DNA of 64,000 nt from Candidatus Fermentithermobacillus carboniphilus (lineage in GTDB: Bacteria > Bacillota > Sulfobacillia > Fermentithermobacillales > Fermentithermobacillaceae), in contig CP062796.1 in assembly GCA_018208355.1 (NCBI GenBank), forward strand, positions 1,582,494 to 1,646,493, given 5' to 3'. Below the pieces are notes generated by a model, which was given only the letters and a program-made list of their open reading frames with translations, ran no database searches and was not told the DNA's origin. The position numbers and the translations under genes were made by a program. Numbering within the stretch: the first letter of the stretch is position 1; the number at the start of each line of letters is the position of its first letter. Of the stretch, positions 1-64,000 are shown one piece after another.

Positions 1-28
1 GTGAGACGAGTGACTGGAGGTATCGGAA

Positions 29-1186
29 GTGAGGATGAAGCGCTTTTACTTTTCATTCCTGCTCTTCATCGCGGGTCTTTTCCTGTGGGCGATAATCAGT
101 TCAAGCCTGTCCTCTCCGTGCGAGGCCGGCGTGCTGGACGACAAGCTCAAAGAACTTGAACAGATGCAGAAAGATATCGATAACTACAGGAATCAGATAG
201 AGTCAAAAAAGAGAACTGAACAATCCATAACCAAAGAACTCGAGAAACTCGAAATGCAGCTTACGTTGTCTGAAAAGGAGCTTTCGTACATAAGGGCGAG
301 GATACAATATCTCACTGACAGGGTACAGGAGACCAAAACTGAAATTGCGGCAATTGAAGCGAAACTCGAAAGTCAAAAGAAAGCATTCAACGAACGCCTG
401 GTAGCAATGTACAAAGCGGGAAGCATATCTTACCTCGAGGTTCTCCTTGACTCCAAGAGCCTATCCGACTTCATGGCGAGGCTGTACTACTTGCGCGAGA
501 TCGCCCAGCAAGATGCGCGCCTCATAGAGGAATACAACGCTGCCCATAAAGATCTTCTGGATAAGAAGGCCGCCCTCGAAAAAGACCTTCAGGACCTCTC
601 GGCTTCCAAGCGGGAGGAAGAACAAAAGCGCGCGGTGTTAGCTTCCAGGAGCCAGGACCGGGAAAGATACCTTGCCCAGGTACAGGCCGATCGGAAAAAG
701 CTGGAGCAAGCCCTCGATGAGATGGAGCGGGAGTCCAAAGCTCTGGAAAAGATCATCCAGGAACTCCAAGCACAGGGTCACAGGCCTGAAAAGGCATCCC
801 TTTCGATGATCCGTCCCGTTAGCGGCGGTTGGATAAGTTCTTACTACGGCAACAGACTTCACCCGATTCTCAACTACTACAGGTGGCACTCGGGCATCGA
901 CATCGCCGTCGATGCAGGGACACCCATCAAAGCGGCTGAAGACGGCACGGTGATCTTTGCAGGGATGAACGGAGGGTACGGAAACTGCGTGATCCTCGAC
1001 CACGGGGGCGGGATCTCGACTCTGTACGCACATGCTTCCCGTATACTGGTCACCAAGGGGCAGGAAGTATCCAAAGGACAGACGATCGCCCTGGTTGGAA
1101 GCACAGGCCTTTCTACCGGACCACACCTCCATTTTGAAGTAAGAGTAAACGGCCAAACCCAGGATCCCCTGAAATGGATTCCTTAA
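29..1186 (+). CDS. Murein hydrolase activator / M23 peptidase (EnvC/CwlO-like)
   Basis: Secreted or membrane-anchored peptidoglycan hydrolase or hydrolase activator acting at the cell wall. An N-terminal hydrophobic segment (about residues 7-27) is a signal peptide or anchor. Long charged heptad-rich coiled coils follow (about 35-250), then a C-terminal M23 LytM domain (about 265-385). The domain keeps zinc-ligand motifs: HSGIDIA near the start and GPHLHFEV near the end. The GTG start at 29 has GGAGG at 16-20; ATG at 35 is an alternative but sits farther from it. A TGA at 2-4 may be the end of an upstream gene; ftsX would fit the usual order, but it is outside the window. In Bacillota, FtsEX controls coiled-coil hydrolases of the CwlO type, and the ctp and minJ-like neighbours agree with that role. 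Confidence 0.9.
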   Translation: MRMKRFYFSFLLFIAGLFLWAIISSSLSSPCEAGVLDDKLKELEQMQKDIDNYRNQIESKKRTEQSITKELEKLEMQLTLSEKELSYIRARIQYLTDRVQETKTEIAAIEAKLESQKKAFNERLVAMYKAGSISYLEVLLDSKSLSDFMARLYYLREIAQQDARLIEEYNAAHKDLLDKKAALEKDLQDLSASKREEEQKRAVLASRSQDRERYLAQVQADRKKLEQALDEMERESKALEKIIQELQAQGHRPEKASLSMIRPVSGGWISSYYGNRLHPILNYYRWHSGIDIAVDAGTPIKAAEDGTVIFAGMNGGYGNCVILDHGGGISTLYAHASRILVTKGQEVSKGQTIALVGSTGLSTGPHLHFEVRVNGQTQDPLKWIP

Positions 1187-1398
1187 ACCAGAGACCGCGC
1201 TGGCCAGCCATCAACCTAAGCCGTTGAAAACCTGCCGGATGTGCTGCTGCCGGCTTGAGTGGAAGAACATCATTCAGATATGTTAGACTCAATATAAGGT
1301 AATGGACTTTTGTATTATTGAGAACGCGACCTCCCACTTTGAGTGAGCGGCAGGTTGTGTAAATTTCACCTTATACTCCAAGAGAGAGCGGTGACTCC

Positions 1399-2526
1399 AT
1401 GGAACCGACTATGCCGAGGTCAAAAGCGATTCGCCTGTGCCTTGTATCGGCCCTCCTTGCGGCGATGTTGACCGCCGGTCTCGGGGGGTATTTGTTATAC
1501 AGTTTCGGGGCGATTGGAAAAATCTACGGCATCGTCAATCTACTCGAAAAGACCTTCTACAAAGATGTTGACAGGGCAAAGCTACTTGAAGGAGCCGCAA
1601 GAGGAGTGGTTGCCGGCCTCGGAGACCCCTATTCAGTCTACATGACTAAACAAGAGTGGGAAGAATTCCTCATAAGGACTTCTGGCGAATACTCGGGAAT
1701 TGGCGTAAACATAGGGGTCAAAGACGGCAGAGTGCAAATCATTTCGCCCATTAAAGGCACGCCTGCGGAAAAAGCGGGCCTCAAAGCCAACGACGTCATA
1801 CTGAAGGTGGATGGGAAACCTGTATCTACCAGCGATGAGGCGGCATCACTCATAAGGGGTCCGGCGGGTACCGAGGTTACTTTGACCATTTTCCGAGATG
1901 GAGAATCTTTCGACGTCAGCATAGTGAGACAGGAAATATCTATCCCTGCAGTGGATTACTCCATGAAAGAGCCGGGGATCGGGTATATAGAGCTTTCCAG
2001 TTTCAACGAGCATTCCTATATGGAGATGGCGAAGGCACTTTCCGACCTGAAATCGCAAGGCGCCAAAGCCATAATTCTCGACCTGAGGTACAACGGCGGA
2101 GGGCTTCTCGACCAATGTACCGCCATTGCCGAGCTGTTTGTGCCGAAAGGGCCGATAGTGACATTAAAAGGTAAGTCCGTCCCCGAATCTACCCAAGAGT
2201 CTAAGGGACAGGGGCTGGGATTGCCTCTTTTCGTCCTGGTGAATGAGGGAAGCGCCAGTGCGTCCGAGATCCTCGCTGGCGCCATTCAGGACAGAAAGGC
2301 GGGTATCCTCATCGGGACGACAACCTTCGGCAAAGGTCTGGTTCAAAACTCCTATAGGCTCCGGGACGGCTCGGTTGTAAAGGTGACTATAGCTGAATAC
2401 CTGACTCCGAACGGCAGAGCCATAAATGGCAAAGGGCTCGAACCTGACATAAAGATAGAAGGGGACGAAGCCCAGATGGCAAAAGCTATGGAACTCGCGA
2501 GAATAGAGGCAGCCAAGAATCGTTGA
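1399..2526 (+). CDS. ctpB: Carboxyl-terminal processing serine protease (S41A, CtpA/CtpB)
   Basis: Membrane-anchored, extracytoplasmic tail-specific protease. Residues about 10-35 are a membrane anchor. A PDZ domain (about 95-180) carries the SGIGVNIG carboxylate-binding region. The S41 peptidase core follows, with the catalytic serine in NEGSASASE and the general-base lysine in TTFGKGLVQ. At 375 aa it has normal family length. Bacillus CtpB processes cell-surface regulatory proteins and lies beside ftsEX and minJ, the same context as here. The ATG at 1399 has a GAGAGCGG-type ribosome binding site. The 212 bases upstream hold no gene. The symbol is assigned from context; CtpA is an equally valid name. 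Confidence 0.9.
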   Translation: MEPTMPRSKAIRLCLVSALLAAMLTAGLGGYLLYSFGAIGKIYGIVNLLEKTFYKDVDRAKLLEGAARGVVAGLGDPYSVYMTKQEWEEFLIRTSGEYSGIGVNIGVKDGRVQIISPIKGTPAEKAGLKANDVILKVDGKPVSTSDEAASLIRGPAGTEVTLTIFRDGESFDVSIVRQEISIPAVDYSMKEPGIGYIELSSFNEHSYMEMAKALSDLKSQGAKAIILDLRYNGGGLLDQCTAIAELFVPKGPIVTLKGKSVPESTQESKGQGLGLPLFVLVNEGSASASEILAGAIQDRKAGILIGTTTFGKGLVQNSYRLRDGSVVKVTIAEYLTPNGRAINGKGLEPDIKIEGDEAQMAKAMELARIEAAKNR

Positions 2527-2581
2527 TGTATCGGATAACGAGTGCGGGTAGAGGCGTAGAGTCAGAAAGGGGCCGACCATT

Positions 2582-3838
2582 GTGAGCCCTCTCATTGAAC
2601 TTGTGGTTTCGGTAGTTCGCTCCTATCCTGGGATATTTGCCAACCCTATGGTGGATGTCCTTTATCTCGTAGTCCTCGGCCTTGTGGCGGGACAGTATTC
2701 CCGCGTTCAGTCTCTCGAGGAGAAGATGTATGGCAGGGCGAAGAACAAGGCCCTTTACCACACCGTCGTGGCCGTCGGACTTGGACTTCTAGGGGGGCTT
2801 TTTGCCAGCATTCTCCTGGTGCTTGCCGGCGTCTCGGTTACCGAGAGCGGCATTTCCTATCTTCTCCCCGTAGCTTTGGTGCTGTACCTTTTCAGTCCAA
2901 GGTTCGTCTGTTACTCGTACGCGGGAGGGCTTGTCAGCCTGAGCTACCTTCTATTCGGGCAACCTAAAGTGAATGTGCCGGCGGTGATGGCTCTGGTGGC
3001 CTGTCTTCATCTTGCTGAGGCTTTGCTTATAAGGATTTCGGGTAAAAGCTGTGCCACGCCTCTGTACATCGCCCATAGAGACGGACAAGTGGTGGGAGGG
3101 TTTGGGTTGCAGAGGTTCTGGCCCATCCCTTTGATCGTGCTCTTCCTCATAAAAGTCCCGGATATATCCCGGATAGAGGGACTAATTCACCTTCCGGACT
3201 GGTGGCCGTTGGTCAAAGCGCCCGAGGTGCCCGGGTTCGGAACCCCGGTGTTTCATATGATACCCATAGTGGCTGCGCTGGGATACGGAGATCTGGCTGT
3301 TTCCAGAGATCCAGCCCAAAAGGCCAGGAGCACCTCCAAGAACCTTTTCTTGTTCAGCGTCTTGCTTCTTGGATTTTCCATTGCGGCGTCCCGGTGGCAT
3401 GCATTTTCGTGGGTTGCCGCTTTGTTTTCCCCTGTTGCCCACGAACTGGTGATCAGGGTGGCGGCGAAGGAAGAATTTGATGGTGAACCGTACTACGTCT
3501 CCCGAGACAGGGGAGTGATGGTCCTCGATGTGCTTGATGGCACTCCCGCTCAAAAGGCCGGTATTGAGCGCGGAAATGTGGTATGCCTTGTGCGCGGGAT
3601 TGAAGTAAGCACGAGAGAAGAGATGGAAGTGCTCCTCAAAGAACCCGGAGATGTCGAACTTGAGGTGAAAAAGGACCCCTACTCCGGAGTTCTCCGGCGC
3701 GTTGTCATCAAAAGGCAGTCTAGTGAACCGCTTGGCATCATAACGGTGCCACAGATCGGCGATCAACCGGTCGTGAAGCCGTATTCTGACGGATGGCTTA
3801 TCCAACTATTTAAGAAGATCGCCGGTAAGACTGCATAG
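2582..3838 (+). CDS. MinJ-like polytopic membrane protein with C-terminal PDZ domain
   Basis: Integral membrane protein of 418 aa with several hydrophobic segments spread over the first 290 or so residues. A single PDZ domain follows at about 300-375, with the peptide-groove region GVMVLDVLDGTPAQKAGI. This architecture, immediately downstream of a ctpB-like gene, matches Bacillus MinJ (YvjD), which bridges DivIVA and MinD at division sites and poles. The GTG start at 2582 follows a GAAAGGGG ribosome binding site, and the gene begins 55 bases after ctpB. Family membership is an inference from topology and neighbours; sequence divergence could hide a different PDZ scaffold role. Confidence 0.7.
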   Translation: MSPLIELVVSVVRSYPGIFANPMVDVLYLVVLGLVAGQYSRVQSLEEKMYGRAKNKALYHTVVAVGLGLLGGLFASILLVLAGVSVTESGISYLLPVALVLYLFSPRFVCYSYAGGLVSLSYLLFGQPKVNVPAVMALVACLHLAEALLIRISGKSCATPLYIAHRDGQVVGGFGLQRFWPIPLIVLFLIKVPDISRIEGLIHLPDWWPLVKAPEVPGFGTPVFHMIPIVAALGYGDLAVSRDPAQKARSTSKNLFLFSVLLLGFSIAASRWHAFSWVAALFSPVAHELVIRVAAKEEFDGEPYYVSRDRGVMVLDVLDGTPAQKAGIERGNVVCLVRGIEVSTREEMEVLLKEPGDVELEVKKDPYSGVLRRVVIKRQSSEPLGIITVPQIGDQPVVKPYSDGWLIQLFKKIAGKTA

Positions 3839-3904
3839 GGAGATACATTGCGTTCCCCGGAATGCGTCATTAGAACCGCCTGCCTTAAAAATGATATAGA
3901 ACAT

Positions 3905-3934
3905 TTGGTTGTATATCAACCAGCGGTGTATAAT
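3905..3934 (+). promoter_or_regulatory. Sigma-A type promoter of uvrB
   Basis: TTGGTT (3905-3910) and a perfect TATAAT (3929-3934) are separated by 18 bases, just upstream of the uvrB ribosome binding site and ATG. A GAAC at 3899-3902 overlaps the -35 edge and could be half of a LexA-type site, but the second arm is degenerate, so SOS control is not established from sequence. Confidence 0.65.
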
Positions 3935-3948
3935 AGTCAGGCGGGGGA

Positions 3949-5973
3949 ATGGCATTGCCTGATTTTCAGCTTATATCGGACTTTACTCCAAAAGGAGACC
4001 AGCCCGAAGCTATCGAAGCGCTGGTGTCGGGCGTCAAGAAGGGGTACAAGCACCAAGTCCTCCTCGGGGTGACGGGGTCCGGGAAGACATTCACCATCGC
4101 CAACGTGGTGGCAAGACTTAACCGGCCCACTCTCGTCATTTCCCACAACAAGACGCTCGCGGCCCAGCTGGCATCCGAGTTCAGGACCTTTTTTCCGAAG
4201 AACGCTGTGGAATACTTCGTCAGCTACTACGACTATTACCAGCCTGAAGCATATATCCCCCAGACGGACACTTACATCGAAAAGGACGCGCTGATCAACG
4301 ACGAGATAGATAAGCTCAGGCATTCGGCTACGTGTGCATTGTTCGAGAGGCGCGACGTGCTCGTGGTCGCCAGCGTATCCTGTATTTACGGTTTGGGTTC
4401 ACCGGAAGACTACCGAGAACTTGTGCTGTCGGTGCGCCAGGGGATGGTCAAAGATAGGGAAGCCATCTTGAGGCGTCTCGTGGATATCCAGTATACCCGG
4501 AACGACGTCGATTTCCAGAGAGGCACTTTCAGGGTCAGAGGCGATACAGTGGAAGTCTTCCCGGCAGGGTCTACGGATAAGGCGATAAGGATCGAGCTTT
4601 TCGGAGACGTGGTCGACAGGATCGTTGAATTTGACGTGCTCACGGGAGAAGCGCTTTCAGAGATGAACCACGTCATGATCTATCCCGCAAGGCACTATGT
4701 GACCACCGACGAGAAAATGGCCAGGGCTATCGCCTCCATCGAGCAGGAACTGGCGGAGCGGCTTCGGGAACTTAGGGAACAGGGAAAGATACTCGAAGCT
4801 TACAGGCTCGAACAGAGGACGAGGTACGACCTGGAGATGCTCCGGGAAGTGGGGTACTGCCCGGGCATCGAGAATTATTCCAGACATCTCACGGGAAGAG
4901 CTCCCGGGCAGCCACCGTACACGCTCCTAGACTTCTTTCCTGAGGATTTCCTCGTGATAATAGACGAATCTCACGTGACCATACCCCAGCTCCGAGCCAT
5001 GCAGGCGGGTGACCGGTCGCGAAAAGAATCTTTGGTGAACTTCGGGTTCAGGCTGCCTTCGGCTTTCGATAATAGGCCCCTGACTTTCGAGGAGTTCGAA
5101 GAAAGAGTGGGGCAGGTGATATACGTTTCGGCCACGCCGGGCCCATACGAGCTGGAGCACGCTTCGCAGGTAGTGGAGCAGGTGGTGAGGCCAACAGGGC
5201 TTGTGGACCCCGAGATCGAGGTCAGGCCCACCAAGGGCCAGATCGACGACCTGGTCAGGGAAATCCGGAAAGTGGTCGCGAGGAAAGAGAGGGTCCTCAT
5301 CACCACCCTTACGAAACGCATGGCCGAGGACCTCACCGATTACCTGAGAGAGGTTGGCATCAAGGTGAGGTACATGCATTCTGAAGTAGAGACGCTGGAG
5401 AGGATGGAGATAATTCGTGACTTGAGGCTCGGAGTATTTGACGTGCTTGTGGGGATTAACCTCCTCAGAGAGGGACTGGACCTTCCGGAGGTATCCCTGG
5501 TGGCCATCCTGGATGCGGACAAAGAGGGCTATCTCAGGTCCGAGACCGCCCTGATTCAGACCATAGGGCGGGCGGCGAGAAACGTCAATGGCAGGGTCAT
5601 CATGTATGCCGACCAGATCACCGGTTCCATGTCGAGGGCCATCAGAGAGACGGAAAGGCGCCGCCAGAAGCAGATAGCATATAACGAGAAACACGGCATC
5701 ACACCGCAGACGGTAGAAAAGAGGATCCATGACGTGATCCACCCTTCAAGACCGCTTAAGGAAGTGCCCAGATACCTGGGAGAGACGAATCTCAAAGATA
5801 TTCCGAGGAGAGCAATTCCGGCAATGATCGAAAAACTCCGGAAAGAAATGAAGCAGGCTTCAAGAGACCTGGAGTTCGAAAGAGCGGCCATCCTGAGGGA
5901 CATGATATTCGAGCTGGAGGAAAGGATGGGCAAAACGGCCGCTTCAAGAGGTAGAGAAAATGTCACAGGATAA
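3949..5973 (+). CDS. uvrB: UvrABC system protein B (excision nuclease helicase subunit)
   Basis: Damage-verification helicase of nucleotide excision repair, loaded by UvrA and handing DNA to UvrC. The 674 aa protein is full length. It shows Walker A GVTGSGKT at residues 40-47, the DNA-stacking beta-hairpin region [15 protein letters not shown] at about 95-110, the DESH-type helicase motif, and later helicase motifs including [16 protein letters not shown] and the [10 protein letters not shown] arginine-finger region. A C-terminal UVR motif for UvrC contact lies at about 625-660. The ATG at 3949 is preceded by a G-rich ribosome binding site. The 3' end overlaps uvrA by 14 bases, so translation is probably coupled. 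Confidence 0.98.
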
Positions 5974-8893
5974 GATAATCATCAAAGGGGCTCGCCAGCA
6001 TAATCTCAAGAACATCGACCTCGAGATACCGCGGAACAAGCTGACCGTCATCACGGGGTTGTCTGGCTCGGGCAAAAGCTCTTTGGCCTTCGATACCATT
6101 TACGCCGAAGGACAGAGACGTTACGTCGAGTCCCTGTCAGCGTACGCAAGGCAGTTTTTGGGCCTCATGGATAAACCTGACGTCGACTACATCGAGGGCC
6201 TGTCTCCCGCCATTTCCATCGACCAGAAGTCAGGAGCAAGGAACCCCCGGTCGACTGTGGCTACGGTGACTGAGATTTACGACTACCTGAGACTCCTCTA
6301 CGCCAGGATCGGTCATCCCCACTGTCCCGTGTGCGGCAAACCCATATCCAAACAGACGGTGGACCAGATAGCAGACCAGGTGTTGAGCCTGCCAGAGGGA
6401 ACCAGGTTTTCGATACTGGCGCCTCTTGTCAGGGGCCGTAAGGGTGAGCACGAGAAGGTTTTTGAAGATATCCAGAGGGCGGGCTATCTCCGAGTACGGG
6501 TAGATGGGAGAACAGCGGAACTCGGCGAGTTTCTGGGAAGGCGTCTCGAAAAGCAGAAGAAGCATACAATAGAGGTAGTTGTAGACAGGCTCGTCCAGCG
6601 TCCCGGTATCCGGGCCCGGCTTGTGGATTCCCTCGAGGCGGCGCTGGCTCTGTCCGGGAATCTTGTAGTGATAGAGGTTCAAGGTTCCGGTGACATGATT
6701 TTCAGCCAGTCTCTCGCGTGTCCCGACTGCGGCGTATCGATCCCGGAGCTCGAGCCAAGGCTCTTTTCGTTCAACAGCCCGTACGGTGCCTGCCCGGCCT
6801 GTAACGGGCTGGGGATCAACATGGAAATAGACCCGGAAATGGTCATACCTGACAAGCGCAAATCCATAGCAGACGGGGCCGTGGTACCTTGGAACGGGCC
6901 TCCGGACGGATACTACGCTCAGCTTCTCGAGGCGGTAGCTCGTCATTTCGGGTTTTCGGTGGACGCGCCCATAGACTCCCTCTCCCCTGAACATCTTAAG
7001 ATAATCCTCTACGGAGCGGGGGAGGAGAAAATACCTTTCCACTACGAAAGCCAGTACGGGCGTTACAGCGAGAGGCTAGTTACTTTTGAGGGAGTCATCC
7101 CCAATCTGGAGCGCCGTTACAAAAATGCCCCCAGCGACGACGTGAGACAACAAATCGAGGAATTTATGGCGGCCAAGCCCTGCCCTGTGTGCGAAGGGCG
7201 GCGTCTGAAACCGGAAGCGTTAGCCGTAACTGTTGGGGGCTTGAACATCGCCCAGCTGACGGACATGCCAGTTCAGAAGGCCCTGGACTTTATCTCGGCG
7301 CTGGAACTCACACCGCGAGAAGAGCTCATCGCCCATCAGGTGCTCAAGCAGATTCGTTCGAGGCTCCAGTTCTTGATCGATGTTGGGCTCGGATACCTCA
7401 CGCTCAATCGGCATGCCGGAACTCTATCGGGAGGCGAGGCCCAGAGGATACGGCTGGCAACCCAAATAGGGTCGGGACTTGTTGGGGTCCTCTACGTCCT
7501 CGATGAGCCCAGCGTGGGTCTTCACCCCAGAGATAACGCGAGACTCCTTGATACCATAAAACATCTGAGGGACATCGGAAATACCGTTATAGTCGTGGAA
7601 CACGACGAAGAGACTATAAGGAGCGCTGACTACATCGTAGACATAGGACCTGGTGCAGGTGAGACAGGTGGCAAAGTCGTTGTCTCTGGTTCCCTGGAAG
7701 AAGTCATGAAGTGCGAAGATTCCCTTACCGGCCAATATCTCTCGGGCAAGAGGTCGATCCCGGTGCCTCGAAGGAGGAGACAGGATGGGCGCTTTATAAC
7801 CATAAAAGGGGCCCGGGAACACAACCTCAAAAACATAGATGTAAAAATCCCCCTTGGAGTTTTTACGTGCGTGACAGGGGTTTCAGGTTCAGGCAAAAGC
7901 ACGCTCATAGATGACATTCTTTATAGAAAGCTGTCTTCGGTGTTGCACGGCACACGGCTCAAGCCGGGCGAACACGACGGCATCGAAGGCCTTGAGTACC
8001 TGGACAAAGTGATAAACATCGACCAGTCACCTATCGGTAGAACGCCCAGGTCCAACCCGGCTACCTATACAGGAGTCTTCACCGATATCAGGAACCTTTT
8101 CGCTATGACGCCGGAAGCCAGAGTGCGTGGTTACAAGCCCGGCAGGTTCAGCTTTAACGTGAGAGGCGGGCGATGTGAGGCGTGCAAAGGGGACGGCATC
8201 ATCAGGATAGAGATGCAGTTCCTGCCCGATGTTTACGTCCCGTGCGAGGTATGTCACGGCAAGCGGTACAACAGCCAGACTCTGGAGGTCAAGTACCGCG
8301 GGAAGAGCATAGCCGACGTACTGGACATGACCGTCGAAGAAGCTCTGGATCTTTTTAAGAACGTTCCTGCAATTCAGAGAAAACTTCAAACTCTCTACGA
8401 CGTGGGTTTGGGATACATCAAGCTCGGTCAGCCTGCAACTACCCTTTCGGGCGGCGAGGCCCAGAGGGTTAAGCTCGCCACCGAGCTTTCTCGCCGGGGA
8501 AATGAAAGGACCCTGTATATCCTGGACGAACCCACCACCGGGCTTCACTTTGAAGATACCCGCAAACTCCTCGATGTCCTCCAGCGCTTGGTCGATGGGG
8601 GAAGCACGGTAGTGGTAATAGAACATAACCTCGACGTCATAAAGTCGGCCGATTACGTAATAGACCTCGGCCCTGAGGGTGGTGAGGAGGGCGGTTATGT
8701 GGTAGCGGTGGGTACTCCTGAGGAAGTTGCCTTGTGTGAGAACTCTTATACAGGTCAGTTCCTCCGGAAGGTGCTCGGCATGGGAAGAGCCGCGGTGCCG
8801 CAGGGAGAATTCGGCGGGGATGACCTGAAAGATGCCGGGCCTCCAAGGGCTCAGGTAGCCGATTCTGCTTCTTGCATGGGCGGAGGGAGATGA
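5960..8893 (+). CDS. uvrA: UvrABC system protein A (damage-sensing ATPase)
   Basis: Dimeric ABC-type ATPase that finds DNA lesions and loads UvrB. Two ATPase halves are complete: Walker A GLSGSGKS near residue 33 and GVSGSGKS near 640, ABC signatures LSGGEAQRI and LSGGEAQRV, and Walker B LDEP in both. Zinc-binding CxxC pairs are present: CPVCGKP in the first half, [13 protein letters not shown] in the insertion, and [17 protein letters not shown] in the second half. At 977 aa it is slightly long, the excess being a poorly conserved tail after the usual GQFL end. It overlaps uvrB, and uvrC begins 4 bases after its stop, making one operon. Confidence 0.98.
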
Positions 8894-8897
8894 ACCG

Positions 8898-10856
8898 GTG
8901 GGAGAACCCGGAGAAACTGTTGCCCGCGAGGAAACCGCAAGGCAGCCTCTTGAAGGCAAAGATACGAAGAAAGATGCGGACAACCTGGTGAACAAGGAGA
9001 CCTGGGTAGGTCTTTCCGGAACCAGGCAGGAACTTGACCAGAAGACCCTGGACCTTCCGGAATTGCCGGGAGTCTACGTTTTCAGGGGCGAGGGCGGCGA
9101 AATCCTGTACGTCGGAAAAGCCAGGAATCTCAAGAAAAGACTCCGTTCATATTTTTCGTCCAATCTTTCACCGAAGACGGCGGTCCTCATGGAGAAGGTC
9201 AGGGGACTTGAGACTATCACCGTGGACTCAGAGGTAGAAGCTCTTATCCTCGAATCAAACCTCATCAAAAAACATAAGCCCCCGTACAACATCCGGCTCC
9301 GGGATGACAAACACTACCCATACCTGCGGGTTGGGGTCGCGGATAAATGGCCGCGCGTTACCGTAGTCCGAAAAATACAAAAAGACGGGGCCCGGTATTT
9401 TGGGCCTTTTACCAGGTCGGGGGCTGTCAGGGAGACTCTTGCCTTTTTGAGGCGGATCTTCCCGTTCAGAAACTGCTCCGACAGGGTCCTTTCCCAGACA
9501 ACCCGCCCTTGCTTGGATTATCATATAGGCCGGTGTCTCGGACCCTGCACCGGAAAAGTCGATGAAGAAACTTACAGGGCCACAATAGCCGACGTCATCA
9601 AGTTCCTCGAGGGTCGCCACAAAGACGTGCGGCAGAGTCTTGAGAAAAAGATGGAGACTTTTGCCGAAAACCTGGAATTCGAGAAAGCGGCTAAGGTCAG
9701 GGATCAGATCCGCGCCCTCGACGAGGTTACCGTCCGCCAGAAAATTATATCTCCCGACATGAAAGACAGGGATATCCTGGGTATCGCAAGGGGGAAAGAC
9801 TACTCCTTCGTAGCTCTTCTGCCGGTGCGTGAAGGAAAACTCATTGGCCGTGAAGGGTTTGTCCTCTCCGGGACAGCTTCGGAGGAAGACTCCGAGGTAA
9901 TCGCGGCTTTCATGAGCCAATATTATCCGAGTGCGTCTTTGATTCCTCCGGAGATCTTGATACCCTGCGAGATCCCCGAAAAGCGAGGCATGGAACAATT
10001 CTTGAAATCCAGGATTAGGATGCCCAGAAGGGGACCGCTGCGCGATCTGGTTCTGATGGCCAACGATAACGCCAGGACCATGCTGGCTGAGTTTATCCCC
10101 AAATACGAAAGAGAAGCGGAAGAGAACCGGAAGGCCATGGAGGATTTGGCAGAGGCTCTGGGTCTTCCGCGTCTTCCCCGGAGGATCGAAGGCTACGATA
10201 TCTCCAACACTTTGGGGCAGGAAGCCGTCGCGTCAATGGTGGTACTTTCCGACGGTAAACCCGATAAATCTTCGTACCGGCGTTTTAAGATGAAGATCGA
10301 TGGCAAACCAAATGACTTCGCGATGATGCAGGAAGCCTTATGGAGGAGGTTCAAGAGAGGGCTCGACGAACGGGCTAGGGCGGGCGAAGAAAAATCTTGC
10401 AAGCGCGGTTTTGGGTTGTTTCCCGACCTCATCGTCGTTGACGGAGGCAAAGGCCAGGTGAGCGCCGCCAAAGAAGTGCTGGACCAGCTGGGCCTTGATA
10501 TCCCGCTGGCGGGGCTAGCCAAGCGAAACGAAGAGATCTTCTTGCCGGGACGATCCGACCCTGTACTCCTTCCGCGTGCCTCGGGAGCCCTTTTTCTCAT
10601 GATGCGACTCCGGGACGAAGCCCATCGGTTTGCCCTGTCCTACCACAGGAACCTTAGAGGTAAGAAAGCCATGGAAAGCGCGCTTTTGGAAATACCGGGC
10701 CTCGGCCAGACCCGTGCTACCGAACTCTTGAAATCCTTTGGTGACCTCGACGCCGTCAGGAAGGCATCTCTCGAGGACCTGGTCAAAGTTAAAGGGATTG
10801 GCCCGAAACTAGCCAAGAAAATCATTGAGCACCTGAACCCTTCGTCTCGTCAATAA
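8898..10856 (+). CDS. uvrC: UvrABC system protein C (dual-incision nuclease)
   Basis: Makes both incisions around a UvrB-bound lesion. The GIY-YIG domain begins at about residue 55 (GVYVF and ILYVGKA). A Cys cluster follows (CSD, RPCLDYHIGRCLGPC) that in this family can bind iron-sulfur. A UVR motif (about 250-275), the RNase H-like 3' nuclease domain with the GYDISN aspartate, and tandem helix-hairpin-helix motifs at the C-terminus (IPGLGQTRA, VKGIGPKLAKK) complete it. The GTG at 8898 has a strong GGAGGGAG site 8 bases upstream, which supports an unusual 45-residue charged extension before the GIY domain. An internal GTG near 8989 would remove most of it but has no good ribosome binding site. 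Confidence 0.97.
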   Translation: MGEPGETVAREETARQPLEGKDTKKDADNLVNKETWVGLSGTRQELDQKTLDLPELPGVYVFRGEGGEILYVGKARNLKKRLRSYFSSNLSPKTAVLMEKVRGLETITVDSEVEALILESNLIKKHKPPYNIRLRDDKHYPYLRVGVADKWPRVTVVRKIQKDGARYFGPFTRSGAVRETLAFLRRIFPFRNCSDRVLSQTTRPCLDYHIGRCLGPCTGKVDEETYRATIADVIKFLEGRHKDVRQSLEKKMETFAENLEFEKAAKVRDQIRALDEVTVRQKIISPDMKDRDILGIARGKDYSFVALLPVREGKLIGREGFVLSGTASEEDSEVIAAFMSQYYPSASLIPPEILIPCEIPEKRGMEQFLKSRIRMPRRGPLRDLVLMANDNARTMLAEFIPKYEREAEENRKAMEDLAEALGLPRLPRRIEGYDISNTLGQEAVASMVVLSDGKPDKSSYRRFKMKIDGKPNDFAMMQEALWRRFKRGLDERARAGEEKSCKRGFGLFPDLIVVDGGKGQVSAAKEVLDQLGLDIPLAGLAKRNEEIFLPGRSDPVLLPRASGALFLMMRLRDEAHRFALSYHRNLRGKKAMESALLEIPGLGQTRATELLKSFGDLDAVRKASLEDLVKVKGIGPKLAKKIIEHLNPSSRQ

Positions 10857-10896
10857 CATTTTATTAATTGACTGATTAAAATCATTTAGCATCATA

Positions 10897-10925
10897 TTGA
10901 CAATTATTAACCGCCTGTGTATATT
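10897..10925 (+). promoter_or_regulatory. Near-consensus sigma-A promoter for the DUF2089/SHOCT-like operon
   Basis: Perfect TTGACA (10897-10902), a 17-base spacer and TATATT (10920-10925) lie just upstream of the DUF2089 gene, in the 90-base AT-rich gap after uvrC. It marks the start of a separate transcription unit. Confidence 0.8.
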
Positions 10926-10946
10926 GCTCTTGAAAGGTGAGATGCG

Positions 10947-11345
10947 ATGCCCAACGAAGTAGTAGGCAGGTGTCCGGTTTGCGGGGAGGCCCTTGAAGTC
11001 ACTGACCTTCAATGCCCCTCGTGTCATACACGGATATCGGGAAGTTTCGACCTGTGTAAGTTCTGTAAGTTACCGCCTGAACAGCGGGCGTTTGCGGAGA
11101 TATTCATAAAGAACCGGGGCAACATCAGGGAAGTAGAAAGGGAGCTGGGTATTTCGTATCCCACGGTGCGAAGCCGTCTTGAAGCGCTGATAAGGGCACT
11201 GGGTTACCCGGTTGACGAGGACGATGAGAGTTCCGATGATGCGAGACTTATCAGGCAGCGGAAGGAGATACTTGACCGTCTCTCCAGGGGCGAAATCAAC
11301 GCTACGGAAGCAGCCAGGTTGCTTAAGAATCTATCGTCCCGGTAA
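10947..11345 (+). CDS. DUF2089 protein: zinc ribbon plus helix-turn-helix regulator
   Basis: A 132 aa protein with an N-terminal zinc ribbon (CPVCG at about 9-13, CPSC near 25, CKFC near 39), followed by a helix-turn-helix (NRGNIREVERELGISYPTVR, about 57-76) that matches the DUF2089 family. It is probably a small DNA-binding regulator. The C-terminal 30 residues (RKEILDRLSRGEINATEAARLL) resemble the helix pair found at the N-termini of the next two genes, so the three proteins share a module. It is the first gene of a three-gene unit ending at a terminator near 13054. Function beyond DNA binding is unknown. Confidence 0.85.
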   Translation: MPNEVVGRCPVCGEALEVTDLQCPSCHTRISGSFDLCKFCKLPPEQRAFAEIFIKNRGNIREVERELGISYPTVRSRLEALIRALGYPVDEDDESSDDARLIRQRKEILDRLSRGEINATEAARLLKNLSSR

Positions 11346-11498
11346 CCTGTCTTAGAGTAAAAAGGTTGGGGCTCTGTGGGAATCATCTCCGCCCCTTCTC
11401 GGGACCAAAAGGCCCGGTTGCCGGCGGAGTTGATCGATAACCGGGCTATCCCTGCCGGGGGAAAAGGCGAAAACGGGGTAGCCAGGAGGGGGAGAAGC

Positions 11499-12617
11499 AT
11501 GTCGAAGGAAGAGAAGCTACTTATCCTTCAGATGGTGGCCGATGGAAAGATCACTCCTGAGCAGGGAGTGGAACTCCTAAAGGTGGTCGGTGGTCCCGGT
11601 ACAAGGGAGGTTCCTGCAGAACCCACCGTGAAACCACCGGCACCGTACGCTCCGAAAGGTGCTATCCCGCCCAAGCAGGCGGAATCGTACGCAGATTCAA
11701 TGTCGAAACATTTTGAGGATCTCGGCCAGAGGGTGGGGGAGACAGTCAGCGAGAGCGCGGAAGGATTGCGGAAACTTATTTCCAGCTTTTTCGGCGGAGG
11801 TGGGCTTTTTGCTGGAGGTCCCGAGTTTGAACTGCACGACGAAATCAAAGGAGAGATCCCTGCCGAGGGGGATCTTGACATATCCCTGCGGACCATAAAC
11901 GGCAGGATCACGGTGGAAACCTGGGACCAACCGGGATTCCTTCTCGACGTCAAGAAGAAGATTTCTGCTAGAAATGAGGACGAAGCCAAAGAACTCCTGA
12001 AAGACGTATATGAGTTCAGCCAGGACGGAGTCTCCCTCAGAGCTAGAGCCAAGGAGTCTTCGGGAAACTTTATGGGACGCAACGCCTCGGTGAGTTTCAC
12101 CCTGACGATACCCAGAGCGCGACAGGCTTCTCTCAACCTTGACTCCGCAAACGGCCGCATAACCGTGGAAGGAGTTTCGGGCAAAAGATGTGTAGCTGAT
12201 ACGGCCAATGGACGCATTGAGGTGACGGGTTGCCATTTCGGTGACGCCATCCTTGACACGGCCAACGGGAGGATCGAGTTTGACGGTAGTGCCTCAAACT
12301 TGAAAGCGGATACCGCTAACGGTAGAATCGAAGCCTGTCTTCGCGGCGCAGGAACGTGGAAACTGGGCACAGCTAACGGACGAATCGAAGTGGAGATAGA
12401 GCGCGAAGAGGGCACGGGTTACGAGATAGACATCTCTTCGGTCATGGGCAGGCTTGAAGTGACGGGCATGGATGACGCCGAGGTTTTGATAGATGAAACC
12501 AGGCAGAAGTTTGGCTCGAGGCGCTATAAAGCGCGCACTAAAGGGTTCGAGGAGTCGCCGGTGAAAGCATCTCTCAAAGCATCCTCTTCGATGGGTAGGG
12601 TTACGGTAAGTCTTTGA
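11499..12617 (+). CDS. YvlB-like protein: SHOCT-like helices plus DUF4097 beta-repeat domain
   Basis: A 372 aa protein starting at ATG 11499, chosen because AGGAGGGGGAG lies directly upstream; the open frame extends to 11376 without such a site. The first 30 residues are the SHOCT-like helix pair (LQMVADGKITPEQGVELLK). After a proline-rich linker, residues about 120-372 form a DUF4097-type beta-solenoid with a repeated TANGRI(E/T) motif seen at least five times at roughly 18-25 residue spacing. Members such as Bacillus YvlB occur in envelope-stress operons. There is no transmembrane segment or signal peptide, so it should be cytoplasmic. The next gene overlaps in the same operon. Confidence 0.85.
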   Translation: MSKEEKLLILQMVADGKITPEQGVELLKVVGGPGTREVPAEPTVKPPAPYAPKGAIPPKQAESYADSMSKHFEDLGQRVGETVSESAEGLRKLISSFFGGGGLFAGGPEFELHDEIKGEIPAEGDLDISLRTINGRITVETWDQPGFLLDVKKKISARNEDEAKELLKDVYEFSQDGVSLRARAKESSGNFMGRNASVSFTLTIPRARQASLNLDSANGRITVEGVSGKRCVADTANGRIEVTGCHFGDAILDTANGRIEFDGSASNLKADTANGRIEACLRGAGTWKLGTANGRIEVEIEREEGTGYEIDISSVMGRLEVTGMDDAEVLIDETRQKFGSRRYKARTKGFEESPVKASLKASSSMGRVTVSL

Positions 12618-12631
12618 AAGGGGAACCCTCA

Positions 12632-13006
12632 ATGGACGAAGAAAAAACGCGCATCTTACAGATGCTTAGGGATGGCAAGATTTCAGTAGATGAAGCTCTC
12701 AAACTCCTGGAGGCGCTTGAGCCTCCCCGACCGAGCGAGGAGGTTCCTCAGACCAGGCCAAAATGGCTTAGGGTCAGAGTTACCGAGGCCAACAAAGAAA
12801 AGCCCAAAGTAATTTTAAACCTGCCGATCGGCATAGTAGACTGGGCTCTTAAAGTAGGGAACAAGTTCATCGGCATGGGAGCAGTCGACCTAAACGGGGT
12901 CGATCTGGAGGAACTTCGACGGGCCATAACTACGGGAATGAGAGGAAAGATCCTAGACGTGACCGACGAAGATTCAAACGAGCACGTGGAAATCGAGATC
13001 GAGTGA
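12632..13006 (+). CDS. SHOCT-like domain protein, function unknown
   Basis: A 124 aa protein beginning at ATG 12632 behind AAAGGGGAA; a TTG at 12614 would place that ribosome binding site inside the gene. Residues 1-30 are the helix pair also found in the two upstream genes (ILQMLRDGKISVDEALKLLEAL). The rest (about 45-124) is a compact domain ending in acidic residues, with a hydrophobic segment LNLPIGIVDWALKVG that is too short for a clear membrane span. Comparable small proteins accompany YvlB-like genes. No enzymatic motif is visible. Confidence 0.8.
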   Translation: MDEEKTRILQMLRDGKISVDEALKLLEALEPPRPSEEVPQTRPKWLRVRVTEANKEKPKVILNLPIGIVDWALKVGNKFIGMGAVDLNGVDLEELRRAITTGMRGKILDVTDEDSNEHVEIEIE

Positions 13007-13012
13007 GAGAAT

Positions 13013-13054
13013 GGGTCATACCCCGGGGCCATCATGACCCCTTTTCATTTTTAT
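13013..13054 (+). terminator. Rho-independent terminator after the DUF2089 operon
   Basis: GGGTCAT (13013-13019) pairs with ATGACCC (13034-13040), with a CCCCGGGG core in the loop. A T-rich run (CTTTTCATTTTTATTTATTT) follows, 7 bases after the last stop codon. Confidence 0.8.
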
Positions 13055-13131
13055 TTATTTGGTCACCCTCATCGTGGGTCCCTGTTGCGAGAAATGTTAC
13101 GGCGAGTGTTTCAAAAGGGTTATAAACCTTG

Positions 13132-14043
13132 TCAGGGAAGCTGATTTTTACCGGTATCCCCATGAGACATCTCTGCCCGTAACCTGGAAGCTATCTCGGC
13201 TATCCGCCTGAATCTGTGGTTTACGGCTGACTTGGATGCCGGCGGGTTGAGAGCCTGGCCCAGCTCTTCCATAGTCATGTCGGGATTTTCCAGGCGCAAA
13301 ACGGCAAGTTCTCTTAGAGCGGGCGACAGGCTGGATAGCCCTCTTTCGCTGTCTATGAGCACTATGTCTTCTATCTGGCGCAGTGCAGCTTCTACCGCGC
13401 GTGATACGTTTGCCCTGTCCATATTCACAAGCCGTTGCACCGAGCTCTTGAGGTTCTTTTTGGCCCTGATGTTTTCGTACTCGAGGACAGAACGGAATGC
13501 CCCGAGGATTGTCAGAAATTTCGAGATCTCGTCTGAATCCTTCAAGTATACGACCCAGGCAGACCTCCGATCGGTGATGCCTGCCTTTAGCTCCTCTTTT
13601 TCCAATAGGGTCTTAATCCACATGGCGTCACACCGGTTGGCAAAGGCCATCTCGAGGTGGTGGCTCTTGTGAGGGGATGCTACGGAACCTCTCGCGAGGA
13701 ATGTCCCCCTGAGATAGCACCTCCGGGCGGCTGCGTTCTTGAGGAGGATATGGAGGGGGGGCTCCGCTGGGAGCCCATTGCCGTCGATTAACAGGCCCTT
13801 TCCTTGCCTGCGGAATGCCGGGCCCTGGCCGGAAAGTTTTTTCTCGAGAAAATACAGGCGCCGGAGGAGAAAGGGTCTTCCGGATACAACCGTCCCGTCC
13901 TTCAATCTTTTGGATTCCCTTTTTGACCTGGGCGGAAGATAGCGGCGCAAAGCGTATGCTTCCCAGAAAGCTTGAGCATGAGTCTGGATCCTTACGTGCG
14001 CCAGTTCTTCTTTCAACACTTCCGAGAAAGTATCTTTTTCCAT
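13132..14043 (-). CDS. whiA: WhiA-type DNA-binding regulator
   Basis: WhiA has a LAGLIDADG-homing-endonuclease-like N-terminal domain without nuclease activity, and a C-terminal helix-turn-helix. Here the C-terminal HTH reads MEELGQALNPPASKSAVNHR, the conserved WhiA signature with SKSAVNHR. At 303 aa it is normal length. In actinobacteria WhiA controls sporulation septation; in Bacillus it influences division and nucleoid organisation. It is the last gene of the conserved rapZ-yvcK-whiA cluster, 14 bases after yvcK, starting at ATG 14043. Confidence 0.95.
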   Translation of the reverse strand: MEKDTFSEVLKEELAHVRIQTHAQAFWEAYALRRYLPPRSKRESKRLKDGTVVSGRPFLLRRLYFLEKKLSGQGPAFRRQGKGLLIDGNGLPAEPPLHILLKNAAARRCYLRGTFLARGSVASPHKSHHLEMAFANRCDAMWIKTLLEKEELKAGITDRRSAWVVYLKDSDEISKFLTILGAFRSVLEYENIRAKKNLKSSVQRLVNMDRANVSRAVEAALRQIEDIVLIDSERGLSSLSPALRELAVLRLENPDMTMEELGQALNPPASKSAVNHRFRRIAEIASRLRAEMSHGDTGKNQLP

Positions 14044-14057
14044 GAGTATCCCCGAGA

Positions 14058-15062
14058 TCAGGCAAGGCTTTTCTTCAGGACGGTCTCTACGTCTTTACTG
14101 TCCTGGCTCGTATTCCCATTAACAAAGTGGATTATGGCGCGTGCGAGCCGGATTGAGTCGTGTCTGGCCAGGTCTCCTTTTGCCAAGTAGTCCCCGGTGA
14201 TTGAGATGTAACCTCTTGACTCCAGCATGTCCGTATCAGGGGTTACCTGGCGTCTTCCTTCTGCAGCATATTTTTCCAGAACCTCATCGGGGGCGATTCC
14301 GGTATTTACTAGAACGTGAGAGAATAGTCTTCCGGCATGGTTTTCTATCGCCCTGACGTGGTCGTAGGCGGTATAGCCGTCTGTCTCTCCGGGCTGAGTC
14401 ATCACGTTGCATATGTAAATCTTGCGCGCCTGCGACCTCCTTACCGCCTGTGATATCCCCTGTACCAGGAGGTTCGGGATGATGGATGTGAATAGGCTCC
14501 CCGGGCCTATGACGATGCCGTCGGCTGTTTCGATTTCGCACACGGCCTCGTCGAGGGGCGGGGGGTTTTCGGGCTTTAGTCTCAACTTCTTGATCTTACC
14601 TCTGGCCGCCGGTATGGCGTTTTCACCCCAGACAACGGAACCATCCTCCATTTCAGCATACAGCGTGACGTCGGACAGGGTCGCCGGAAGGACTTTGCCT
14701 TTAACGGCCAGGATCCTGGACATGGCTCTCACTGCGGCCTGAAAATCCCCGGTCATCTCCGTCACAGCGGCGAGGAACAGGTTGCCGAAATTATGACCCT
14801 TCAGCTCTCCTCGCGTAAACCTGTGGTTGAAAAGAGACGTCATATCGGGTTCCGCTTCGGCGAGCGCGAGGAGACAGTTCCTGATATCGCCCGGAGGAAG
14901 GATTCCCATATCTTTCCGGAGACGTCCGGAGCTCCCGCCGTCATCAGCTACCGTGACTACGGCTACGATCTGGCACGGAAACAGCTTTAGTCCCCGCAGG
15001 ACTGTTGCGAGTCCGGTTCCTCCGCCAATGGTCACTATTTTAGGGAGTCGCGCTTCGTTCAC
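14058..15062 (-). CDS. yvcK: YvcK/CofD-like UDP-sugar-binding protein
   Basis: YvcK-family protein (334 aa) needed in Bacillus for growth on gluconeogenic carbon sources and for correct cell-wall enzyme placement; it binds UDP-GlcNAc-type nucleotides. The N-terminal Rossmann signature GGGTGLATVLRGLK (residues 13-26) and the VADDGGSSGRLR motif (about 37-48) are intact. The GTG start (15062) overlaps the rapZ stop by 4 bases (GTGA), so translation is coupled. It links wall-precursor sensing with neighbouring RapZ. Confidence 0.95.
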   Translation of the reverse strand: MNEARLPKIVTIGGGTGLATVLRGLKLFPCQIVAVVTVADDGGSSGRLRKDMGILPPGDIRNCLLALAEAEPDMTSLFNHRFTRGELKGHNFGNLFLAAVTEMTGDFQAAVRAMSRILAVKGKVLPATLSDVTLYAEMEDGSVVWGENAIPAARGKIKKLRLKPENPPPLDEAVCEIETADGIVIGPGSLFTSIIPNLLVQGISQAVRRSQARKIYICNVMTQPGETDGYTAYDHVRAIENHAGRLFSHVLVNTGIAPDEVLEKYAAEGRRQVTPDTDMLESRGYISITGDYLAKGDLARHDSIRLARAIIHFVNGNTSQDSKDVETVLKKSLA

Positions 15063-15976
15063 TTTTCGCTACCTCCGGCTTCTTCCCGCTCTATATCTCT
15101 ATGTTCCACCACTACCACGTGATCCCTTGACTCCAAGTGTGCTTTGAGCACTTCGGCGATGACCACAGACCTGTGCCGGCCCCCGGTACAGCCTATGGCG
15201 ATGGTCAGGTGACTCTTTCCTTCTTCGATGTAATTGGGAAGAAGAAACTCCAGAAACCTCTCGAATTCGGACAAAAACTTTCTGGTAAGAGGGGCTTCGA
15301 GGACGTACTTCGATACTTCGGGGTCGAGGCCCGTCAGAGGACGGAGCGCATCGACGTAGTGGGGATTGGGGAGAAAACGCACGTCGAAGACCAGGTCCGC
15401 ATCGAGAGGGAGACCGTGCTTGAACCCGAAGGTGATAATACTGATCAGAAGTTTTTCGATCTTCGCCTGTTTCGAGACTACATCTAGGAGTTTCTTTCTG
15501 AACTCCGACGGACTCAGGTCCGATGTGTCCATGATAATGCTGGCCTGACTTTTGATGTCGCGCAGCTTGAGCCTCTCCTCGCGGATGCCCTCTAGAATTC
15601 CTCCCTGGGACGAAAGCGGGTGCCTTCTTCTCGTTTCTTTGAACCGCCGGACCAGGGTATCGTCGTCTGCTTCCAGGAACAATATGAGGGGTTTCAGACC
15701 AGATTTTCTGACCTCGTCCAAGGCGTCGGAAAGGTCCCTGAAGAACTCGCCTCCCCTTATATCGACGACCATGGCGATCTTCCGGATAGGTTCCCTGGCC
15801 TGTGTGCAGAGCTGGATAAATGTCGGTATCAGGGACGGAGGCAGATTATCGACGCAAAAATATCCGAGGTCCTCCAGGGTCTTGAGGGCCTGTGACTTTC
15901 CAGCCCCTGACAATCCCGTTATTATGATTACGCTGTACTCGGAGTTCAACCTGTGCTCAATCCTCGGCTTTTCCAT
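15059..15976 (-). CDS. rapZ: RapZ/YvcJ-type nucleotide-binding protein
   Basis: P-loop protein of 305 aa. In enterobacteria RapZ is an RNase E adaptor controlling glmS mRNA through small RNAs; Bacillus YvcJ is a GTPase whose role is less clear. Walker A GLSGAGKS lies at residues about 21-28, and the C-terminal domain carries the conserved GCTGGRHRSV signature. ATG at 15976 has AAAGG a few bases upstream. In this genome glmS is preceded by a self-cleaving ribozyme, so the enterobacterial RNase-adaptor function should not be assumed. Confidence 0.95.
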   Translation of the reverse strand: MEKPRIEHRLNSEYSVIIITGLSGAGKSQALKTLEDLGYFCVDNLPPSLIPTFIQLCTQAREPIRKIAMVVDIRGGEFFRDLSDALDEVRKSGLKPLILFLEADDDTLVRRFKETRRRHPLSSQGGILEGIREERLKLRDIKSQASIIMDTSDLSPSEFRKKLLDVVSKQAKIEKLLISIITFGFKHGLPLDADLVFDVRFLPNPHYVDALRPLTGLDPEVSKYVLEAPLTRKFLSEFERFLEFLLPNYIEEGKSHLTIAIGCTGGRHRSVVIAEVLKAHLESRDHVVVVEHRDIEREEAGGSEK

Positions 15977-16057
15977 ATCGGCCTTTACCAGTTGGTCCTA
16001 TCCGGGTCGCACCGAAGGCGAACAGTTAGGCGGTTAGCCAGTTTCGTGCGACCGGTT

Positions 16058-16861
16058 CTAATGACGCTCGCCGGGTTCTATGCCCATTGACTTCCACAGT
16101 TCCTGGTACAGCACGGGCTTTACCAGGAAGTCGAGCTTGGCCCCTTCCTGCCAGGCCCGGTACATGCTCACGCCCTGCCGCAACCCGAGTTCGGGAAAAC
16201 TTTTCGGTTTTTCCAGACGAGGCTTGGGATGATTTGAATAGCTGTCGTTAGGCATGAAAATGCTTTTATCCTTATATTCCACATCGTAATAGGCCATTCC
16301 TTTTCGGACGCGGATAGGTTCGTACACCGACGCAAACTCCCTCGCTATCCAGTTGGCTATGACGAGAAAGTCGTTCCCCGGATTGACGGTGGCGTGACCG
16401 TAGAAGGGAGGTATAAGAAGGATGTCGCCTTCTTCGAAGTCGGCTACGACGAAGTCTTCCACTTCGCCGGTGATGTCACCCCCTTTTTGCATTAGGAAAT
16501 GGGCTTTTCCGTGAATCACCTGATACACTTCTGGATATGTGAATGCTTGACCCGGGGCCAGGGGATGGTAGTGACCGAAGGTCTTGACGTATTCAGAACC
16601 GATCTTCCCCGGATAAATTACAGTCAGGTCAAAGCGAAGGCCCGAGTTTATCATGGCGTTCTGGTCTTTCTCTAGGCCCGTTCCCCTGTACATCAAGTAC
16701 AGAGTCTCAGGGCCGCCCTGGTCAGGGTAAAGGAGGACCGGCGACGCATCTTTGAGTTTCCTCGCCTCTGGCCTGGGTGAAAGGACGCCATGGCCGAACG
16801 TAAGGGTGCCGTCGTCATTAAGGGTGACGGGGAAGCCTACCAGCTCGGAAATGTCTTTCAT
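16058..16861 (-). CDS. Cupin-type (archaeal-type) glucose-6-phosphate isomerase
   Basis: Metal-dependent interconversion of glucose-6-phosphate and fructose-6-phosphate in glycolysis/gluconeogenesis. The cupin metal-site pattern is clear: GHYHPL, then YPEVYQVIHG with the glutamate ligand, and the later histidine in FYGHATVNPG, as in the cupin PGI family of archaea and a few bacteria. ATG at 16861 is preferred because GGAAGGTG lies 6 bases before it; the frame opens at GTG 16870, which overlaps that site. At about 267 aa it is longer than the roughly 190 aa archaeal enzymes, with an extra C-terminal segment (YKDKSIFMPNDSY onward). It sits 25 bases after the pyruvate-kinase C-domain gene. Confidence 0.85.
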   Translation of the reverse strand: MKDISELVGFPVTLNDDGTLTFGHGVLSPRPEARKLKDASPVLLYPDQGGPETLYLMYRGTGLEKDQNAMINSGLRFDLTVIYPGKIGSEYVKTFGHYHPLAPGQAFTYPEVYQVIHGKAHFLMQKGGDITGEVEDFVVADFEEGDILLIPPFYGHATVNPGNDFLVIANWIAREFASVYEPIRVRKGMAYYDVEYKDKSIFMPNDSYSNHPKPRLEKPKSFPELGLRQGVSMYRAWQEGAKLDFLVKPVLYQELWKSMGIEPGERH

Positions 16862-16894
16862 AATCTTCACCTTCCATAGAGTATTGTCGCGGAA

Positions 16895-17452
16895 CTATTC
16901 TTTGGGTCTCCTGGGCTTGCATATCACTTCCAGGATCTCTGTGTCGAAAATGGTCTTGGCGTGTGACGGTACGAGGACAAGGGCCGTATCTGCCCCACCT
17001 CCAGACCCTCCGACGGCGATTACCGGTTTTCCGTAGGGTATTAATCCCGCGTCCAGGGCCATTACCGCGATTTCCACCGCTACCTTTGTTCCTTGCGAGA
17101 ACATCCGCAAAGTGTTCGATATTATGCCGCCAGGGTATAGACCTCCGAATTTGTTGGTGACGGCCCTCTCTACGTTCCCGAAAAGGTGGGTGGTTGTCAA
17201 AATCTCCGCGCCCGACCTTTTGAGTTCTTCTCTGGTTTCACGGCCCATCTCGTCAAATCCCGGCTCTTTGAACCCCACGTGATGAGTCACGCAGACCAGG
17301 TGCGGGATCTTGCCCAAAAAATGCCTGGCGGTGTACCCCGTGTTCGACGCTACGACTATGTAGTCGATACCCAGGTCCTTAGCTCGTTCCAGGGCCAGCC
17401 TTGCGACTTCACCGGTATTCTGACGACCAGGTTTATCGAAATATACGGTCAC
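16895..17452 (-). CDS. Stand-alone pyruvate kinase C-terminal (alpha/beta) domain protein
   Basis: A 185 aa protein matching only the C-terminal alpha/beta domain of pyruvate kinase, the part that carries allosteric sites, with no catalytic TIM barrel in or near it. Motifs include DYIVVASNTGYTARHFL at about 29-45 and the glycine-rich VIAVGGSGGGADTA near the C-terminus. Such free domains are annotated in Bacillota and archaea, without a settled function. The GTG at 17452 has a strong AAAAGGAGGGT site 6 bases upstream. The gene leads a minus-strand operon with cupin PGI, which suggests a role as a metabolite sensor or sugar-phosphate enzyme; that is inference. Confidence 0.8.
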   Translation of the reverse strand: MTVYFDKPGRQNTGEVARLALERAKDLGIDYIVVASNTGYTARHFLGKIPHLVCVTHHVGFKEPGFDEMGRETREELKRSGAEILTTTHLFGNVERAVTNKFGGLYPGGIISNTLRMFSQGTKVAVEIAVMALDAGLIPYGKPVIAVGGSGGGADTALVLVPSHAKTIFDTEILEVICKPRRPKE

Positions 17453-17684
17453 GTTTTACCCTCCTTTTCATGTCTTCCTCGTACAATACCAATATTACAC
17501 TTGAAACCCGGAAGAAAACAAAGTCTTGCCCGAAAGTCAGAACCTTGTGGAACCGCCAGTCGTCAAAAACGTCGTAGATATATTGAGTCTGGGAGAGCTT
17601 ACAATAAATGCATGCCCCGTTGAGGGTGCAAGAAGGGTTCCGGCAATCCCGCGCGAATGATATTCTATACATATAAGAGGGGGC

Positions 17685-18509
17685 GTGGGCAGGCACTTGT
17701 TGGATCAGCTTCGCTACTTTACCTGGCAAGACGTAATCCTGTCCGTGGTGGACGTCGCCATCGTGGCGTACCTGTTTTATAGGGTCTTTGTGTTGATCAG
17801 AGGTACGAGGGCCGTCCAGCTCCTCAAGGGAATCGCCATCTTGTTCGTACTCGTATCTTTAACCCAGTGGCTCCGTCTTTATACCGTTAACTGGCTCTTA
17901 GTGCAGGTAAGGACCATGCTCCTTGTCGCACTTCCCATAGTTTTTTACCCGGAACTCAGAAGGGCTCTGGAGCAGATAGGGAGGGGTAAGATTTTCACAT
18001 CGTCTTTTTTCCGGGCGCAGAACGAATCTGCTTTCAAAGTCGTCGACGAGATAGTGAGGGCATCCTTCGATCTTGCCGCCTCAAAGACGGGTGCTCTCAT
18101 AGTGGTGGAGCAGGAGACTGGTCTTGAGGAATACATGGAAGGCGCCGTCAGATTGGACGCATTGGTCAGCGCTGAACTCTTGCAGAATATCTTTGTGCCA
18201 AATACTCCTCTTCATGACGGTGCCGTGATTGTCAGGGGCGACCGGATCGTGGCCGCCGCTTGCTTTTTGCCGTCGACTCAGGACCCCGTGACTGTTGAAC
18301 TCGGTTCAAGACACAGGGCTGCCATAGGGGTGACCCAGGTTTCTGACGCGGTGGCCATCGTAGTGTCCGAGGAAACAGGTACGGTCTCTCTGGCCGCTGG
18401 TGGAAGGCTGATAAGGGGGCTCGACGCCAAGACATTGCGGGATAAGCTTTTGGAACTCGTCAACCCGCAGCCGGTAATGCAGTTGTTTCACCGGGGGTCT
18501 CAGAAATGA
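17685..18509 (+). CDS. cdaA: Diadenylate cyclase CdaA (c-di-AMP synthase)
   Basis: Membrane-bound enzyme condensing two ATP into cyclic di-AMP. Three N-terminal hydrophobic segments (about residues 15-95) are followed by the DAC/DisA_N domain (about 110-270), with the catalytic DGA motif (PLHDGAVIV) and the RHR motif (GSRHRAAIG). The 274 aa length is typical. GTG 17685 lies only 1 base after a G-rich stretch, so TTG at 17697 or 17700 may be the true start. The gene overlaps cdaR by 4 bases. The cda-glm arrangement is standard in Bacillota and couples c-di-AMP to wall-precursor synthesis. Confidence 0.95.
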   Translation: MGRHLLDQLRYFTWQDVILSVVDVAIVAYLFYRVFVLIRGTRAVQLLKGIAILFVLVSLTQWLRLYTVNWLLVQVRTMLLVALPIVFYPELRRALEQIGRGKIFTSSFFRAQNESAFKVVDEIVRASFDLAASKTGALIVVEQETGLEEYMEGAVRLDALVSAELLQNIFVPNTPLHDGAVIVRGDRIVAAACFLPSTQDPVTVELGSRHRAAIGVTQVSDAVAIVVSEETGTVSLAAGGRLIRGLDAKTLRDKLLELVNPQPVMQLFHRGSQK

Positions 18510-19705
18510 CGGGAAAAGTTACCACTAACGACATTGTGGCCAAAGTGGCGGCGGTAATCCTCGCCCTAATAGTGTGGGTTCAAGTTTTTAACGACAAAAA
18601 CCCTCTGGAAAAACGAGTCCTCAGCCTCGATGTTGAACCGAAAAACTATGGCGACAAACTGGTCGTTGGATTGAATCCCCAAAAAGTCAACGTGACTATA
18701 GAAGGGCGCGCGAGAACCCTGGCGGAAGTGGAAAAAGAGAAGCCCAAGGCCATCGCCGATCTCACGGGCGTAGAGCCCGGCGAGTCGGCGGTCTCCCTGA
18801 CCATTTCGCTGCCTCGTGGGGTTAAACTTCTTGAAATAAACCCCAAGAAAGTGACGGTTACCCTAGATGTGAGCCATACCAGAAAAGTACCGGTGATCGT
18901 AGAGGTTCAGGGAGACCCAAACGAGGATTACACGAAGGGCGTGCCTTATTCCATCCCTCAACAGGTGGAAGTCAAGGGGCCCAGGACCCTCGTGGACAAA
19001 GTTCAGTCGGCGGTAGGGGTGGTTGACGTTACCGGGGCCGTAAAGGAAGTTACCGGCGTCATTTCAGTTGTCCCGAAAGATGCGATGGGTAATGAAGTTA
19101 AAGGGGTCGATGTTGATCCCAAAGAAGTGAAAGTCACGGTTCCCATGACCGCCCTCCCACCGGCGAAAACTGTCAGGGTTCACGTTCCGGTGGTGGGAAC
19201 TCCAAAGTCCGGGTTTAAAGTCGTTGGTGTCACTGTCAACCCCGAAATCGTAAAACTGAGGGCCGATCCGTCGATCATCGGTTCAATCAATTCCCTCTCG
19301 ACGAAATCCGTAGATGTCAGCGGGAAAGACGCAAGTTTCGACACGGTGGCGGTCCTCGACGTTCCGAGGGGCGTATCGGTCCAGACTTACCAGGTTACCG
19401 TGAGAGTCGAGATCGCTGAAGACATAATCGAAAGGACTTTCAAGGATGTCATAGTCCAGCTCTTGAATCCGGCGCCGGGCCTGGCCTGGCAACTCGATCC
19501 GCCAGTTGTGGACATAGTCCTGACAGGGCGGAGCGATATATTATCAAGGATCAAGGCTGCCGAGATAGAGGCGTATATAGACGCAGACGGGCGTCCCGAG
19601 GGCGGGCCTTACGAGCTTATAGTGGTACCAAAAGTTCCCGATTCCGAAAACATCCGGATCGATGTGAGACCTGCCCGCGTGAAACTTACGCTGACCAAGC
19701 GTTAA
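18506..19705 (+). CDS. cdaR: YbbR-domain protein CdaR, regulator of CdaA
   Basis: Extracytoplasmic regulator of the neighbouring cyclase. An N-terminal membrane anchor (about residues 10-28, VAAVILALIVWVQV) is followed by about four YbbR repeats of roughly 80 residues, recognisable from recurring PxxVTVxG-type strands such as PQKVNVTIEG, PQQVEVKGP and PPVVDIVLTG. At 399 aa it is normal size. ATG 18506 overlaps the cdaA stop by 4 bases. In Bacillus and Listeria, CdaR modulates CdaA and GlmM is a further partner; all three are adjacent here. Confidence 0.93.
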   Translation: MTGKVTTNDIVAKVAAVILALIVWVQVFNDKNPLEKRVLSLDVEPKNYGDKLVVGLNPQKVNVTIEGRARTLAEVEKEKPKAIADLTGVEPGESAVSLTISLPRGVKLLEINPKKVTVTLDVSHTRKVPVIVEVQGDPNEDYTKGVPYSIPQQVEVKGPRTLVDKVQSAVGVVDVTGAVKEVTGVISVVPKDAMGNEVKGVDVDPKEVKVTVPMTALPPAKTVRVHVPVVGTPKSGFKVVGVTVNPEIVKLRADPSIIGSINSLSTKSVDVSGKDASFDTVAVLDVPRGVSVQTYQVTVRVEIAEDIIERTFKDVIVQLLNPAPGLAWQLDPPVVDIVLTGRSDILSRIKAAEIEAYIDADGRPEGGPYELIVVPKVPDSENIRIDVRPARVKLTLTKR

Positions 19706-19780
19706 AAGACGAAGATCCTGAAATCGCCTGGTGTCACCTGGTGCAGAGCCTGGGAAGAGAAGAAACTCGGAGGTCTTAGC

Positions 19781-21148
19781 ATGAATCTTTTTGGAACAGA
19801 TGGAATTCGCGGTGTTGCAAACGCCGATCTGTCGTGGGAAACGGCTTTCAGACTGGGACGGGCTGTAGGGCTTTACCTCTCGCCCGGAAGGGATCTGTGT
19901 GTCGGAAAGGATACCAGAGCCTCGGGAGACATGCTGGAGGCGGCCCTCATCGCCGGGATTACTTCGACGGGCCGGCACGTCACGAGGTTCGGGCGTGTCA
20001 CCACGCCGGGTCTGTCATACTTGGTCCGGCGCCTTTCCTTCGGCGGAGGTATCATGATCTCGGCCTCTCACAACCCATTCGAATATAACGGGCTTAAAGT
20101 GTTCGGGCCTGACGGCAGGAAAATCCCGGATGAGACCGAAATCTTTTTTTCCCGGCTTATTCTGGAGAAAAGCGACGACGGGCCGTTCCCTACGGGAAGC
20201 GGTATAGGTCGTGTCGCTGACGGGTTTTCTCTCTCCGACCACTACGTCGAGTTTCTGGCGAACATCCCGAGGCAACGTTTTTCGGGCCTCAAAGTCCTCC
20301 TTGACACGGCCAATGGTTCAACTTCTGACATCGCCCCCAGGGTGTGGAGGCAGGTCTGCAAAGAGGTCTCGGTGATCAACGATACTCCCGATGGGTGCAA
20401 TATAAACAAAGAGTGCGGGTCAACTCATCCGGAGAAGCTGCGTCGGTTGGTCAAAGAGGGCGGGTTTGATGTCGGTTTTGCTTACGACGGGGATGGTGAC
20501 CGGTGCATTGCGGTAGACGAAAAAGGTCAGATCCTCGACGGCGACCACATCATGGCTATCCTCGCCATCTGGATGAAAGATGCAGGCACCTTGAAAGGTG
20601 ACACGGTGGTAGGTACCGTCATGGCCAATATCGGGCTCGAATTATGCCTTAAAGAACACGGTATAAAATTCGTCCGCACGCCGGTTGGAGACCGGTACGT
20701 CCTCGAAGAGATGGATAGAGGAGGTTACAGCCTTGGCGGCGAGCAATCGGGACACGTGATATTCAGGGACATCCTGCCGGCAGGTGATGGCATCATCACT
20801 TCGTTGATCCTGGCAGATGTCCTTACTTCCTCCGGGTCCCGGTTGTCGGAGCTCAGGTCCATAGTACCTAAGGTTCCTCAGGTGATGGTAAACGTCAGGG
20901 TCTCGCAGCCCAGAGCCATCATGGAGAGGGAGAGGATGCTGCAAGCCATCGAGACGGCGCAAAACCAGATAGGTACAGGAGGCAGGGTGCTGGTTAGGGC
21001 TTCCGGAACGGAACCCGTTATCCGGGTCATGGTAGAGTCTTTCGACCACGCTAAGGTTACTCGTTGCATACAATACCTGGAGGAGGTGATCAGGGAAGAG
21101 GAGGGGTCTTGTGTACGTGCCAGGTTGACGGAATCGTCCTCGGGATGA
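19781..21148 (+). CDS. glmM: Phosphoglucosamine mutase
   Basis: Converts glucosamine-6-phosphate to glucosamine-1-phosphate for UDP-GlcNAc synthesis. The N-terminal FGTDGIRG signature, the phospho-serine loop ISASHNP (Ser96), the metal-binding DGDGDR loop near residue 240, and the C-terminal phosphate-binding RASGTEPVIRVM motif are all intact. Length is 455 aa, close to the family norm of about 450. ATG 19781 is preceded by AACTCGGAGG. The gene follows cdaR by 75 bases and probably shares its transcript; glmS lies beyond a ribozyme. Confidence 0.97.
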   Translation: MNLFGTDGIRGVANADLSWETAFRLGRAVGLYLSPGRDLCVGKDTRASGDMLEAALIAGITSTGRHVTRFGRVTTPGLSYLVRRLSFGGGIMISASHNPFEYNGLKVFGPDGRKIPDETEIFFSRLILEKSDDGPFPTGSGIGRVADGFSLSDHYVEFLANIPRQRFSGLKVLLDTANGSTSDIAPRVWRQVCKEVSVINDTPDGCNINKECGSTHPEKLRRLVKEGGFDVGFAYDGDGDRCIAVDEKGQILDGDHIMAILAIWMKDAGTLKGDTVVGTVMANIGLELCLKEHGIKFVRTPVGDRYVLEEMDRGGYSLGGEQSGHVIFRDILPAGDGIITSLILADVLTSSGSRLSELRSIVPKVPQVMVNVRVSQPRAIMERERMLQAIETAQNQIGTGGRVLVRASGTEPVIRVMVESFDHAKVTRCIQYLEEVIREEEGSCVRARLTESSSG

Positions 21149-21199
21149 GAGCGGAAGAGAGCATCGGGCAGAAGGAATCTTGCGGGAACGTGTATGACA

Positions 21200-21350
21200 G
21201 CAGCGCCAGGACTCTCGCCGGCGAGCGGCGGGAGTTGACGAGGTTGGGGTTTATCGAAAGATTCGGCGGATGCCCCACGGTTGGCCACGACCGAAAGAGG
21301 TCCCACAAAACCTCCGGGCGACCGGAGAACAAAAGGGCCGGGTGGTGCCG
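21200..21350 (+). ncRNA. glmS: glmS self-cleaving ribozyme/riboswitch
   Basis: Glucosamine-6-phosphate-activated ribozyme in the glmS leader. The conserved core is readable by eye: AGCGCCAGGACT at 21202-21213, a variable P2 hairpin, then GGAGTTGACGAGG, GGGTTTATCGA, TTCGGCGGATGCCCC and the ACGGTT arm. Cleavage is expected between A21202 and G21203. P3 and P4 follow to about 21350 (the ACAAAACC and GGAGAACAAAAGG regions). It lies about 200 bases before the glmS ATG, as in Bacillus. When glucosamine-6-phosphate is plentiful the mRNA is cut and degraded. The downstream boundary is approximate. Confidence 0.95.
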
Positions 21351-21550
21351 CTAAGAACTCCTTTCCCTGATTTCCCTAGGATACTGCTCTTTCATTCCCT
21401 GGCTCAGGTGAGCCGGATTTAGGCGAAATTTCGACCGGCTTGTCCGTTCCTGGTTTACGCGAAAGCCCCGTGATAGGCGTAGCGTTTTCCTTACTTTTGA
21501 AAGCGATTTCGAACCGGATTGGAAGTATTGGGAAAGGAGAACCAGTTATA
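21351..21550 (+). promoter_or_regulatory. glmS leader between ribozyme and start codon
   Basis: No gene is visible. The leader holds two short palindromes: GGCTCA-GG-TGAGCC at 21401-21414 and CGAAATTTCG at 21424-21433, the latter enclosed by GCCGG/CCGGC arms. They could form RNA hairpins near the ribozyme. The ribosome binding site AAGGAGAA precedes the ATG at 21551. Confidence 0.4.
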
Positions 21551-23383
21551 ATGTGCGGTATCGTCGGTTATGTTGGAACGAAGGAAGCTGCTCCCTTGAT
21601 TTGGGATGCGCTTTTAAGGCTTGAATACAGGGGGTACGATTCTTCGGGAATTGCTGTTTTGGATGGTCAGGGTATATCGACCGTCAAGTGTAAAGGCCGC
21701 CTGTCTGATCTAAAGGCCAGGCTCAGAGAGCTTCCTGCCGCGACCCTGGGAATCGGGCATACCAGATGGGCGACTCACGGGGTGCCGAGTGACCGGAACG
21801 CCCATCCCCACCGGGACTGCACCGGAAACGTGGTTCTGGTGCATAACGGGATAATCGAAAACCACAGAGAACTGAGAGAAAGGCTCCTCAAAAGAGGCCA
21901 CCGCATCGAGTCTGAAACGGATACCGAGCTGGTCGCTCACCTTATCGAGGAGGAGTACGATGGAAACCTGGCCTCCACTGTCGCGCATGTGTCGCGGGAA
22001 CTCGAAGGTTCTATGGCCTTCGCGGTGATCCATGCCAGTGAGCCGGGGAAGATCGTTGTCTATCGCGACAAGAACCCGCTCATCATAGGGCTTGGAGATG
22101 GGGAAAATTTCGTAGCCTCCGACATCCCGGCCATATTACCCTATACAAGGAAGGTAATTGTTCTTAATGATGGCGAATGCGCCGAGGTCACAAGAGATGG
22201 CATTCTGATCAAAGACTACTCTGGTCGGATAGTCCACAGGGAACCCGTGGTCCTGGATGCGCGGGCCGAAGCAGGCGAAAAGGGTGGGTACGAGCATTTC
22301 ATGCTCAAGGAGATATTCGAGCAACCCGAGGCGCTTTCCAGGGCCATTTCCGCCAGGATCCGCTACGATAGGGTCATTCTCGAAGAAGAGGAGTTCGGTT
22401 TGAGTGCTGACGAGGTGAAGTGCCTCGACAAAGTGTACCTCGTGGCGTGCGGGACCGCCTATCACGCAGGCCTCGTCGGTAAGATGCTCATAGAAAGGCT
22501 TGCGGGTATCCCGGCAGAGGCGGTTCTGGCGTCCGAATTTCGCTATGCAGAACCAATCATCCCCCGAAACACCCTGTGCATACTGTTGAGCCAGTCCGGT
22601 GAGACCCTGGATACCATCGCTGCGGCGAGGGAGGCCAAGAAAAGGGGCGCCCGGCTTCTGGCCATCACCAACTCGGCTCTGAGCTCTCTGGCCAGAGAAG
22701 CGGATAACGTCCTTTACCAGCGGGCGGGCATAGAGATCGCGGTAGCCTCAACTAAAGCCTACACCACGCAAGTGGTCTGTCTGGCTCTGATATCTGTCTA
22801 TTTGGGCCGGTTGAGAGGCGTCCTTTCTCCTGAGACGGAGAGAGAGCTTTGCGCCGAACTCGTGTCCCTCCCGAAAAAGGCTGAAGCAGCCCTCGGGGTG
22901 AAGGACGAAATCGAAAAGATATCTTCTGAACTATTCGACAGGAAAGATATATTCTTCATCGGGCGCGGCGTGGATTACCTCACCGCGATGGAAGGGCAGC
23001 TCAAGCTCAAGGAGATTTCTTACATTCACGCCGAAGCATACGCTGCCGGGGAACTGAAGCACGGGACGCTAGCCCTCATCGAACCCGGAGTGACGGTGGT
23101 GGCGGTGATGAACGACCCGGCTCTTTCCCAGAAGACGGCCTCTAACATTATGGAAGTAAAAGCTCGCGGCGGAAGGATTATCGCAGTAGGTTCCGAGGAG
23201 TGCCTATTGGCGGTTCACCTGGACGGCGACGATGCTAGGGTTCCAGTTCCGGCGACCTATCCCCTTTTCTCGCCGGTGGTTTCGATGATCCCGTTGCAGC
23301 TCCTCGCATACTACGTAGCGAAGCGAAAGGAGACGGATATCGACAAGCCAAAGAACCTGGCCAAGTCTGTGACGGTGGAATAA
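21551..23383 (+). CDS. glmS: Glutamine--fructose-6-phosphate aminotransferase (isomerizing)
   Basis: Makes glucosamine-6-phosphate from fructose-6-phosphate and glutamine, the first committed step to UDP-GlcNAc. The start is ATG 21551 because it places the catalytic N-terminal cysteine directly after Met (MCGIVGYVG) and has AAGGAGAA upstream; the open frame extends 37 codons further without support. The Ntn glutaminase domain covers about 1-220, with RWATHG and the DTELVAH region. Two SIS isomerase domains follow, with SQSGETLDT and the C-terminal KSVTVE end. Length is 610 aa. Expression should be controlled by the ribozyme upstream. Confidence 0.97.
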   Translation: MCGIVGYVGTKEAAPLIWDALLRLEYRGYDSSGIAVLDGQGISTVKCKGRLSDLKARLRELPAATLGIGHTRWATHGVPSDRNAHPHRDCTGNVVLVHNGIIENHRELRERLLKRGHRIESETDTELVAHLIEEEYDGNLASTVAHVSRELEGSMAFAVIHASEPGKIVVYRDKNPLIIGLGDGENFVASDIPAILPYTRKVIVLNDGECAEVTRDGILIKDYSGRIVHREPVVLDARAEAGEKGGYEHFMLKEIFEQPEALSRAISARIRYDRVILEEEEFGLSADEVKCLDKVYLVACGTAYHAGLVGKMLIERLAGIPAEAVLASEFRYAEPIIPRNTLCILLSQSGETLDTIAAAREAKKRGARLLAITNSALSSLAREADNVLYQRAGIEIAVASTKAYTTQVVCLALISVYLGRLRGVLSPETERELCAELVSLPKKAEAALGVKDEIEKISSELFDRKDIFFIGRGVDYLTAMEGQLKLKEISYIHAEAYAAGELKHGTLALIEPGVTVVAVMNDPALSQKTASNIMEVKARGGRIIAVGSEECLLAVHLDGDDARVPVPATYPLFSPVVSMIPLQLLAYYVAKRKETDIDKPKNLAKSVTVE

Positions 23384-23392
23384 CTGTTTACC

Positions 23393-23438
23393 CCCCGGCA
23401 GGAGACCTGGAGATTTCTTTCCAGAGTCGTCGCCGGGG
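23393..23438 (+). terminator. Hairpin downstream of glmS, probable terminator
   Basis: CCCCGGC (23393-23399) pairs with GCCGGGG (23432-23438), enclosing an inner CTGGA/TCCAG hairpin. It begins 9 bases after the glmS stop. The following CGGTTTATT is only a weak U-tract, so efficiency is uncertain. Confidence 0.5.
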
Positions 23439-23451
23439 CGGTTTATTGGTT

Positions 23452-23634
23452 GTGAAGCGTTGGGTGGTTTGCCAGATTGTGAAACCAACTAACTGTTTTC
23501 TTCTGGCCGTAGCGATCGGTTCAATAAACCTTGCAGCTTCAGTCTGGATCGACGACTATTCATCCGGGGTTCACATATTGCTAGCGGTAGTGGTGCTCCA
23601 TCTCGCCCGCTACAGAAGGGGCAAACGAGGGTAG
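23452..23634 (+). CDS. Small putative membrane protein, unrecognised
   Basis: An open frame of about 60 codons starting at GTG 23452 (TTG at 23446 is an alternative), with GGGGCGG about 12 bases upstream. The product has two hydrophobic stretches (about NCFLLAVAIGSINLAASVW and VHILLAVVVLHLA) and a basic C-terminus RYRRGKRG, which would fit a two-span membrane protein. I do not recognise the family. It lies between a terminator-like hairpin and a decayed region, so it may itself be a remnant or chance frame. Confidence 0.3.
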   Translation: MKRWVVCQIVKPTNCFLLAVAIGSINLAASVWIDDYSSGVHILLAVVVLHLARYRRGKRG

Positions 23635-23772
23635 TGGATTTGAGACTTTCGGAAACGATCCCCGGTATGGAGAAGTAGTCGATGTCCAATAGTTCCGAGA
23701 CATTTGCTCGCAAACTGCTTGGCAGTCTGAGCGGGCGTCCCCAAACCTAGCGGTTCTCCGGAAATCGCCGAA

Positions 23773-24122
23773 ATGTGGGAAAGCCATCGTTATGGCTGTC
23801 TCAGGCAGGAATTTGAAGGGCTGTGGCAGAGGTACGGGGATAAGCCGTTCAGCTTGGGTAAACGCACCGTGAGGTTGGTCCGATCATGTTGCTTTTCTTG
23901 TAACTCCAATTGTGAAGTCTTGGTTTTTGTCGACGCGGATACAGGAGAGGTCATCAGGGTAGAGGGTGATCCGGGGTCGCCTGTGACAAGGGGGTCCTGT
24001 GTTCTAAAAGTCTCGCCTCAAGGCAGCTGATCTACAACCCCCAGAGGTTGCGGGCGCCCATGGTCAGGGAAAAGGGAAGCGCTGAAACAACGTGGAAGTT
24101 GGCTTCCTGGGACGAAGCCCTG
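23773..24122 (+). pseudogene. Broken 5' part of a molybdopterin (Mo/W-bisPGD) oxidoreductase gene
   Basis: Frame one (ATG 23773 to TGA 24030) encodes the N-terminal Fe-S region of a molybdopterin oxidoreductase: Cys-rich SCCFSCNSNC, then VDADTGEVIRVEGDPGSPVT and a final CVLK. Near 24009-24014 the reading must shift: the frame through 24015 continues with ASRQLIYNPQRLRAP, then KLASWDEALGI, the expected continuation in this family. Homology fades after about 24122. A full enzyme would be some 600-900 residues, so most of the gene is missing. Loss of frame and length show it is not functional. Confidence 0.75.
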
Positions 24123-24225
24123 GGGATTAGGTGGGGCGTGTATGGAGAGCCCAGACCTGAGGAATATCAGATTTGGAGAAACTTGCCCGGACGACGCGGG
24201 CAATTTGGGATTGGAGGAGCAAATA

Positions 24226-24582
24226 TGACTGAGCGACCTTGGCAAACAGCTGTCTGGATTTCCCATGGCTCCGAACAAGCCTGTTGTAGGCGATGGCAAC
24301 TTTGTAAGAGAGTCGGGCATCGGGATAGATACGGTGATGAAGTACCCACTGGCGATGTTCTCGCTGAACCCGTACTTTGTGGGAAGTTTTCCGGGGGTAG
24401 TCCTGGGGAAGAAAAGCGGAGTCAACTCGGTTAAGATGAAAGCGCAGGAAATGGGAATACAGCTCAGCGAAGAAGCCCGGATTATCCTGAATCGGGTCAA
24501 AGAACCCGGGATAGCGAAGAAAGGCACAGTTTCAGGCGCTGAATTTGCGGAGATAGTGAACGAAGTCAATCTAAGCTCTTAA
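24226..24582 (+). pseudogene. 3' remnant of an HMGL-like (isopropylmalate/homocitrate synthase-type) gene
   Basis: The frame from about 24229 reads LSDLGKQLSGFP, then APNKPVVGDGNFVRESGIG and continues to VLGKKSGVNSVKMKAQEMG, a characteristic C-terminal part of HMGL-like acyl-transferring synthases. A TGA at 24226-24228 closes the frame upstream, and the TIM-barrel N-terminal region with the DTTLRDGEQ-type signature is absent. ATG 24265 could start a 105-residue peptide but has no clear ribosome binding site. I interpret it as a truncated gene; translation of the fragment is possible but it would lack the active site. Confidence 0.7.
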
Positions 24583-24606
24583 GCTAGATCCACAGGAGAT
24601 GAAAGA

Positions 24607-24662
24607 CTACTGCTCCGGACCGGTAATCCGATGATGGGTAGCTGGCCGGGGCAGTAGTTTTT
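24607..24662 (+). terminator. Strong rho-independent terminator after the HMGL remnant
   Basis: CTACTGCTCCGG (24607-24618) pairs with CCGGGGCAGTAG (24646-24657), giving a 12-pair stem with one G-U. TTTTT follows at 24658-24662. It lies 25 bases after the stop of the decayed gene and is itself undamaged. Confidence 0.88.
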
Positions 24663-25011
24663 CGGGCGATTCCTCACCTGACAGGTGAGCTGCTCATGTT
24701 GTTCTGTCCCACAAGAGTGTATGGTCAGGTTATTGAAAAAATAGGTAGTAGGATGCCGACCTCTGGAAATCCTTGTTCTTCTTGGCAGCGCCTCCGAAAT
24801 TAAAGCGTTCCCAAAACCTTGATGCCAGGAACTTCGCGTTGCTCACGGAGAACGCTCTCGAGTACAACCATGCAGTAGGTTCCAACATTGTCTTCCCAGC
24901 ATAGGACAATGCGCAAGGCTCTTTATTAATTCCCGTAGAGCGACGGTTCTCACTAGCTACTCATACAGGCTGGTTCGGGGGGAATTGACGAATTGACGGT
25001 AGACTGCCAGG
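24663..25011. other. Gene-poor stretch between remnant and copZ
   Basis: About 350 bases without a convincing gene. A palindrome CTCACCTG-A-CAGGTGAG lies at 24673-24689 and could be a protein-binding site. On the minus strand a stop-to-stop stretch (about 24920 down to 24800) reads RIVLCWEDNVGTYCMVV, protein-like but without a start, so perhaps another gene fragment. A short direct repeat AATTGACG occurs twice at 24983-24998, just before the end of the copZ-like gene. Confidence 0.35.
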
Positions 25012-25242
25012 TCACACTAATTCGTAACCGGCCTCTTCAACCGCTTTGGCGATATCATCCCTAGACAGTCTGTGACTCGACGTTACCGTCAGCTTGCCGG
25101 TGTTAAGATCGGCCTTGGCGTCTTTCACACCCGGAAGAGATTTAACTGCCTTCTCCACCCTCATGACGCAATGATGGCAGGTCATGCCCTTTACAGAATA
25201 GACCTCCGTATGAGTGGCAGAACCTCCACAACATTCGCACAT
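25012..25242 (-). CDS. copZ: Copper chaperone CopZ-like (HMA domain)
   Basis: Cytoplasmic metallochaperone delivering Cu(I), probably to the CopA ATPase encoded divergently. The HMA fold runs from about residue 14 to the end, with the metal motif GMTCHHC and the SLPGV and EEAGYELV elements. An additional N-terminal MCECCGG motif, not typical of CopZ, adds three cysteines. ATG 25242 is chosen because CGAGGTG lies 8 bases upstream; the frame also opens at ATG 25263. Length is about 76 aa. A CsoR-like site lies about 37 bases before this start. Confidence 0.85.
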   Translation of the reverse strand: MCECCGGSATHTEVYSVKGMTCHHCVMRVEKAVKSLPGVKDAKADLNTGKLTVTSSHRLSRDDIAKAVEEAGYELV

Positions 25243-25277
25243 TTTGTGAGCACCTCGCTTCATTGTTTACGGTAGCT

Positions 25278-25296
25278 TATACCCTACCCAGGTATC
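25278..25296 (-). promoter_or_regulatory. Degenerate CsoR-like operator upstream of copZ
   Basis: Arms ATACC and GGTAT (25279-25295) have the same 7-base separation as in the perfect palindrome before copA, but the inner G/C tracts are not conserved. Its position just upstream of copZ suggests co-regulation by CsoR. Confidence 0.5.
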
Positions 25297-25460
25297 CTAC
25301 TCCATTGCAATCTTACTCGCCCCATCCTTCACCGTCAATAGTCGAGAATAATTACGTCTAAAAGGGGAGCTTATTAGAGAAACATGCCCGACGATAAGGC
25401 AGTTCTCTGCTCGGGAATACGTGGCCGGAGGCAAAAATGTCGGCGATCTAGGTAGCGTGC

Positions 25461-25490
25461 TTGACAAAAGTTGGTCCGCACTGATATTCT
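25461..25490 (+). promoter_or_regulatory. copA promoter
   Basis: Perfect TTGACA (25461-25466) with GATATT (25483-25488, spacer 16) or TATTCT (25485-25490, spacer 18) as the -10. The CsoR operator begins about 10 bases downstream, where bound repressor would block transcription initiation. Confidence 0.75.
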
Positions 25491-25500
25491 TGCAAACGAA

Positions 25501-25519
25501 TATACCCCATAGGGGTATA
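25501..25519 (+). promoter_or_regulatory. CsoR operator of copA
   Basis: TATACCCC-ATA-GGGGTATA, a perfect inverted repeat matching the G/C-tract palindrome bound by CsoR-family repressors. It lies between the copA promoter and start codon, and a CsoR gene follows copA. Confidence 0.88.
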
Positions 25520-25547
25520 TGGTATGCCTGGAACGGAGGTACAGGAC

Positions 25548-27824
25548 GTGGGCGAGAAAGTCTTGAAGAAGACCACATTCAAACTCGAGGGCATGACCTG
25601 CGCAAGTTGCGCTGCTGCCATCGAGAAAGCTTTAAGCCGGGCGAACGGAGTGGAAAAAGCTCAGGTTAATTTTGCCGCGGAAAAGGCTTATGTCGAATAC
25701 GATCCAAACGTGATCGGTAAGGAAAAACTGGTCGAGGTAGTACGAGCCACTGGATACGAGGTCGTCGGCGCCGATGCGGACGAAAAGACAGAGGCGGAAG
25801 AGGACGAGGAACTGAAAAAGGTCAGGCAGGCCAGGAATCGAATGTGGGGTTCCTGGGCTTTCACCATTCCGATAATAATCTGGATGATACCCGAGATGTT
25901 CTACGGCATCGCATGGCCCAGTCACATGGCCATGCAACTCGGTTTAATCATCCTCGCCATTCCGCCGCTATTCGTATTTGGCCGGAACACGTTCAAGACT
26001 GCTTACAGGGCAGTCATACACCGCGGGACCAACATGGACGTGTTGATCGCTATCGGGACAGGGACGGCATTTATCACCGGGCCCGTGTCCTTCTTTGCTC
26101 CGATAGCCAACTATGCAGGTGTCGCGGCCATGATAATGTCCTTTCACCTTACGGGGAGGTATATTGAAGAAACAGCCAAAGGGCGGGCATCTCAGGCAAT
26201 CAAGAAGTTACTTGAGCTCGGTGCGAAGACGGCGACGATCATCGTAAACGGGGAAGAGAAACAGGTTCCCGTCGAAGAAGTGAAACCCGGAGACATTATG
26301 CTGGTGAGACCGGGCGAGAAAATACCGACCGACGGAGTGATCGTAGAAGGTAAAACCAGCATCGATGAGTCGATGGCCACCGGTGAATCGATGCCTGTGG
26401 AAAAAGGACCCGGTGACGAGGTAATAGGCGCTACAGTCAACCAGTACGGGCTCATCAAAGTAAGAGCAACCAAAGTCGGCAAGGATACTTTCCTGGCTCA
26501 GGTCATAAAACTGGTCGAAGAGGCCCAGGGAACCAAAGTGCCTATTCAGGAGTTTGCCGATAGAGTCACCGGGATCTTCGTCCCTTCCGTCCTTATTGTG
26601 GCAAGCCTCACACTTATCGCGTGGTTGATTTTCCCCGATGCCATGCGAGGCATTCTTGTTTGGGCCGCAAAATTCCTGCCTTGGGTTGATCCAACACTTG
26701 GGATTATTACCTTGGCCCTGTCTTCCACCATTTCTGTCCTCGTCATAGCCTGCCCTTGCGCACTCGGTCTTGCGACCCCAACGGCGCTTATGGTTGGAAG
26801 CGGAATCGGTGCCGAAAACGGCGTTCTGATCCGCAAGGGTGAGGCGATTCAGACGATGAAGGAAGTAAAGATAATCGTCTTCGACAAGACCGGGACGATC
26901 ACAAAAGGCCAGCCGGAGGTCACGGACGTAGTCACGGCAAACGGATTCAGCGAAGCCGAGGTTCTGGAATTTGCAGCGAGTGTCGAAAGCGGTTCAGAGC
27001 ACCCACTAGGAGTGGCTATCGTCAAAGGTGCAAAGGATCGTGGAATTAGAGTCGGTGAACCCAAAGACTTCGGCGCTATTGCCGGCAAAGGTGTGAAGGC
27101 GACGGTAGAGGGCAAAGAGGTTCTGGTAGGTAGCCGTCGTTTGATGAGTGAGACGGGCATAGATATAGGCTCGGTGGAGGATGAAGTGCGGCGTCTGGAA
27201 GAAGAGGCCAAGACGGCTATGCTTGTGGCGGTAGATGGAAAGATCGCAGGGATTGTAGCGGTCGCAGATGCTCTCAAAGAAGACTCCATCGCTGCCATTA
27301 ACGAATTGAAGGAAATGGGTCTTGAGACGGCGATGATCACCGGCGACAACGAAAGAACGGCCAAGGCGATAGCCAGGAAAGTCGGTATCGAGCATGTTCT
27401 GGCTGAAGTCATGCCTGAGGGCAAGGTGGACGAGGTGATGAAGCTTCAAGAGAAATTTGGCACGGTCGCTATGGTCGGAGACGGGATAAACGACGCGCCT
27501 GCCCTGACCCAGGCAAACGTAGGGATCGCCATCGGAACCGGAACCGATATCGCAATCGAATCTTCAGACATTACCTTGGTCAGAGGGGACCTATCCGGCG
27601 TCGTAACTGCGGTGAAACTATCGAGGGCCACGTTCAGAAAGATCAAAGAGAACCTCTTCTGGGCCTTCATTTACAATACCATAGCTATTCCCATCGCCAT
27701 TTTGGGTTTGTTGCACCCGGTAATCGCTGAGATCGCAATGGCCACGAGTTCCATCAGCGTTGTCACAAACGCAAATCTCCTGCGAAAAGTTGACATTCGA
27801 CCCAAATACGTGAGAAATCGCTGA
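25548..27824 (+). CDS. copA: Copper-exporting P1B-type ATPase
   Basis: ATP-driven Cu(I) efflux pump of the cytoplasmic membrane, about 758 aa. It has one N-terminal HMA domain with MTCASC (Cys18, Cys21), eight expected membrane spans, the phosphatase-domain TGES motif, the membrane CPC copper site (Cys402-Pro-Cys404), the phosphorylation motif DKTGT (Asp446), the nucleotide-binding SEHPLG histidine, and GDGINDAP. The C-terminal membrane pair ends in [12 protein letters not shown], the Cu(I) signature. GTG 25548 is chosen over ATG 25524 because GGAGGT lies 7 bases before it. It is controlled by the CsoR site directly upstream. Confidence 0.97.
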
Positions 27825-27908
27825 GTGAGCCTGCAGGGTAGTGAGATCAGGTTACGGAATTGTTACCGGTGAGGGGCCTTCCTGAGAGGCTGGAAAGGAG
27901 ATGACTCA

Positions 27909-28193
27909 ATGCCAAGTCGAGGGCGTCGCGTACATCGCGAGAACAAAAGCGATCTTCTTAACCGCTTGAAACGGGTCGAAGGCCAGATTCGCGGAATATC
28001 CAGGATGATCGAAGAAGACGAGTATTGTGTGGATATCCTGAACCAGGTCGCTGCCGCCAGGGCCGCTCTCGGAAAAATCGGGCTTATGCTGCTGGAGACC
28101 CACGCCCGGGGGTGTGTGGTTAGGGGTATTAAGGATGGTGACGAAGAGGCGACAGTTACGGAACTCATGGACGTCATCAAGCGCTTTGTTTGA
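27909..28193 (+). CDS. csoR: Copper-sensing repressor CsoR
   Basis: A 94 aa all-helical Cu(I)-responsive repressor of the CsoR/RcnR family. The Cu ligands are in place: Cys40 (EYCVDIL), His65 and Cys69 (ETHARGC). The N-terminal RLKRVEGQIRGI helix is the family signature. ATG 27909 has AAGGAG 9 bases upstream and follows copA by 84 bases, so it probably shares the copA transcript and regulates itself through the operator at 25501-25519. Confidence 0.95.
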   Translation: MPSRGRRVHRENKSDLLNRLKRVEGQIRGISRMIEEDEYCVDILNQVAAARAALGKIGLMLLETHARGCVVRGIKDGDEEATVTELMDVIKRFV

Positions 28194-28213
28194 GGCAAGC
28201 AGGCCGGATGCGG

Positions 28214-28227
28214 AGGTCATGTGACCT
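28214..28227. repeat. Palindrome AGGTCA-TG-TGACCT downstream of csoR
   Basis: Perfect 6-base arms with a 2-base centre, about 20 bases after csoR. The loop is too short for a terminator, so a dimeric DNA-binding protein site is more likely. The protein is unknown. Confidence 0.35.
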
Positions 28228-28322
28228 GGTATTTTCAGGCACGGTTGCATGTGTGGAGGATAGTGGCAGCGACGTCTGATGACCGGAGGGCTCGCCGTTA
28301 AAAGGTTAGGGTGGATGTCCCA

Positions 28323-28350
28323 TTGATCTGGTATTGGTAAGCAGTATATA
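28323..28350 (+). promoter_or_regulatory. Promoter of the acpS operon
   Basis: TTGATC (28323-28328), a 16-base spacer and TATATA (28345-28350). The -10 lies inside the first copy of a 16-base tandem repeat described separately. Confidence 0.5.
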
Positions 28351-28377
28351 ACTTGTAGGAAAGCGGTATATAGCTTG
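28340..28377 (+). repeat. Two tandem copies of AGC(A/G)GTATATA(A/G)CTTG with a 22-base period
   Basis: Copies at 28340-28355 and 28362-28377 agree at 14 of 16 positions and sit about two helical turns apart. They overlap the likely promoter of acpS and contain two -10-like TATATA elements. Confidence 0.6.
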
Positions 28378-28435
28378 AATGTATAACCTGATAAAAGAAA
28401 ATTTGTTGCACCCTGTCGGGAAGCGTGACTCCCTC

Positions 28436-29002
28436 ATGAAAAAATGGAAGGTCGGCGTAGATGTCGTCTTGGTTCCGCGGGTGGAGCGGAGCCTTTCTTC
28501 TCATCCCTCTCAGTTTTTCAGGCGGTTTTTTACAGAAAGGGAGCTGTCTTTTTGCTCGGGTCCCCGGAAAATTCAGCGTCTTTCAGGCAGGATTGCGGCA
28601 AAGGAAGCGGTCATGAAGGTGCTGGGGGATGGCTGGCCCAGGGTTCCGTGGGTCGATATCGAGATCCTTCCGGGTGACAATGCCCAGCCGCTCGTTTACC
28701 TCAACGGAAAGGCAAAAGCCCTTCTCGAGAAGGAAAACCTGGGAGCGGTCGAGGTTTCGATAACCCATGACGGCGACGTAGCCGTAGCGGTAGCTCTCGG
28801 TATCCCGCGAGAGGCTTTTTCGGGTCCTGCCGGTGAATCTCTGCGTTCCGGAGGTGGATCTAATGTTCCTGGTATCAGCGGCGGAAATGAGGGAGATAGA
28901 CCAGAAAGCTCAAGCCATGGGTATCCCCGCCTTGATCCTCATGGAGAACGCGGGAAGAGCCCTGGCCTTTCACACGGAGCGGCTTCTCGGGAAGAAAGGT
29001 AA
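28436..29002 (+). CDS. acpS: Holo-[acyl-carrier-protein] synthase with out-of-frame tail over nnr
   Basis: Transfers 4'-phosphopantetheine from CoA to acyl carrier protein. From ATG 28436 the product aligns with AcpS: VGVDVVLVPRVER near the start with the Mg-binding aspartate, FTERELSFC, the RIAAKEAVMKVLG motif with the conserved glutamate and lysine, and EVSITHDGDVAVAVALG. A normal AcpS would end near 28806. Here the frame runs about 65 codons further, overlapping the next gene by 140 bases in another frame, with low-complexity residues (Gly, Ser, Arg, Glu). The original stop was probably lost. ATG 28379 is an alternative start; neither has a strong ribosome binding site. Confidence 0.85.
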   Translation: MKKWKVGVDVVLVPRVERSLSSHPSQFFRRFFTERELSFCSGPRKIQRLSGRIAAKEAVMKVLGDGWPRVPWVDIEILPGDNAQPLVYLNGKAKALLEKENLGAVEVSITHDGDVAVAVALGIPREAFSGPAGESLRSGGGSNVPGISGGNEGDRPESSSHGYPRLDPHGERGKSPGLSHGAASREER

Positions 29003-30419
29003 AGTCGCTATCCTCGCGGGGCCAGGCCAAAACGGCGGGGACGGTTTTTCAGCGGCAAGGCACTTGTCGTCGAGAGGACACCGGGTCCGTGTGGGGTTTT
29101 TCGGTAAACGGGAAAAACTTCCCAAGGAAGCTTCCCAGAACCTCGAGATGCTCAGAGAATTTCCCGTCGAGATACTTGAGTGCGACCCGGGCGACCCCGA
29201 GAAAGTCCTCAGCGCGCTCGAAGATACGGATATCATCGTGGATGCCCTCTTGGGGACAGGTTCGTCAGGCAATCCTAGGCCACCTCTCGATGCGGCCATC
29301 CGCTGGGCCAACTCGAAAAACGTGCCGAAGGTTGCCTGCGATCTTCCTTCGGGTCTTTCTGCTGATACCGGGTGGGTGTATGAACCCTGTATTCGCGCCG
29401 ACGTCACCGTCACCATGGGCTTTCCGAAGATCGGCCTGTACAGCTATCCGGGCAGGATGTTTTGCGGCGAGATAGTAGTAGAAGGGCTCGGACTTCCTCC
29501 CGCCCTTTCAGGAAGGGAGTTCCATGCAAAAGCAGTTACACTCGATGATGCTCGAGCTTTTCTGCCTCGAAGGAATCCAGACCACCATAAAGGACAATCG
29601 GGCCACGTTACCGTAGTTGCCGGTTCCCTAGGGATGGCAGGGGCGGCGGTCCTTTCAGCCAAAGCGGCTCTTCGCGCTGGAGCGGGAACCGTTACCCTTC
29701 TTTGCCCCGGAAGAATCTACGAGATATGTGCCTCAATGGTTCCTGAAGTCATGGTCCTCCCGTGCGGAGACGGGCCGGTTTTTGGGCCTGAGGAAGACAT
29801 CCTCCAAAGAGCCGTGGAAAACATCGAAAGATCCAGCGCCGTTGTGGTTGGACCTGGATTTGGAAGGGGAAATTCTCAGGCAGCGTTCTTGAAGGAGATC
29901 CTGCCTTCTTTGTCGAAAGTCCCTTGTGTGATGGACGCAGATGCCCTCTTTGCCTTGAAGCAATTAGGGGGGCTATCATATCTCGCCGGGTACGAGGGAA
30001 ACTTTATTTTGACGCCGCATCCGGGCGAATTATCCAGATTGCTGGGTATCAGTGTAAGTGACCTTGGGAAAGACAGACCCGGATATGCCAGGAGGGCGTC
30101 CTTAGAGTCCAGGAGCGTCGTGTGCCTTAAAGGGGCAGGTACTTGTGTGGCCGACCCCTCGGGCTACCTGTTCATCAACACCTCCGGAGACCCGGCTATG
30201 GCCACCGCCGGTTCGGGCGACGTCTTGACAGGTGTCATAGCGGCTCTGGCCGCTCAAGGACTTACGGTTCGAGATAGCGCGTGGCTGGGAGTCTTCTGGC
30301 ACGGGCTATCTGGAGAAAAAGCCAGGTTAAAGAAGGGCTCGTACGGGATCCTTGCCGGGGACATAATTGAGTGCCTGCCGGAGTCCCGGAAGACCATGGA
30401 GATACTTGAAGAGAGGTGA
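28863..30419 (+). CDS. nnr: Bifunctional NAD(P)H-hydrate epimerase / ADP-dependent dehydratase
   Basis: Repairs hydrated NADH and NADPH. The N-terminal epimerase (NnrE, YjeF_N) covers about residues 1-215, with AGPGQNGGDG and DALLGTGSSG. The C-terminal dehydratase (NnrD) covers about 225-510, with GHVTVVAGS, the ribokinase-like fold, DADALF, TPHPGE and the phosphate-binding TAGSGDVLTG. At 518 aa it is the usual fused length. ATG 28863 has GGAGGTGG 5 bases upstream. It overlaps the acpS reading frame and precedes mazEF, an order also known from Bacillota. Confidence 0.96.
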   Translation: MFLVSAAEMREIDQKAQAMGIPALILMENAGRALAFHTERLLGKKGKVAILAGPGQNGGDGFSAARHLSSRGHRVRVGFFGKREKLPKEASQNLEMLREFPVEILECDPGDPEKVLSALEDTDIIVDALLGTGSSGNPRPPLDAAIRWANSKNVPKVACDLPSGLSADTGWVYEPCIRADVTVTMGFPKIGLYSYPGRMFCGEIVVEGLGLPPALSGREFHAKAVTLDDARAFLPRRNPDHHKGQSGHVTVVAGSLGMAGAAVLSAKAALRAGAGTVTLLCPGRIYEICASMVPEVMVLPCGDGPVFGPEEDILQRAVENIERSSAVVVGPGFGRGNSQAAFLKEILPSLSKVPCVMDADALFALKQLGGLSYLAGYEGNFILTPHPGELSRLLGISVSDLGKDRPGYARRASLESRSVVCLKGAGTCVADPSGYLFINTSGDPAMATAGSGDVLTGVIAALAAQGLTVRDSAWLGVFWHGLSGEKARLKKGSYGILAGDIIECLPESRKTMEILEER

Positions 30420-30445
30420 GATGACCCTTCCCTGGGTCAGTTGGC

Positions 30446-30766
30446 GTGGCGAGGATGAGACGAGTGGTCGTGGGGTTACCTGAGGAAATGCTTGCAGGCA
30501 TCGATGATCTGGTTTCCGGAAGCAACCAGTCTCGGTCCTTGTTTATACGCGAGGCATGTCATTTTTACATCGAGGAAAAACGCAAGGAACATCTACGAGA
30601 ACAGATGAAAACGGGTTATCAGGAAATGGCCGAGCTGAATAGACTTTTGGCCGAAGAGATGGCCTGCGACTTTGATTGTTTGCCCAGGCTCCCGGATATC
30701 GGCGACTATTTCTGTACCGCGGGAGAGGGCCTGAAAGATGATTCTCCCGGTTGGAGGAAGACCTGA
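30446..30766 (+). CDS. MazE/EndoAI-type ribbon-helix-helix antitoxin
   Basis: A 106 aa protein whose first 45 residues form a ribbon-helix-helix: MRRVVVGLPEEMLAGID and then SRSLFIREACHFYI. The acidic and hydrophobic C-terminal part would neutralise MazF. The stop codon is followed immediately by the mazF TTG start, a strict toxin-antitoxin arrangement. The GTG at 30446 or ATG at 30455 could be the start; no good ribosome binding site decides. The acpS-linked position matches the chromosomal ndoAI-ndoA (EndoAI-EndoA) pair of Bacillus, indicating a resident rather than mobile system. Confidence 0.88.
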   Translation: MARMRRVVVGLPEEMLAGIDDLVSGSNQSRSLFIREACHFYIEEKRKEHLREQMKTGYQEMAELNRLLAEEMACDFDCLPRLPDIGDYFCTAGEGLKDDSPGWRKT

Positions 30767-31117
30767 TTGGAGCCTCTCCGGGGCGATATCTACTTCGCCG
30801 ACTTGAGCCCTGTGGTTGGATCTGAACAGGGAGGGTTCAGGCCGGTACTTGTCATTCAGAATGATATCGGAAACAAATATAGTCCCACAGTGATAGTATC
30901 CGCGATCACGTCCCAAATCCAAAAGGCAAGGCTACCAACCCACGTGGAGCTCCCCGCTCACGTTTCGGGCCTTGATAAAGACTCGGTCATCTTGCTTGAA
31001 CAGATTAGGACTATTGATAAACGTAGACTCAAAAGACGCGTGGCAAGGCTAGACGACGAGACCATGGCCAAGGTCAACGAAGCTCTGGCCATTTCGGTGG
31101 GTCTTCGGCCCATCTGA
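30767..31117 (+). CDS. mazF: MazF/EndoA endoribonuclease toxin
   Basis: Sequence-specific mRNA interferase of 116 aa. The family features are present: [19 protein letters not shown] with the catalytic arginine, [29 protein letters not shown] with the catalytic threonine, and the [13 protein letters not shown] segment. TTG 30767 is preceded by GGAGGAAG about 8 bases upstream inside mazE and begins directly after the mazE stop. Its target sequence cannot be read from the gene; Bacillus EndoA cuts at UACAU. Confidence 0.95.
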
Positions 31118-31207
31118 GTTATCCCTTCCCGAAAGGCAAATGAGAGCGAACCCGTGTGTGACTTGGTAGAAGAAACTCATCGAGGGATCTGGAGGAAGGT
31201 AAATGAT

Positions 31208-32278
31208 ATGTTAGTGGACAAACTGGGATTTTCCAGAGTCAACCTTACGGATCTTCCCACCCCTTTTGAAGAAGCTCCCAGGTTCTCTAAGGCCCTAGGT
31301 GGTCCGAGAATATTCCTCAAGAGGGACGATACCACTACCCTTGCTATGGGCGGCAACAAGGCCAGGAAGCTCGAGCTTCTGATGGGCGAAGCGGTTTCCC
31401 TCGGATCAGATCATGTGATTACAACAGGAGGGCCTCAATCAAATCACGCCAGGATGACGGCGGCAGCCGGGAGAAAACTTGGAATGCAGCCCGTTTTGGT
31501 TCTCGAAGGCGAAGACCCGTGTGTCCGCCAGGGGAACCTGCTCCTGGACCACATACTCGGGGCGGAGATCATCTTTTCCGGGGCGCGCCCACCGGAAGAG
31601 GTTATGGCGGAGGTGAAAGAGGACCTTGAGAAACGCGGAAAGCGTCCGTATCTGATACCTTTGGGCGGTTCCAATGCCCTGGGTGCCCTGGGGTATGTTT
31701 CGTGCGTGGAGGAGATGAACCGGCAGGCCGAGGAAGCCGGGGTCCGGCCTCGAGCGGTTTACGTGGCGACCGGCTCTTCAGGTACTCTGGCGGGCCTTGT
31801 GCTCGGGAAGATCCTCACAGGAGCCTCTTTCGAGGTAAAAGGGGTTGCTGTGAGCCCGGGAGCCGCGGAAAAAGAAGGAAGGGCAGTCGAACTCGTGTTT
31901 GAGGCTATCCAGCTCATACGTTCTAGACTCGAAGACTCGCCGGGGCCGGGCGCGCTCGATCCCGATCATGCGGCAATGTTAGAGAGGATTCGGGACGCGT
32001 CTTTGGAAAAGGTCAGAAGACACGTAGCGGTCATTGATGGATTCGTAGGCCCCGGGTATGGGATCCCCACCCCGGAGTGTCTTGAGGCCATCACCCTGCT
32101 TGCGAGGAATGAGGGAGTCCTTGCGGACCCGGTTTACAGCGGCAAAGCGCTTTCCGCGCTTGTGGCGGACGCAAGAACCGGAAAATATGCCCGGGACGAC
32201 GTCGTCGTATTCCTTCATACCGGCGGCGTTCCGGCAGACTTCGCCTATTCAGATGTCTTTGTGAAAGGAAGGATTTAA
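31208..32278 (+). CDS. D-cysteine desulfhydrase / ACC deaminase-family PLP enzyme
   Basis: PLP enzyme of fold type II, about 356 aa. Key motifs are IFLKRDDTT, the PLP lysine in MGGNKARKLE, QSNHARMTAAAG, the phosphate-binding GSSGTLAGL, and the late HTGGVPA. In this family the enzymes degrade D-cysteine to pyruvate, sulfide and ammonia, or open 1-aminocyclopropane-1-carboxylate; substrate cannot be fixed from sequence. ATG 31208 is chosen because GGAGGAAGG lies 8 bases upstream, while the frame opens at 31154. The next gene follows after 1 base, so the two are co-transcribed. Confidence 0.88.
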   Translation: MLVDKLGFSRVNLTDLPTPFEEAPRFSKALGGPRIFLKRDDTTTLAMGGNKARKLELLMGEAVSLGSDHVITTGGPQSNHARMTAAAGRKLGMQPVLVLEGEDPCVRQGNLLLDHILGAEIIFSGARPPEEVMAEVKEDLEKRGKRPYLIPLGGSNALGALGYVSCVEEMNRQAEEAGVRPRAVYVATGSSGTLAGLVLGKILTGASFEVKGVAVSPGAAEKEGRAVELVFEAIQLIRSRLEDSPGPGALDPDHAAMLERIRDASLEKVRRHVAVIDGFVGPGYGIPTPECLEAITLLARNEGVLADPVYSGKALSALVADARTGKYARDDVVVFLHTGGVPADFAYSDVFVKGRI

Positions 32279-32279
32279 A

Positions 32280-32996
32280 GTGAGGCCGGTGATCGGTATA
32301 ACAGCCAGCTACGATGATGAAAAACACGCTTCGACTCTTCCCCATACATACGTCGACTCTATATTGGAAGCCGGCGGAAATCCCGTGCTTATCCCGATAG
32401 TTTCTCGAGAAGTGGCCGACGAAACGCTTTCCATGATAGACGGGATCCTGTTTCCCGGAGGAGTTGACGTGGATCCGAGGCTCTACGACGAACGTCCGAG
32501 CGTGCATCTTGGGCGAATAAACCCTCTTCTGGACCAGCTCGAGATATATGTGGCACGCAGAGCGCTCAAAATGGATTTGCCTATCCTGGGCATCTGCCGG
32601 GGCTGTCAGGTGGTCACTGTGGCTGCCGGTGGAACTCTTGTTCAGGACATACCGACCCAGGTTGGTGGCGCGCAAAAACATTTTCAGAATGCTCCGCGCT
32701 GGTACGGGACTCATGAAGTGATTCTCGAAGAAAACTCGTTTGTATCGCGCCTGTTTGGAACGAGGCGCCTTGTAGTAAATTCCTTCCACCATCAGGCCAT
32801 CAAGAACCCGGGCGACGGTTTCACCGTTACCGGGAGAGCTCTTGACGGGGTTGCCGAGGCTGCCGAAGCGAGAAAAGGTTTCAAGCTTCTCCTACAGTGG
32901 CACCCCGAGGCCATGTGGAAGAACGAAAGGTTATTTCTTGAGCCATTCAAGGCACTGGTAGAGGCCGCGAATGAGAGGAATAAGGGCAGGCGGTAG
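32280..32996 (+). CDS. Gamma-glutamyl-gamma-aminobutyrate hydrolase family (peptidase C26)
   Basis: Class I glutamine amidotransferase fold, 238 aa. The nucleophile elbow GICRGCQ holds the catalytic cysteine, and the histidine-glutamate pair lies in LLQWHPEAMW. The FPGGVDVDP motif is typical of PuuD-like hydrolases that cleave gamma-glutamyl bonds. The GTG at 32280 begins 1 base after the previous stop. Together with the upstream PLP enzyme and the downstream P1 peptidase it forms an amino-acid or peptide scavenging cluster; the true substrate is unknown. Confidence 0.88.
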   Translation: MRPVIGITASYDDEKHASTLPHTYVDSILEAGGNPVLIPIVSREVADETLSMIDGILFPGGVDVDPRLYDERPSVHLGRINPLLDQLEIYVARRALKMDLPILGICRGCQVVTVAAGGTLVQDIPTQVGGAQKHFQNAPRWYGTHEVILEENSFVSRLFGTRRLVVNSFHHQAIKNPGDGFTVTGRALDGVAEAAEARKGFKLLLQWHPEAMWKNERLFLEPFKALVEAANERNKGRR

Positions 32997-33050
32997 GCTT
33001 CATGGAGGTTCTCGAAAGCTGCCCATCTCTATCCCCGGAGGGTGGTTTCC

Positions 33051-34172
33051 ATGAACGACGTCGCTGGCACCGGACAAAGGCCTAGATGCAGGGATGTTGG
33101 ACTCATCATAGGGCAAATGGAACCTGGACCGTTGAACGCCATCACCGATGTTCCAGGCGTCATGGTAGGACATTCCACGATTATCAGAGGCGAAGGAGCG
33201 CTGGTGCCGGGGCAGGGCCCCGTGCGTACCGGAGTGACTGTCATCCTGCCCCATCCAGGCAACGTTTTCAAGGACAAAGTCAGAGGCGCCATCCACGTCA
33301 TCAACGGCTTCGGGAAGGCCACAGGAATCGCTCAGGTTCAGGAACTGGGGGTCATAGAGACCCCTATCGCGCTCACCAATACGCTTTCTGTCGGAACGGT
33401 GTGGGATGCGGTCTGCGAGTACACCCTCGAGCAAAACCCCGAGATAGGTGTGACCACGGGAACCCTCAACCCTGTGGTCCTCGAATGCAATGACGGTTAC
33501 CTGAATGACATAAGGGGCAGGCACGTCAAAAAGGAGCATGTGTTTGAAGCCTTGGGTGCCTCGAGGACGGGAATCGTCGATGAAGGCAACGTGGGCGCGG
33601 GCACCGGAATGTGTTGCCTGGGATTCAAGGGAGGGATAGGGACCTCCTCCAGGCGCCTTCCGTGCGGGCTTTCTGCGGCTACAGTGGGAGTGCTGGTCCT
33701 GGCCAATTTCGGCCGGTTAGAAAACCTCCTCATAAAAGGCGTGCCGGTGGGCCTGGAACTTCAAAAGTACGTCGAGGATAGTGACTCCACTCCTCCGGGC
33801 TCAGTCGTGGTCGTCGTTGCGACCGATGCACCTCTCTCTGAGAGGCAGCTTCTCAGGGTGGCAAAAAGATGCATGGGGGGTCTTGCCCGTGTTGGGTCCG
33901 CCTTTGCCAACGGCAGCGGCGATTTCGTCGTGGCTTTCTCAACAAAAAACAAGGTATCTCACTGGGGTTGTGGTGAGGAACAGGTTTCTTTCGTGAGAGA
34001 CGATTCACCCGTATTGGGTGCGGTGTTCCAGGCAGCCGTCGAAGCCACAGAAGAAGCTGTGCTGAACGCGTTGTTCAGAGCCCGGACCATGGTAGGAAGG
34101 GACAATCATATCAGAGCGGGCATACCGATCGATAAAGTTTGCGAAATACTGCGGAAGTTCCATGCGATGTAA
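33051..34172 (+). CDS. P1 (DmpA/S58) family aminopeptidase
   Basis: Ntn-type self-processing aminopeptidase family, 373 aa. The conserved start (NAITDVPGVMVGHST), VRTGVTVILP, the long substrate-groove region, and the processing-site region around AGTGMCCLGFKGGIGTSSR are visible. In DmpA self-cleavage occurs at Gly-Ser; here the corresponding residue is a cysteine or a nearby threonine/serine, so autoprocessing chemistry may differ. ATG 33051 has GGAGGG 8 bases upstream; GTG 33042 falls inside that site. It is likely cytoplasmic, acting on small peptides or amides. Confidence 0.87.
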   Translation: MNDVAGTGQRPRCRDVGLIIGQMEPGPLNAITDVPGVMVGHSTIIRGEGALVPGQGPVRTGVTVILPHPGNVFKDKVRGAIHVINGFGKATGIAQVQELGVIETPIALTNTLSVGTVWDAVCEYTLEQNPEIGVTTGTLNPVVLECNDGYLNDIRGRHVKKEHVFEALGASRTGIVDEGNVGAGTGMCCLGFKGGIGTSSRRLPCGLSAATVGVLVLANFGRLENLLIKGVPVGLELQKYVEDSDSTPPGSVVVVVATDAPLSERQLLRVAKRCMGGLARVGSAFANGSGDFVVAFSTKNKVSHWGCGEEQVSFVRDDSPVLGAVFQAAVEATEEAVLNALFRARTMVGRDNHIRAGIPIDKVCEILRKFHAM

Positions 34173-34280
34173 CGTAGGGAAGTGTCTGGTTTCAGCAGGA
34201 TAAATTCAAAAGCCGTCGAATCGTGTACAGAATTGGTGCATAATTTTCATTAGGCAAGTCAACCTGTCAGGAGGACCATA

Positions 34281-34985
34281 ATGCCAGATAAGGACGAACT
34301 TACTAAAGGGCAGTCATCCAAAGCGGGTCCCAGAGTCCAAAGGCCTTCATATCTTAGAGGTTCGATTGCGCCGAAGGCCGCGAATCCGTCTCGTCCGGAG
34401 GCCGTAAGCGCTGCTCAGCCCGGACACGAACGCCCGGAAGTTCAACGTCCGGAGGCTCAAAAAGCCGAGGAAAAAGAAGATGTAGAACTTTACAGCTGGT
34501 CGGTCTGGCTCCTGCCGAGGCGTCCTCTCGTTTCCGTACTGGTCGTGGCATCTCTAATCGGAAGTATTTTGCTTGCCTACTGGACCTTACCCCAGGTGTT
34601 TTTCGTCGTCATCATCAGCCTCATACTCATAAATAGGCTCGCGCCTTATCTCTTTCCGGTGAAGTACGTCATGACCGAAGAGACGGTGGGGTACAGGACG
34701 TTCCTGGCTAAAGACATCCGTCCGTGGGGGAATCTCCTCACCTATTACCAGTTTCCGGATGGAGTGTTGCTCACCCATGATACCCGCACCATCCGCGGCA
34801 GGATGAAGGAGGGGATTTTCCTCTATTACGAGAAGGACGGATCTAACAAGGAACAGGTGCTAAATATAGTTAGATCCAAACTTAAGCCCCCCAAAGAAGC
34901 TTTTGCACCTAGAGAGGACAACGAGTACAAAGGCGGAATCAGGTCGGCGTGGAGGCGCATCCGGAACTTAAAGTCAAAAGACTGA
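34281..34985 (+). CDS. Two-span membrane protein with possible PH-like C-terminal domain
   Basis: A 234 aa protein not assigned to a named family. Residues 1-65 are polar and rich in Pro, Ala and Glu. Two adjacent hydrophobic segments (about 83-102 and 104-122) form a hairpin in the membrane, and a cytosolic domain (about 130-195) has alternating strands similar to bacterial PH domains, inferred only from pattern. A basic tail ends in NLKSKD. ATG 34281 follows CAGGAGGAC. The gene lies 92 bases before the first GlmL-like gene on the same strand and could be part of that system. Confidence 0.75.
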   Translation: MPDKDELTKGQSSKAGPRVQRPSYLRGSIAPKAANPSRPEAVSAAQPGHERPEVQRPEAQKAEEKEDVELYSWSVWLLPRRPLVSVLVVASLIGSILLAYWTLPQVFFVVIISLILINRLAPYLFPVKYVMTEETVGYRTFLAKDIRPWGNLLTYYQFPDGVLLTHDTRTIRGRMKEGIFLYYEKDGSNKEQVLNIVRSKLKPPKEAFAPREDNEYKGGIRSAWRRIRNLKSKD

Positions 34986-35077
34986 TTTGTCAAACGGCCT
35001 TCCGGGGGAAAAACCAGCCGCTATCGGGCCTTTGACGTAAAGTTATTTCTCGGTGAGACGCTGGAGGAGGGAATCGG

Positions 35078-36976
35078 ATGGAAGAAAAGAAAGTAGAGTC
35101 TATCCTGGCTACTGACGTCGGGTCTACCACGACCAAGGCGATCCTTATCGAAAAGCGTGGAGATGAATATCGGCTCGTAACTCGCGGGGAAATGCCGACA
35201 ACCGTGGAAGCGCCCTGGGAAAACGTGATGATCGGCGTCAGGAAAGCCATAAAACGAGTGGAAGAGCTTATCGACAGGCCCATACTCGACGATACGGGTC
35301 ACCTGATCCGGCCCAAGGAAGATGGACGAGGAGTAGACATATATGTCTCCACCTCGTCGGCAGGTGGCGGTCTCCAGATGATGGTTGCGGGCCTCGTTAA
35401 GAGCATAAGCGCCAGTTCGGCCCATCGTGCGGCCCTGGGGGCCGGGGCGGTGGTCCTCGACGTGATAGCCGTAGACGACGGAAGGTCTCAGTCAGAACAG
35501 ATAACTAGGATCACGGAACTTCGTCCTGACATTATCCTCATGTCGGGAGGAGTAGACGGCGGTTCCGTCTCTTACATCGCTTCCATAGCGGAAATCATCA
35601 AACAAGCAAACCCTCAACCGAGGTTCGGAGCGACCTACAAGCTTCCTCTGATCTATGCTGGAAACAAAGATGCCCAGGACATAGTCACCGCGGTGTGCGG
35701 TGAGGAGATGGATGTCCACATAGTCGACAACTTAAGGCCCCGCCACGACGTAGAGAACCTAGGGCCGGCTAGGGAAGCTATCCACGACCTTTTCATGAAC
35801 CACGTCATGGCCCAAGCGCCCGGGTATGGCGAACTCATGGGCTGGGTGGATACCACCATCATGCCTACTCCCGGCGCCGTGGGGCGGATAATCGAGCTCA
35901 TGGCGGATAAGTATAAGGCCAATATAGTTGGGGTAGACATAGGGGGAGCTACGACTGACGTATTTTCTAGTTTTGAAGGGACGTTTACCAGGACAGTTTC
36001 GGCTAACCTGGGTATGAGCTATTCCATCTGCAACGTCCTGGAGGAGGCGGGATTTGACAACATCTTACGCTGGATACCTTTTGGGATGGACCAGTCCCAG
36101 ATATCCGACTGGATCGCCAACAAAATGGTACGGCCCACCACCATCCCACAGACCCTGTATCATCTCGTCCTCGAACAGGCTCTTGCCCGAGAAGCCCTGA
36201 GGCTGAGTTTTGAGCACCACAAGAGCCTTGCCAAGAAGGTCGAAAAAGAAGAAGTCGGGGTGGTTTTCAAAAGCCAGGCCTCAATGGTAAAGGCGTCGGG
36301 CAGAGATATCATCGAGATGATGAAGTTGGATATCCTGGTGGGCTCGGGCGGCGTACTCTCTCATGCTCCAAGGCGCCAGCAGGCTGCCCTAATGCTCCTA
36401 GACGCTTTCCAGCCCGAAGGGGTCACTCAGCTTGCAGTGGACTCGATTTTCATGATGCCTCATCTCGGCGTGCTTTCTACCGTATACCCTGAAATAGCGG
36501 CTGAGGTCTTTGATAAAGACTGCCTTGTCCGGCTCGGGACGGCGATAGCCCCTGTTGGGCCCGCAAAGCGCGGGACCCCGATGGCAACCGTCAAGATCAG
36601 CCTGCCCAATGGGGAGACTATCCAGGAAAAAGTGATCAGCGGAGAAATCAAAGTCATCCCCCTCGGAGTCGGCGAAACCGCTACTTGCAAGATACAGCCA
36701 GCCAACGGAAACATCGATGTGGGCACAGGCAGGGGTAAAGCCCTTGAGGTAAAGGTTCACGGAGGGCTGGTCGGGATCATGCTGGATGGACGCGGGCGGC
36801 CGATAGCGATTCCGGAAGATCCCCAGGAAAGAGTCAAGACTCTGACGTCGTGGATTAACGCTATGAATGCCTATCCTTCCGAGAAGATTGCGGAACTTCA
36901 AGAGAGATACCCCGTGAAAGCCGAGGGAGCACAGGGAGGGAAGAAACGTGGCGGTCTCTTTAGCTTCTTCAAGTAA
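35078..36976 (+). CDS. GlmL/MutL-like actin-fold ATPase, copy 1
   Basis: A 632 aa ASKHA-fold protein of the glutamate mutase L (GlmL, MutL) family. Phosphate loop 1 is ATDVGSTTTKAIL (residues 11-23), loop 2 GVDIGGATTDVF (about 286-297), and the adenosine motif GSGGVLSHAPRR lies near 425. GlmL genes usually stand with glutamate mutase glmES and are thought to help assemble or reactivate B12 enzymes. No mutase gene lies in this window. The ATG has GGAGGAGGGAA upstream. A paralogue with the same layout lies at 38972-40828. A Gly-Lys-rich tail (GGKKRGGLFSFFK) overlaps the next gene by 29 bases. Confidence 0.9.
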   Translation: MEEKKVESILATDVGSTTTKAILIEKRGDEYRLVTRGEMPTTVEAPWENVMIGVRKAIKRVEELIDRPILDDTGHLIRPKEDGRGVDIYVSTSSAGGGLQMMVAGLVKSISASSAHRAALGAGAVVLDVIAVDDGRSQSEQITRITELRPDIILMSGGVDGGSVSYIASIAEIIKQANPQPRFGATYKLPLIYAGNKDAQDIVTAVCGEEMDVHIVDNLRPRHDVENLGPAREAIHDLFMNHVMAQAPGYGELMGWVDTTIMPTPGAVGRIIELMADKYKANIVGVDIGGATTDVFSSFEGTFTRTVSANLGMSYSICNVLEEAGFDNILRWIPFGMDQSQISDWIANKMVRPTTIPQTLYHLVLEQALAREALRLSFEHHKSLAKKVEKEEVGVVFKSQASMVKASGRDIIEMMKLDILVGSGGVLSHAPRRQQAALMLLDAFQPEGVTQLAVDSIFMMPHLGVLSTVYPEIAAEVFDKDCLVRLGTAIAPVGPAKRGTPMATVKISLPNGETIQEKVISGEIKVIPLGVGETATCKIQPANGNIDVGTGRGKALEVKVHGGLVGIMLDGRGRPIAIPEDPQERVKTLTSWINAMNAYPSEKIAELQERYPVKAEGAQGGKKRGGLFSFFK

Positions 36977-38303
36977 AATCGAAAGCATGATAACTCTTAT
37001 ACGGAAAACCAGGAAGCTGCCGCTTCCCGGAGAGGTTCTGGTCAAGGCCGGGGACCTGGTCGATCCCGACACTCCGGTGGCACGCATAGCGTTGCGCCCG
37101 GGTATCCCCTGGGTGATTCCTGCCGCGCGTCTCCTTGGTATCGAACCTCAAAACCTCTCCAAATGCATGTTGGTGAAAGTGGGAGACAAAGTAAAGACCA
37201 AAGATGTCATCGCCAGGGCCGAACAGGGATTGTATGGCCGGAAGGAGCTTGAGTCTCCCACCGATGGAGTCATAGAGGACGTATCAGACCGGTCCGGGAG
37301 AATCACAATCCGGGAAGAATTCGGCAAAGAAGAACCCCCAATAACCTTCGACGTGGCGTTCGAGATCAAGTGCAAGCCCGAAGAACTGCCCAAACACATG
37401 CTGAGACACGTGGGTCAGGAAGTCAAAAAAGGGCAGATGATAGCGAAAAAGGGTGAAGCCCAGGCGTTCTTCACCAAGACCGCCGTCGCGCCCGTTTCGG
37501 GAATAATCTCGGACATCGATACAAAGACCGGCAAAGTGACCATATCCAGGCCATTCAAGCAGGTCATAGTCAATGCTTATATCCAAGGGAAGGTATCCAG
37601 CATAATCGAAAAGCGCGGTTGTGTGGTGGAAACCCCCGGAATAAAGATCAATGGCATTTTTGGATTGGGGCGTGAGACCCACGGTGTCCTGAAAGTCTTG
37701 ACCAAAGGTCCTGAAGAGGTTCTCACTCCCGAGATGATAACGGAGGACTGCAAAGACAAGATCATCGTTGGAGGCTCTTTCGCGACCAATGAGGCTCTCG
37801 CAAGAGCACTCGAGGTGGGCGTGAAGGGAGTCATAACGGGCACGGTAAACTATTTCAACCTGACCCAATCCTTAGGCGTCAAACTCGGAGTAGGTATCAC
37901 GGGGCAGGAAGACATAGACATAACGGTAATACTCATGGAAGGATTCGGACACCTCAACATGCGGAAAGAGGTCTGGGAGACCCTTAAAGCCCTTGAAGGT
38001 AGAGTCGCTTCTATCAATGGGGCCACTCAGATCAGGGCGGGTGCCATCAGACCCGAGATTATCGTGCCGTTCCCTGACTATACCGGGCCCCTGGCAGCTG
38101 ACGCGGTCGTCGACAGTGACTTGAAAGTGGGCATGCACGTCCGGGTCGTCAACGAGCCGTACTTCGGAGCCATGGGTAAGATCGTGGAGATAGTGAAAGA
38201 GCCCCAGATAATAGAGACCGAGGCTAAAGTCCCCGTAGTCAAGGTGGACCTGGAAGACGGACGCAGGGTCGTAGTTCCCAGGGCCAACGTCGAGGTATTC
38301 TGA
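36948..38303 (+). CDS. Biotinyl/lipoyl-like and SH3/KOW-like domain protein, copy 1
   Basis: A 451 aa protein with no named function. Residues about 25-210 contain three repeats of a hammerhead-like half motif (G(D/Q)xVxxxxxIA) and two SPxxGxI loops, as in biotinyl/lipoyl folds, but no modification-type lysine motif is apparent. A central domain (about 215-385) carries GIFGLGRETHG, VGGSFATNEAL and SINGATQIRAGAIRPEI. The C-terminus (about 395-451) has an SH3/KOW-like RVVNEPYFGAMGKIVEI element. GTG 36948 is preceded by GGGAGGGAAG and overlaps the GlmL-like gene, implying coupled synthesis. A shorter paralogue lies at 40845-41966. Confidence 0.8.
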   Translation: MAVSLASSSKIESMITLIRKTRKLPLPGEVLVKAGDLVDPDTPVARIALRPGIPWVIPAARLLGIEPQNLSKCMLVKVGDKVKTKDVIARAEQGLYGRKELESPTDGVIEDVSDRSGRITIREEFGKEEPPITFDVAFEIKCKPEELPKHMLRHVGQEVKKGQMIAKKGEAQAFFTKTAVAPVSGIISDIDTKTGKVTISRPFKQVIVNAYIQGKVSSIIEKRGCVVETPGIKINGIFGLGRETHGVLKVLTKGPEEVLTPEMITEDCKDKIIVGGSFATNEALARALEVGVKGVITGTVNYFNLTQSLGVKLGVGITGQEDIDITVILMEGFGHLNMRKEVWETLKALEGRVASINGATQIRAGAIRPEIIVPFPDYTGPLAADAVVDSDLKVGMHVRVVNEPYFGAMGKIVEIVKEPQIIETEAKVPVVKVDLEDGRRVVVPRANVEVF

Positions 38304-38311
38304 TGTGAAAG

Positions 38312-38353
38312 GGCGGGCTCCCGGGTTTTGTCGCGTTTGCTCGGGGTCCCGCC
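38312..38353 (+). terminator. Terminator-like hairpin between the two GlmL modules
   Basis: GGCGGGCTCCCGGG (38312-38325) pairs with CTCGGGGTCCCGCC (38340-38353) with two G-U pairs and one mismatch. The sequence ATGTATTTT follows. It lies 9 bases after the first module. Confidence 0.6.
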
Positions 38354-38464
38354 ATGTATTTTGCCTGGTTCGCTTGGAGTTTATTGGATCACCAATTTCG
38401 ACTGAAATATTGTAAAATAGTCAAGATACTGTAGGATCCGAGAAGGCGGAGGGAGGTGGATCGG

Positions 38465-38887
38465 ATGTTGAAGTTTCCCGAACCCATAGACGAAAAGAGG
38501 CGCGAAGAAATCATCGAGGCCATCGCGAAACGAGTTCAACAATTTGGCATGGTGGTTCCCGCTATATTCTTCCTCGAGATGAATAAGCCACTGAGCTACA
38601 TCGGTGCACAGGCAATGCACTTTTTCGCTCCTATAGTCGGGGTGTTTTTCAACACCTTCGAGGACTATGCTTACTTCTTCGATAACAGAGAGAACGTGGA
38701 ACTCTTGATCCAGCGACTGGAGGCCATAGCCCAGGAGGAAGAGGAACAGCGCAGGAAAGAGAAAGAGCGTAAGAAGCAGGCCAGACAGGCCAAGCAGGCC
38801 AGGGCTCCCGAGTCCACCATCCTTGATGAAGCCATGAAGATGGATCAAGCGATGAAAGATCGCAATTCTAAGAATTCGGGTGTTTGA
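38465..38887 (+). CDS. Small conserved-looking protein with charged C-terminus, unrecognised
   Basis: A 140 aa protein starting at ATG 38465, with GGGAGGTG 6-8 bases upstream. Residues 20-75 include hydrophobic, aromatic-rich stretches (VVPAIFFLEM, MHFFAPIVGVFF) that could lie on or in a membrane. Residues about 85-118 are a Glu/Lys/Arg coiled coil. I do not recognise the family. It sits between the two GlmL/lipoyl-like modules on the same strand, 84 bases before the second, so functional association is plausible. Confidence 0.75.
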   Translation: MLKFPEPIDEKRREEIIEAIAKRVQQFGMVVPAIFFLEMNKPLSYIGAQAMHFFAPIVGVFFNTFEDYAYFFDNRENVELLIQRLEAIAQEEEEQRRKEKERKKQARQAKQARAPESTILDEAMKMDQAMKDRNSKNSGV

Positions 38888-38971
38888 TGAAGGAATTTTT
38901 AACGCGATGTCGTAATTGGCCTATTATGCGGTTTCATATCCTTTTTCGGCAGTAAGGGAGGGGAAGAGTCT

Positions 38972-40828
38972 GTGCAGGAACAGAAGACTGCATACAAGCT
39001 GGACAGGGAGATAAACTCTGTCCTTGCCACTGACTGCGGTTCTACCACGACAAAAGCTATCCTCATAGAGAAGGTGGGCGATGAGTACCGCCTTATCGTG
39101 AGAGGGGAAGCTCCGACCACCGTTGAGGCACCTTTCGAGGACGTCACGATGGGTGCTCGAAACGCCATCCGTGAGATTGAAGAGCTTACCGGACGGACTT
39201 TCCTCAACGAAAAAGGCGTCATCACTCCTACCCAACCCGACGGGTCCGGCGTAGACATTTACATGTCCACGTCATCGGCGGGTGGCGGTCTCCAGATGAT
39301 GGTGGCGGGCGTAGTAAAGACCATGACCGCCGAGTCTGCCGCAAGAGCCGCTCTCGGAGCCGGTGCCATAGTCATGGACGTCATCTCTGTCGACGATGGC
39401 CGCAAGCCTCACGAGAAGATACAGAGGATCAGAAATCTGCGGCCTGACATGATCCTTCTCTCGGGAGGAATCGACGGCGGAACCATCACTCACGTGGTCG
39501 AGATCGCCGAGCTGATATCGGCTGCCGAGCCCAAGCCCCGTCTAGGGATCGGTTTCAAGCTGCCGGTGATTTACGCTGGAAACAAGGATGCCCGGAAGCA
39601 TATAAGCAACATCTTGTCGCAGAAGACAGACCTCCGGATAGTTGACAACCTTCGCCCTGTCCTGGAGAAAGAGGTTCTCGGGCCGGCCAGGGAAGAGATT
39701 CACAACCTCTTCATGGAGCACGTCATGGCTCAGGCGCCGGGGTATAACAAACTCATGTCCTGGACGCCGGTACCCATCATGCCCACGCCGGGTGCTGTCG
39801 GCATCTGCATGCAGACGGCATCAAGAGAATACGGCTTAAGCGTCATCGGCGTTGACATCGGAGGGGCCACTACCGACGTATTCTCGGTGTTCGGCGAGTA
39901 CTTTAACAGGACAGTTTCGGCTAACCTGGGAATGAGCTATTCCATCTGCAACGTCCTCCTCGAGGCAGGGGTACCGAATATCATGAGGTGGATTCCTTTC
40001 ACCATCGACGAAGCCGACCTCCGCAACAGGATTAGGAACAAGATGATCCGGCCTACGACTATACCTCAGACGCTGGACGAGCTCATCATCGAACAGGCCA
40101 TATCGAGAGAGGCGCTGCGTTTGGCGTTCATCCACCACAAGAGTCTTGCAGTGGGGTTGCGCGGCGTTCACAGGCAGAGGACCATCGGCGACACCTTCGA
40201 GCAGACCGGAAGCGGCGAGACCTACATCAATATGATGGAACTAGGGATGCTCATCGGTTCTGGCGGAGTGCTCTCTCACGCTCCAAGACGAGCTCAAGCT
40301 GCCATGATGCTCCTCGATGCCTTCCAGCCTGAAGGTCTGACCATGCTTGCGGTTGACTCCATCTTCATGATGCCCCAGCTCGGTATCCTATCGACCATCC
40401 ACGAGAAAGCCGCCATGCAGGTATTTGACAGGGACTGCCTGGTTAAGCTGGGTTCTTCGATTTCAGCGGTGGGACCCAGTGGCAACGTCAAGCCCGGCGA
40501 TCCTTGCTTGAGGGTCATCCTCGATACCGGGGACAAGAAGATTGAGGAAGAAGTACCTTTTGGGTCCATGAAGCTCATACCCCTTCCCGACGGTCAGACC
40601 GCCAGGGCAGTGATTCAGCCAACAAGGCAATTCGATGTTGGAAAAGGATACGGGCACACTCTTGAGACCACGGTGAACGGCGGAGTGGTTGGAGTCGTGA
40701 TCGACTGCAGAGGTCGTCCTCTGCAGCTTCCTGAAGATGCTGAACAGCGCAACGCTAAACTGATTGAGTGGTTCAAAGCCATGAACCTGTATCCCGAAGA
40801 TGCGCTGAAGAAATACGCCAAAGTGTAG
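38972..40828 (+). CDS. GlmL/MutL-like actin-fold ATPase, copy 2
   Basis: A 618 aa paralogue of the protein at 35078-36976, sharing long identical runs such as TSSAGGGLQMMVAG and RTVSANLGMSYSICNV. The nucleotide-binding loops are intact (ATDCGSTTTKAIL, GVDIGGATTDVF, GSGGVLSHAPRR). It differs in a longer N-terminus (MQEQKTAYKLDREI) and a region near residues 385-400 (GLRGVHRQRTIGDTFEQTG), and lacks the basic Phe-rich tail. GTG 38972 has GGGAGGGGAAG upstream. It is followed 16 bases later by its lipoyl-like partner. Neither copy shows decay, so both are likely to be functional and specialised. Confidence 0.9.
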   Translation: MQEQKTAYKLDREINSVLATDCGSTTTKAILIEKVGDEYRLIVRGEAPTTVEAPFEDVTMGARNAIREIEELTGRTFLNEKGVITPTQPDGSGVDIYMSTSSAGGGLQMMVAGVVKTMTAESAARAALGAGAIVMDVISVDDGRKPHEKIQRIRNLRPDMILLSGGIDGGTITHVVEIAELISAAEPKPRLGIGFKLPVIYAGNKDARKHISNILSQKTDLRIVDNLRPVLEKEVLGPAREEIHNLFMEHVMAQAPGYNKLMSWTPVPIMPTPGAVGICMQTASREYGLSVIGVDIGGATTDVFSVFGEYFNRTVSANLGMSYSICNVLLEAGVPNIMRWIPFTIDEADLRNRIRNKMIRPTTIPQTLDELIIEQAISREALRLAFIHHKSLAVGLRGVHRQRTIGDTFEQTGSGETYINMMELGMLIGSGGVLSHAPRRAQAAMMLLDAFQPEGLTMLAVDSIFMMPQLGILSTIHEKAAMQVFDRDCLVKLGSSISAVGPSGNVKPGDPCLRVILDTGDKKIEEEVPFGSMKLIPLPDGQTARAVIQPTRQFDVGKGYGHTLETTVNGGVVGVVIDCRGRPLQLPEDAEQRNAKLIEWFKAMNLYPEDALKKYAKV

Positions 40829-40844
40829 GGGAGGGAAGGTAAAA

Positions 40845-41966
40845 ATGGCACACGCATATACTCCAGGGCTGAAAGTTACAGAGAAAGCGGTAATTCGCAA
40901 GACGCGCCGCCTTCCCATCCTTGGTGAGGTACTGGTCGAAAAAGGACAGGCGGTGTCGCCCGATACTGTAGTAGCCAGGACGAACATTCCAGGTAACCCC
41001 CAGACTGTCAACATCGCAAACCTCCTGGGCGTCGAACCCGAGGACATAGTCGAGTTCATGAAGAAGAAGCAAGGGGACCAGGTCAGGAAAGGCGAAATCC
41101 TTGCCGAGTACAAATCATTCTTTGGATTGTTCAAGCATAGCGTCGAGTCGCCGATAGACGGGACTCTGGAGATGATCTCGACCGTCACCGGACAGGTGAC
41201 CCTGCGTGAACCTCCCATCCCCGTCGAGATAGATGCATATGTCGACGGCGTCGTGGAAGAAGTCCTTCCCAGAGAAGGCGTGATTGTCAGAACGGAAGGT
41301 GCTTTTATCCAGGGAATTTTCGGAGTCGGCGGTGAAACCCAGGGGATTATCCGCGTTGCCGTGGATGACCCAGGAGCTGTCTTGGACGCGTCCTGTGTGA
41401 ATAAAGATGATAGGGGTAAGATCCTCGTAGGCGGATCTCTTGTGACCGGCGACGCCATAAAAAAGGCTGCTGAAGTAGGTGCTAAAGGGATCGTGGCCGG
41501 AGGCATCATCGACACCGACCTCATAGGGTATCTTGGACGCGACATCGGCGTCGCGATAACCGGTCACGAAGATATACCTGTCACCGTCATCATCACCGAG
41601 GGTTTCGGTAAGATGAGGATGGCGGACAGGACCTTTAATCTCCTGAAGAACCTCAACGGGTTCAAGGCGTCAATCAACGGGGCCACCCAGATCAGAGCGG
41701 GCGTCATGAGACCCGAGATCATCGTTCCCGGATATGAACCTAAGGCAAAAGTTAAAGACCAGGACCTTTCTCAGGGTCTCGTCCCCGGGACTCCCATCAG
41801 GATTATCCGAGAGCCCTACTTCGGGCGCCTGGCAGAGGTCGTGGAGCTGCCGCCTGAACTCCAGGTTATCGAGACTGAGGCCAAAGTCAGGATCCTCAAG
41901 GCGAGGCTGGAAGATGGCACCATAGTGACCATCCCCAGGGCCAACGTCGAGATCATCGAAGCATAA
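40845..41966 (+). CDS. Biotinyl/lipoyl-like and SH3/KOW-like domain protein, copy 2
   Basis: A 373 aa paralogue of the protein at 36948-38303. It keeps the N-terminal segment (IRKTRRLPILGEVLVEKG), one hammerhead-like unit with SPIDGTLEMIS, the central GIFGVGGETQG and VGGSLVTGDAI motifs, SINGATQIRAGVMRPEI, and the KOW-like end RIIREPYFGRLAEVVEL. About 80 residues, corresponding to one extra hammerhead repeat of copy 1, are absent. ATG 40845 follows GGGGAGGGAAGG. Partner role with the GlmL-like ATPase is inferred from repeated gene pairing. Confidence 0.8.
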   Translation: MAHAYTPGLKVTEKAVIRKTRRLPILGEVLVEKGQAVSPDTVVARTNIPGNPQTVNIANLLGVEPEDIVEFMKKKQGDQVRKGEILAEYKSFFGLFKHSVESPIDGTLEMISTVTGQVTLREPPIPVEIDAYVDGVVEEVLPREGVIVRTEGAFIQGIFGVGGETQGIIRVAVDDPGAVLDASCVNKDDRGKILVGGSLVTGDAIKKAAEVGAKGIVAGGIIDTDLIGYLGRDIGVAITGHEDIPVTVIITEGFGKMRMADRTFNLLKNLNGFKASINGATQIRAGVMRPEIIVPGYEPKAKVKDQDLSQGLVPGTPIRIIREPYFGRLAEVVELPPELQVIETEAKVRILKARLEDGTIVTIPRANVEIIEA

Positions 41967-42051
41967 TCGGTTCTCGCTGCGCGCGCTTCAAGTCGGGGTT
42001 CAAGTCGCAGACGAAAAATCGATGAAGCCAGCACCGTACTAGATTGATGTG

Positions 42052-42080
42052 AAGAGGGGGAGAAAACATCTCTCCCTCTT
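42052..42080 (+). terminator. Hairpin after the second GlmL module
   Basis: AAGAGGGGGAGA (42052-42063) pairs with TCTCTCCCTCTT (42069-42080) with a small bulge. Only TGTCG follows, so termination may be weak or act as a processing hairpin. Confidence 0.45.
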
Positions 42081-42148
42081 TGTCGTGGAGGGATAAATTA
42101 CCCGAGTAGAGAACAATGGTAAATAGGACGCCAGCAAAGGAAGGGGGC

Positions 42149-42193
42149 GTGAATCGGAAAGAGCGGCAAGATCGCCTTTCCACGGAGATATGA
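42149..42193 (+). CDS. Possible 14-codon leader ORF coupled to the next gene
   Basis: GTG 42149 follows AAGGAAGGGGGC, the best ribosome binding site in the region, and encodes MNRKERQDRLSTEI. Its TGA stop overlaps the ATG of the next gene as ATGA. The next gene has only a GGAG 2 bases before its ATG, too close for efficient initiation, so reinitiation from the leader is plausible. Confidence 0.4.
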   Translation: MNRKERQDRLSTEI

Positions 42194-43137
42194 ATCCAGA
42201 GGTCTTGAAGGAATTCTTGAACGAGCACGTAATCCCGTTGAAGACGAAATTCGATGATTATCTCCCGGTTGTACTGGGAATACGACGGGCCACTCAGATA
42301 GTGGTGCCAGCCGAGCTTCCCGATGCGGCGATCCTGGGTGCGACCATAGATGACCGGTTCCGCCAAAAAATGCAGGGGAGGAGGCTTCCTGGAGAATCTC
42401 TGGGCCAGTTCTTCAAAGACAAAGCGGGCAAATTCTGGCGACGCAATCAGATGCAAGAGATACGATACCGCACTGGGGTGCTGAGGGACCTTTACGCCGA
42501 TGTGGTAGAGGGATCTCATTCTTACCAGGTTTACATGAAATGGGTAGACAAGCTGGGGCTTCAGAGAAAAGAACTTGAGTCGCGGCCGACTATCAGAGAG
42601 ATTTACCTTTTCACTGACCCTCAGGTTGCGATTGAGCTGGAAGAACTTCAGGACCTGAGAAAGGACATAAGGTACGAGGCCATGAAATCGCCGGACCCGT
42701 CCACGCCGCCCTATGCCAGGGCGTTCCCCGAAGAAAAAAACGCGGGATATTTGAAGAAACTTGGTTCTATCCTGGGATTTCCGGTCTGCTGCATAGACCG
42801 GTACATCTTCGACAGAGATTCCGGTGTCCTCACCCCGGAAACCAGGGCCTCGAGCCAGCTGACCGGTGTGGAGCGCCCGGATGAGATAGACCCCTTCGCT
42901 TTCTTTACCAAGGATTTCTTCCCGTGCCAGCCCGACTGTCCCGAGGCTGCCAAAATCGGCAAAGCCATATACGAAAAGCTATCACAGATCGACCGGGGGC
43001 TTGCCGAAGAATATAAAAAGCACCTCATGGACAATGTTTCGCTGGTGAGAAACTATCCGGAGATAATCCAGAAAAAAATAGAAGCCCTGGAAAAATCCTT
43101 AGGTAGGACCGGAGAGGGCGATAGACTTGAAGAATAA
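42190..43137 (+). CDS. Unrecognised cytoplasmic protein with paired cysteine motifs
   Basis: A 315 aa soluble protein of unknown function. The centre holds GFPVCCIDRYIFD (two adjacent cysteines at about 202-203), and the C-terminal third holds FFPCQPDCPEA; the four cysteines could bind a metal or an Fe-S cluster. No signal peptide or membrane segment is visible. Similarity to DUF483-type proteins is possible but I could not confirm it. It follows the GlmL-like modules on the same strand and overlaps the uracil-DNA glycosylase by 11 bases, so it may belong to either unit. Start choice is ATG 42190, with the coupled leader noted separately. Confidence 0.75.
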   Translation: MNPEVLKEFLNEHVIPLKTKFDDYLPVVLGIRRATQIVVPAELPDAAILGATIDDRFRQKMQGRRLPGESLGQFFKDKAGKFWRRNQMQEIRYRTGVLRDLYADVVEGSHSYQVYMKWVDKLGLQRKELESRPTIREIYLFTDPQVAIELEELQDLRKDIRYEAMKSPDPSTPPYARAFPEEKNAGYLKKLGSILGFPVCCIDRYIFDRDSGVLTPETRASSQLTGVERPDEIDPFAFFTKDFFPCQPDCPEAAKIGKAIYEKLSQIDRGLAEEYKKHLMDNVSLVRNYPEIIQKKIEALEKSLGRTGEGDRLEE

Positions 43138-43936
43138 AGCAGTCCTTGAACAGCGTTCTCTGTTCCAGTCTTCGGAAGAACCTGAGAGATCTGCTTCAGA
43201 AGGACGTAAGCCGGAACCTCTAGGCCTTTTCGACGGTATAGACGGAAGTGAATCTAAGAAGGAGGTTTTGACCGGTCCTTACGAGGACAAGGTGCTGCCG
43301 GCCGGCGCGTCCTGTGAGATTTATCCCCGAGAACCCGGTCCTGAGAACGGCTGGGAAGGCATATGGGACCTCGGAGAACTTCGCGAAAGGGTGATTCAGT
43401 GCACAAGGTGCGGTCTGAGGAAAGGCGCCAGGGGAGTTGTGTTCGGAGAAGGAAACCCCCACGCCCGCGTCATGTTTGTGGGTGAAGGTCCGGGAGCTAC
43501 CGAAGATGAGACCGGGAGACCCTTTGTGGGGAGAGCCGGCCAACTCCTCGACTTGATGCTGAAATCTTCGGGCTTCGACAGAAAAGACGTTTTCATAGCG
43601 AACATCGTCAAATGCAGACCACCGGACAATAGGCTCCCTCTTCCCCCGGAGGTGGAAGCCTGCCTCCCTCACCTTATGGCGCAGATCCGGATAATCAAGC
43701 CAAGGATAATCGTGCTTCTTGGGGCTCTCTCCAGCCAGACGCTGGTCGACCCCTCTTTGAGGGTCACGAGGGATAGGGGTAAATGGTTTCACAAGAACGG
43801 GATAGACTATCTCGTCACTTATCATCCTGCCGCGGTTTTAAGAGACGAAGCGCATAAAAAGCGGCCCATGTGGGAGGACTTTCAGAGTTTGAGGAAAAGG
43901 CTGGACGAGCTACTCCGTTCCAAGGATGTAGAGTAG
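43127..43936 (+). CDS. Type 4 uracil-DNA glycosylase (Fe-S)
   Basis: Removes uracil from DNA, starting base excision repair. The catalytic core (about residues 85-265) shows the Fe-S ligands CTRCGLRK and later cysteines KCRPP and EACLP, motif FVGEGPGATEDETGRPFVGRAG with the type 4 GEGPG(A)xED, and the C-terminal TYHPAAVLR motif. A polar N-terminal extension of about 85 residues is unusual for the family. TTG 43127 overlaps the preceding gene by 11 bases. The product is typical of thermophilic or anaerobic bacteria but not restricted to them. Confidence 0.92.
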   Translation: MKNKAVLEQRSLFQSSEEPERSASEGRKPEPLGLFDGIDGSESKKEVLTGPYEDKVLPAGASCEIYPREPGPENGWEGIWDLGELRERVIQCTRCGLRKGARGVVFGEGNPHARVMFVGEGPGATEDETGRPFVGRAGQLLDLMLKSSGFDRKDVFIANIVKCRPPDNRLPLPPEVEACLPHLMAQIRIIKPRIIVLLGALSSQTLVDPSLRVTRDRGKWFHKNGIDYLVTYHPAAVLRDEAHKKRPMWEDFQSLRKRLDELLRSKDVE

Positions 43937-43938
43937 GG

Positions 43939-44430
43939 ATGAGAGAGTTTGAGGTCTTGAGCGAATCGGCGAACGAGACCAGATTCCTCGGAAAACGCGT
44001 GGGTGAAAGACTCCGGGGAGGCGAAATATTTCTCCTGTCCGGTCCCCTAGGGGTTGGGAAAACCACTTTTGTCCAGGGCATAGCAGCGGGGTTAGGGATC
44101 GAGGGAAAAGTGAAAAGCCCGAGTTTTGTGCTGGAAAGGATCTATGAGGGAAGGCTCCGCCTGCGGCACTGTGACTTCTACAGGCTTTCGGAAGGCGAGA
44201 TAAATGAAGCAGGACTCCTGGATGATCCGGATGGCGAGACCGTCACGGTCATAGAGTGGGCGGAACGTGCCGGTACCTACCCTTCTTTCACTGTGAGAGT
44301 AGCCTTTGCGTTTGTCCCGGGGTCTTTGGATAAGAGGCTTATGCGTTTAACCGTTTCGTCGGATGAGTGGGGGGAGATAATTGGGGATATCCTCTCGGGG
44401 AGAAGCGACCCCTCTGGTCCTGGCAATTGA
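43939..44430 (+). CDS. tsaE: tRNA t6A biosynthesis ATPase TsaE
   Basis: P-loop ATPase of the threonylcarbamoyl-adenosine complex that cycles TsaB-TsaD. Walker A GPLGVGKTTF lies at about residues 35-44, with KSPSFVLERIY, HCDFYRL and VTVIEWAER, all family signatures. Length is 163 aa. The start is ATG 43939, right after the previous stop; the open frame reaches 43870 but that part overlaps the glycosylase gene. The 3' end overlaps tsaB by 50 bases. Confidence 0.95.
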   Translation: MREFEVLSESANETRFLGKRVGERLRGGEIFLLSGPLGVGKTTFVQGIAAGLGIEGKVKSPSFVLERIYEGRLRLRHCDFYRLSEGEINEAGLLDDPDGETVTVIEWAERAGTYPSFTVRVAFAFVPGSLDKRLMRLTVSSDEWGEIIGDILSGRSDPSGPGN

Positions 44431-45193
44431 GACCAGTACAGTTCTTCTGGGCGTATCGGTAGTAGCAGGTAACAGGGTTGTCTACGAGACAGCGCTGGAG
44501 AGGCCGAGGGTGCACTCGAAGATGCTTCTGCCGTTGTGCATCGAGGCTCTCGATGCTGTGGGAGTGTCGCGGGAAGACCTTTCTTGTATCGCGGTTTCGG
44601 CCGGTCCTGGCTCTTTCACGGGTCTGCGGATAGGGTGCGCGACCGCTCAGGGGCTGGGATTCTCTCTGGGCATAACAGTCGTTCTGGTACCGACCTTCGA
44701 GGTTTATCTGTACCAGTGCTTGCACCTTGATGCGGTGGCCATAGTACAAGGTAAAGCCAGAGGGCAGACCGTATGCGCTCTATATGTGAGAGAGACTCGA
44801 GGCCCCTCCGGACAGGAAGGGTTTTGGGGCCGCTATGGTTACAGAGAAGCCATAACCATAGGCCCCGACGATTTCTCCCGGTTTTACGTCGAGATCCTGA
44901 AGAGGGTGCCGTCGGCTGAAACAACGTGGGTGGCGGGTGATGCGGCGGCTGAATTCTGCGATGAGGTCCTAAAGATGAGAGAAAGATTTATCAGGGGCGA
45001 AGCGCTTCCGGAGATAGAACGGCTGGTGGAGGTAAGGCCGGTCGACGAGTACTGGCGGCTTCCCCGGCCAGGGATTGTCGGGCTAATTGGATCCAGGATG
45101 TTCCTTGAAGGAAAGGGACAGCCGCCATCTCTAGCGTTGCCCCAGTACTACAGGAAATCTCAGGCTGAAGCGGCGTTTGGGAACAGGACGTGA
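44381..45193 (+). CDS. tsaB: tRNA t6A biosynthesis protein TsaB
   Basis: ASKHA-fold scaffold and dimer partner of TsaD. LAIETSTVLLGVSVV at about 14-28 and SAGPGSFTGLRIGCATAQGL at about 72-91 are hallmark motifs. Length is 270 aa, somewhat longer than the 220-240 aa common in the family because of a longer C-terminal half. The only usable start is TTG 44381, inside tsaE, behind GGGGGGAG. Overlap by 50 bases with tsaE suggests tight coupling. Confidence 0.93.
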   Translation: MGISSRGEATPLVLAIETSTVLLGVSVVAGNRVVYETALERPRVHSKMLLPLCIEALDAVGVSREDLSCIAVSAGPGSFTGLRIGCATAQGLGFSLGITVVLVPTFEVYLYQCLHLDAVAIVQGKARGQTVCALYVRETRGPSGQEGFWGRYGYREAITIGPDDFSRFYVEILKRVPSAETTWVAGDAAAEFCDEVLKMRERFIRGEALPEIERLVEVRPVDEYWRLPRPGIVGLIGSRMFLEGKGQPPSLALPQYYRKSQAEAAFGNRT

Positions 45194-45223
45194 GATATCC
45201 TTCAGGATCGAAGGTGACTTTCA

Positions 45224-45724
45224 GTGAAAAGCCTAGTGAACGTGACAATAGAAAAGATGACCCCGGAGGATCTGGACAGGGTCTTGGAGATAGAACAGCT
45301 GTCCTATCCCACCCCCTGGTCTAGGCGTGCTTTTCTGTCGGAACTCACGGAGAATTCCTACGCGCACTACTTCGTGGCGCGCGTAGGTGGTGAGATCGTC
45401 GGGTATTTTGGGATGTGGATCATACTTGAAGAAGCCCACATAACCAACATAGCGGTCCACCCTAGCTTCAGGAGACAGGGTATCGGAGAATCGATGCTGA
45501 GGTTCGCCTTTGAAAAGGCGAAAGATCTCGGTGCTACCAGGATGACGCTGGAAGTAAGGGTCTCCAATATACCTGCTCAGACCCTTTACAGAAAACTGGG
45601 GTTTGAGGATAGGGGCATCCGGCGAGGTTACTATACCGATACCAATGAGGATGCCATCATAATGTGGAAAGACGACCTTGGCCCAAGGAAACCCAAACAA
45701 GAGCAGGTCAAGTGGATGATGTAG
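45224..45724 (+). CDS. rimI: Ribosomal-protein-alanine N-acetyltransferase (RimI)
   Basis: GNAT-family acetyltransferase of 166 aa, acetylating the N-terminal alanine of ribosomal protein S18 or related targets. The acetyl-CoA-binding signature VHPSFRRQGIGESML is at about 82-96, with TLEVRVSNIPAQTLYRKLGF typical of RimI. GTG 45224 has GAAGGTGA a few bases upstream; ATG 45257 would be too short to include the first strand. The gene is typically grouped with tsaB and tsaD, as here. Its 3' end overlaps the convergent pyrF by 17 bases. Confidence 0.94.
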   Translation: MKSLVNVTIEKMTPEDLDRVLEIEQLSYPTPWSRRAFLSELTENSYAHYFVARVGGEIVGYFGMWIILEEAHITNIAVHPSFRRQGIGESMLRFAFEKAKDLGATRMTLEVRVSNIPAQTLYRKLGFEDRGIRRGYYTDTNEDAIIMWKDDLGPRKPKQEQVKWMM

Positions 45725-46637
45725 GGGAGGCCCCGGTCCCTACTATGGCCTGGATTTCCTTTTTTGCCTTTTGAGCCGCTTCCAACATGGCATCGAATAT
45801 CCTGGACTCTGAAAGTTGCCCGGGTTCCGAGTTTTCGTATGAGAAGATTATGGCCCGGGAGGAAGAAACTAGTGCGCCACGCCCTCCTGGATGGAACGCC
45901 GCTTTCAAGTTTTCAGCCTTGCCACCCTGTGCCCCGTAGCCGGGGAGGAGTATTATGGACTGGGGCAGGAGGCTCCTCAAAATGCTAAGGTGTTCGGGAT
46001 ATGTGGCGCCTACGACCGCACCTACGTTGGAATACCCACAATTTCCTATGGATGAAGAGGCAAAGGCAGCTACGACCCTGGCGACTTTAGCAAAAAGAGG
46101 TTCGCCATCTGCAAGTACGGCATCCTGAAACGCCCCGGAACCCGGATTAGAGGTCTTGACCAGAACGAAAATCCCTGAACCGCTCTTTTTTGCCGCCGCG
46201 ACGAAAGGTTCGAGGCTGTCGGGCCCGAGGTATGGGTTGACTGTCACAGCGTCCGAGAAGAACTCCGAGGAAGGATCGAGGTAAGCCCGGGCGTAAGCCG
46301 AGGCCGTACTCCCGATATCTCCTCGCTTGGTATCCAGTATGATTGGTAGACCCATTTCTCTGGCCATCTTGATGCAGCGTCTAAGGGCTTTCCAGCCGGG
46401 GATCCCGGCACATTCGAAGAAAGCTGCCTGGGGTTTTACGGCGCACGCCGTGCGGGCGGCAACTTCGAGGGCAATATGACAGAAAGCCGAAAGGAGATAT
46501 TCCGGATCATCGCTGTTCAGGGTAATTGCGAATCTCGACGACTTGTCCAGGACTTTTTCGGGGTGAGGGTCGATCCCGATGACCAACTGTGAGTCAAGTT
46601 CTTGCATCCTTTTTTCGATTTTGTCGGAAAAATGCAC
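45708..46637 (-). CDS. pyrF: Orotidine 5'-phosphate decarboxylase, type 2
   Basis: Last step of UMP synthesis. The long (309 aa) type 2 form is recognised from its N-terminal LVIGIDPHPE, the catalytic LDTKRGDIGSTA with the essential lysine and aspartates, VNPYLGPDSLEPF, and PGYGAQGG near the C-terminus. The GTG start at 46637 has AAGGAGCGG 7 bases upstream. It stands alone on the minus strand between rimI and tsaD, splitting what is often a continuous t6A cluster; no other pyr genes are nearby. Confidence 0.95.
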   Translation of the reverse strand: MHFSDKIEKRMQELDSQLVIGIDPHPEKVLDKSSRFAITLNSDDPEYLLSAFCHIALEVAARTACAVKPQAAFFECAGIPGWKALRRCIKMAREMGLPIILDTKRGDIGSTASAYARAYLDPSSEFFSDAVTVNPYLGPDSLEPFVAAAKKSGSGIFVLVKTSNPGSGAFQDAVLADGEPLFAKVARVVAAFASSSIGNCGYSNVGAVVGATYPEHLSILRSLLPQSIILLPGYGAQGGKAENLKAAFHPGGRGALVSSSRAIIFSYENSEPGQLSESRIFDAMLEAAQKAKKEIQAIVGTGASPTSST

Positions 46638-46823
46638 GTTGCAACCGCTCCTTTTTCTTTGAATGTATCACAGGGAAGACCGGGAGTTAAAGGAAACTAT
46701 CTGTGTGGAAGTCAGTCTCAGTCGGCCAATTCGCCAGGGACAAGGGATAGGTTTTCATGAGGAGAACAGTATAATTGCGGGTAGGACCTTTTGGAGTAAT
46801 TTCACTTTGGCGGTGATGGTATT

Positions 46824-47840
46824 TTGCTTTTACTCGGTATCGACACTTCATGCGACGACACTTCTTGTGCCGTGGTGGAAGACGGCAGGAGAGTCCTATC
46901 AAACATAGTCTCCTCCCAGGTAGACCTCCACTCAAAATACGGCGGCGTGGTCCCGGAGATAGCGTCGAGACGGCACCTGGAGCTGATGGTTCCTGTCGTC
47001 GAAGAGGCCTTGAGGACTGCGGATGTTTCCTTGAAGGACATAGACGGCATCGCCGTGACCCAAGGACCCGGGTTGCTGGGTTCCCTACTGGTGGGGGTCT
47101 CTTTCGCCAAGAGTCTCGCTTATGGACGGGGAATTCCACTTGTAAGCGTACATCACCTGGAAGCACATATTTACGCAAACTTCCTGCGTGAAGAAGTTCC
47201 GTCGTTCCCCCTTTTGAACCTGGTGGTTTCAGGGGGGCATTCTGACCTGATATTGATGAAAGCCCACGGAATCTACGAGGTACTCGGGGAAACCAGAGAC
47301 GACGCGGCCGGGGAAGTGTTTGACAAGGTTGCCAGGGAGATGGGCCTGCCGTACCCCGGTGGCCCGTTTCTCGACAAGATAGCAGATAGCGGAGACCCCG
47401 ACAGGTTCTTTTTCCCCAGCCCTAAGATTGAATGTGAAGGGTACAATTACAGCTTTTCAGGCATCAAGACCAGGGCCCTTCTCCAGCTTGAATCCTGCCC
47501 TGACCGAACCCGATGTATACCGCACCTTGCGGCCAGTTTCAGGAAAGCGGTGGTGGAGCAGCTTTTGGGCAGGGTTGAGGAAGTGCTCGATATTGACGGG
47601 GCGAGCGCAAAGGCACTGGGCGTGTCAGGGGGGGTTGCAGCAAACAGCCTCCTGAGGAAGGAAGCGGAGTTGCTTTCCCGAAGACGGGGGATCCCCCTTT
47701 TCATCCCTCCCAGGGACCTGTGCACCGACAACGGCGCGATGGTGGCGGCGGCGGGATTTTACAGGCTGAAAGCGGGAAAGATTGCGGGTCCAGACCTCAA
47801 CGCCTTTTCCGATCTCGAACTTGAATCGTGGGGGCGGTGA
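46824..47840 (+). CDS. tsaD: tRNA N6-threonylcarbamoyladenosine transferase TsaD
   Basis: Transfers the threonylcarbamoyl group to A37 of ANN-decoding tRNAs. N-terminal GIDTSCDDTSCAVV, the metal-binding histidines His111 and His115 in SVHHLEAH, GGHSDL, and the C-terminal DNGAMVAAAG are intact. Length is 338 aa, as usual. Start is TTG 46824. TATAAT at 46770-46775 may be its -10, although the -35 is poor. TsaE and TsaB are encoded just upstream, separated by rimI and pyrF. Confidence 0.97.
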   Translation: MLLLGIDTSCDDTSCAVVEDGRRVLSNIVSSQVDLHSKYGGVVPEIASRRHLELMVPVVEEALRTADVSLKDIDGIAVTQGPGLLGSLLVGVSFAKSLAYGRGIPLVSVHHLEAHIYANFLREEVPSFPLLNLVVSGGHSDLILMKAHGIYEVLGETRDDAAGEVFDKVAREMGLPYPGGPFLDKIADSGDPDRFFFPSPKIECEGYNYSFSGIKTRALLQLESCPDRTRCIPHLAASFRKAVVEQLLGRVEEVLDIDGASAKALGVSGGVAANSLLRKEAELLSRRRGIPLFIPPRDLCTDNGAMVAAAGFYRLKAGKIAGPDLNAFSDLELESWGR

Positions 47841-47849
47841 CCAATTGGG

Positions 47850-49184
47850 ATGATCACTCCTTCTCCATCTATCGAAGCCCTTCTGTACCACGCCCAGAAA
47901 GAGGGGATTCTGCCAATCACCTCCCGGTGTAACATGGGTTGCATATTTTGTTCCAACGCTTACAACCCGCCCGGGTGTGAGATATTCAACATTCCCCCGA
48001 GAAGTGCGGAGGAAATAGAAGATACTATTTTGTGGCTGGGAGCTTCCAGAGGTCCTGTGGTCATCGGCGAGTCCGTTACGAGGATCAACGAAGGTGAACC
48101 TTTGACCCATCCCGAGTTTGCAGAGATTCTGAAACTTGTGAGAAAATACTACCCCCACCGACCCATCAAAGTGACCACCAACTGCTCGCTCCTCGACCGC
48201 GAACTGATTGCCCTTCTTTCTGACCTCGAGGTTGAACTGTTGGTATCCCTCAACACAGTCGGACACCGGGAAAGGGTCATGAGAGACCCCGAGCCTGAAA
48301 GGACCCTCAAGAACGTTTCCGCCCTGGGTGGGAAAGTCAGTTTCGAAGGCAGCATAGTGGCTCTTCCATTCATCACGGGCTGGGAGGATATCAGAGAGAC
48401 CGGGCGCTTCCTCAAAGAGTCGGGGGCAAAACTCATCCGGCTGCTTTCCCCGGGGTTTTCTTCCCGGCATCCTCTGGCGAGTTACCTTACACCTGGAATC
48501 TGGACCGAGATTAGAGAGTTTTCGAAGGAACTCGCCAGGGAACTCAAGCTCCCGATCCTGTCAGAACCGCCCGAGATCAAAGATCTATCAGCCAGGGTAG
48601 AAGAAGTCTTGCCCGGTTCGCCCGCGAGAAGGGCTCACCTCCGCTCAGGCGACGTCATCCTGCGAGTTGCAGGTCTTGAAGTGTTTTCGCGGAAGGAAGC
48701 CTTCGAACTTGCTCGAGACCGGGAAAACCCGAAGATCTCTTACGAGAGGGACGGGGTCCTCTATGATACGACCCTGACAAAAGAGAAGTACGAGTCTCCC
48801 GGGTTCATAATGTACGAAGATCTCGATCCCGAAGAATGGTTTTCCTGGGAACGAAAGTCCGGGATCAGAAGAGGCCGCAACGTCCTGATCCTTACGTCCT
48901 CCCTGGCCAAACCGGTTATCGAGAAAGCCCTCGAGGCAAGAGGCCTTTCGGCGAGGGTCGAAGAGGTGCCCTCACTATTCTTCGGGGGCAACATTCAGGC
49001 GGGCGGGTTGCTTACCGTAAGGGATTTCGTGGAAAGATACAGGGAAGTGACCTCAGACGGATTCCGTCCGGAAGTGGTCACTCTGCCTGCCAGAGCTTTC
49101 GACCCTTGGGGCAGGGATCTGAGGGGAGAGCATTACAAGGCATTTATGGAAGAGACCGGATGTCCAGTAGTCATTTCCGGATGA
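47850..49184 (+). CDS. Radical SAM protein with internal PDZ and DUF512-like C-terminal region
   Basis: A 444 aa protein. The radical SAM cluster motif is SRCNMGCIFC (about 25-34), followed by the SAM-binding GEPLTHPEF. A PDZ-like domain lies at about 245-315 (VEEVLPGSPARRAHLRSGDVIL). The C-terminal part (about 345-444), with VLILTSSLAKPVIEKAL and LPARAFDPWGRDLRGE, resembles the DUF512 part of YphC/EngA-linked radical SAM proteins, in which the PDZ comes first. The changed domain order is unusual. Substrate unknown. It begins 9 bases after tsaD and precedes M42 peptidases. Confidence 0.82.
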   Translation: MITPSPSIEALLYHAQKEGILPITSRCNMGCIFCSNAYNPPGCEIFNIPPRSAEEIEDTILWLGASRGPVVIGESVTRINEGEPLTHPEFAEILKLVRKYYPHRPIKVTTNCSLLDRELIALLSDLEVELLVSLNTVGHRERVMRDPEPERTLKNVSALGGKVSFEGSIVALPFITGWEDIRETGRFLKESGAKLIRLLSPGFSSRHPLASYLTPGIWTEIREFSKELARELKLPILSEPPEIKDLSARVEEVLPGSPARRAHLRSGDVILRVAGLEVFSRKEAFELARDRENPKISYERDGVLYDTTLTKEKYESPGFIMYEDLDPEEWFSWERKSGIRRGRNVLILTSSLAKPVIEKALEARGLSARVEEVPSLFFGGNIQAGGLLTVRDFVERYREVTSDGFRPEVVTLPARAFDPWGRDLRGEHYKAFMEETGCPVVISG

Positions 49185-49282
49185 ACTTCGGAAGGATTGG
49201 GCTGCCTTACCAAAGAATACTCACTTTGAGGAAACTAGTTCCAGTATCACAGCGTTTTCCTTCAGGAGGTGTCAACCAGGGC

Positions 49283-50344
49283 TTGGATGCAAAGGAATTC
49301 CTAAAAAAAGCTTCTATGGCTCACGGAGTAACAGGATACGAGTTTTTGAACGTGGCTGGGCTCGTGAAAGAAGCCATGGCGGGTCTTGTGGATGAGGTCC
49401 GCCAGGACGTCCTGGGCAACGTCATCGGTGTCAGAAGGGGTGAAGGGCCGGAACCCAGACCGAAAGTGATGCTTGCTGGGCACATGGACGAAGTTGGCCT
49501 CATGGTCACCAAGATAGAGGAAGGCGGTTTCTTGAGGTTCACGGGGATGGGTGGTGTTGACCCGCGGATCTTGCCGGGTCACGAGGTAATCGTTTACGGA
49601 AGAAGACCCCTTCCCGGAGTGATCGGCGTGAAGCCTCCCCACCTCACTTCACCGGAAGAAGTCGGGAAGGCCCACAAAATGGAGGATCTCTTCATAGACG
49701 TTGGGATTCCCGAGGAAGAGGTCAAAAACCTGGTGAAAGTGGGTGACGTGGTTACCTATCGCCGGCAGGTTACGGAGCTTTTAGGCGATGTCCTCGCGGG
49801 GAAGTCCTTTGATGATAGGGCGGGGGTTGCTGTAATCCTGGTCTGTCTCGAGGAATTGAAGAAGTACAAGGTCAGCGCCGACGTCTATGCGGTTGCGACT
49901 ACCCAGGAAGAAGTTGGCTTAAGAGGTGCACTGACCTCTTCCTTTGACATTGACCCCGACGTAGGCATCGCGATCGACGTGTGTCACGCCGATATGCCGG
50001 GGGTGCCGGAATCGCGGACTTCCACCATGGGCAAAGGTCCCGCCCTGGCGCGGGGAGGGAACATCCATCCCAGAGTGTACGAAGGCCTTGAAAAAGCCGC
50101 GAAGGAGCTGGGCATCGAATTCCAGACAGAAGTGGCTCCTGCCGCTACAGGAACCGATGCCTGGGCCATCCAGGTGACGCGGGCAGGGGTGGCCACGGGA
50201 CTTATCTCGATCCCGCTGAGATACATGCATACCTCCGTGGAAACGTTATCTTTCGGTGATGTAGACAAGGCCGGAAGGCTTCTGGCAAGGTTCATTGCGT
50301 CGGTCGATGCCTCGTTTGTGAAGGAGTTGAGGACATGGATCTGA
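49283..50344 (+). CDS. M42 family metallo-aminopeptidase, copy 1
   Basis: Co-catalytic dinuclear zinc aminopeptidase of the M42 (tetrahedral TET/FrvX) family, 353 aa from TTG 49283, chosen for the AGGAGGT at 49264-49270 and the family's normal length; ATG 49316 is an alternative. Metal and catalytic motifs are GHMDEVGLMV, KSFDDRAGVAV, TTQEEVGLRGA, DVCHAD and MHTSVET. Members form dodecameric particles degrading peptides from the proteasome or other proteases. First of three adjacent M42 genes, overlapping the second by 10 bases. Confidence 0.92.
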   Translation: MDAKEFLKKASMAHGVTGYEFLNVAGLVKEAMAGLVDEVRQDVLGNVIGVRRGEGPEPRPKVMLAGHMDEVGLMVTKIEEGGFLRFTGMGGVDPRILPGHEVIVYGRRPLPGVIGVKPPHLTSPEEVGKAHKMEDLFIDVGIPEEEVKNLVKVGDVVTYRRQVTELLGDVLAGKSFDDRAGVAVILVCLEELKKYKVSADVYAVATTQEEVGLRGALTSSFDIDPDVGIAIDVCHADMPGVPESRTSTMGKGPALARGGNIHPRVYEGLEKAAKELGIEFQTEVAPAATGTDAWAIQVTRAGVATGLISIPLRYMHTSVETLSFGDVDKAGRLLARFIASVDASFVKELRTWI

Positions 50345-51354
50345 GAGAACTGACGCTCCTCTCAGGGGTCTCAGGGAATGAAGCGGATATCCGGAGGGGG
50401 ATAACAAGAGAGCTTGAATCCCTGGGAGTACCTTACGAACTCGACGTTCTGGGGAACATCATAGCCCGAAAAGGCTCTAAAGGGCCCAAAGTCATGGTGG
50501 ATGCCCACATGGACGAAGTAGGGCTAATCGTCACTTTCATTGAGAAAAACGGCTTTGTGCGTTTTTCGGCTGTCGGAGGAATAGATCCGAGAGTGCTGGT
50601 TTCAAAACGGGTGCTCATCGGAAAGGATCGAGTGCCGGGCGTCATCGGGGCGAAAGCCATCCACCTTCAAGAGCCTAAAGAGCGGGAACAAGTGATCCCG
50701 AAAGACCAGCTGTTCATAGATATAGGGGCCAAATCCAGGGATGAAGCGGAAAAGAAGGTCAAGCCGGGGGACTACGCTATCTTCGATACCGAGTACGAGG
50801 AACTGTGGCCGGGGATAATCAAGTCGAAAGCTTTAGACGACAGGGTGGGTTGCGCTCTTCTCCTGGAAACTCTGAAAGAGCCGTGGGAAAACATACAGCT
50901 TTACGCGGTTTTTGCCGTCCAGGAAGAAGTCGGCACCAGGGGGGCCAGGGTGGCGTCGTATGCCATAGCCCCTGATATGGGAATAGCCCTGGAGGGGACG
51001 GTGTGCGCCGATATACCGGGGACCGATAAAGAGTTTCAGGCAACGCGCCTCGGAAAAGGAGCGGTCCTCAGCATCATGGACAGGGGTTCAATACCCTCCC
51101 GGACGATGTTGAAAGAACTTTTGCGCCTGGCTCAAGAAAACAACATCCCGGTACAGTTCCGGGAGACCACTTCCGGCGGCAACGACGCTGCTGCCATACA
51201 CCTCGCGAGGGAAGGATGTCCGGTTGCATCCATCTCTGTACCTTGCAGGTATATCCACACGCCCTGTTCCGTCATGTCCATGGCTGACTTTGAAGCCGCC
51301 AAGAAGCTCCTGGTCCTATTCTTGAAGAGCGTAGAGGGAGGTTTCAGACCGTGA
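50335..51354 (+). CDS. M42 family metallo-aminopeptidase, copy 2
   Basis: A 339 aa paralogue of the adjacent genes. It keeps DAHMDEVGLIV, KALDDRVGCALL, FAVQEEVGTRGARV, LEGTVCADIPG and IHTPCSV. Differences between the copies around the substrate pocket suggest separate specificities rather than redundancy. ATG 50335 overlaps the preceding gene. Co-translation of several M42 subunits would permit hetero-oligomers, known in some archaeal TET systems; here that is inference. Confidence 0.92.
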   Translation: MDLRELTLLSGVSGNEADIRRGITRELESLGVPYELDVLGNIIARKGSKGPKVMVDAHMDEVGLIVTFIEKNGFVRFSAVGGIDPRVLVSKRVLIGKDRVPGVIGAKAIHLQEPKEREQVIPKDQLFIDIGAKSRDEAEKKVKPGDYAIFDTEYEELWPGIIKSKALDDRVGCALLLETLKEPWENIQLYAVFAVQEEVGTRGARVASYAIAPDMGIALEGTVCADIPGTDKEFQATRLGKGAVLSIMDRGSIPSRTMLKELLRLAQENNIPVQFRETTSGGNDAAAIHLAREGCPVASISVPCRYIHTPCSVMSMADFEAAKKLLVLFLKSVEGGFRP

Positions 51355-52343
51355 AAGATCTCATAAAAAAGCTGACAGAGACCTTCGGGCCCGCAGGGGC
51401 GGAAGGACCGATTAGAGAAGTTATCAGGAAAGAGGTAGAGCCTTACGTCGACGAGATCCGGGTTGACGCTTTGGGGAACCTCATATGCCATAAGAAAGGG
51501 CAGGGCGGCAAAAAGCTCCTCCTTGATGCGCACATGGATGAGATCGGGCTGATGGTGACCCACATAGATGACAACGGTTTTTTGAGATTTGGCACAATCG
51601 GAGGAGTCAATCCCTACATATCTCTGGGGCAGCGCGTTTACTTTGAGAACGGGACCTTCGGGGTCATAGGCTCTGAGAAGATCGAAGATCCAAAAGATGT
51701 CAAGGCCGAAAAACTCTTCATCGATATCGGCGCAAAAGACAAAAAGTCCGCTGAAGAAAAAGTGAAAATTGGAGATAGCGCGGCCTTTTTCCAACCTATG
51801 CTCGATCTCGGCTCGAGGGTAGTCGCGAAGGCCATGGATGACCGTATAGGTTGTGCGGTGATAATCGAAACCCTGAGGCGTCTTGGGCCGGTGAGAAACG
51901 AAATTTACGCCGTCTTTGCGGTTCAGGAAGAGGTGGGATTGAGAGGCGCCAGAGTTGCAGCCTTCGGCATCGAGCCCGACGTCGGTGTGGCCTTCGATGT
52001 AACGCGGACCGGAGACACGCCCAAGGGGATCACGATGGAAGTGGCTCTCGGCAAGGGAGCGGCTATAAAGGTCAAAGACTCGAGCCTAATATGTCATCCG
52101 GGCCTCAAAGAGTACATGGTGAAACTGGCGACGCAGGTAGAGATACCCTACCAGCTGGAAGTCCTGGAGGCAGGAGGCACCGACTCCGGCGCCATCCAGT
52201 TGACGAAAGCGGGGATCCCGGCGGGAGTCATCTCGATCCCCTGCCGGTATATCCACAGCCCCAGCGAAATGGTAGACCTGGGTGATGTTGAGGCCTGCAT
52301 CAGGCTGTGCAAGGCTCTGTGCGAGAGCCCGCTTGATTTCTAA
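51351..52343 (+). CDS. M42 family metallo-aminopeptidase, copy 3
   Basis: A 330 aa M42 enzyme with DAHMDEIGLMV, KAMDDRIGCAV, FAVQEEVGLRGARV, FDVTRTGDTPKG and IHSPSEMVD. The GTG start overlaps the previous stop by 4 bases. The three copies are clearly paralogous along their whole length and none shows missing metal ligands. A large hairpin follows at 52378-52434, before tldD. Confidence 0.92.
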   Translation: MKDLIKKLTETFGPAGAEGPIREVIRKEVEPYVDEIRVDALGNLICHKKGQGGKKLLLDAHMDEIGLMVTHIDDNGFLRFGTIGGVNPYISLGQRVYFENGTFGVIGSEKIEDPKDVKAEKLFIDIGAKDKKSAEEKVKIGDSAAFFQPMLDLGSRVVAKAMDDRIGCAVIIETLRRLGPVRNEIYAVFAVQEEVGLRGARVAAFGIEPDVGVAFDVTRTGDTPKGITMEVALGKGAAIKVKDSSLICHPGLKEYMVKLATQVEIPYQLEVLEAGGTDSGAIQLTKAGIPAGVISIPCRYIHSPSEMVDLGDVEACIRLCKALCESPLDF

Positions 52344-52377
52344 GCCGGACCCTGAGCGCACGGTAAAAGTCAGTCCA

Positions 52378-52434
52378 CCATCCACCATACGCGCGGGAGG
52401 CCAGCCGGGGCCACGCCACCAGTATGGTGGATGG
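52378..52434 (+). terminator. Large perfect hairpin between M42 and tldD genes, possible attenuator
   Basis: CCATCCACCATAC (52378-52390) is perfectly complementary to GTATGGTGGATGG (52422-52434) with a 31-base GC-rich loop. ATTTGTTT follows, a weak U-tract, and tldD starts 28 bases later. It could terminate part of the transcription or stabilise the M42 mRNA 3' end. Confidence 0.55.
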
Positions 52435-52462
52435 ATTTGTTTAACGAGGAGGAGACCCTGCT

Positions 52463-53893
52463 TTGCTCGTAGAGCTCGAGAGAGTATTGGGAATGGCTCA
52501 AAAACTGGGGGCGGAATACGCAGATGCACGGTATGTCACGATCACCAGGGAACCGGTTACAGTGACGAGTGGAAGTGGCCCGGAAGTTTCTGTATCCAAG
52601 AGCACGGGTTTGGGCCTGCGCGTCCTGGTGGATGGGGCTTGGGGGTTCGCGGCCACTCCCTATATCGACCAGCGTAGCCTGGGAAAAGTTTGCGAAGAGG
52701 CCGTGAAGATAGCCATGGCGTCGGCTCGATACAAGACGGGAGATGGAGTGACTCTATCGCCTCTTCCGCCGTTGAGGGCCCGCTGGCAAACGCCGGTCAA
52801 GGTTGATCCTTTTCAAGTAAAACCAGAGGAGAAAATCGCTTATCTAAAAGATGCCGTGGATGCTGCCAGCAGGATGCCCGAGATTTCCAGGGCGTCGGCT
52901 TCAATGATGACTTACAGAGAAGAAAAGGAGTTCATGTCCACCGATGGCCGCCAGATCCAGCAGACGCTGGTCCACACAGGAGCGTCTATCTCAGTTTCGG
53001 CTGTAGGCGAAGGCGACGTTCAAACCCGTTCTTTCGCCGATTATGCGGGGTGTGGGTACGAATTCGTGGAAAGCCTAGACTTGAAAAACCTCGGGGAAGA
53101 TCTTGCTTCCGAGGCGCGAGACCTCCTGAGAGCCCCCGTGTGTCCTGAAGGTGTCAGGGATCTGGTGGTGGGAGGGTCCATGATGGCGCTCCAGATCCAC
53201 GAATCCTGCGGGCACCCGGTGGAATTAGACAGGGTCCTGGGGCAGGAGGCCACCTTTGCCGGGACTTCTTTTTTGACTCCGGAGAAAAAAGGCAGTTTCC
53301 GGTACGGTTCGCCCGAGGTGAATATCGTGGCCGACGCCACCGTACCGGGAGGACTTGGGACTTTTGGCTTCGACGACGAGGGTGTGGAGGCACAGAGGAC
53401 GAAACTTGTGGTGAAAGGGGTTTTCCAGGATTACCTCACCTCCAGGGAGCTTGCTCCCATGTTCGGCCAGGAGTCCAACGGAACCATGAGGGCCGCCGGG
53501 TGGGAGAACATCCCGCTCATCAGGATGACCAATATAAATTTAGAACCCGGCGACTGGACGCTGGATGAGATAATAAAACATACAAAAGACGGGATTTTCG
53601 TTGACTCCCCAAAAAGCTGGAGCCTTGACGACAAACGGCTGAATTTCCATTTTGGACAGGAAATAGCATATGAAATCAAAGACGGTTCTCTGGGCAGGAT
53701 GCTTAAGAACCCCGGGTACACCGGGACGACCCCGGAGTTCTGGGGTTCGTGCGACGCTGTAGCGGGGAAGAAGGAATGGCGGATGTGGGGAACTCCCGGC
53801 TGCGCCAAAGGCGAACCTGTCCAGGTGATCCACGTGGGCCATGGAGCATCTCCCTGCCGGTTTCGCGGCGTAAAGGTAGGTGTGGGGCGTTGA
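52463..53893 (+). CDS. tldD: Metalloprotease TldD
   Basis: Zinc-dependent TldD subunit of the TldD/TldE protease, a processor of small peptides and of unfolded chains, including some antibiotic precursors. The catalytic HExxxH motif is complete: His246-Glu247-Ser-Cys-Gly-His251. DFLTSRE-like and GWENIPLIRMTN segments are typical of the family. Length is 476 aa. The TTG start at 52463 has GAGGAGGAG about 8 bases upstream. Its stop overlaps the tldE start. Confidence 0.93.
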   Translation: MLVELERVLGMAQKLGAEYADARYVTITREPVTVTSGSGPEVSVSKSTGLGLRVLVDGAWGFAATPYIDQRSLGKVCEEAVKIAMASARYKTGDGVTLSPLPPLRARWQTPVKVDPFQVKPEEKIAYLKDAVDAASRMPEISRASASMMTYREEKEFMSTDGRQIQQTLVHTGASISVSAVGEGDVQTRSFADYAGCGYEFVESLDLKNLGEDLASEARDLLRAPVCPEGVRDLVVGGSMMALQIHESCGHPVELDRVLGQEATFAGTSFLTPEKKGSFRYGSPEVNIVADATVPGGLGTFGFDDEGVEAQRTKLVVKGVFQDYLTSRELAPMFGQESNGTMRAAGWENIPLIRMTNINLEPGDWTLDEIIKHTKDGIFVDSPKSWSLDDKRLNFHFGQEIAYEIKDGSLGRMLKNPGYTGTTPEFWGSCDAVAGKKEWRMWGTPGCAKGEPVQVIHVGHGASPCRFRGVKVGVGR

Positions 53894-55230
53894 TAGGCAA
53901 GGAAGACGCCTTCAGGATTATGGAGAAAACCCTTTCATACGCCAAAGGATTTGACATTGAAACTAACCTCATTTCCGAAGATTTGAGCCTCACTCGCTTC
54001 TACGAAAACTACATACACCAGAACCTGAGGCGACAGGACCACATCCTCTCGGTGAGGACTGTAAAAGGTGGAAAAGTGGGAATCGCACAGGTCAACCTTC
54101 TGGACGATGGTTCTTTACGATGGGTGGTCAATGCGGCCCGGGAGGCAATGGAAATCGCTGAGGAAGACCCGGAATTTCCAGGCCTTCCGAGGCCGGAGCC
54201 GTATTCGGACATCAACACCTACGTATCTTCTACGGCGAATTTGAAGCCCAGGGACAGGGCAGATGGCTGTGGCGTGATCATCTCGCGGAGCAGCGAAAAG
54301 GGGCTTGTGGGATGTGGCTCCTTTAGCACTTCTATCCGTGAAGTCGCCGTGGCCTCGAGCCTGGGAGTGCGGGCGTACAACGCATCTACCGAGGCCTTCT
54401 TCAGGACCATTGTAGGGTCAGGGCAGAATACGGGGTACGCTGACAGGTTGGTCAGGGACTCAAGAGACATAGATTTTGAAGATGTCGCCCGCGAAGCCAT
54501 CGAGAGGGCCACCCTGTTTCCCGAAGCCAGAGAGATTCCTCCGGGACGTTACGATACCATCTTCCTGGAATATGCCGTGGCTGACCTCCTGAGATTTCTC
54601 GGCTACATCGCTTTTGGAGCTGAAGCCAAACAGCGTAGTATCAGTTTCATGTCGAGGAGCATGGGAGAAAAGGTTATGGGAGATAGTATCACCATTTGGG
54701 ATGACGGTCTTGATACCAGGGGGTTCGCGATTCCCTTTGACCGGGAAGGAGTGCCCAAGAAGAAAGTGGTGTTCGTAGAGAACGGGGTCGCAAAAGGAGT
54801 AATTTACGATGCCCGCACTGCGGCCAAAGAGGGATTGAAGTCTACCGGACATGCAAATCCGCGGTATGGAGGTTCGCCGCTGCCGCAGAACATGTTCGTG
54901 GCCCCGGGGAACGCTACTCTTGAGGAAATGATCAGGACGACGAAAAAGGGGCTTTTGGTGACGAGGTTCCACTATACCCACTGTCTCGAGCCCCTCCGCT
55001 TGGTTGCAACAGGGACTACGAGGGATGGAACTTTCTTAATAGAAGACGGAGAGATCTCCGCAAGAGTAAAGGATTTGAGATTCACCGAATCGGTACTGGA
55101 GGCCTTTTCCAGGGTAGACGCGATATCCGGGACAACGCGGGTGACGAGAGATTGGTGGGGTACGTTCACTTCGGTCATCCCGGCCCTCAGGATAAGAGAT
55201 TTCAACTTTACGGGGTCAGCTGCGTTTTAG
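53890..55230 (+). CDS. tldE: TldE/PmbA partner subunit
   Basis: Second subunit of the TldD/TldE heterodimer; it lacks the HExxxH motif and shapes the peptide channel. Conserved pieces include GYADRLVRDSRDIDFEDVA, the C-terminal VTRFHYTHCLEPL motif and the final LRIRDFNFTGS. The start is TTG 53890, which overlaps the tldD stop by 4 bases (TTGA); the frame opens earlier at 53749 but lies inside tldD. Length is 446 aa, as expected. Named PmbA in Escherichia coli for microcin B17 maturation. Confidence 0.92.
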   Translation: MIGKEDAFRIMEKTLSYAKGFDIETNLISEDLSLTRFYENYIHQNLRRQDHILSVRTVKGGKVGIAQVNLLDDGSLRWVVNAAREAMEIAEEDPEFPGLPRPEPYSDINTYVSSTANLKPRDRADGCGVIISRSSEKGLVGCGSFSTSIREVAVASSLGVRAYNASTEAFFRTIVGSGQNTGYADRLVRDSRDIDFEDVAREAIERATLFPEAREIPPGRYDTIFLEYAVADLLRFLGYIAFGAEAKQRSISFMSRSMGEKVMGDSITIWDDGLDTRGFAIPFDREGVPKKKVVFVENGVAKGVIYDARTAAKEGLKSTGHANPRYGGSPLPQNMFVAPGNATLEEMIRTTKKGLLVTRFHYTHCLEPLRLVATGTTRDGTFLIEDGEISARVKDLRFTESVLEAFSRVDAISGTTRVTRDWWGTFTSVIPALRIRDFNFTGSAAF

Positions 55231-55269
55231 GCCCTTGCGCCTTGGAAACCCGGGCTTGCGCATATAATT

Positions 55270-55293
55270 CACCCCGGGTTGGGGCCCGGGGTG
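55270..55293. terminator. GC-rich hairpin between convergent tldE and amidase genes
   Basis: CACCCCGGG (55270-55278) and CCCGGGGTG (55285-55293) form a perfect 9-pair stem with a TTGGGG loop, followed on the plus strand by TTCCTTG. It lies 40 bases after tldE and 43 before the end of the convergent amidase gene, so it may act in both directions. Confidence 0.6.
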
Positions 55294-55335
55294 TTCCTTG
55301 CCGTTTAGGGTATTTGTGCATAACTGCCAGGTGAC

Positions 55336-57579
55336 TTACTGGGTTGTCCGTGTTGCCGGAGAAAAGTAGGTCAGGATCGCCCGGTAGATACCATAGGCGG
55401 CTTTATCCAGCATGGCGGGATTTTTCAGCATGCCCTCCTCTCTCGGGTTTGACAGGTACATGACTTCTACCAGCACAGAGGGACAGATCGACTCTCTCGC
55501 CACGAAAAAGTTGGAATCCCTGACGCCCCGGTCGAGGGTGCCAAGACTTGCCGATAATTCCTTCTGGATAAGCGAAGCGAGCCGGTATGACTCGGAAGCG
55601 TTGAGGGTCCTTTCGCAGATGTAGGAAGCCGTCCCGGAGATGCTCCGGTCAGAATGATAGTCATTGTGAATGGAGATGAAAGCGTCCGCTTTGGCAGACC
55701 ATGCTGCCCTCTTTGCCAGATCCCCCGCATATTCGTCCGGGGCGGGATTCCAATCCGGCGGGGGAGTCGCGTCCTCGTCCAGCCCGTTTCTGGTCAGGTA
55801 AACGGTGGCTCCCGCGTTCCTGAGAAGCTCTCTGACTCGAATCGCGATCTCCCAGTTAGCTACCTTCTCTTGCAAGCCGGTGGGCCCGATGGCGCCCGGG
55901 TCGTTGCCGCCGTGCCCCGGGTCGATTACAATGACTTTTCCAGCGAGGCCGGGCAACGGGAAATACGCTTCCAAGGAATTGGCGTTCTTCTTGAGGAGGT
56001 ACGGAGTATCCACAAGGGTGTCAAGAGACAAGGTTAGCCCGTCGTCCCGGGACTTGACACTCACTGACTTGATAAGCTTCCCCTGGAAGGTCGGCAAGTG
56101 CCCTTCATACGAGGCTCCTGGCAAAAAGAACGATATCGAGCTGCCATTTCTCTTCACATCAGGCCAAGCGTACCCGAGGGTGTTGATGGTGAGGACGTCC
56201 CTGTCTTCATGCGACTGACCGACGATGGAAGTCACCGTCGGTGAAAACTCGAGGACAACCCTGCCCGGGGCCTGTTCTCTCACTACGTAAGACGGTTTTT
56301 CTTTGAATCTGACCGTTACATCGCTGGTGGCAACCTTCACGCTTTCGAACTCAAAGCAGTTGATGTCAAGGCGCCCCTCAGTGTTAAAAAATATGGATGT
56401 GCTGACTTTGAGTGAACCACCGGCCTCGTCTTCAATGATCCGAGTTGACTGGAATGGGCCCGTAACCGTCAAGATCCTCGACCTCTGGCTCGCGTCAATA
56501 GATACTGAAAAGGAAGGAGAGCTATCCTTGATGCCGCTGGTCAGCCAAGATGCAACCCAGCCTACTACCCCTTTTGGGGAAACCGCCTGGATCCACCTGT
56601 CCTGACTCTGGATCACTCTTAAGACATCGCCTCTGTTAACCATTGTCAGGACGGGATAGTTTGTCCCCGGTCCGCTCCTGAAATTGACGTCGGTGGCAGT
56701 GACGGTTACGGTGTTAAACTTCCCTATGGACCACGATGATTCTGAAACACCGAACGAAAGCGCCGGATCCTTGACGCTGGAGATACGTACGTCTGGACCA
56801 TAGACCCACCCTTTGACCCCGCCAGAAGCCTCTACCGCGACGAATGCCCCTTTGGAAGTTATGTACCTTGCGGATTGGCCAGGTTCCAGCCGGCCCAGCA
56901 CCGTGGATCCTTGTACCGGTGTCTGCCATATCTTCACGCTCGCGCCTGAGGGAAATACCAGCATGTCCCCGGATGGTTGGTCTGAATTTTCCAGGACCGG
57001 CAGTTCAAGCTGGAGCAGCGATTCGTGTATCCACGCTGTCTTTCCGCCGCCTATCGACACTTGGACCCATTGTCCTCGCTTGGCCTGAGCCGGAAACACC
57101 GCATCCTTTTGAGTGACGAAGAGAACGGGAAATTCAGTGCCGGGTCCCTTCCTCACGTTGACGTCGGTTTTGGTTATCCTCGCACTTATCGCTCTGGATC
57201 CCAGGTCCACGTCGATAAGAAAAGACGCTATCCATGCTTCTTTCCCGCCGTGTCTTATCCTCACCCAATCTCCCTGGTAGGAAATGACGTCGACCCACGT
57301 GCCCTGGACTACCTGTCCCACCACTCGGGAACTCATAGAAGGTCCTTGCCGGAGATTGCACACGTCGCCTACGACGACGGCCTTAAACCCGGATAGCTCT
57401 TTCGGGACGGTCCTCTGACTCTCGGCCAAGACATCTTTTGAGTTTCCGAGGAAAAGGTAACCGACCAAAAGCACTACCAAGGAAAGAACAGCCGTGGCCT
57501 TCAAAGCCGTCTTTCTTAGGTACTCTTGCCTGAAGAAGGGTTTTCTAGATGTTGGCCGCGTCTGTGACACCGTGCTCAC
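55336..57579 (-). CDS. N-acetylmuramoyl-L-alanine amidase with multiple SH3 domains
   Basis: Envelope-located, 747 aa. A membrane anchor or signal segment lies at about 28-48. Four bacterial SH3 domains follow (roughly 65-125, 133-190, 205-275 and 290-350), each with the VNxRxGP or WVxS pattern. A beta-rich AMIN-like segment (about 365-555) comes next, and then the catalytic zinc amidase_3 domain (about 560-740), with IDPGHGGNDPGA, NxE/H ligand regions, SIHND and LVEVMYLSNPRE. It cleaves the amide between muramic acid and the peptide stem. The GTG start at 57579 is preceded by ACCGGGG. No close operon partner. Confidence 0.92.
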   Translation of the reverse strand: MSTVSQTRPTSRKPFFRQEYLRKTALKATAVLSLVVLLVGYLFLGNSKDVLAESQRTVPKELSGFKAVVVGDVCNLRQGPSMSSRVVGQVVQGTWVDVISYQGDWVRIRHGGKEAWIASFLIDVDLGSRAISARITKTDVNVRKGPGTEFPVLFVTQKDAVFPAQAKRGQWVQVSIGGGKTAWIHESLLQLELPVLENSDQPSGDMLVFPSGASVKIWQTPVQGSTVLGRLEPGQSARYITSKGAFVAVEASGGVKGWVYGPDVRISSVKDPALSFGVSESSWSIGKFNTVTVTATDVNFRSGPGTNYPVLTMVNRGDVLRVIQSQDRWIQAVSPKGVVGWVASWLTSGIKDSSPSFSVSIDASQRSRILTVTGPFQSTRIIEDEAGGSLKVSTSIFFNTEGRLDINCFEFESVKVATSDVTVRFKEKPSYVVREQAPGRVVLEFSPTVTSIVGQSHEDRDVLTINTLGYAWPDVKRNGSSISFFLPGASYEGHLPTFQGKLIKSVSVKSRDDGLTLSLDTLVDTPYLLKKNANSLEAYFPLPGLAGKVIVIDPGHGGNDPGAIGPTGLQEKVANWEIAIRVRELLRNAGATVYLTRNGLDEDATPPPDWNPAPDEYAGDLAKRAAWSAKADAFISIHNDYHSDRSISGTASYICERTLNASESYRLASLIQKELSASLGTLDRGVRDSNFFVARESICPSVLVEVMYLSNPREEGMLKNPAMLDKAAYGIYRAILTYFSPATRTTQ

Positions 57580-57733
57580 CCCGGTTGTATGACGTTATGT
57601 GGAATGATTTCAAACTATGTGACGCATTTCCTCCACGATATGTTCCGGTTCGACATCTTTCTCCCTAATACAAAATCGAAACCCGCCAGCAGGAGCTGAC
57701 GGGATACGACCTAGGGGGAACGCAGAATGGCCC

Positions 57734-58138
57734 TCATTGAAGCGAGGTTGCATTGTCCTCTTCCAGGGCTTTTTTCGTCTTCCGCAGATAATCCTGGATG
57801 GCCGCGTGAAGCGCATCTGCAGCCAGGTTCGAACAGTGAAGTTTTTGGGGAGGAAGTCCCCCCAAAGCCTCCGCTACGGCCTTATTCGAGACTTTCATCG
57901 CCTCTTCCAGAGTAAGCCCTTTGACCATCTCGGTGACCATCGAACTTGTGGCTATAGCAGCGCCGCAGCCGAACGTCTTGAACTTGATGTCCTCGATTCT
58001 CCCATCCTTGATGCGGAGGGTTATCCTCATGACATCCCCGCAGACGGGGTTTCCCACCTGTCCTTCGCCGTCAGGGTTCTCAATCTCTCCGACGTTTCTG
58101 GGGTGAAAGAAATGGTCCATGACTTTATCGTTGTACAT
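57734..58138 (-). CDS. Fe-S cluster assembly scaffold (IscU/NifU N-terminal type)
   Basis: Scaffold on which sulfur from cysteine desulfurase and iron form clusters. The three ligand cysteines are present in GNPVCGDVM, TFGCGAAIA and LHCSNLAADA. At 134 aa it is a NifU-N/IscU-type protein with a short C-terminal extension. It follows the desulfurase gene by 21 bases on the minus strand, giving an rrf2-iscS-iscU operon. The label IscU or NifU depends on the lineage's nomenclature. Confidence 0.94.
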   Translation of the reverse strand: MYNDKVMDHFFHPRNVGEIENPDGEGQVGNPVCGDVMRITLRIKDGRIEDIKFKTFGCGAAIATSSMVTEMVKGLTLEEAMKVSNKAVAEALGGLPPQKLHCSNLAADALHAAIQDYLRKTKKALEEDNATSLQ

Positions 58139-58159
58139 AGCGATCCTCGCCTTCTTAAA

Positions 58160-59362
58160 CTATGACTTTGACTTTTGTCCCCTGCCGAAAACCGACATCT
58201 CTCTCAACCTCTCCACGATAGGCGGGAGAACCTCGAGGACGTAATCTATGTCCGCTTCGGTGTTGGATTTTCCCAGCGTCATCCGCAAGGAACCGTGAGC
58301 GACCTCGTGGGGTACGCCCATGGCAAGGAGCACGTGAGATGGCTCCAGGGAACCCGAGGTGCATGCGGAACCCGACGACGCCCCCACCCCAAGGAGGTCG
58401 AGGTTCAGGAGCATTGACTCTCCTTCCACATACTTGATGCTGACGTTGACGTTATGGGGTAAGCGCTCCGTGGGGTGACCGTTCAGGATCGAGTCAGGGA
58501 TCTTATCGAGGATCCCGCGGATCAACCTATCTCTCAAAGCGGAAAGTCTTTTGGACTCCTCGGGGAGTTCCTTTTCGGCGAGACGACACGCCTCCCCGAA
58601 GCCAACTATCCCGGGCACGTTCTCGGTGCCTGCCCGCATTCCCCTTTCGTGGGCTCCTCCGGTTGCCTGCGGGACCAGTCTCGTACCTTTCCTCACGTAA
58701 AGGGCACCTACGCCTTTGGGTCCATATATCTTATGGCTTGATACGGTTAGGAGATCCACGTTCATGGCATTTACGTCTATGGGGACTTTCCCGGCGCTCT
58801 GGACGGCATCGGAGTGGAAGATAATCCCGTGTTCTTTCGCTAACTTGCCTATCTCTCCGATGGGTTCTATGGTGCCTACCTCGTTTTGACCGTGCATTAT
58901 GGAGATCAGGATTGTATCTTTGGTTATGGCCCTTTTAACCTCTTCGGGGTCGATCATCCCGTACCTGTCGCACGGGAGGTATGTTACCCGGAATCCTTCC
59001 TTCTCGAGAGATTCGCAGGTGTGGAGGACGGCGTGGTGTTCTATCGCACTGGTGATGATGTGGTTCCCTCTAGATCTGTAGGCCCAGGCTACGCCCCTCA
59101 AGGCAAGATTGTCGGATTCAGTGCCCCCCGAAGTGAAGATTATCTCGCGCGGATCCGCTTTGATGAGCGAGGCGACCTTCTCGCGGGCTTCCTCCACGGC
59201 CATTCGAGCTTCGCGCCCCCACCTGTGCACGCTGGAGGCATTACCGAACTTGTCGCCGAAATAGGGCAGCATTGCCGCCAGAACCTCGGGCCGGACCGGC
59301 GTCGTTGCCGAGTGGTCCAGGTAAATGTGACGTTCCGGCGTCTTTCGAGTTTCGGTACTCAT
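58160..59362 (-). CDS. Cysteine desulfurase (NifS/IscS)
   Basis: PLP enzyme releasing sulfur from cysteine for Fe-S clusters and thiolation. [15 protein letters not shown] at the N-terminus, the PLP-lysine region [16 protein letters not shown], and the catalytic cysteine loop [17 protein letters not shown] are intact. Length is 400 aa. ATG 59362 overlaps the regulator's stop by 4 bases. The HSATTP and long active-site loop place it in the NifS/IscS group I. Confidence 0.95.
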
Positions 59363-59802
59363 GAATCATTTCTCCTTTCCTTTTCGTTAAGGCCCTCTTC
59401 GGACAAAAGATCACTCAAAGTGATGGAATCGAGGACGCGGTCTATGGCTTCTCCCACCCTCCGCCAGACCATTCTCGCTCTGCAATTATCGGGGCAATAG
59501 TGGAGAGGAGCGCTCTCATCGACGCATTTCACCGGGATGACCGGACCTTCCACCGACCTCACAATTTCGCCCACGGTGATTTCGGAAGGGTCTTTAGCCA
59601 GCATATAGCCGCCTCCGGATCCCTTCCGGCCTTTCACCAAGCCGCTTTCTCTCAAGGGCTTGATGATCTGTTCGAGGTACCCCTGGGAGATCTTCTGGCT
59701 GGAAGAGATTTGGGATAGAGATATGAAAGAATCTCCCGAGCGGGCCAACTCGTACATTAGGAGCACCGCGTAATGTCCCCGCGTCGAAAGTCTGAATGGC
59801 AT
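59359..59802 (-). CDS. Rrf2-family transcriptional regulator (IscR/CymR-like)
   Basis: Winged-helix regulator of about 147 aa from ATG 59802; the frame opens at ATG 59850 but the family begins at [14 protein letters not shown]. The helix-turn-helix covers [20 protein letters not shown]. Cysteines in [17 protein letters not shown] match the spacing of the Fe-S ligands of IscR-type members (Cx7C-type plus a further Cys), so it may sense Fe-S status. It leads the operon with the desulfurase and scaffold, and an IscR-like operator lies upstream. Confidence 0.88.
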
Positions 59803-59856
59803 CGGTCGACCTGTCACTCCCGGACAAAGTACTGTTTCCTTGTAACTCATAATCCT

Positions 59857-59868
59857 ACTAATTTAGTC
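59857..59868 (-). promoter_or_regulatory. IscR-type 1-like operator in the rrf2 leader
   Basis: On the minus strand GACTAAATTAGT matches the GACT(A/T-rich)AGT core of IscR type 1 sites. It is centred about 12 bases downstream of the predicted transcription start. This suggests autoregulation by the Rrf2 protein. Confidence 0.55.
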
Positions 59869-59881
59869 TGCTTTAATTCCT

Positions 59882-59910
59882 ATTATTATTCTAGGATTAT
59901 TCCACGTCAA
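59882..59910 (-). promoter_or_regulatory. Promoter of the rrf2-iscS-iscU operon
   Basis: On the minus strand TTGACG (59905-59910) and AATAAT (59882-59887) are separated by 17 bases. Start of transcription is expected near 59875, just before the IscR-like operator. Confidence 0.7.
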
Positions 59911-60012
59911 GTATTTCAGGTGTAAGGCTTGGGAGAATTTATTGTCGAGAAGGTATTCAGGGTAGAAAGGGCGAAGCTACGTACAAATTCCGGACGTTTG
60001 CGGGGGATTAAA

Positions 60013-61476
60013 GTGGAAATAGACGAAAAGTCCCTTGACGAGATCATCAAGCGTCTCGAGACAGAGGTCTCTCAGCGACCAAAAGATACTGGGACAAGAC
60101 TTCAACTTGCCCTGTCCTACATGAAGAGACGCCGTCTCGAAGAGGCCAAGAGAGAGCTCCTCACCGTCATCGAACAAGATAGGAAAAATGTCGAAGCCCA
60201 CTATTACCTGGGGATCGCGTACGCAGATTCGGGTGACCTGGAAGAAGCGAAGAGGTCCTGGGAAAAAGCGGTCGCTATCTGGAAAGACCACGGGCCGTCC
60301 TTGTACTTCCTCGGCAAAATCTACGCCTTAAAAGGCGACATCGACGCGGCCATAAGGTTCACTGAGAGATCCAGAGACGCAAGGCCCGGCAACATCCTGG
60401 CTCACGCGCAGCTGGGCGAACTCTATATCGCCAAGGGGAGGGCAAAGGATGCCCTCGGCGAGTGGTTGGAAGTGCTCAAACTCGATAGTTCCAACCTTCA
60501 GGCGCTCCATAACGTAGGGGCTATATATACAGACCTCCGCATGTACGACGCGGCTCTCGAGTACCTCGAACGGGCATCTAGGTTAGGGTCGAACAACGCG
60601 GGACTTTACTACAACATGGGGCTCTGCCACATGGGCAAGAAGAGCCCCGAGAAGGCTATTGCTTCTCTGAAGAAAGCACATGAGCTGGAGCCGAAGAACG
60701 TGGCCACTATGGTTGCGCTCGGTGAAGCATGTGCCATGTCCGGTGACCTCGATGAGGCCATAGACTGGTGGAGGAAAGCCCTCGAGGAAAAGCCGGATGA
60801 CGTATTCGCTGCGTATAACCTTGGGCTCGGCTTGTTTCAGAAGGGCGAGAAAGAAGAAGCCATCAAGATGTGGGAGGAATGTATCCGGCTTGATCCCGGG
60901 TATCTCCCTGCGCGGCAAAACATCGCTACGGCAAGCATAATGGCGGGGAATCTTGACAGGGCGATTTCTGAGTGGGAGGCCATCAGGATGCTGAATCCGG
61001 ATGCTCCCGAACCACAGATGGTCTTGGGTGAACTTTACTTCCGGAACGGCGATATAGAGAAGGCGGAGGCGCTTACCCGAGACCTTCTGGAGAAGCTCAC
61101 CCAGAAAGAAACCGAAGACCCTGAGGAGCGGAAAACCAGGTCGAGCGCTGAACTCCTTTACGGGACGATTTTGTTGGCTCAAAATAAAGATAGAGAAGGG
61201 CTTTCCCACTGGGTCAAATCCATGAAGTACGACCCGAACTTTGCCATGGCCTCAAGTCCCTTCATCGCGCGGGTGATATGGCCGGATCTTTCTTGGAGAG
61301 CCAAGCAGGCGGCCAGGGACGAGGACGAGAAAAAGGCCGCGGGTCTTGTCGGCTCTTTCGTACGAGAAGATACATTGCCGCCAAAGGGTTTTTCCGCCAC
61401 TAAGTCAAAGCAAGAAAAGGAAGAAGGGGAAAAGGGCGAAGGAGGCTTTAGGTGGTTTTCGCGGAAAAGGAGATAA
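60013..61476 (+). CDS. Tetratricopeptide repeat (TPR) protein
   Basis: A soluble protein of about 487 aa, built almost entirely of about 10 TPR units from residue 15 to 400 (repeating A-x-YxLGxxYxxxGxxxxA patterns). A charged Lys/Glu tail ends in FRWFSRKRR. TPRs mediate protein-protein contact; no enzyme domain is present. GTG 60013 has GGGGG about 6 bases upstream and is preferred, though the frame opens at TTG 59929, overlapping the rrf2 promoter region. It overlaps the downstream P-loop gene by 25 bases. Confidence 0.85.
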   Translation: MEIDEKSLDEIIKRLETEVSQRPKDTGTRLQLALSYMKRRRLEEAKRELLTVIEQDRKNVEAHYYLGIAYADSGDLEEAKRSWEKAVAIWKDHGPSLYFLGKIYALKGDIDAAIRFTERSRDARPGNILAHAQLGELYIAKGRAKDALGEWLEVLKLDSSNLQALHNVGAIYTDLRMYDAALEYLERASRLGSNNAGLYYNMGLCHMGKKSPEKAIASLKKAHELEPKNVATMVALGEACAMSGDLDEAIDWWRKALEEKPDDVFAAYNLGLGLFQKGEKEEAIKMWEECIRLDPGYLPARQNIATASIMAGNLDRAISEWEAIRMLNPDAPEPQMVLGELYFRNGDIEKAEALTRDLLEKLTQKETEDPEERKTRSSAELLYGTILLAQNKDREGLSHWVKSMKYDPNFAMASSPFIARVIWPDLSWRAKQAARDEDEKKAAGLVGSFVREDTLPPKGFSATKSKQEKEEGEKGEGGFRWFSRKRR

Positions 61477-62312
61477 AGGCCGGACCAAAGCTTGAAGATA
61501 TCGAGGTCGTGGCCCTGGTGGGTCCCAGCGGGACGGGTAAGTCCCACCACGCCATGTGGGTGGCAAAGGAACAGGGTTGCGACGCCATCATAGACGACGG
61601 CCTCCTCATAGCCGGTTCGCGGATCCTCGCGGGAAGATCCGCAAAACGTGAGGAGACAAAGACAGCCGCCATACGTAGGGCGATTTTCTCTTCCCCCGGA
61701 CACGCTCTGGAAGTCCGGGAAGCGCTGGAGAGCCTCATGCCGAAAAAAGTCCTTGTCCTCGGAACCTCCGTGACGATGGTGGAACGTATAGCGTCGCGCC
61801 TCGGGCTCAGAGCGCCTTCCAAAGTCCTCAGCATCACGGAACTCGCCAGTCCCGAGGAGATAAGAGAGGCTTTGTGGTACCGCAGGCAGGAGGGCAAGCA
61901 CGTCATCCCCGCCCCAAGTTTTGAAGTCAAGAAGACTTTTTCCGGGTATCTCGTAGATCCGTTGCAGATATTTACCAGGTCGAGAGAGCAAAAGGGCGCC
62001 TTAGGCGAGAGATCTGTGGTGAGGCCGACCTACAGCTACTTTGGCCACTTTTACATCGCAGATGCGGTGGTAATGCAGATCGCCCAGAGGATCTGCTATG
62101 AGGTGCCCGGGGTGAGGAGAGTCTTGAAATCTCTCGTCCTGGCGACCAGCGAGGGTGCTATTCTTGACGTAGAACTCGTTCTCCAGTACGGCGTAAAGGT
62201 CTTCCCCGTCATGATGGAGGTCCAGAGCAAACTAAAAGAGAAACTCGAGTACCTGACAGGTATTTACGTCCAGCGCATCGATGTTTCCACGAAAAAAATA
62301 AGTCTGGAATAG
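61452..62312 (+). CDS. P-loop ATPase fused to Asp23/Gls24-like domain
   Basis: A 286 aa fusion. The N-terminal half is a P-loop NTPase with Walker A VGPSGTGKS at about 23-31 and a probable Walker B at CDAIIDDG. The C-terminal half (about 205-286) has the Asp23/Gls24 alkaline-shock pattern: IAQRICYEVPGVRRVL, LVLQYGVKVFPVM and EKLEYLTGIYVQRIDV. Gls24 proteins are envelope-stress factors in Bacillota, usually stand-alone. GTG 61452 has GGAGG 6 bases before it, inside the TPR gene, and the next gene is rpoN. The role of the joined ATPase is unknown. Confidence 0.82.
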   Translation: MVFAEKEIKAGPKLEDIEVVALVGPSGTGKSHHAMWVAKEQGCDAIIDDGLLIAGSRILAGRSAKREETKTAAIRRAIFSSPGHALEVREALESLMPKKVLVLGTSVTMVERIASRLGLRAPSKVLSITELASPEEIREALWYRRQEGKHVIPAPSFEVKKTFSGYLVDPLQIFTRSREQKGALGERSVVRPTYSYFGHFYIADAVVMQIAQRICYEVPGVRRVLKSLVLATSEGAILDVELVLQYGVKVFPVMMEVQSKLKEKLEYLTGIYVQRIDVSTKKISLE

Positions 62313-62371
62313 GATTCCTCAAGGAAGAAGGACGGGTTGCGTCTAAATATTATAGGGAGAAGGGAGAGAGA

Positions 62372-63745
62372 ATGAAACCGGGATACGGCCTCGAGCTGGT
62401 TCAAACTCAGAAACTGATCCTCACGCCTGAGCTGAGGCAGGCTATCATGGTCTTGCAGATGAACGCGCTTGAACTCCGCGACTTCATCAGGGAAGAGACC
62501 GAGAAGAATCCGCTCCTGGAGGTCTCGGACGAACGCGAAGAGGACGTTTCTTCTGAAGAGCTTGAACCGGCCAATGAAGAAGACTGGATCGCGTATTTCT
62601 GCGATTCCTCGGATCTCGGTTTGGGGCAGGGGCTAGGCCAGACGGCAAAGCACGAGATACCTCCGTCGTACGAGACTCTCACCGAAAAAGAAGTTACTTT
62701 GAGAGAACACCTTCTCTCTCAGCTCGGGCTTTTGCACCTCGGAAAAGAGGAGTATGAGCTCGGCGAGTTCATAGTAGGCAACCTGGACGATAACGGATAT
62801 CTCAGGTGTTCCGTGGCCGAGATAGCTATTGCCACCGGAAAAAGCAAAAAGGTAGTCGAAAGCATGCTGAAGGTAATCCAGAGCCTGGACCCGCCGGGAG
62901 TTGGCGCAAGAGACCTCCGGGAATGTCTCGCTTTACAGGCTGCCCAGAGAGGTTTCGGATATCTCGCGCGACACATCATCGATGCCCATCTCGACGATTT
63001 GGCCAAGGGTCGTTACAGTAAGATCGCCCAGGAAGAGAAAGTATCCCTCAAAGAGGTGCTTTCGGCCCGTGACCTGATTTTGAGTCTTGACCCGAAACCG
63101 GGTTCGAGGTTCTCTTCGGGAGGCATCTCTTACGTTGTCCCCGATATACTGGTGAAGAAAATAGACGGGGAGTTCGTTGTCATCCTCAACGACAATGCTC
63201 TTCCCACCATCAGATGGAATTCCTTTTACAGAAAACTCCTTATTCGAGGGGAAAAGGATGCCAAAGCGTACCTCTTGGAACAGTTCAAAAAAGCTCAGGC
63301 ACTTTTCAGGAGCATAGAGCAGAGAAGGCTCACGATTTCAAGAGTCATGGAATCAATAGTGAGACGGCAGAGACAGTTCTTCGATAAAGGTCCCTGTTAC
63401 CTTGAACCCATGTCTCTCAAAGATATAGCTGAGGAACTCGGAATTCACGAATCGACCGTGTCTAGAGCGATTTCCAACAAGTACGTCGATACGCCTTTCG
63501 GAGTGTTTCCGTGCAAGATGTTTTTCAGCCCGAAGATAAGGTCTGAGCATAGTAATGTGAGCCAGTACTCGGTGAAAAGGCTGATAGAAGAGATGGTCAA
63601 GAACGAGGACCCCAGGGACCCGTTATCAGACCAGGATATAGCGGATAGACTTTCTGGATTAGGAGTTCATGTGGCAAGACGCACTGTCGTGAAGTACCGC
63701 TCGCAGCTGGGCATACCTCCTTCCAATCGAAGGAAAAAACTGTAA
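62372..63745 (+). CDS. rpoN: RNA polymerase sigma-54 factor
   Basis: Alternative sigma factor recognising -24/-12 promoters and needing AAA+ activators. A glutamine/leucine-rich region I (residues 1-50, QTQKLILTPELRQAIMVLQ), an acidic region II, the core-binding region III and the DNA-binding C-terminus with an HTH (LGIHESTVSRAISNKYV) are present, as is the RpoN box (ARRTVVKYR) at the very end. Length is 457 aa. ATG 62372 is preceded by GGGAGAAGGGAGAG. No enhancer-binding activator is encoded in the window. Confidence 0.97.
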   Translation: MKPGYGLELVQTQKLILTPELRQAIMVLQMNALELRDFIREETEKNPLLEVSDEREEDVSSEELEPANEEDWIAYFCDSSDLGLGQGLGQTAKHEIPPSYETLTEKEVTLREHLLSQLGLLHLGKEEYELGEFIVGNLDDNGYLRCSVAEIAIATGKSKKVVESMLKVIQSLDPPGVGARDLRECLALQAAQRGFGYLARHIIDAHLDDLAKGRYSKIAQEEKVSLKEVLSARDLILSLDPKPGSRFSSGGISYVVPDILVKKIDGEFVVILNDNALPTIRWNSFYRKLLIRGEKDAKAYLLEQFKKAQALFRSIEQRRLTISRVMESIVRRQRQFFDKGPCYLEPMSLKDIAEELGIHESTVSRAISNKYVDTPFGVFPCKMFFSPKIRSEHSNVSQYSVKRLIEEMVKNEDPRDPLSDQDIADRLSGLGVHVARRTVVKYRSQLGIPPSNRRKKL

Positions 63746-63770
63746 AGATGTCCGCACATCTTTCTCCTAG
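63744..63770 (+). terminator. Hairpin overlapping the rpoN stop, possible terminator
   Basis: AAAGATGT (63744-63751) pairs with ACATCTTT (63756-63763) around a CCGC loop. A pyrimidine-rich CTCCTAG follows. The stem is AT-rich, so termination is uncertain. Confidence 0.4.
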
Positions 63771-63808
63771 TCTTTCCAATTTTCTCTTGGGTAAGTATTC
63801 CGGCTTAT

Positions 63809-63838
63809 TTGACTAATCGTGCAGATAAGCACTAGAAT
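63809..63838 (+). promoter_or_regulatory. Sigma-A promoter for the gene starting near 63948
   Basis: TTGACT (63809-63814) and TAGAAT (63833-63838), spacer 18. It lies between rpoN and the partial last gene. A weaker -24/-12-like GG-N10-GC element follows at 63900-63913. Confidence 0.6.
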
Positions 63839-63947
63839 TAACAATGTACGGCGTTTCGATTTCCAACAGGATTTATCGGATTAGAGGTAGAATTGCTAGG
63901 GGTAGTATTTTGCTTTTTCAAGAATCGGCGCGATTGAGGTGGTGCCA

Positions 63948-64000
63948 GTGATAAGTCTCAAACGAACTTCGGGTGGAGTCAGAGTCGACGACAAGAAAGA
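63948..64000 (+). CDS. Start of a gene truncated by the window end, product unknown
   Basis: GTG 63948 lies 6 bases after GAGGTGG and opens a frame, MISLKRTSGGVRVDDKK, that runs to the edge of the window. Seventeen residues do not allow identification. A promoter about 115 bases upstream supports a new transcription unit. Confidence 0.4.
   Translation, partial: MISLKRTSGGVRVDDKK

Follow-up and report, generated by a model that had tools for sequence, protein, structure and literature searches.

A tsaD-linked radical SAM gene, an M42 aminopeptidase trio and a TldD/TldE pair side by side in Candidatus Fermentithermobacillus carboniphilus

Gene content of the locus

The window, meaning the whole 64,000-nucleotide stretch of DNA analysed, contains six genes in series on the plus strand at 47850-55230, identified from ORFs and Pfam matches, and in this the original prediction of six consecutive same-strand genes was correct. 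Start codons were picked from the reading frame, the ribosome-binding sequence and relatives. The names tsaB, rimI, pyrF, tsaD and der are presumptive, being assigned from the sequence. The features are as follows.

44381-45193, plus strand: tsaB (presumptive name)
45224-45724, plus strand: rimI (presumptive name)
45708-46637, minus strand: pyrF (presumptive name)
46824-47840, plus strand: tsaD (presumptive name)
47850-49184, plus strand: rSAM-PDZ-DUF512 protein, 444 aa (Pfam, alignment A1, AF2 model, PDB profile matches 9cg2/9cg1, fold match)
~aa 1-240 of this protein, plus strand: radical SAM domain (Pfam)
48582-48809 (~aa 245-320), plus strand: PDZ domain, between the radical SAM and cobalamin-type domains (Pfam, A1)
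48825-49181 (~aa 326-444), plus strand: DUF512-type cobalamin-type domain, predicted binding (PDB profile alignment)
49283 (TTG)-50344, plus strand: M42a aminopeptidase, 353 aa (AGGAGG upstream; Pfam, active sites, tree)
50335-51354, plus strand: M42b aminopeptidase, 339 aa (Pfam, active sites, tree)
51351 (GTG)-52343, plus strand: M42c aminopeptidase, 330 aa (Pfam, active sites, tree)
52378-52434, plus strand: inverted repeat in the M42c-tldD gap (shuffling test)
52463 (TTG)-53893, plus strand: TldD-like metallopeptidase (Pfam; HESCGH)
53890 (TTG)-55230, plus strand: TldE/PmbA-like partner without HExxxH (Pfam)

The genes at 44381-47840 (tsaB, rimI, pyrF, tsaD) are the conserved context of the radical SAM gene, their order being kept in the loci read. 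The radical SAM gene starts 9 nt past the end of tsaD, a neighbour missing from the original prediction. The M42 copies do overlap end to end as proposed, by 10 nt for M42a/b and 4 nt for M42b/c, and the TldD and TldE genes overlap by 4 nt. A search of Rfam with 43000-59000 returned nothing at gathering score.

The M42 aminopeptidases

All three proteins match Pfam Peptidase_M42 (PF05343; M42a 1.1e-89, M42b 6.8e-98, M42c 1.1e-92). They are present together, in fixed a-b-c order, in 61 of the 63 loci read, the remaining two stopping at a contig edge. An apparent absence of M42b from L067-L069 was rejected as an ORF-picking artefact. M42a is also present in 55 of the 57 genomes of the source organism's class that bear an M42c orthologue, and the 10-nt M42a/b overlap is kept in 22/24. 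In the M42 tree, groups b and c have support of 100/99 and 100/100, and group a amounts to two changes, with L005, a very long row, at the base. The three M42 paralogues are old and their order is fixed, making up one three-gene unit.

The seven active-site positions checked are kept in the M42a, M42b and M42c of the window, and the expected retention of the metal ligands holds, one ligand Asp of M42b being replaced by Glu. The same substitution is found in 42 of 43 M42b sequences. Exceptions at the active site are confined to one M42c each: a catalytic Glu replaced by Ser, a last His replaced by Leu, and the Asp at this ligand replaced by Glu.

The age of the three-gene unit, coupled with its conserved overlaps and active sites, makes a mixed TET-like particle of M42a, M42b and M42c a plausible and reasonable prediction, drawn from the gene order. 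Mixed dodecamers of PhTET2 and PhTET3 were assembled in vitro, according to PMC4220976. It is also possible, at somewhat less than even odds, that these are three homo-oligomeric aminopeptidases grouped for balanced expression. Since the active sites are complete in all three groups (in nearly all a, b and c sequences), each enzyme could work alone, and M42 homododecamers are known from PMC4220976 and PMC3511314, the latter also giving a probable dimer for TmPep1050 eluted alone. However, the fixed order and conserved overlaps point to matched amounts of the three products, though not to contact between them.

The trio corresponds by profile to the Thermotoga maritima M42 set of 1vho, 2fvg and 3isx (TmPep1050), with a one-to-one best match of M42a to 1vho (289/217/222 bits for the a/b/c profiles), M42b to 2fvg (254/362/288) and M42c to 3isx (223/320/392). 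The best PDB match of M42c is TmPep1050 (3isx, 4p6y). We take 1vho and 2fvg to be T. maritima proteins, and the gene numbers, presumably TM1048, TM1049 and TM1050, would give the same a-b-c order. Of these three, TmPep1050 is the only one for which a keyword literature search found a published characterisation.

Pyrococcus horikoshii likewise has three paralogues of the M42 family, best matched by the profiles of M42b (PhTET1, 2cf4; 221/263/213), M42c (PhTET2, 1y0r; 325/356/371, the lead of c being narrow) and M42a (2pe3/2wzn, which we take to be PhTET3). The lysyl aminopeptidase 4x8i scores 312/245/262. Unlike the P. horikoshii TETs, the window set is one overlapping three-gene unit. The profile bits with 2cf4, 4x8i and 1y0r are the reason for assigning complementary putative specificities to the trio, with basic N-termini for a, acidic for b and neutral or hydrophobic for c, following the specificities of the PhTET enzymes. 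In the mixed TET, dimers of M42a, M42b and M42c would come together in one hollow tetrahedral dodecamer, which would complete the degradation of short peptides.

The radical SAM protein

The original identification of radical SAM and PDZ domains stands (Pfam Radical_SAM 1.5e-15, PDZ_6 1.3e-6), and to these is added a C-terminal DUF512-type domain (6.7e-5) that had been overlooked. The window protein matches positions 97-160 of the 202 in the Pfam profile PF04459 (DUF512) with 22.7 bits, below the curated cut-off of 25 bits. In A1, an alignment and profile of 40 rSAM-PDZ-DUF512 sequences, each of the 40 rows is matched at E 0.01 by Radical_SAM, PDZ_6 and DUF512, the best DUF512 match being 5.7e-13. 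Residues C27, C31, C34, E81, G82, G318 and L387 are invariant in all 40. The three cysteines make up the CX3CX2C cluster motif within the radical SAM domain, Gly318 is near the position of the csDUF512 carboxylate loop, and Leu387 aligns by HMMER with the lower-axial Leu366 of csDUF512 (numbering from PMC11659888).

Against the PDB, the top sequences for the A1 profile are 9cg2 (pfDUF512, 2.3e-24) and 9cg1 (csDUF512, 4.3e-19), the domains of csDUF512 being matched in permuted order. In the AF2 model (pLDDT 94.6, pTM 0.91), the radical SAM domain is followed, towards the C-terminus, by a cobalamin-type Rossmann domain. The fold of the model matches pfDUF512 (VIA Z 24.2, 298 residues), Mmp10 (22.9, 314 residues) and csDUF512 (19.4, 305 residues), with an rmsd of 2.7 to 9cg2 and an aligned stretch of aa 16-444. 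The next matches, NifB and others, have Z of 18.0 or less over ~193-249 residues, mainly in the radical SAM part. Sequence and model together suggest that the protein is probably a class-2 cobalamin-dependent radical SAM enzyme of the Mmp10, csDUF512 and pfDUF512 group.

The radical SAM core with CX3CX2C and the C-terminal cobalamin-type Rossmann domain are common to the window protein, csDUF512 (9cg1), pfDUF512 (9cg2) and Mmp10 (7qbs), and the FFG..I..AGL motif and lower-axial Leu are shared with both DUF512 proteins. However, neither of the solved DUF512 proteins has its domains in the order radical SAM-PDZ-cobalamin: the PDZ of csDUF512 is N-terminal, whereas that of the window protein is internal (aa 245-320), and pfDUF512 has none. 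The csDUF512-type PDZ subgroup has its PDZ at the N-terminus and a DDD motif after the cluster loop; here there is EGEP instead, with no DDD in the A1 conserved columns.

The genome has five B12-binding domains above the Pfam cut-off. A second DUF512 gene has the canonical PDZ-radical SAM-DUF512 order (149.9 bits), and BLAST aligns its product with the window protein in the cobalamin-type domain (33% over 99 aa, 5e-10). Because this canonical copy is present elsewhere in the genome, the window protein is not seen as an ordinary DUF512 orthologue. A MoaA-like reading (NCBIfam 7.2e-8, 31.8 bits against a cut-off of 284) was rejected, the DUF512/Mmp10 match being preferred.

Linkage to tsaD

Of 398 Bacillota genomes sampled, 92 have the rSAM-PDZ-DUF512 gene. 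In 69 of the 76 loci read tsaD is upstream on the same strand, at 300 bp or less in 37 and at more than 300 bp in 32, and these loci are often inside tsaE-tsaB-rimI-tsaD. This linkage sets the window type apart from csDUF512, pfDUF512 and Mmp10. One of the 69 (L137) is fragment-based and absent from a stricter tblastn. Six loci were counted as lacking tsaD, three of them (L087-L089) being weak matches (5e-20 to 6e-11). Locus L146, outside the 69, has tsaD, its rSAM ORF having been displaced in the ORF-picking script by a longer antisense ORF; the script may also place spurious ORFs in the stretch that separates tsaD from the rSAM gene.

A widespread, PDZ-bearing family of B12-type radical SAM proteins that appears tied to the t6A/RimI translation genes is the most interesting outcome. 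The family offers a second PDZ arrangement with wide distribution, and its strong genomic partner, tsaD, opens the substrate question to testing; for mixed TET particles in bacteria, an equally direct test is provided by the M42 trio. A keyword literature search, with subscription papers mostly outside its coverage, found no paper dealing with the tsaD-linked family or with a mixed M42 trio in bacteria.

The enzyme would make methylcobalamin from SAM, and a 5'-deoxyadenosyl radical would abstract hydrogen from an unactivated carbon, which would then be methylated. The PDZ groove may bind a protein of the translation/t6A/RimI neighbourhood, whether partner or substrate, by its C-terminus. By eye, the tails of TsaD, TsaB and TsaE share no common C-terminal motif as PDZ ligands. 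A broader proposal is tentative and rather unlikely: across the Bacillota, the internal PDZ of this B12-dependent family would bind a translation-related protein (such as the tailed RimI of the source order or a TsaD-complex protein) by its C-terminus, and the enzyme would C-methylate either this protein or the tRNA carried by it. The t6A/RimI module would thereby gain a cobalamin-dependent step, next to an old three-subunit TET with three complementary specificities. That the enzyme and TsaD act on t6A in tRNA, by further methylation or another radical change, and not on a protein, is in keeping with the tsaD linkage but is considered unlikely, given that the presence of a PDZ domain points to a protein C-terminus as the ligand and that Mmp10, a characterised relative, acts on a protein (PMC11659888). 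The linkage may also be old synteny without joint function.

Separability of the modules

Outside the source organism's class, none of 40 rSAM loci (37 of them extending 3 kb or more downstream) has M42 beside the rSAM gene or TldD/E downstream of it; three have weak TldD/E matches upstream. In the 398-genome sample rSAM and M42c co-occur in 23 genomes against 30.5 expected (Fisher p 0.06), and in 20 of the 23, all outside the class, they are on different contigs or more than 300 kb apart. Inside the class, the rSAM gene is beside or within ~4 kb of the trio in 24 of 57 M42c genomes, so that the two may be linked there. A further 20 trio loci were chosen for not being those already read beside rSAM, and so show the surroundings of the trio and not how often it is separate, for which 24/57 is the figure. 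The remaining 13 of the 57 were unread, 12 without an rSAM match at 1e-10 and one (G060) with rSAM on another contig.

Both TldD and TldE have PmbA_TldD domains (Pfam). The family pattern is evident in HESCGH at aa 246 of TldD, the lack of HExxxH in TldE and the coupling of the genes through their overlap. An HExxxH-bearing TldD with an HExxxH-less TldE is also found in E. coli, from whose TldD the window protein differs as a distant subfamily (NCBIfam PRK10735, 80.7 bits against a cut-off of 513). The E. coli pair processes a modified peptide (PMC5810440), whereas no modified-peptide gene was found in the window gaps. Of 64 cases, the trio is followed by TldD/TldE in 11, all but one from the source organism's family, and the pair appears to have joined the trio in some lineages only.

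Three adjoining but separable modules are the preferred reading, with a probability of roughly 70%. The first (47850-49184, with tsaD) is defined by its tsaD linkage, domain content and predicted fold, along with conservation of the cluster cysteines and the lower-axial Leu, and would be a class-2 cobalamin-dependent radical SAM enzyme whose domains are ordered as in no solved member. The second (49283-52343) would be a co-translated set of three M42 aminopeptidases that arose by old duplications. The third (52463-55230), placed after the trio in most of the source organism's family, would be a TldD/TldE heterodimeric metalloprotease, most likely a general hydrolase for short or odd peptides.

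The original prediction of a single peptide-processing cluster headed by the radical SAM enzyme is disfavoured by the tsaD linkage, the absence of M42 neighbours in the 40 out-of-class loci and the rarity of TldD/E after the trio; order is conserved in relatives for the trio but not for the six genes as a whole, which are mostly in other contexts. A RiPP-like pathway, with trimming by TldD/TldE and the M42 enzymes of a small peptide already modified by the radical SAM enzyme, would suit six co-directional genes whose products are all of peptide-active or peptide-modifying types (Pfam), the E. coli precedent and the 24/57 neighbourhood, but was rejected as the main reading and is very improbable, given the gene distribution (no M42 or TldD/E downstream of rSAM outside the class, co-occurrence not above chance), the lack of a SPASM match in Pfam at 0.001 and, as originally noted, no precursor seen, with no ORF of at least 12 aa common beyond close relatives in the forward frames of 21 short rSAM-M42a gaps and the window gaps.

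The M42c-tldD gap

The gap between M42c and tldD is enlarged and contains a 13-bp inverted repeat with a 31-nt loop, followed by ATTTGTTT. The hairpin is present in a single copy in the genome, and was rejected as a repeat element. Its stability has a z of -1.82, with 8 of 200 shuffles as stable, which hints weakly at a terminator-like or attenuator-like structure.

The radical SAM gene and its family

Six consecutive genes on one strand had been noted, and this was confirmed:

47850-55230, plus strand: six-gene run of radical SAM (rSAM), M42a, M42b, M42c, TldD and TldE

The reading of these genes as a single peptide-processing cluster is supported in part only. The genome that holds them is a single contig of 2.32 Mb. 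The rSAM gene starts 9 nt after the end of tsaD, thus the gene run begins further upstream than 47850. The tsaD-linked radical SAM-PDZ-cobalamin family is the most valuable outcome of the analysis, and no name for it was met in Pfam and NCBIfam scans. The closest named relatives of the window's rSAM gene are from MAGs labelled Bacillota and Candidatus Fermentithermobacillaceae, at 63-64% identity.

From N- to C-terminus, the Pfam matches of the rSAM protein are Radical_SAM, PDZ and a later portion of DUF512, the last scoring slightly below the cut-off. A 2024 paper (PMC11659888; see also the review PMC13331322) described DUF512 as a cobalamin-binding domain of radical SAM enzymes. The window protein was aligned with 39 relatives (20 of 34 rSAM rows and 19 of the 40 phylum loci, these 19 being match ranges rather than full genes). 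At E 0.01, each of the 40 sequences has matches to Radical_SAM, PDZ_6 and DUF512. The best PDB sequences for the alignment profile are the solved DUF512 proteins 9cg2 (pfDUF512) and 9cg1 (csDUF512). In 9cg1 the profile matches all three parts (PDZ, radical SAM, cobalamin), in a different order and with weak scores for the individual radical SAM and PDZ segments. All 40 sequences share the cluster cysteines, Gly318, Leu387 and the EG of EGEP; in the profile alignment, Leu387 falls opposite the lower-axial Leu366 of csDUF512 (numbering of PMC11659888). The AF2 model of the window protein is confident (pLDDT 94.6, pTM 0.91). Its top three structural matches are the class-2 cobalamin-dependent enzymes pfDUF512 (Z 24.2), Mmp10 (22.9) and csDUF512 (19.4), with NifB and other radical SAM proteins ranking below (Z 18.0 or less), and this group is likewise first in Foldseek.

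Given the predicted fold and the conserved residues, the best reading for the rSAM enzyme is a putative C-methylation using methylcobalamin and the 5'-deoxyadenosyl radical. SAM would feed methylcobalamin formation, the radical and methylcobalamin would together methylate the target, and the PDZ groove may present that target to the enzyme. One possible ligand for the groove is the tail of RimI in the order:

45224-45724: rimI, with a variable tail, a conserved C-terminus and a 3' overlap with antisense pyrF

The variable tail ends in K/R/Q-W-M-hydrophobic in the window and in all 15 relatives where this end of the protein was read. The window rimI overlaps the 3' end of pyrF by 17 nt, and loci L063 and L065 share the RimI end though no pyrF was found beside rimI there. 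At the remaining loci that were read, RimI does not share this end, which therefore cannot be a general PDZ ligand.

The window's genome also has a canonical PDZ-radical SAM-DUF512 gene (149.9 bits; locus L029, 107-2793), which makes the window rSAM a second, distinct family. Directly adjoining the canonical gene is what we take to be der, encoding a Der-like GTPase. Both DUF512-type genes adjoin translation-related genes. This genome further has five B12-binding domains that belong to another family.

Distribution and association with tsaD

The rSAM gene is in all 17 genomes of the order. At 1e-10 it is in 37 of 154 class genomes, 34 of which reach 1e-50 or better, and at 1e-20 it is in 92 of 398 genomes of the phylum sample. 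Each of these 92 has it at a single place, except G227, where one gene is split across two contigs. Neighbourhoods were read at 76 loci, 36 from the class and 40, representing 33 families, from the phylum. A same-strand tsaD is upstream in 69, within 300 bp in 37 of these and within 2 kb in 66. Six were counted without tsaD, three of which are weak matches, and L146 dropped out of the scripted count. When the 40 phylum loci were rechecked with a stricter tblastn, tsaD was found on the same strand in 37, the exceptions being L124, L137 and L144.

The M42 trio

The M42 genes are a second clear, testable unit. Because trio loci were selected through strong matches to rSAM or M42c, the counts describe what accompanies these genes rather than the frequency of lone M42 genes. 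Of the 63 read, 23 are beside or within approximately 4 kb of rSAM, 20 are elsewhere in the class and 20 are in other classes. All three genes, in the order a-b-c, were found in 61; the other two (L059, L160) run off contigs, and the contig of L159 begins inside M42a. M42c orthologues are in 57 of 154 class genomes at 1e-86 or better and 132 of 398 phylum-sample genomes at 1e-85. M42a (1e-80) accompanies M42c in 55 of the 57, except G059 and G060. Eleven class genomes have M42a without M42c at these thresholds, and at least seven of them (G020, G126, G127, G129, G131, G132, G148) have another M42 match on the same contig within approximately 1.1 kb of M42a. A second M42a-like gene, with 66% identity to the window M42a, is away from the trio at G012:C5:59534-60586.

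The end-to-end overlap of the copies recurs in relatives: 22 of 24 loci (the window being one of them) have 10 nt between a and b, and 19 of 23 have 4 nt between b and c. Retention of the metal ligands also held. Catalytic and metal residues are kept in 42/42 M42a and 43/43 M42b sequences, with Glu for Asp at one metal ligand in 42 of the latter, and 43 M42c sequences have three single exceptions. In a tree of 91 rows, b and c each form one highly supported group, while group a needs two changes, with the very long row L005 at its base. The structures 1vho, 2fvg and 3isx score best with the a, b and c profiles, respectively. Among archaeal enzymes, the M42a profile leans to lysyl aminopeptidase 4x8i and 2pe3, M42b to PhTET1 and M42c, narrowly, to PhTET2. 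These different leanings suggest complementary specificities within one putative particle. Mixed PhTET2-PhTET3 dodecamers have been made in vitro (PMC4220976).

TldD/TldE

HExxxH is present in TldD and absent from TldE, as expected for the pair. In the window's family, 10 of 14 genomes have it after the trio: the window genome, eight whose loci were read directly, and G008, counted by position on another contig. G004-G007 lack it there. Adding G145, from another family, gives 11 of 64 trio cases (the window among them) and makes the pair a lineage-restricted neighbour. The intervening gap is as follows:

52344-52462, 119 nt: M42c-tldD gap, containing a 13-bp inverted repeat

In relatives the gap is 12-25 nt in eight of nine and 101 nt in L062. 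Between TldE and an amidase-like gene, loci L062-L066 (genera g3 and g5) have an extra putative ORF, 266-322 aa long, in the same orientation as TldE. Two further TldD-like matches (25-27% identity) are in the window's genome. A different TldD/TldE pair (24-30% identity), encoded on the opposite strand and some genes downstream of rSAM, is present at seven class loci (families f17 and f47). Outside the class, L145, L149 and L156 have weak matches to TldD or TldE, upstream of rSAM and on the other strand.

Association between rSAM and the trio

M42 is the commonest gene family downstream of rSAM, at 23 loci, every one inside the class. No M42 match at 1e-10 was found beside rSAM in the 40 loci outside it, 37 of which have at least 3 kb downstream (L131, L137 and L138 have less). 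Looked for in relatives, the gene order is kept for the trio, lineage-restricted for TldD/TldE and, for rSAM with M42, seen inside the class.

Within the class, rSAM is beside or near the trio in 24 of the 57 genomes with M42c (the 17 genomes of the order together with G018, G021, G026, G027, G057, G144 and G145), and a functional link may exist there. Also in favour, in two family f13 loci (L161, L162) the trio follows tsaD without rSAM. Against such a link, the two genes co-occur in 23 phylum-sample genomes, below the 30.5 expected (odds ratio 0.60, Fisher p 0.06, genomes counted regardless of relatedness). Of these 23, 20 are outside the class; 16 have the two genes on different contigs, and in G299, G325, G449 and G463 more than 300 kb separates them. 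We read the pattern in the class as an old neighbourhood rather than one pathway.

Elsewhere in the window, at 35078-41966, a gene pair is present in two tandem copies. One gene of the pair encodes what by eye is a MutL-like ATPase, of 632 and 618 aa in the two copies; the protein of its partner gene has 451 and 373 aa.
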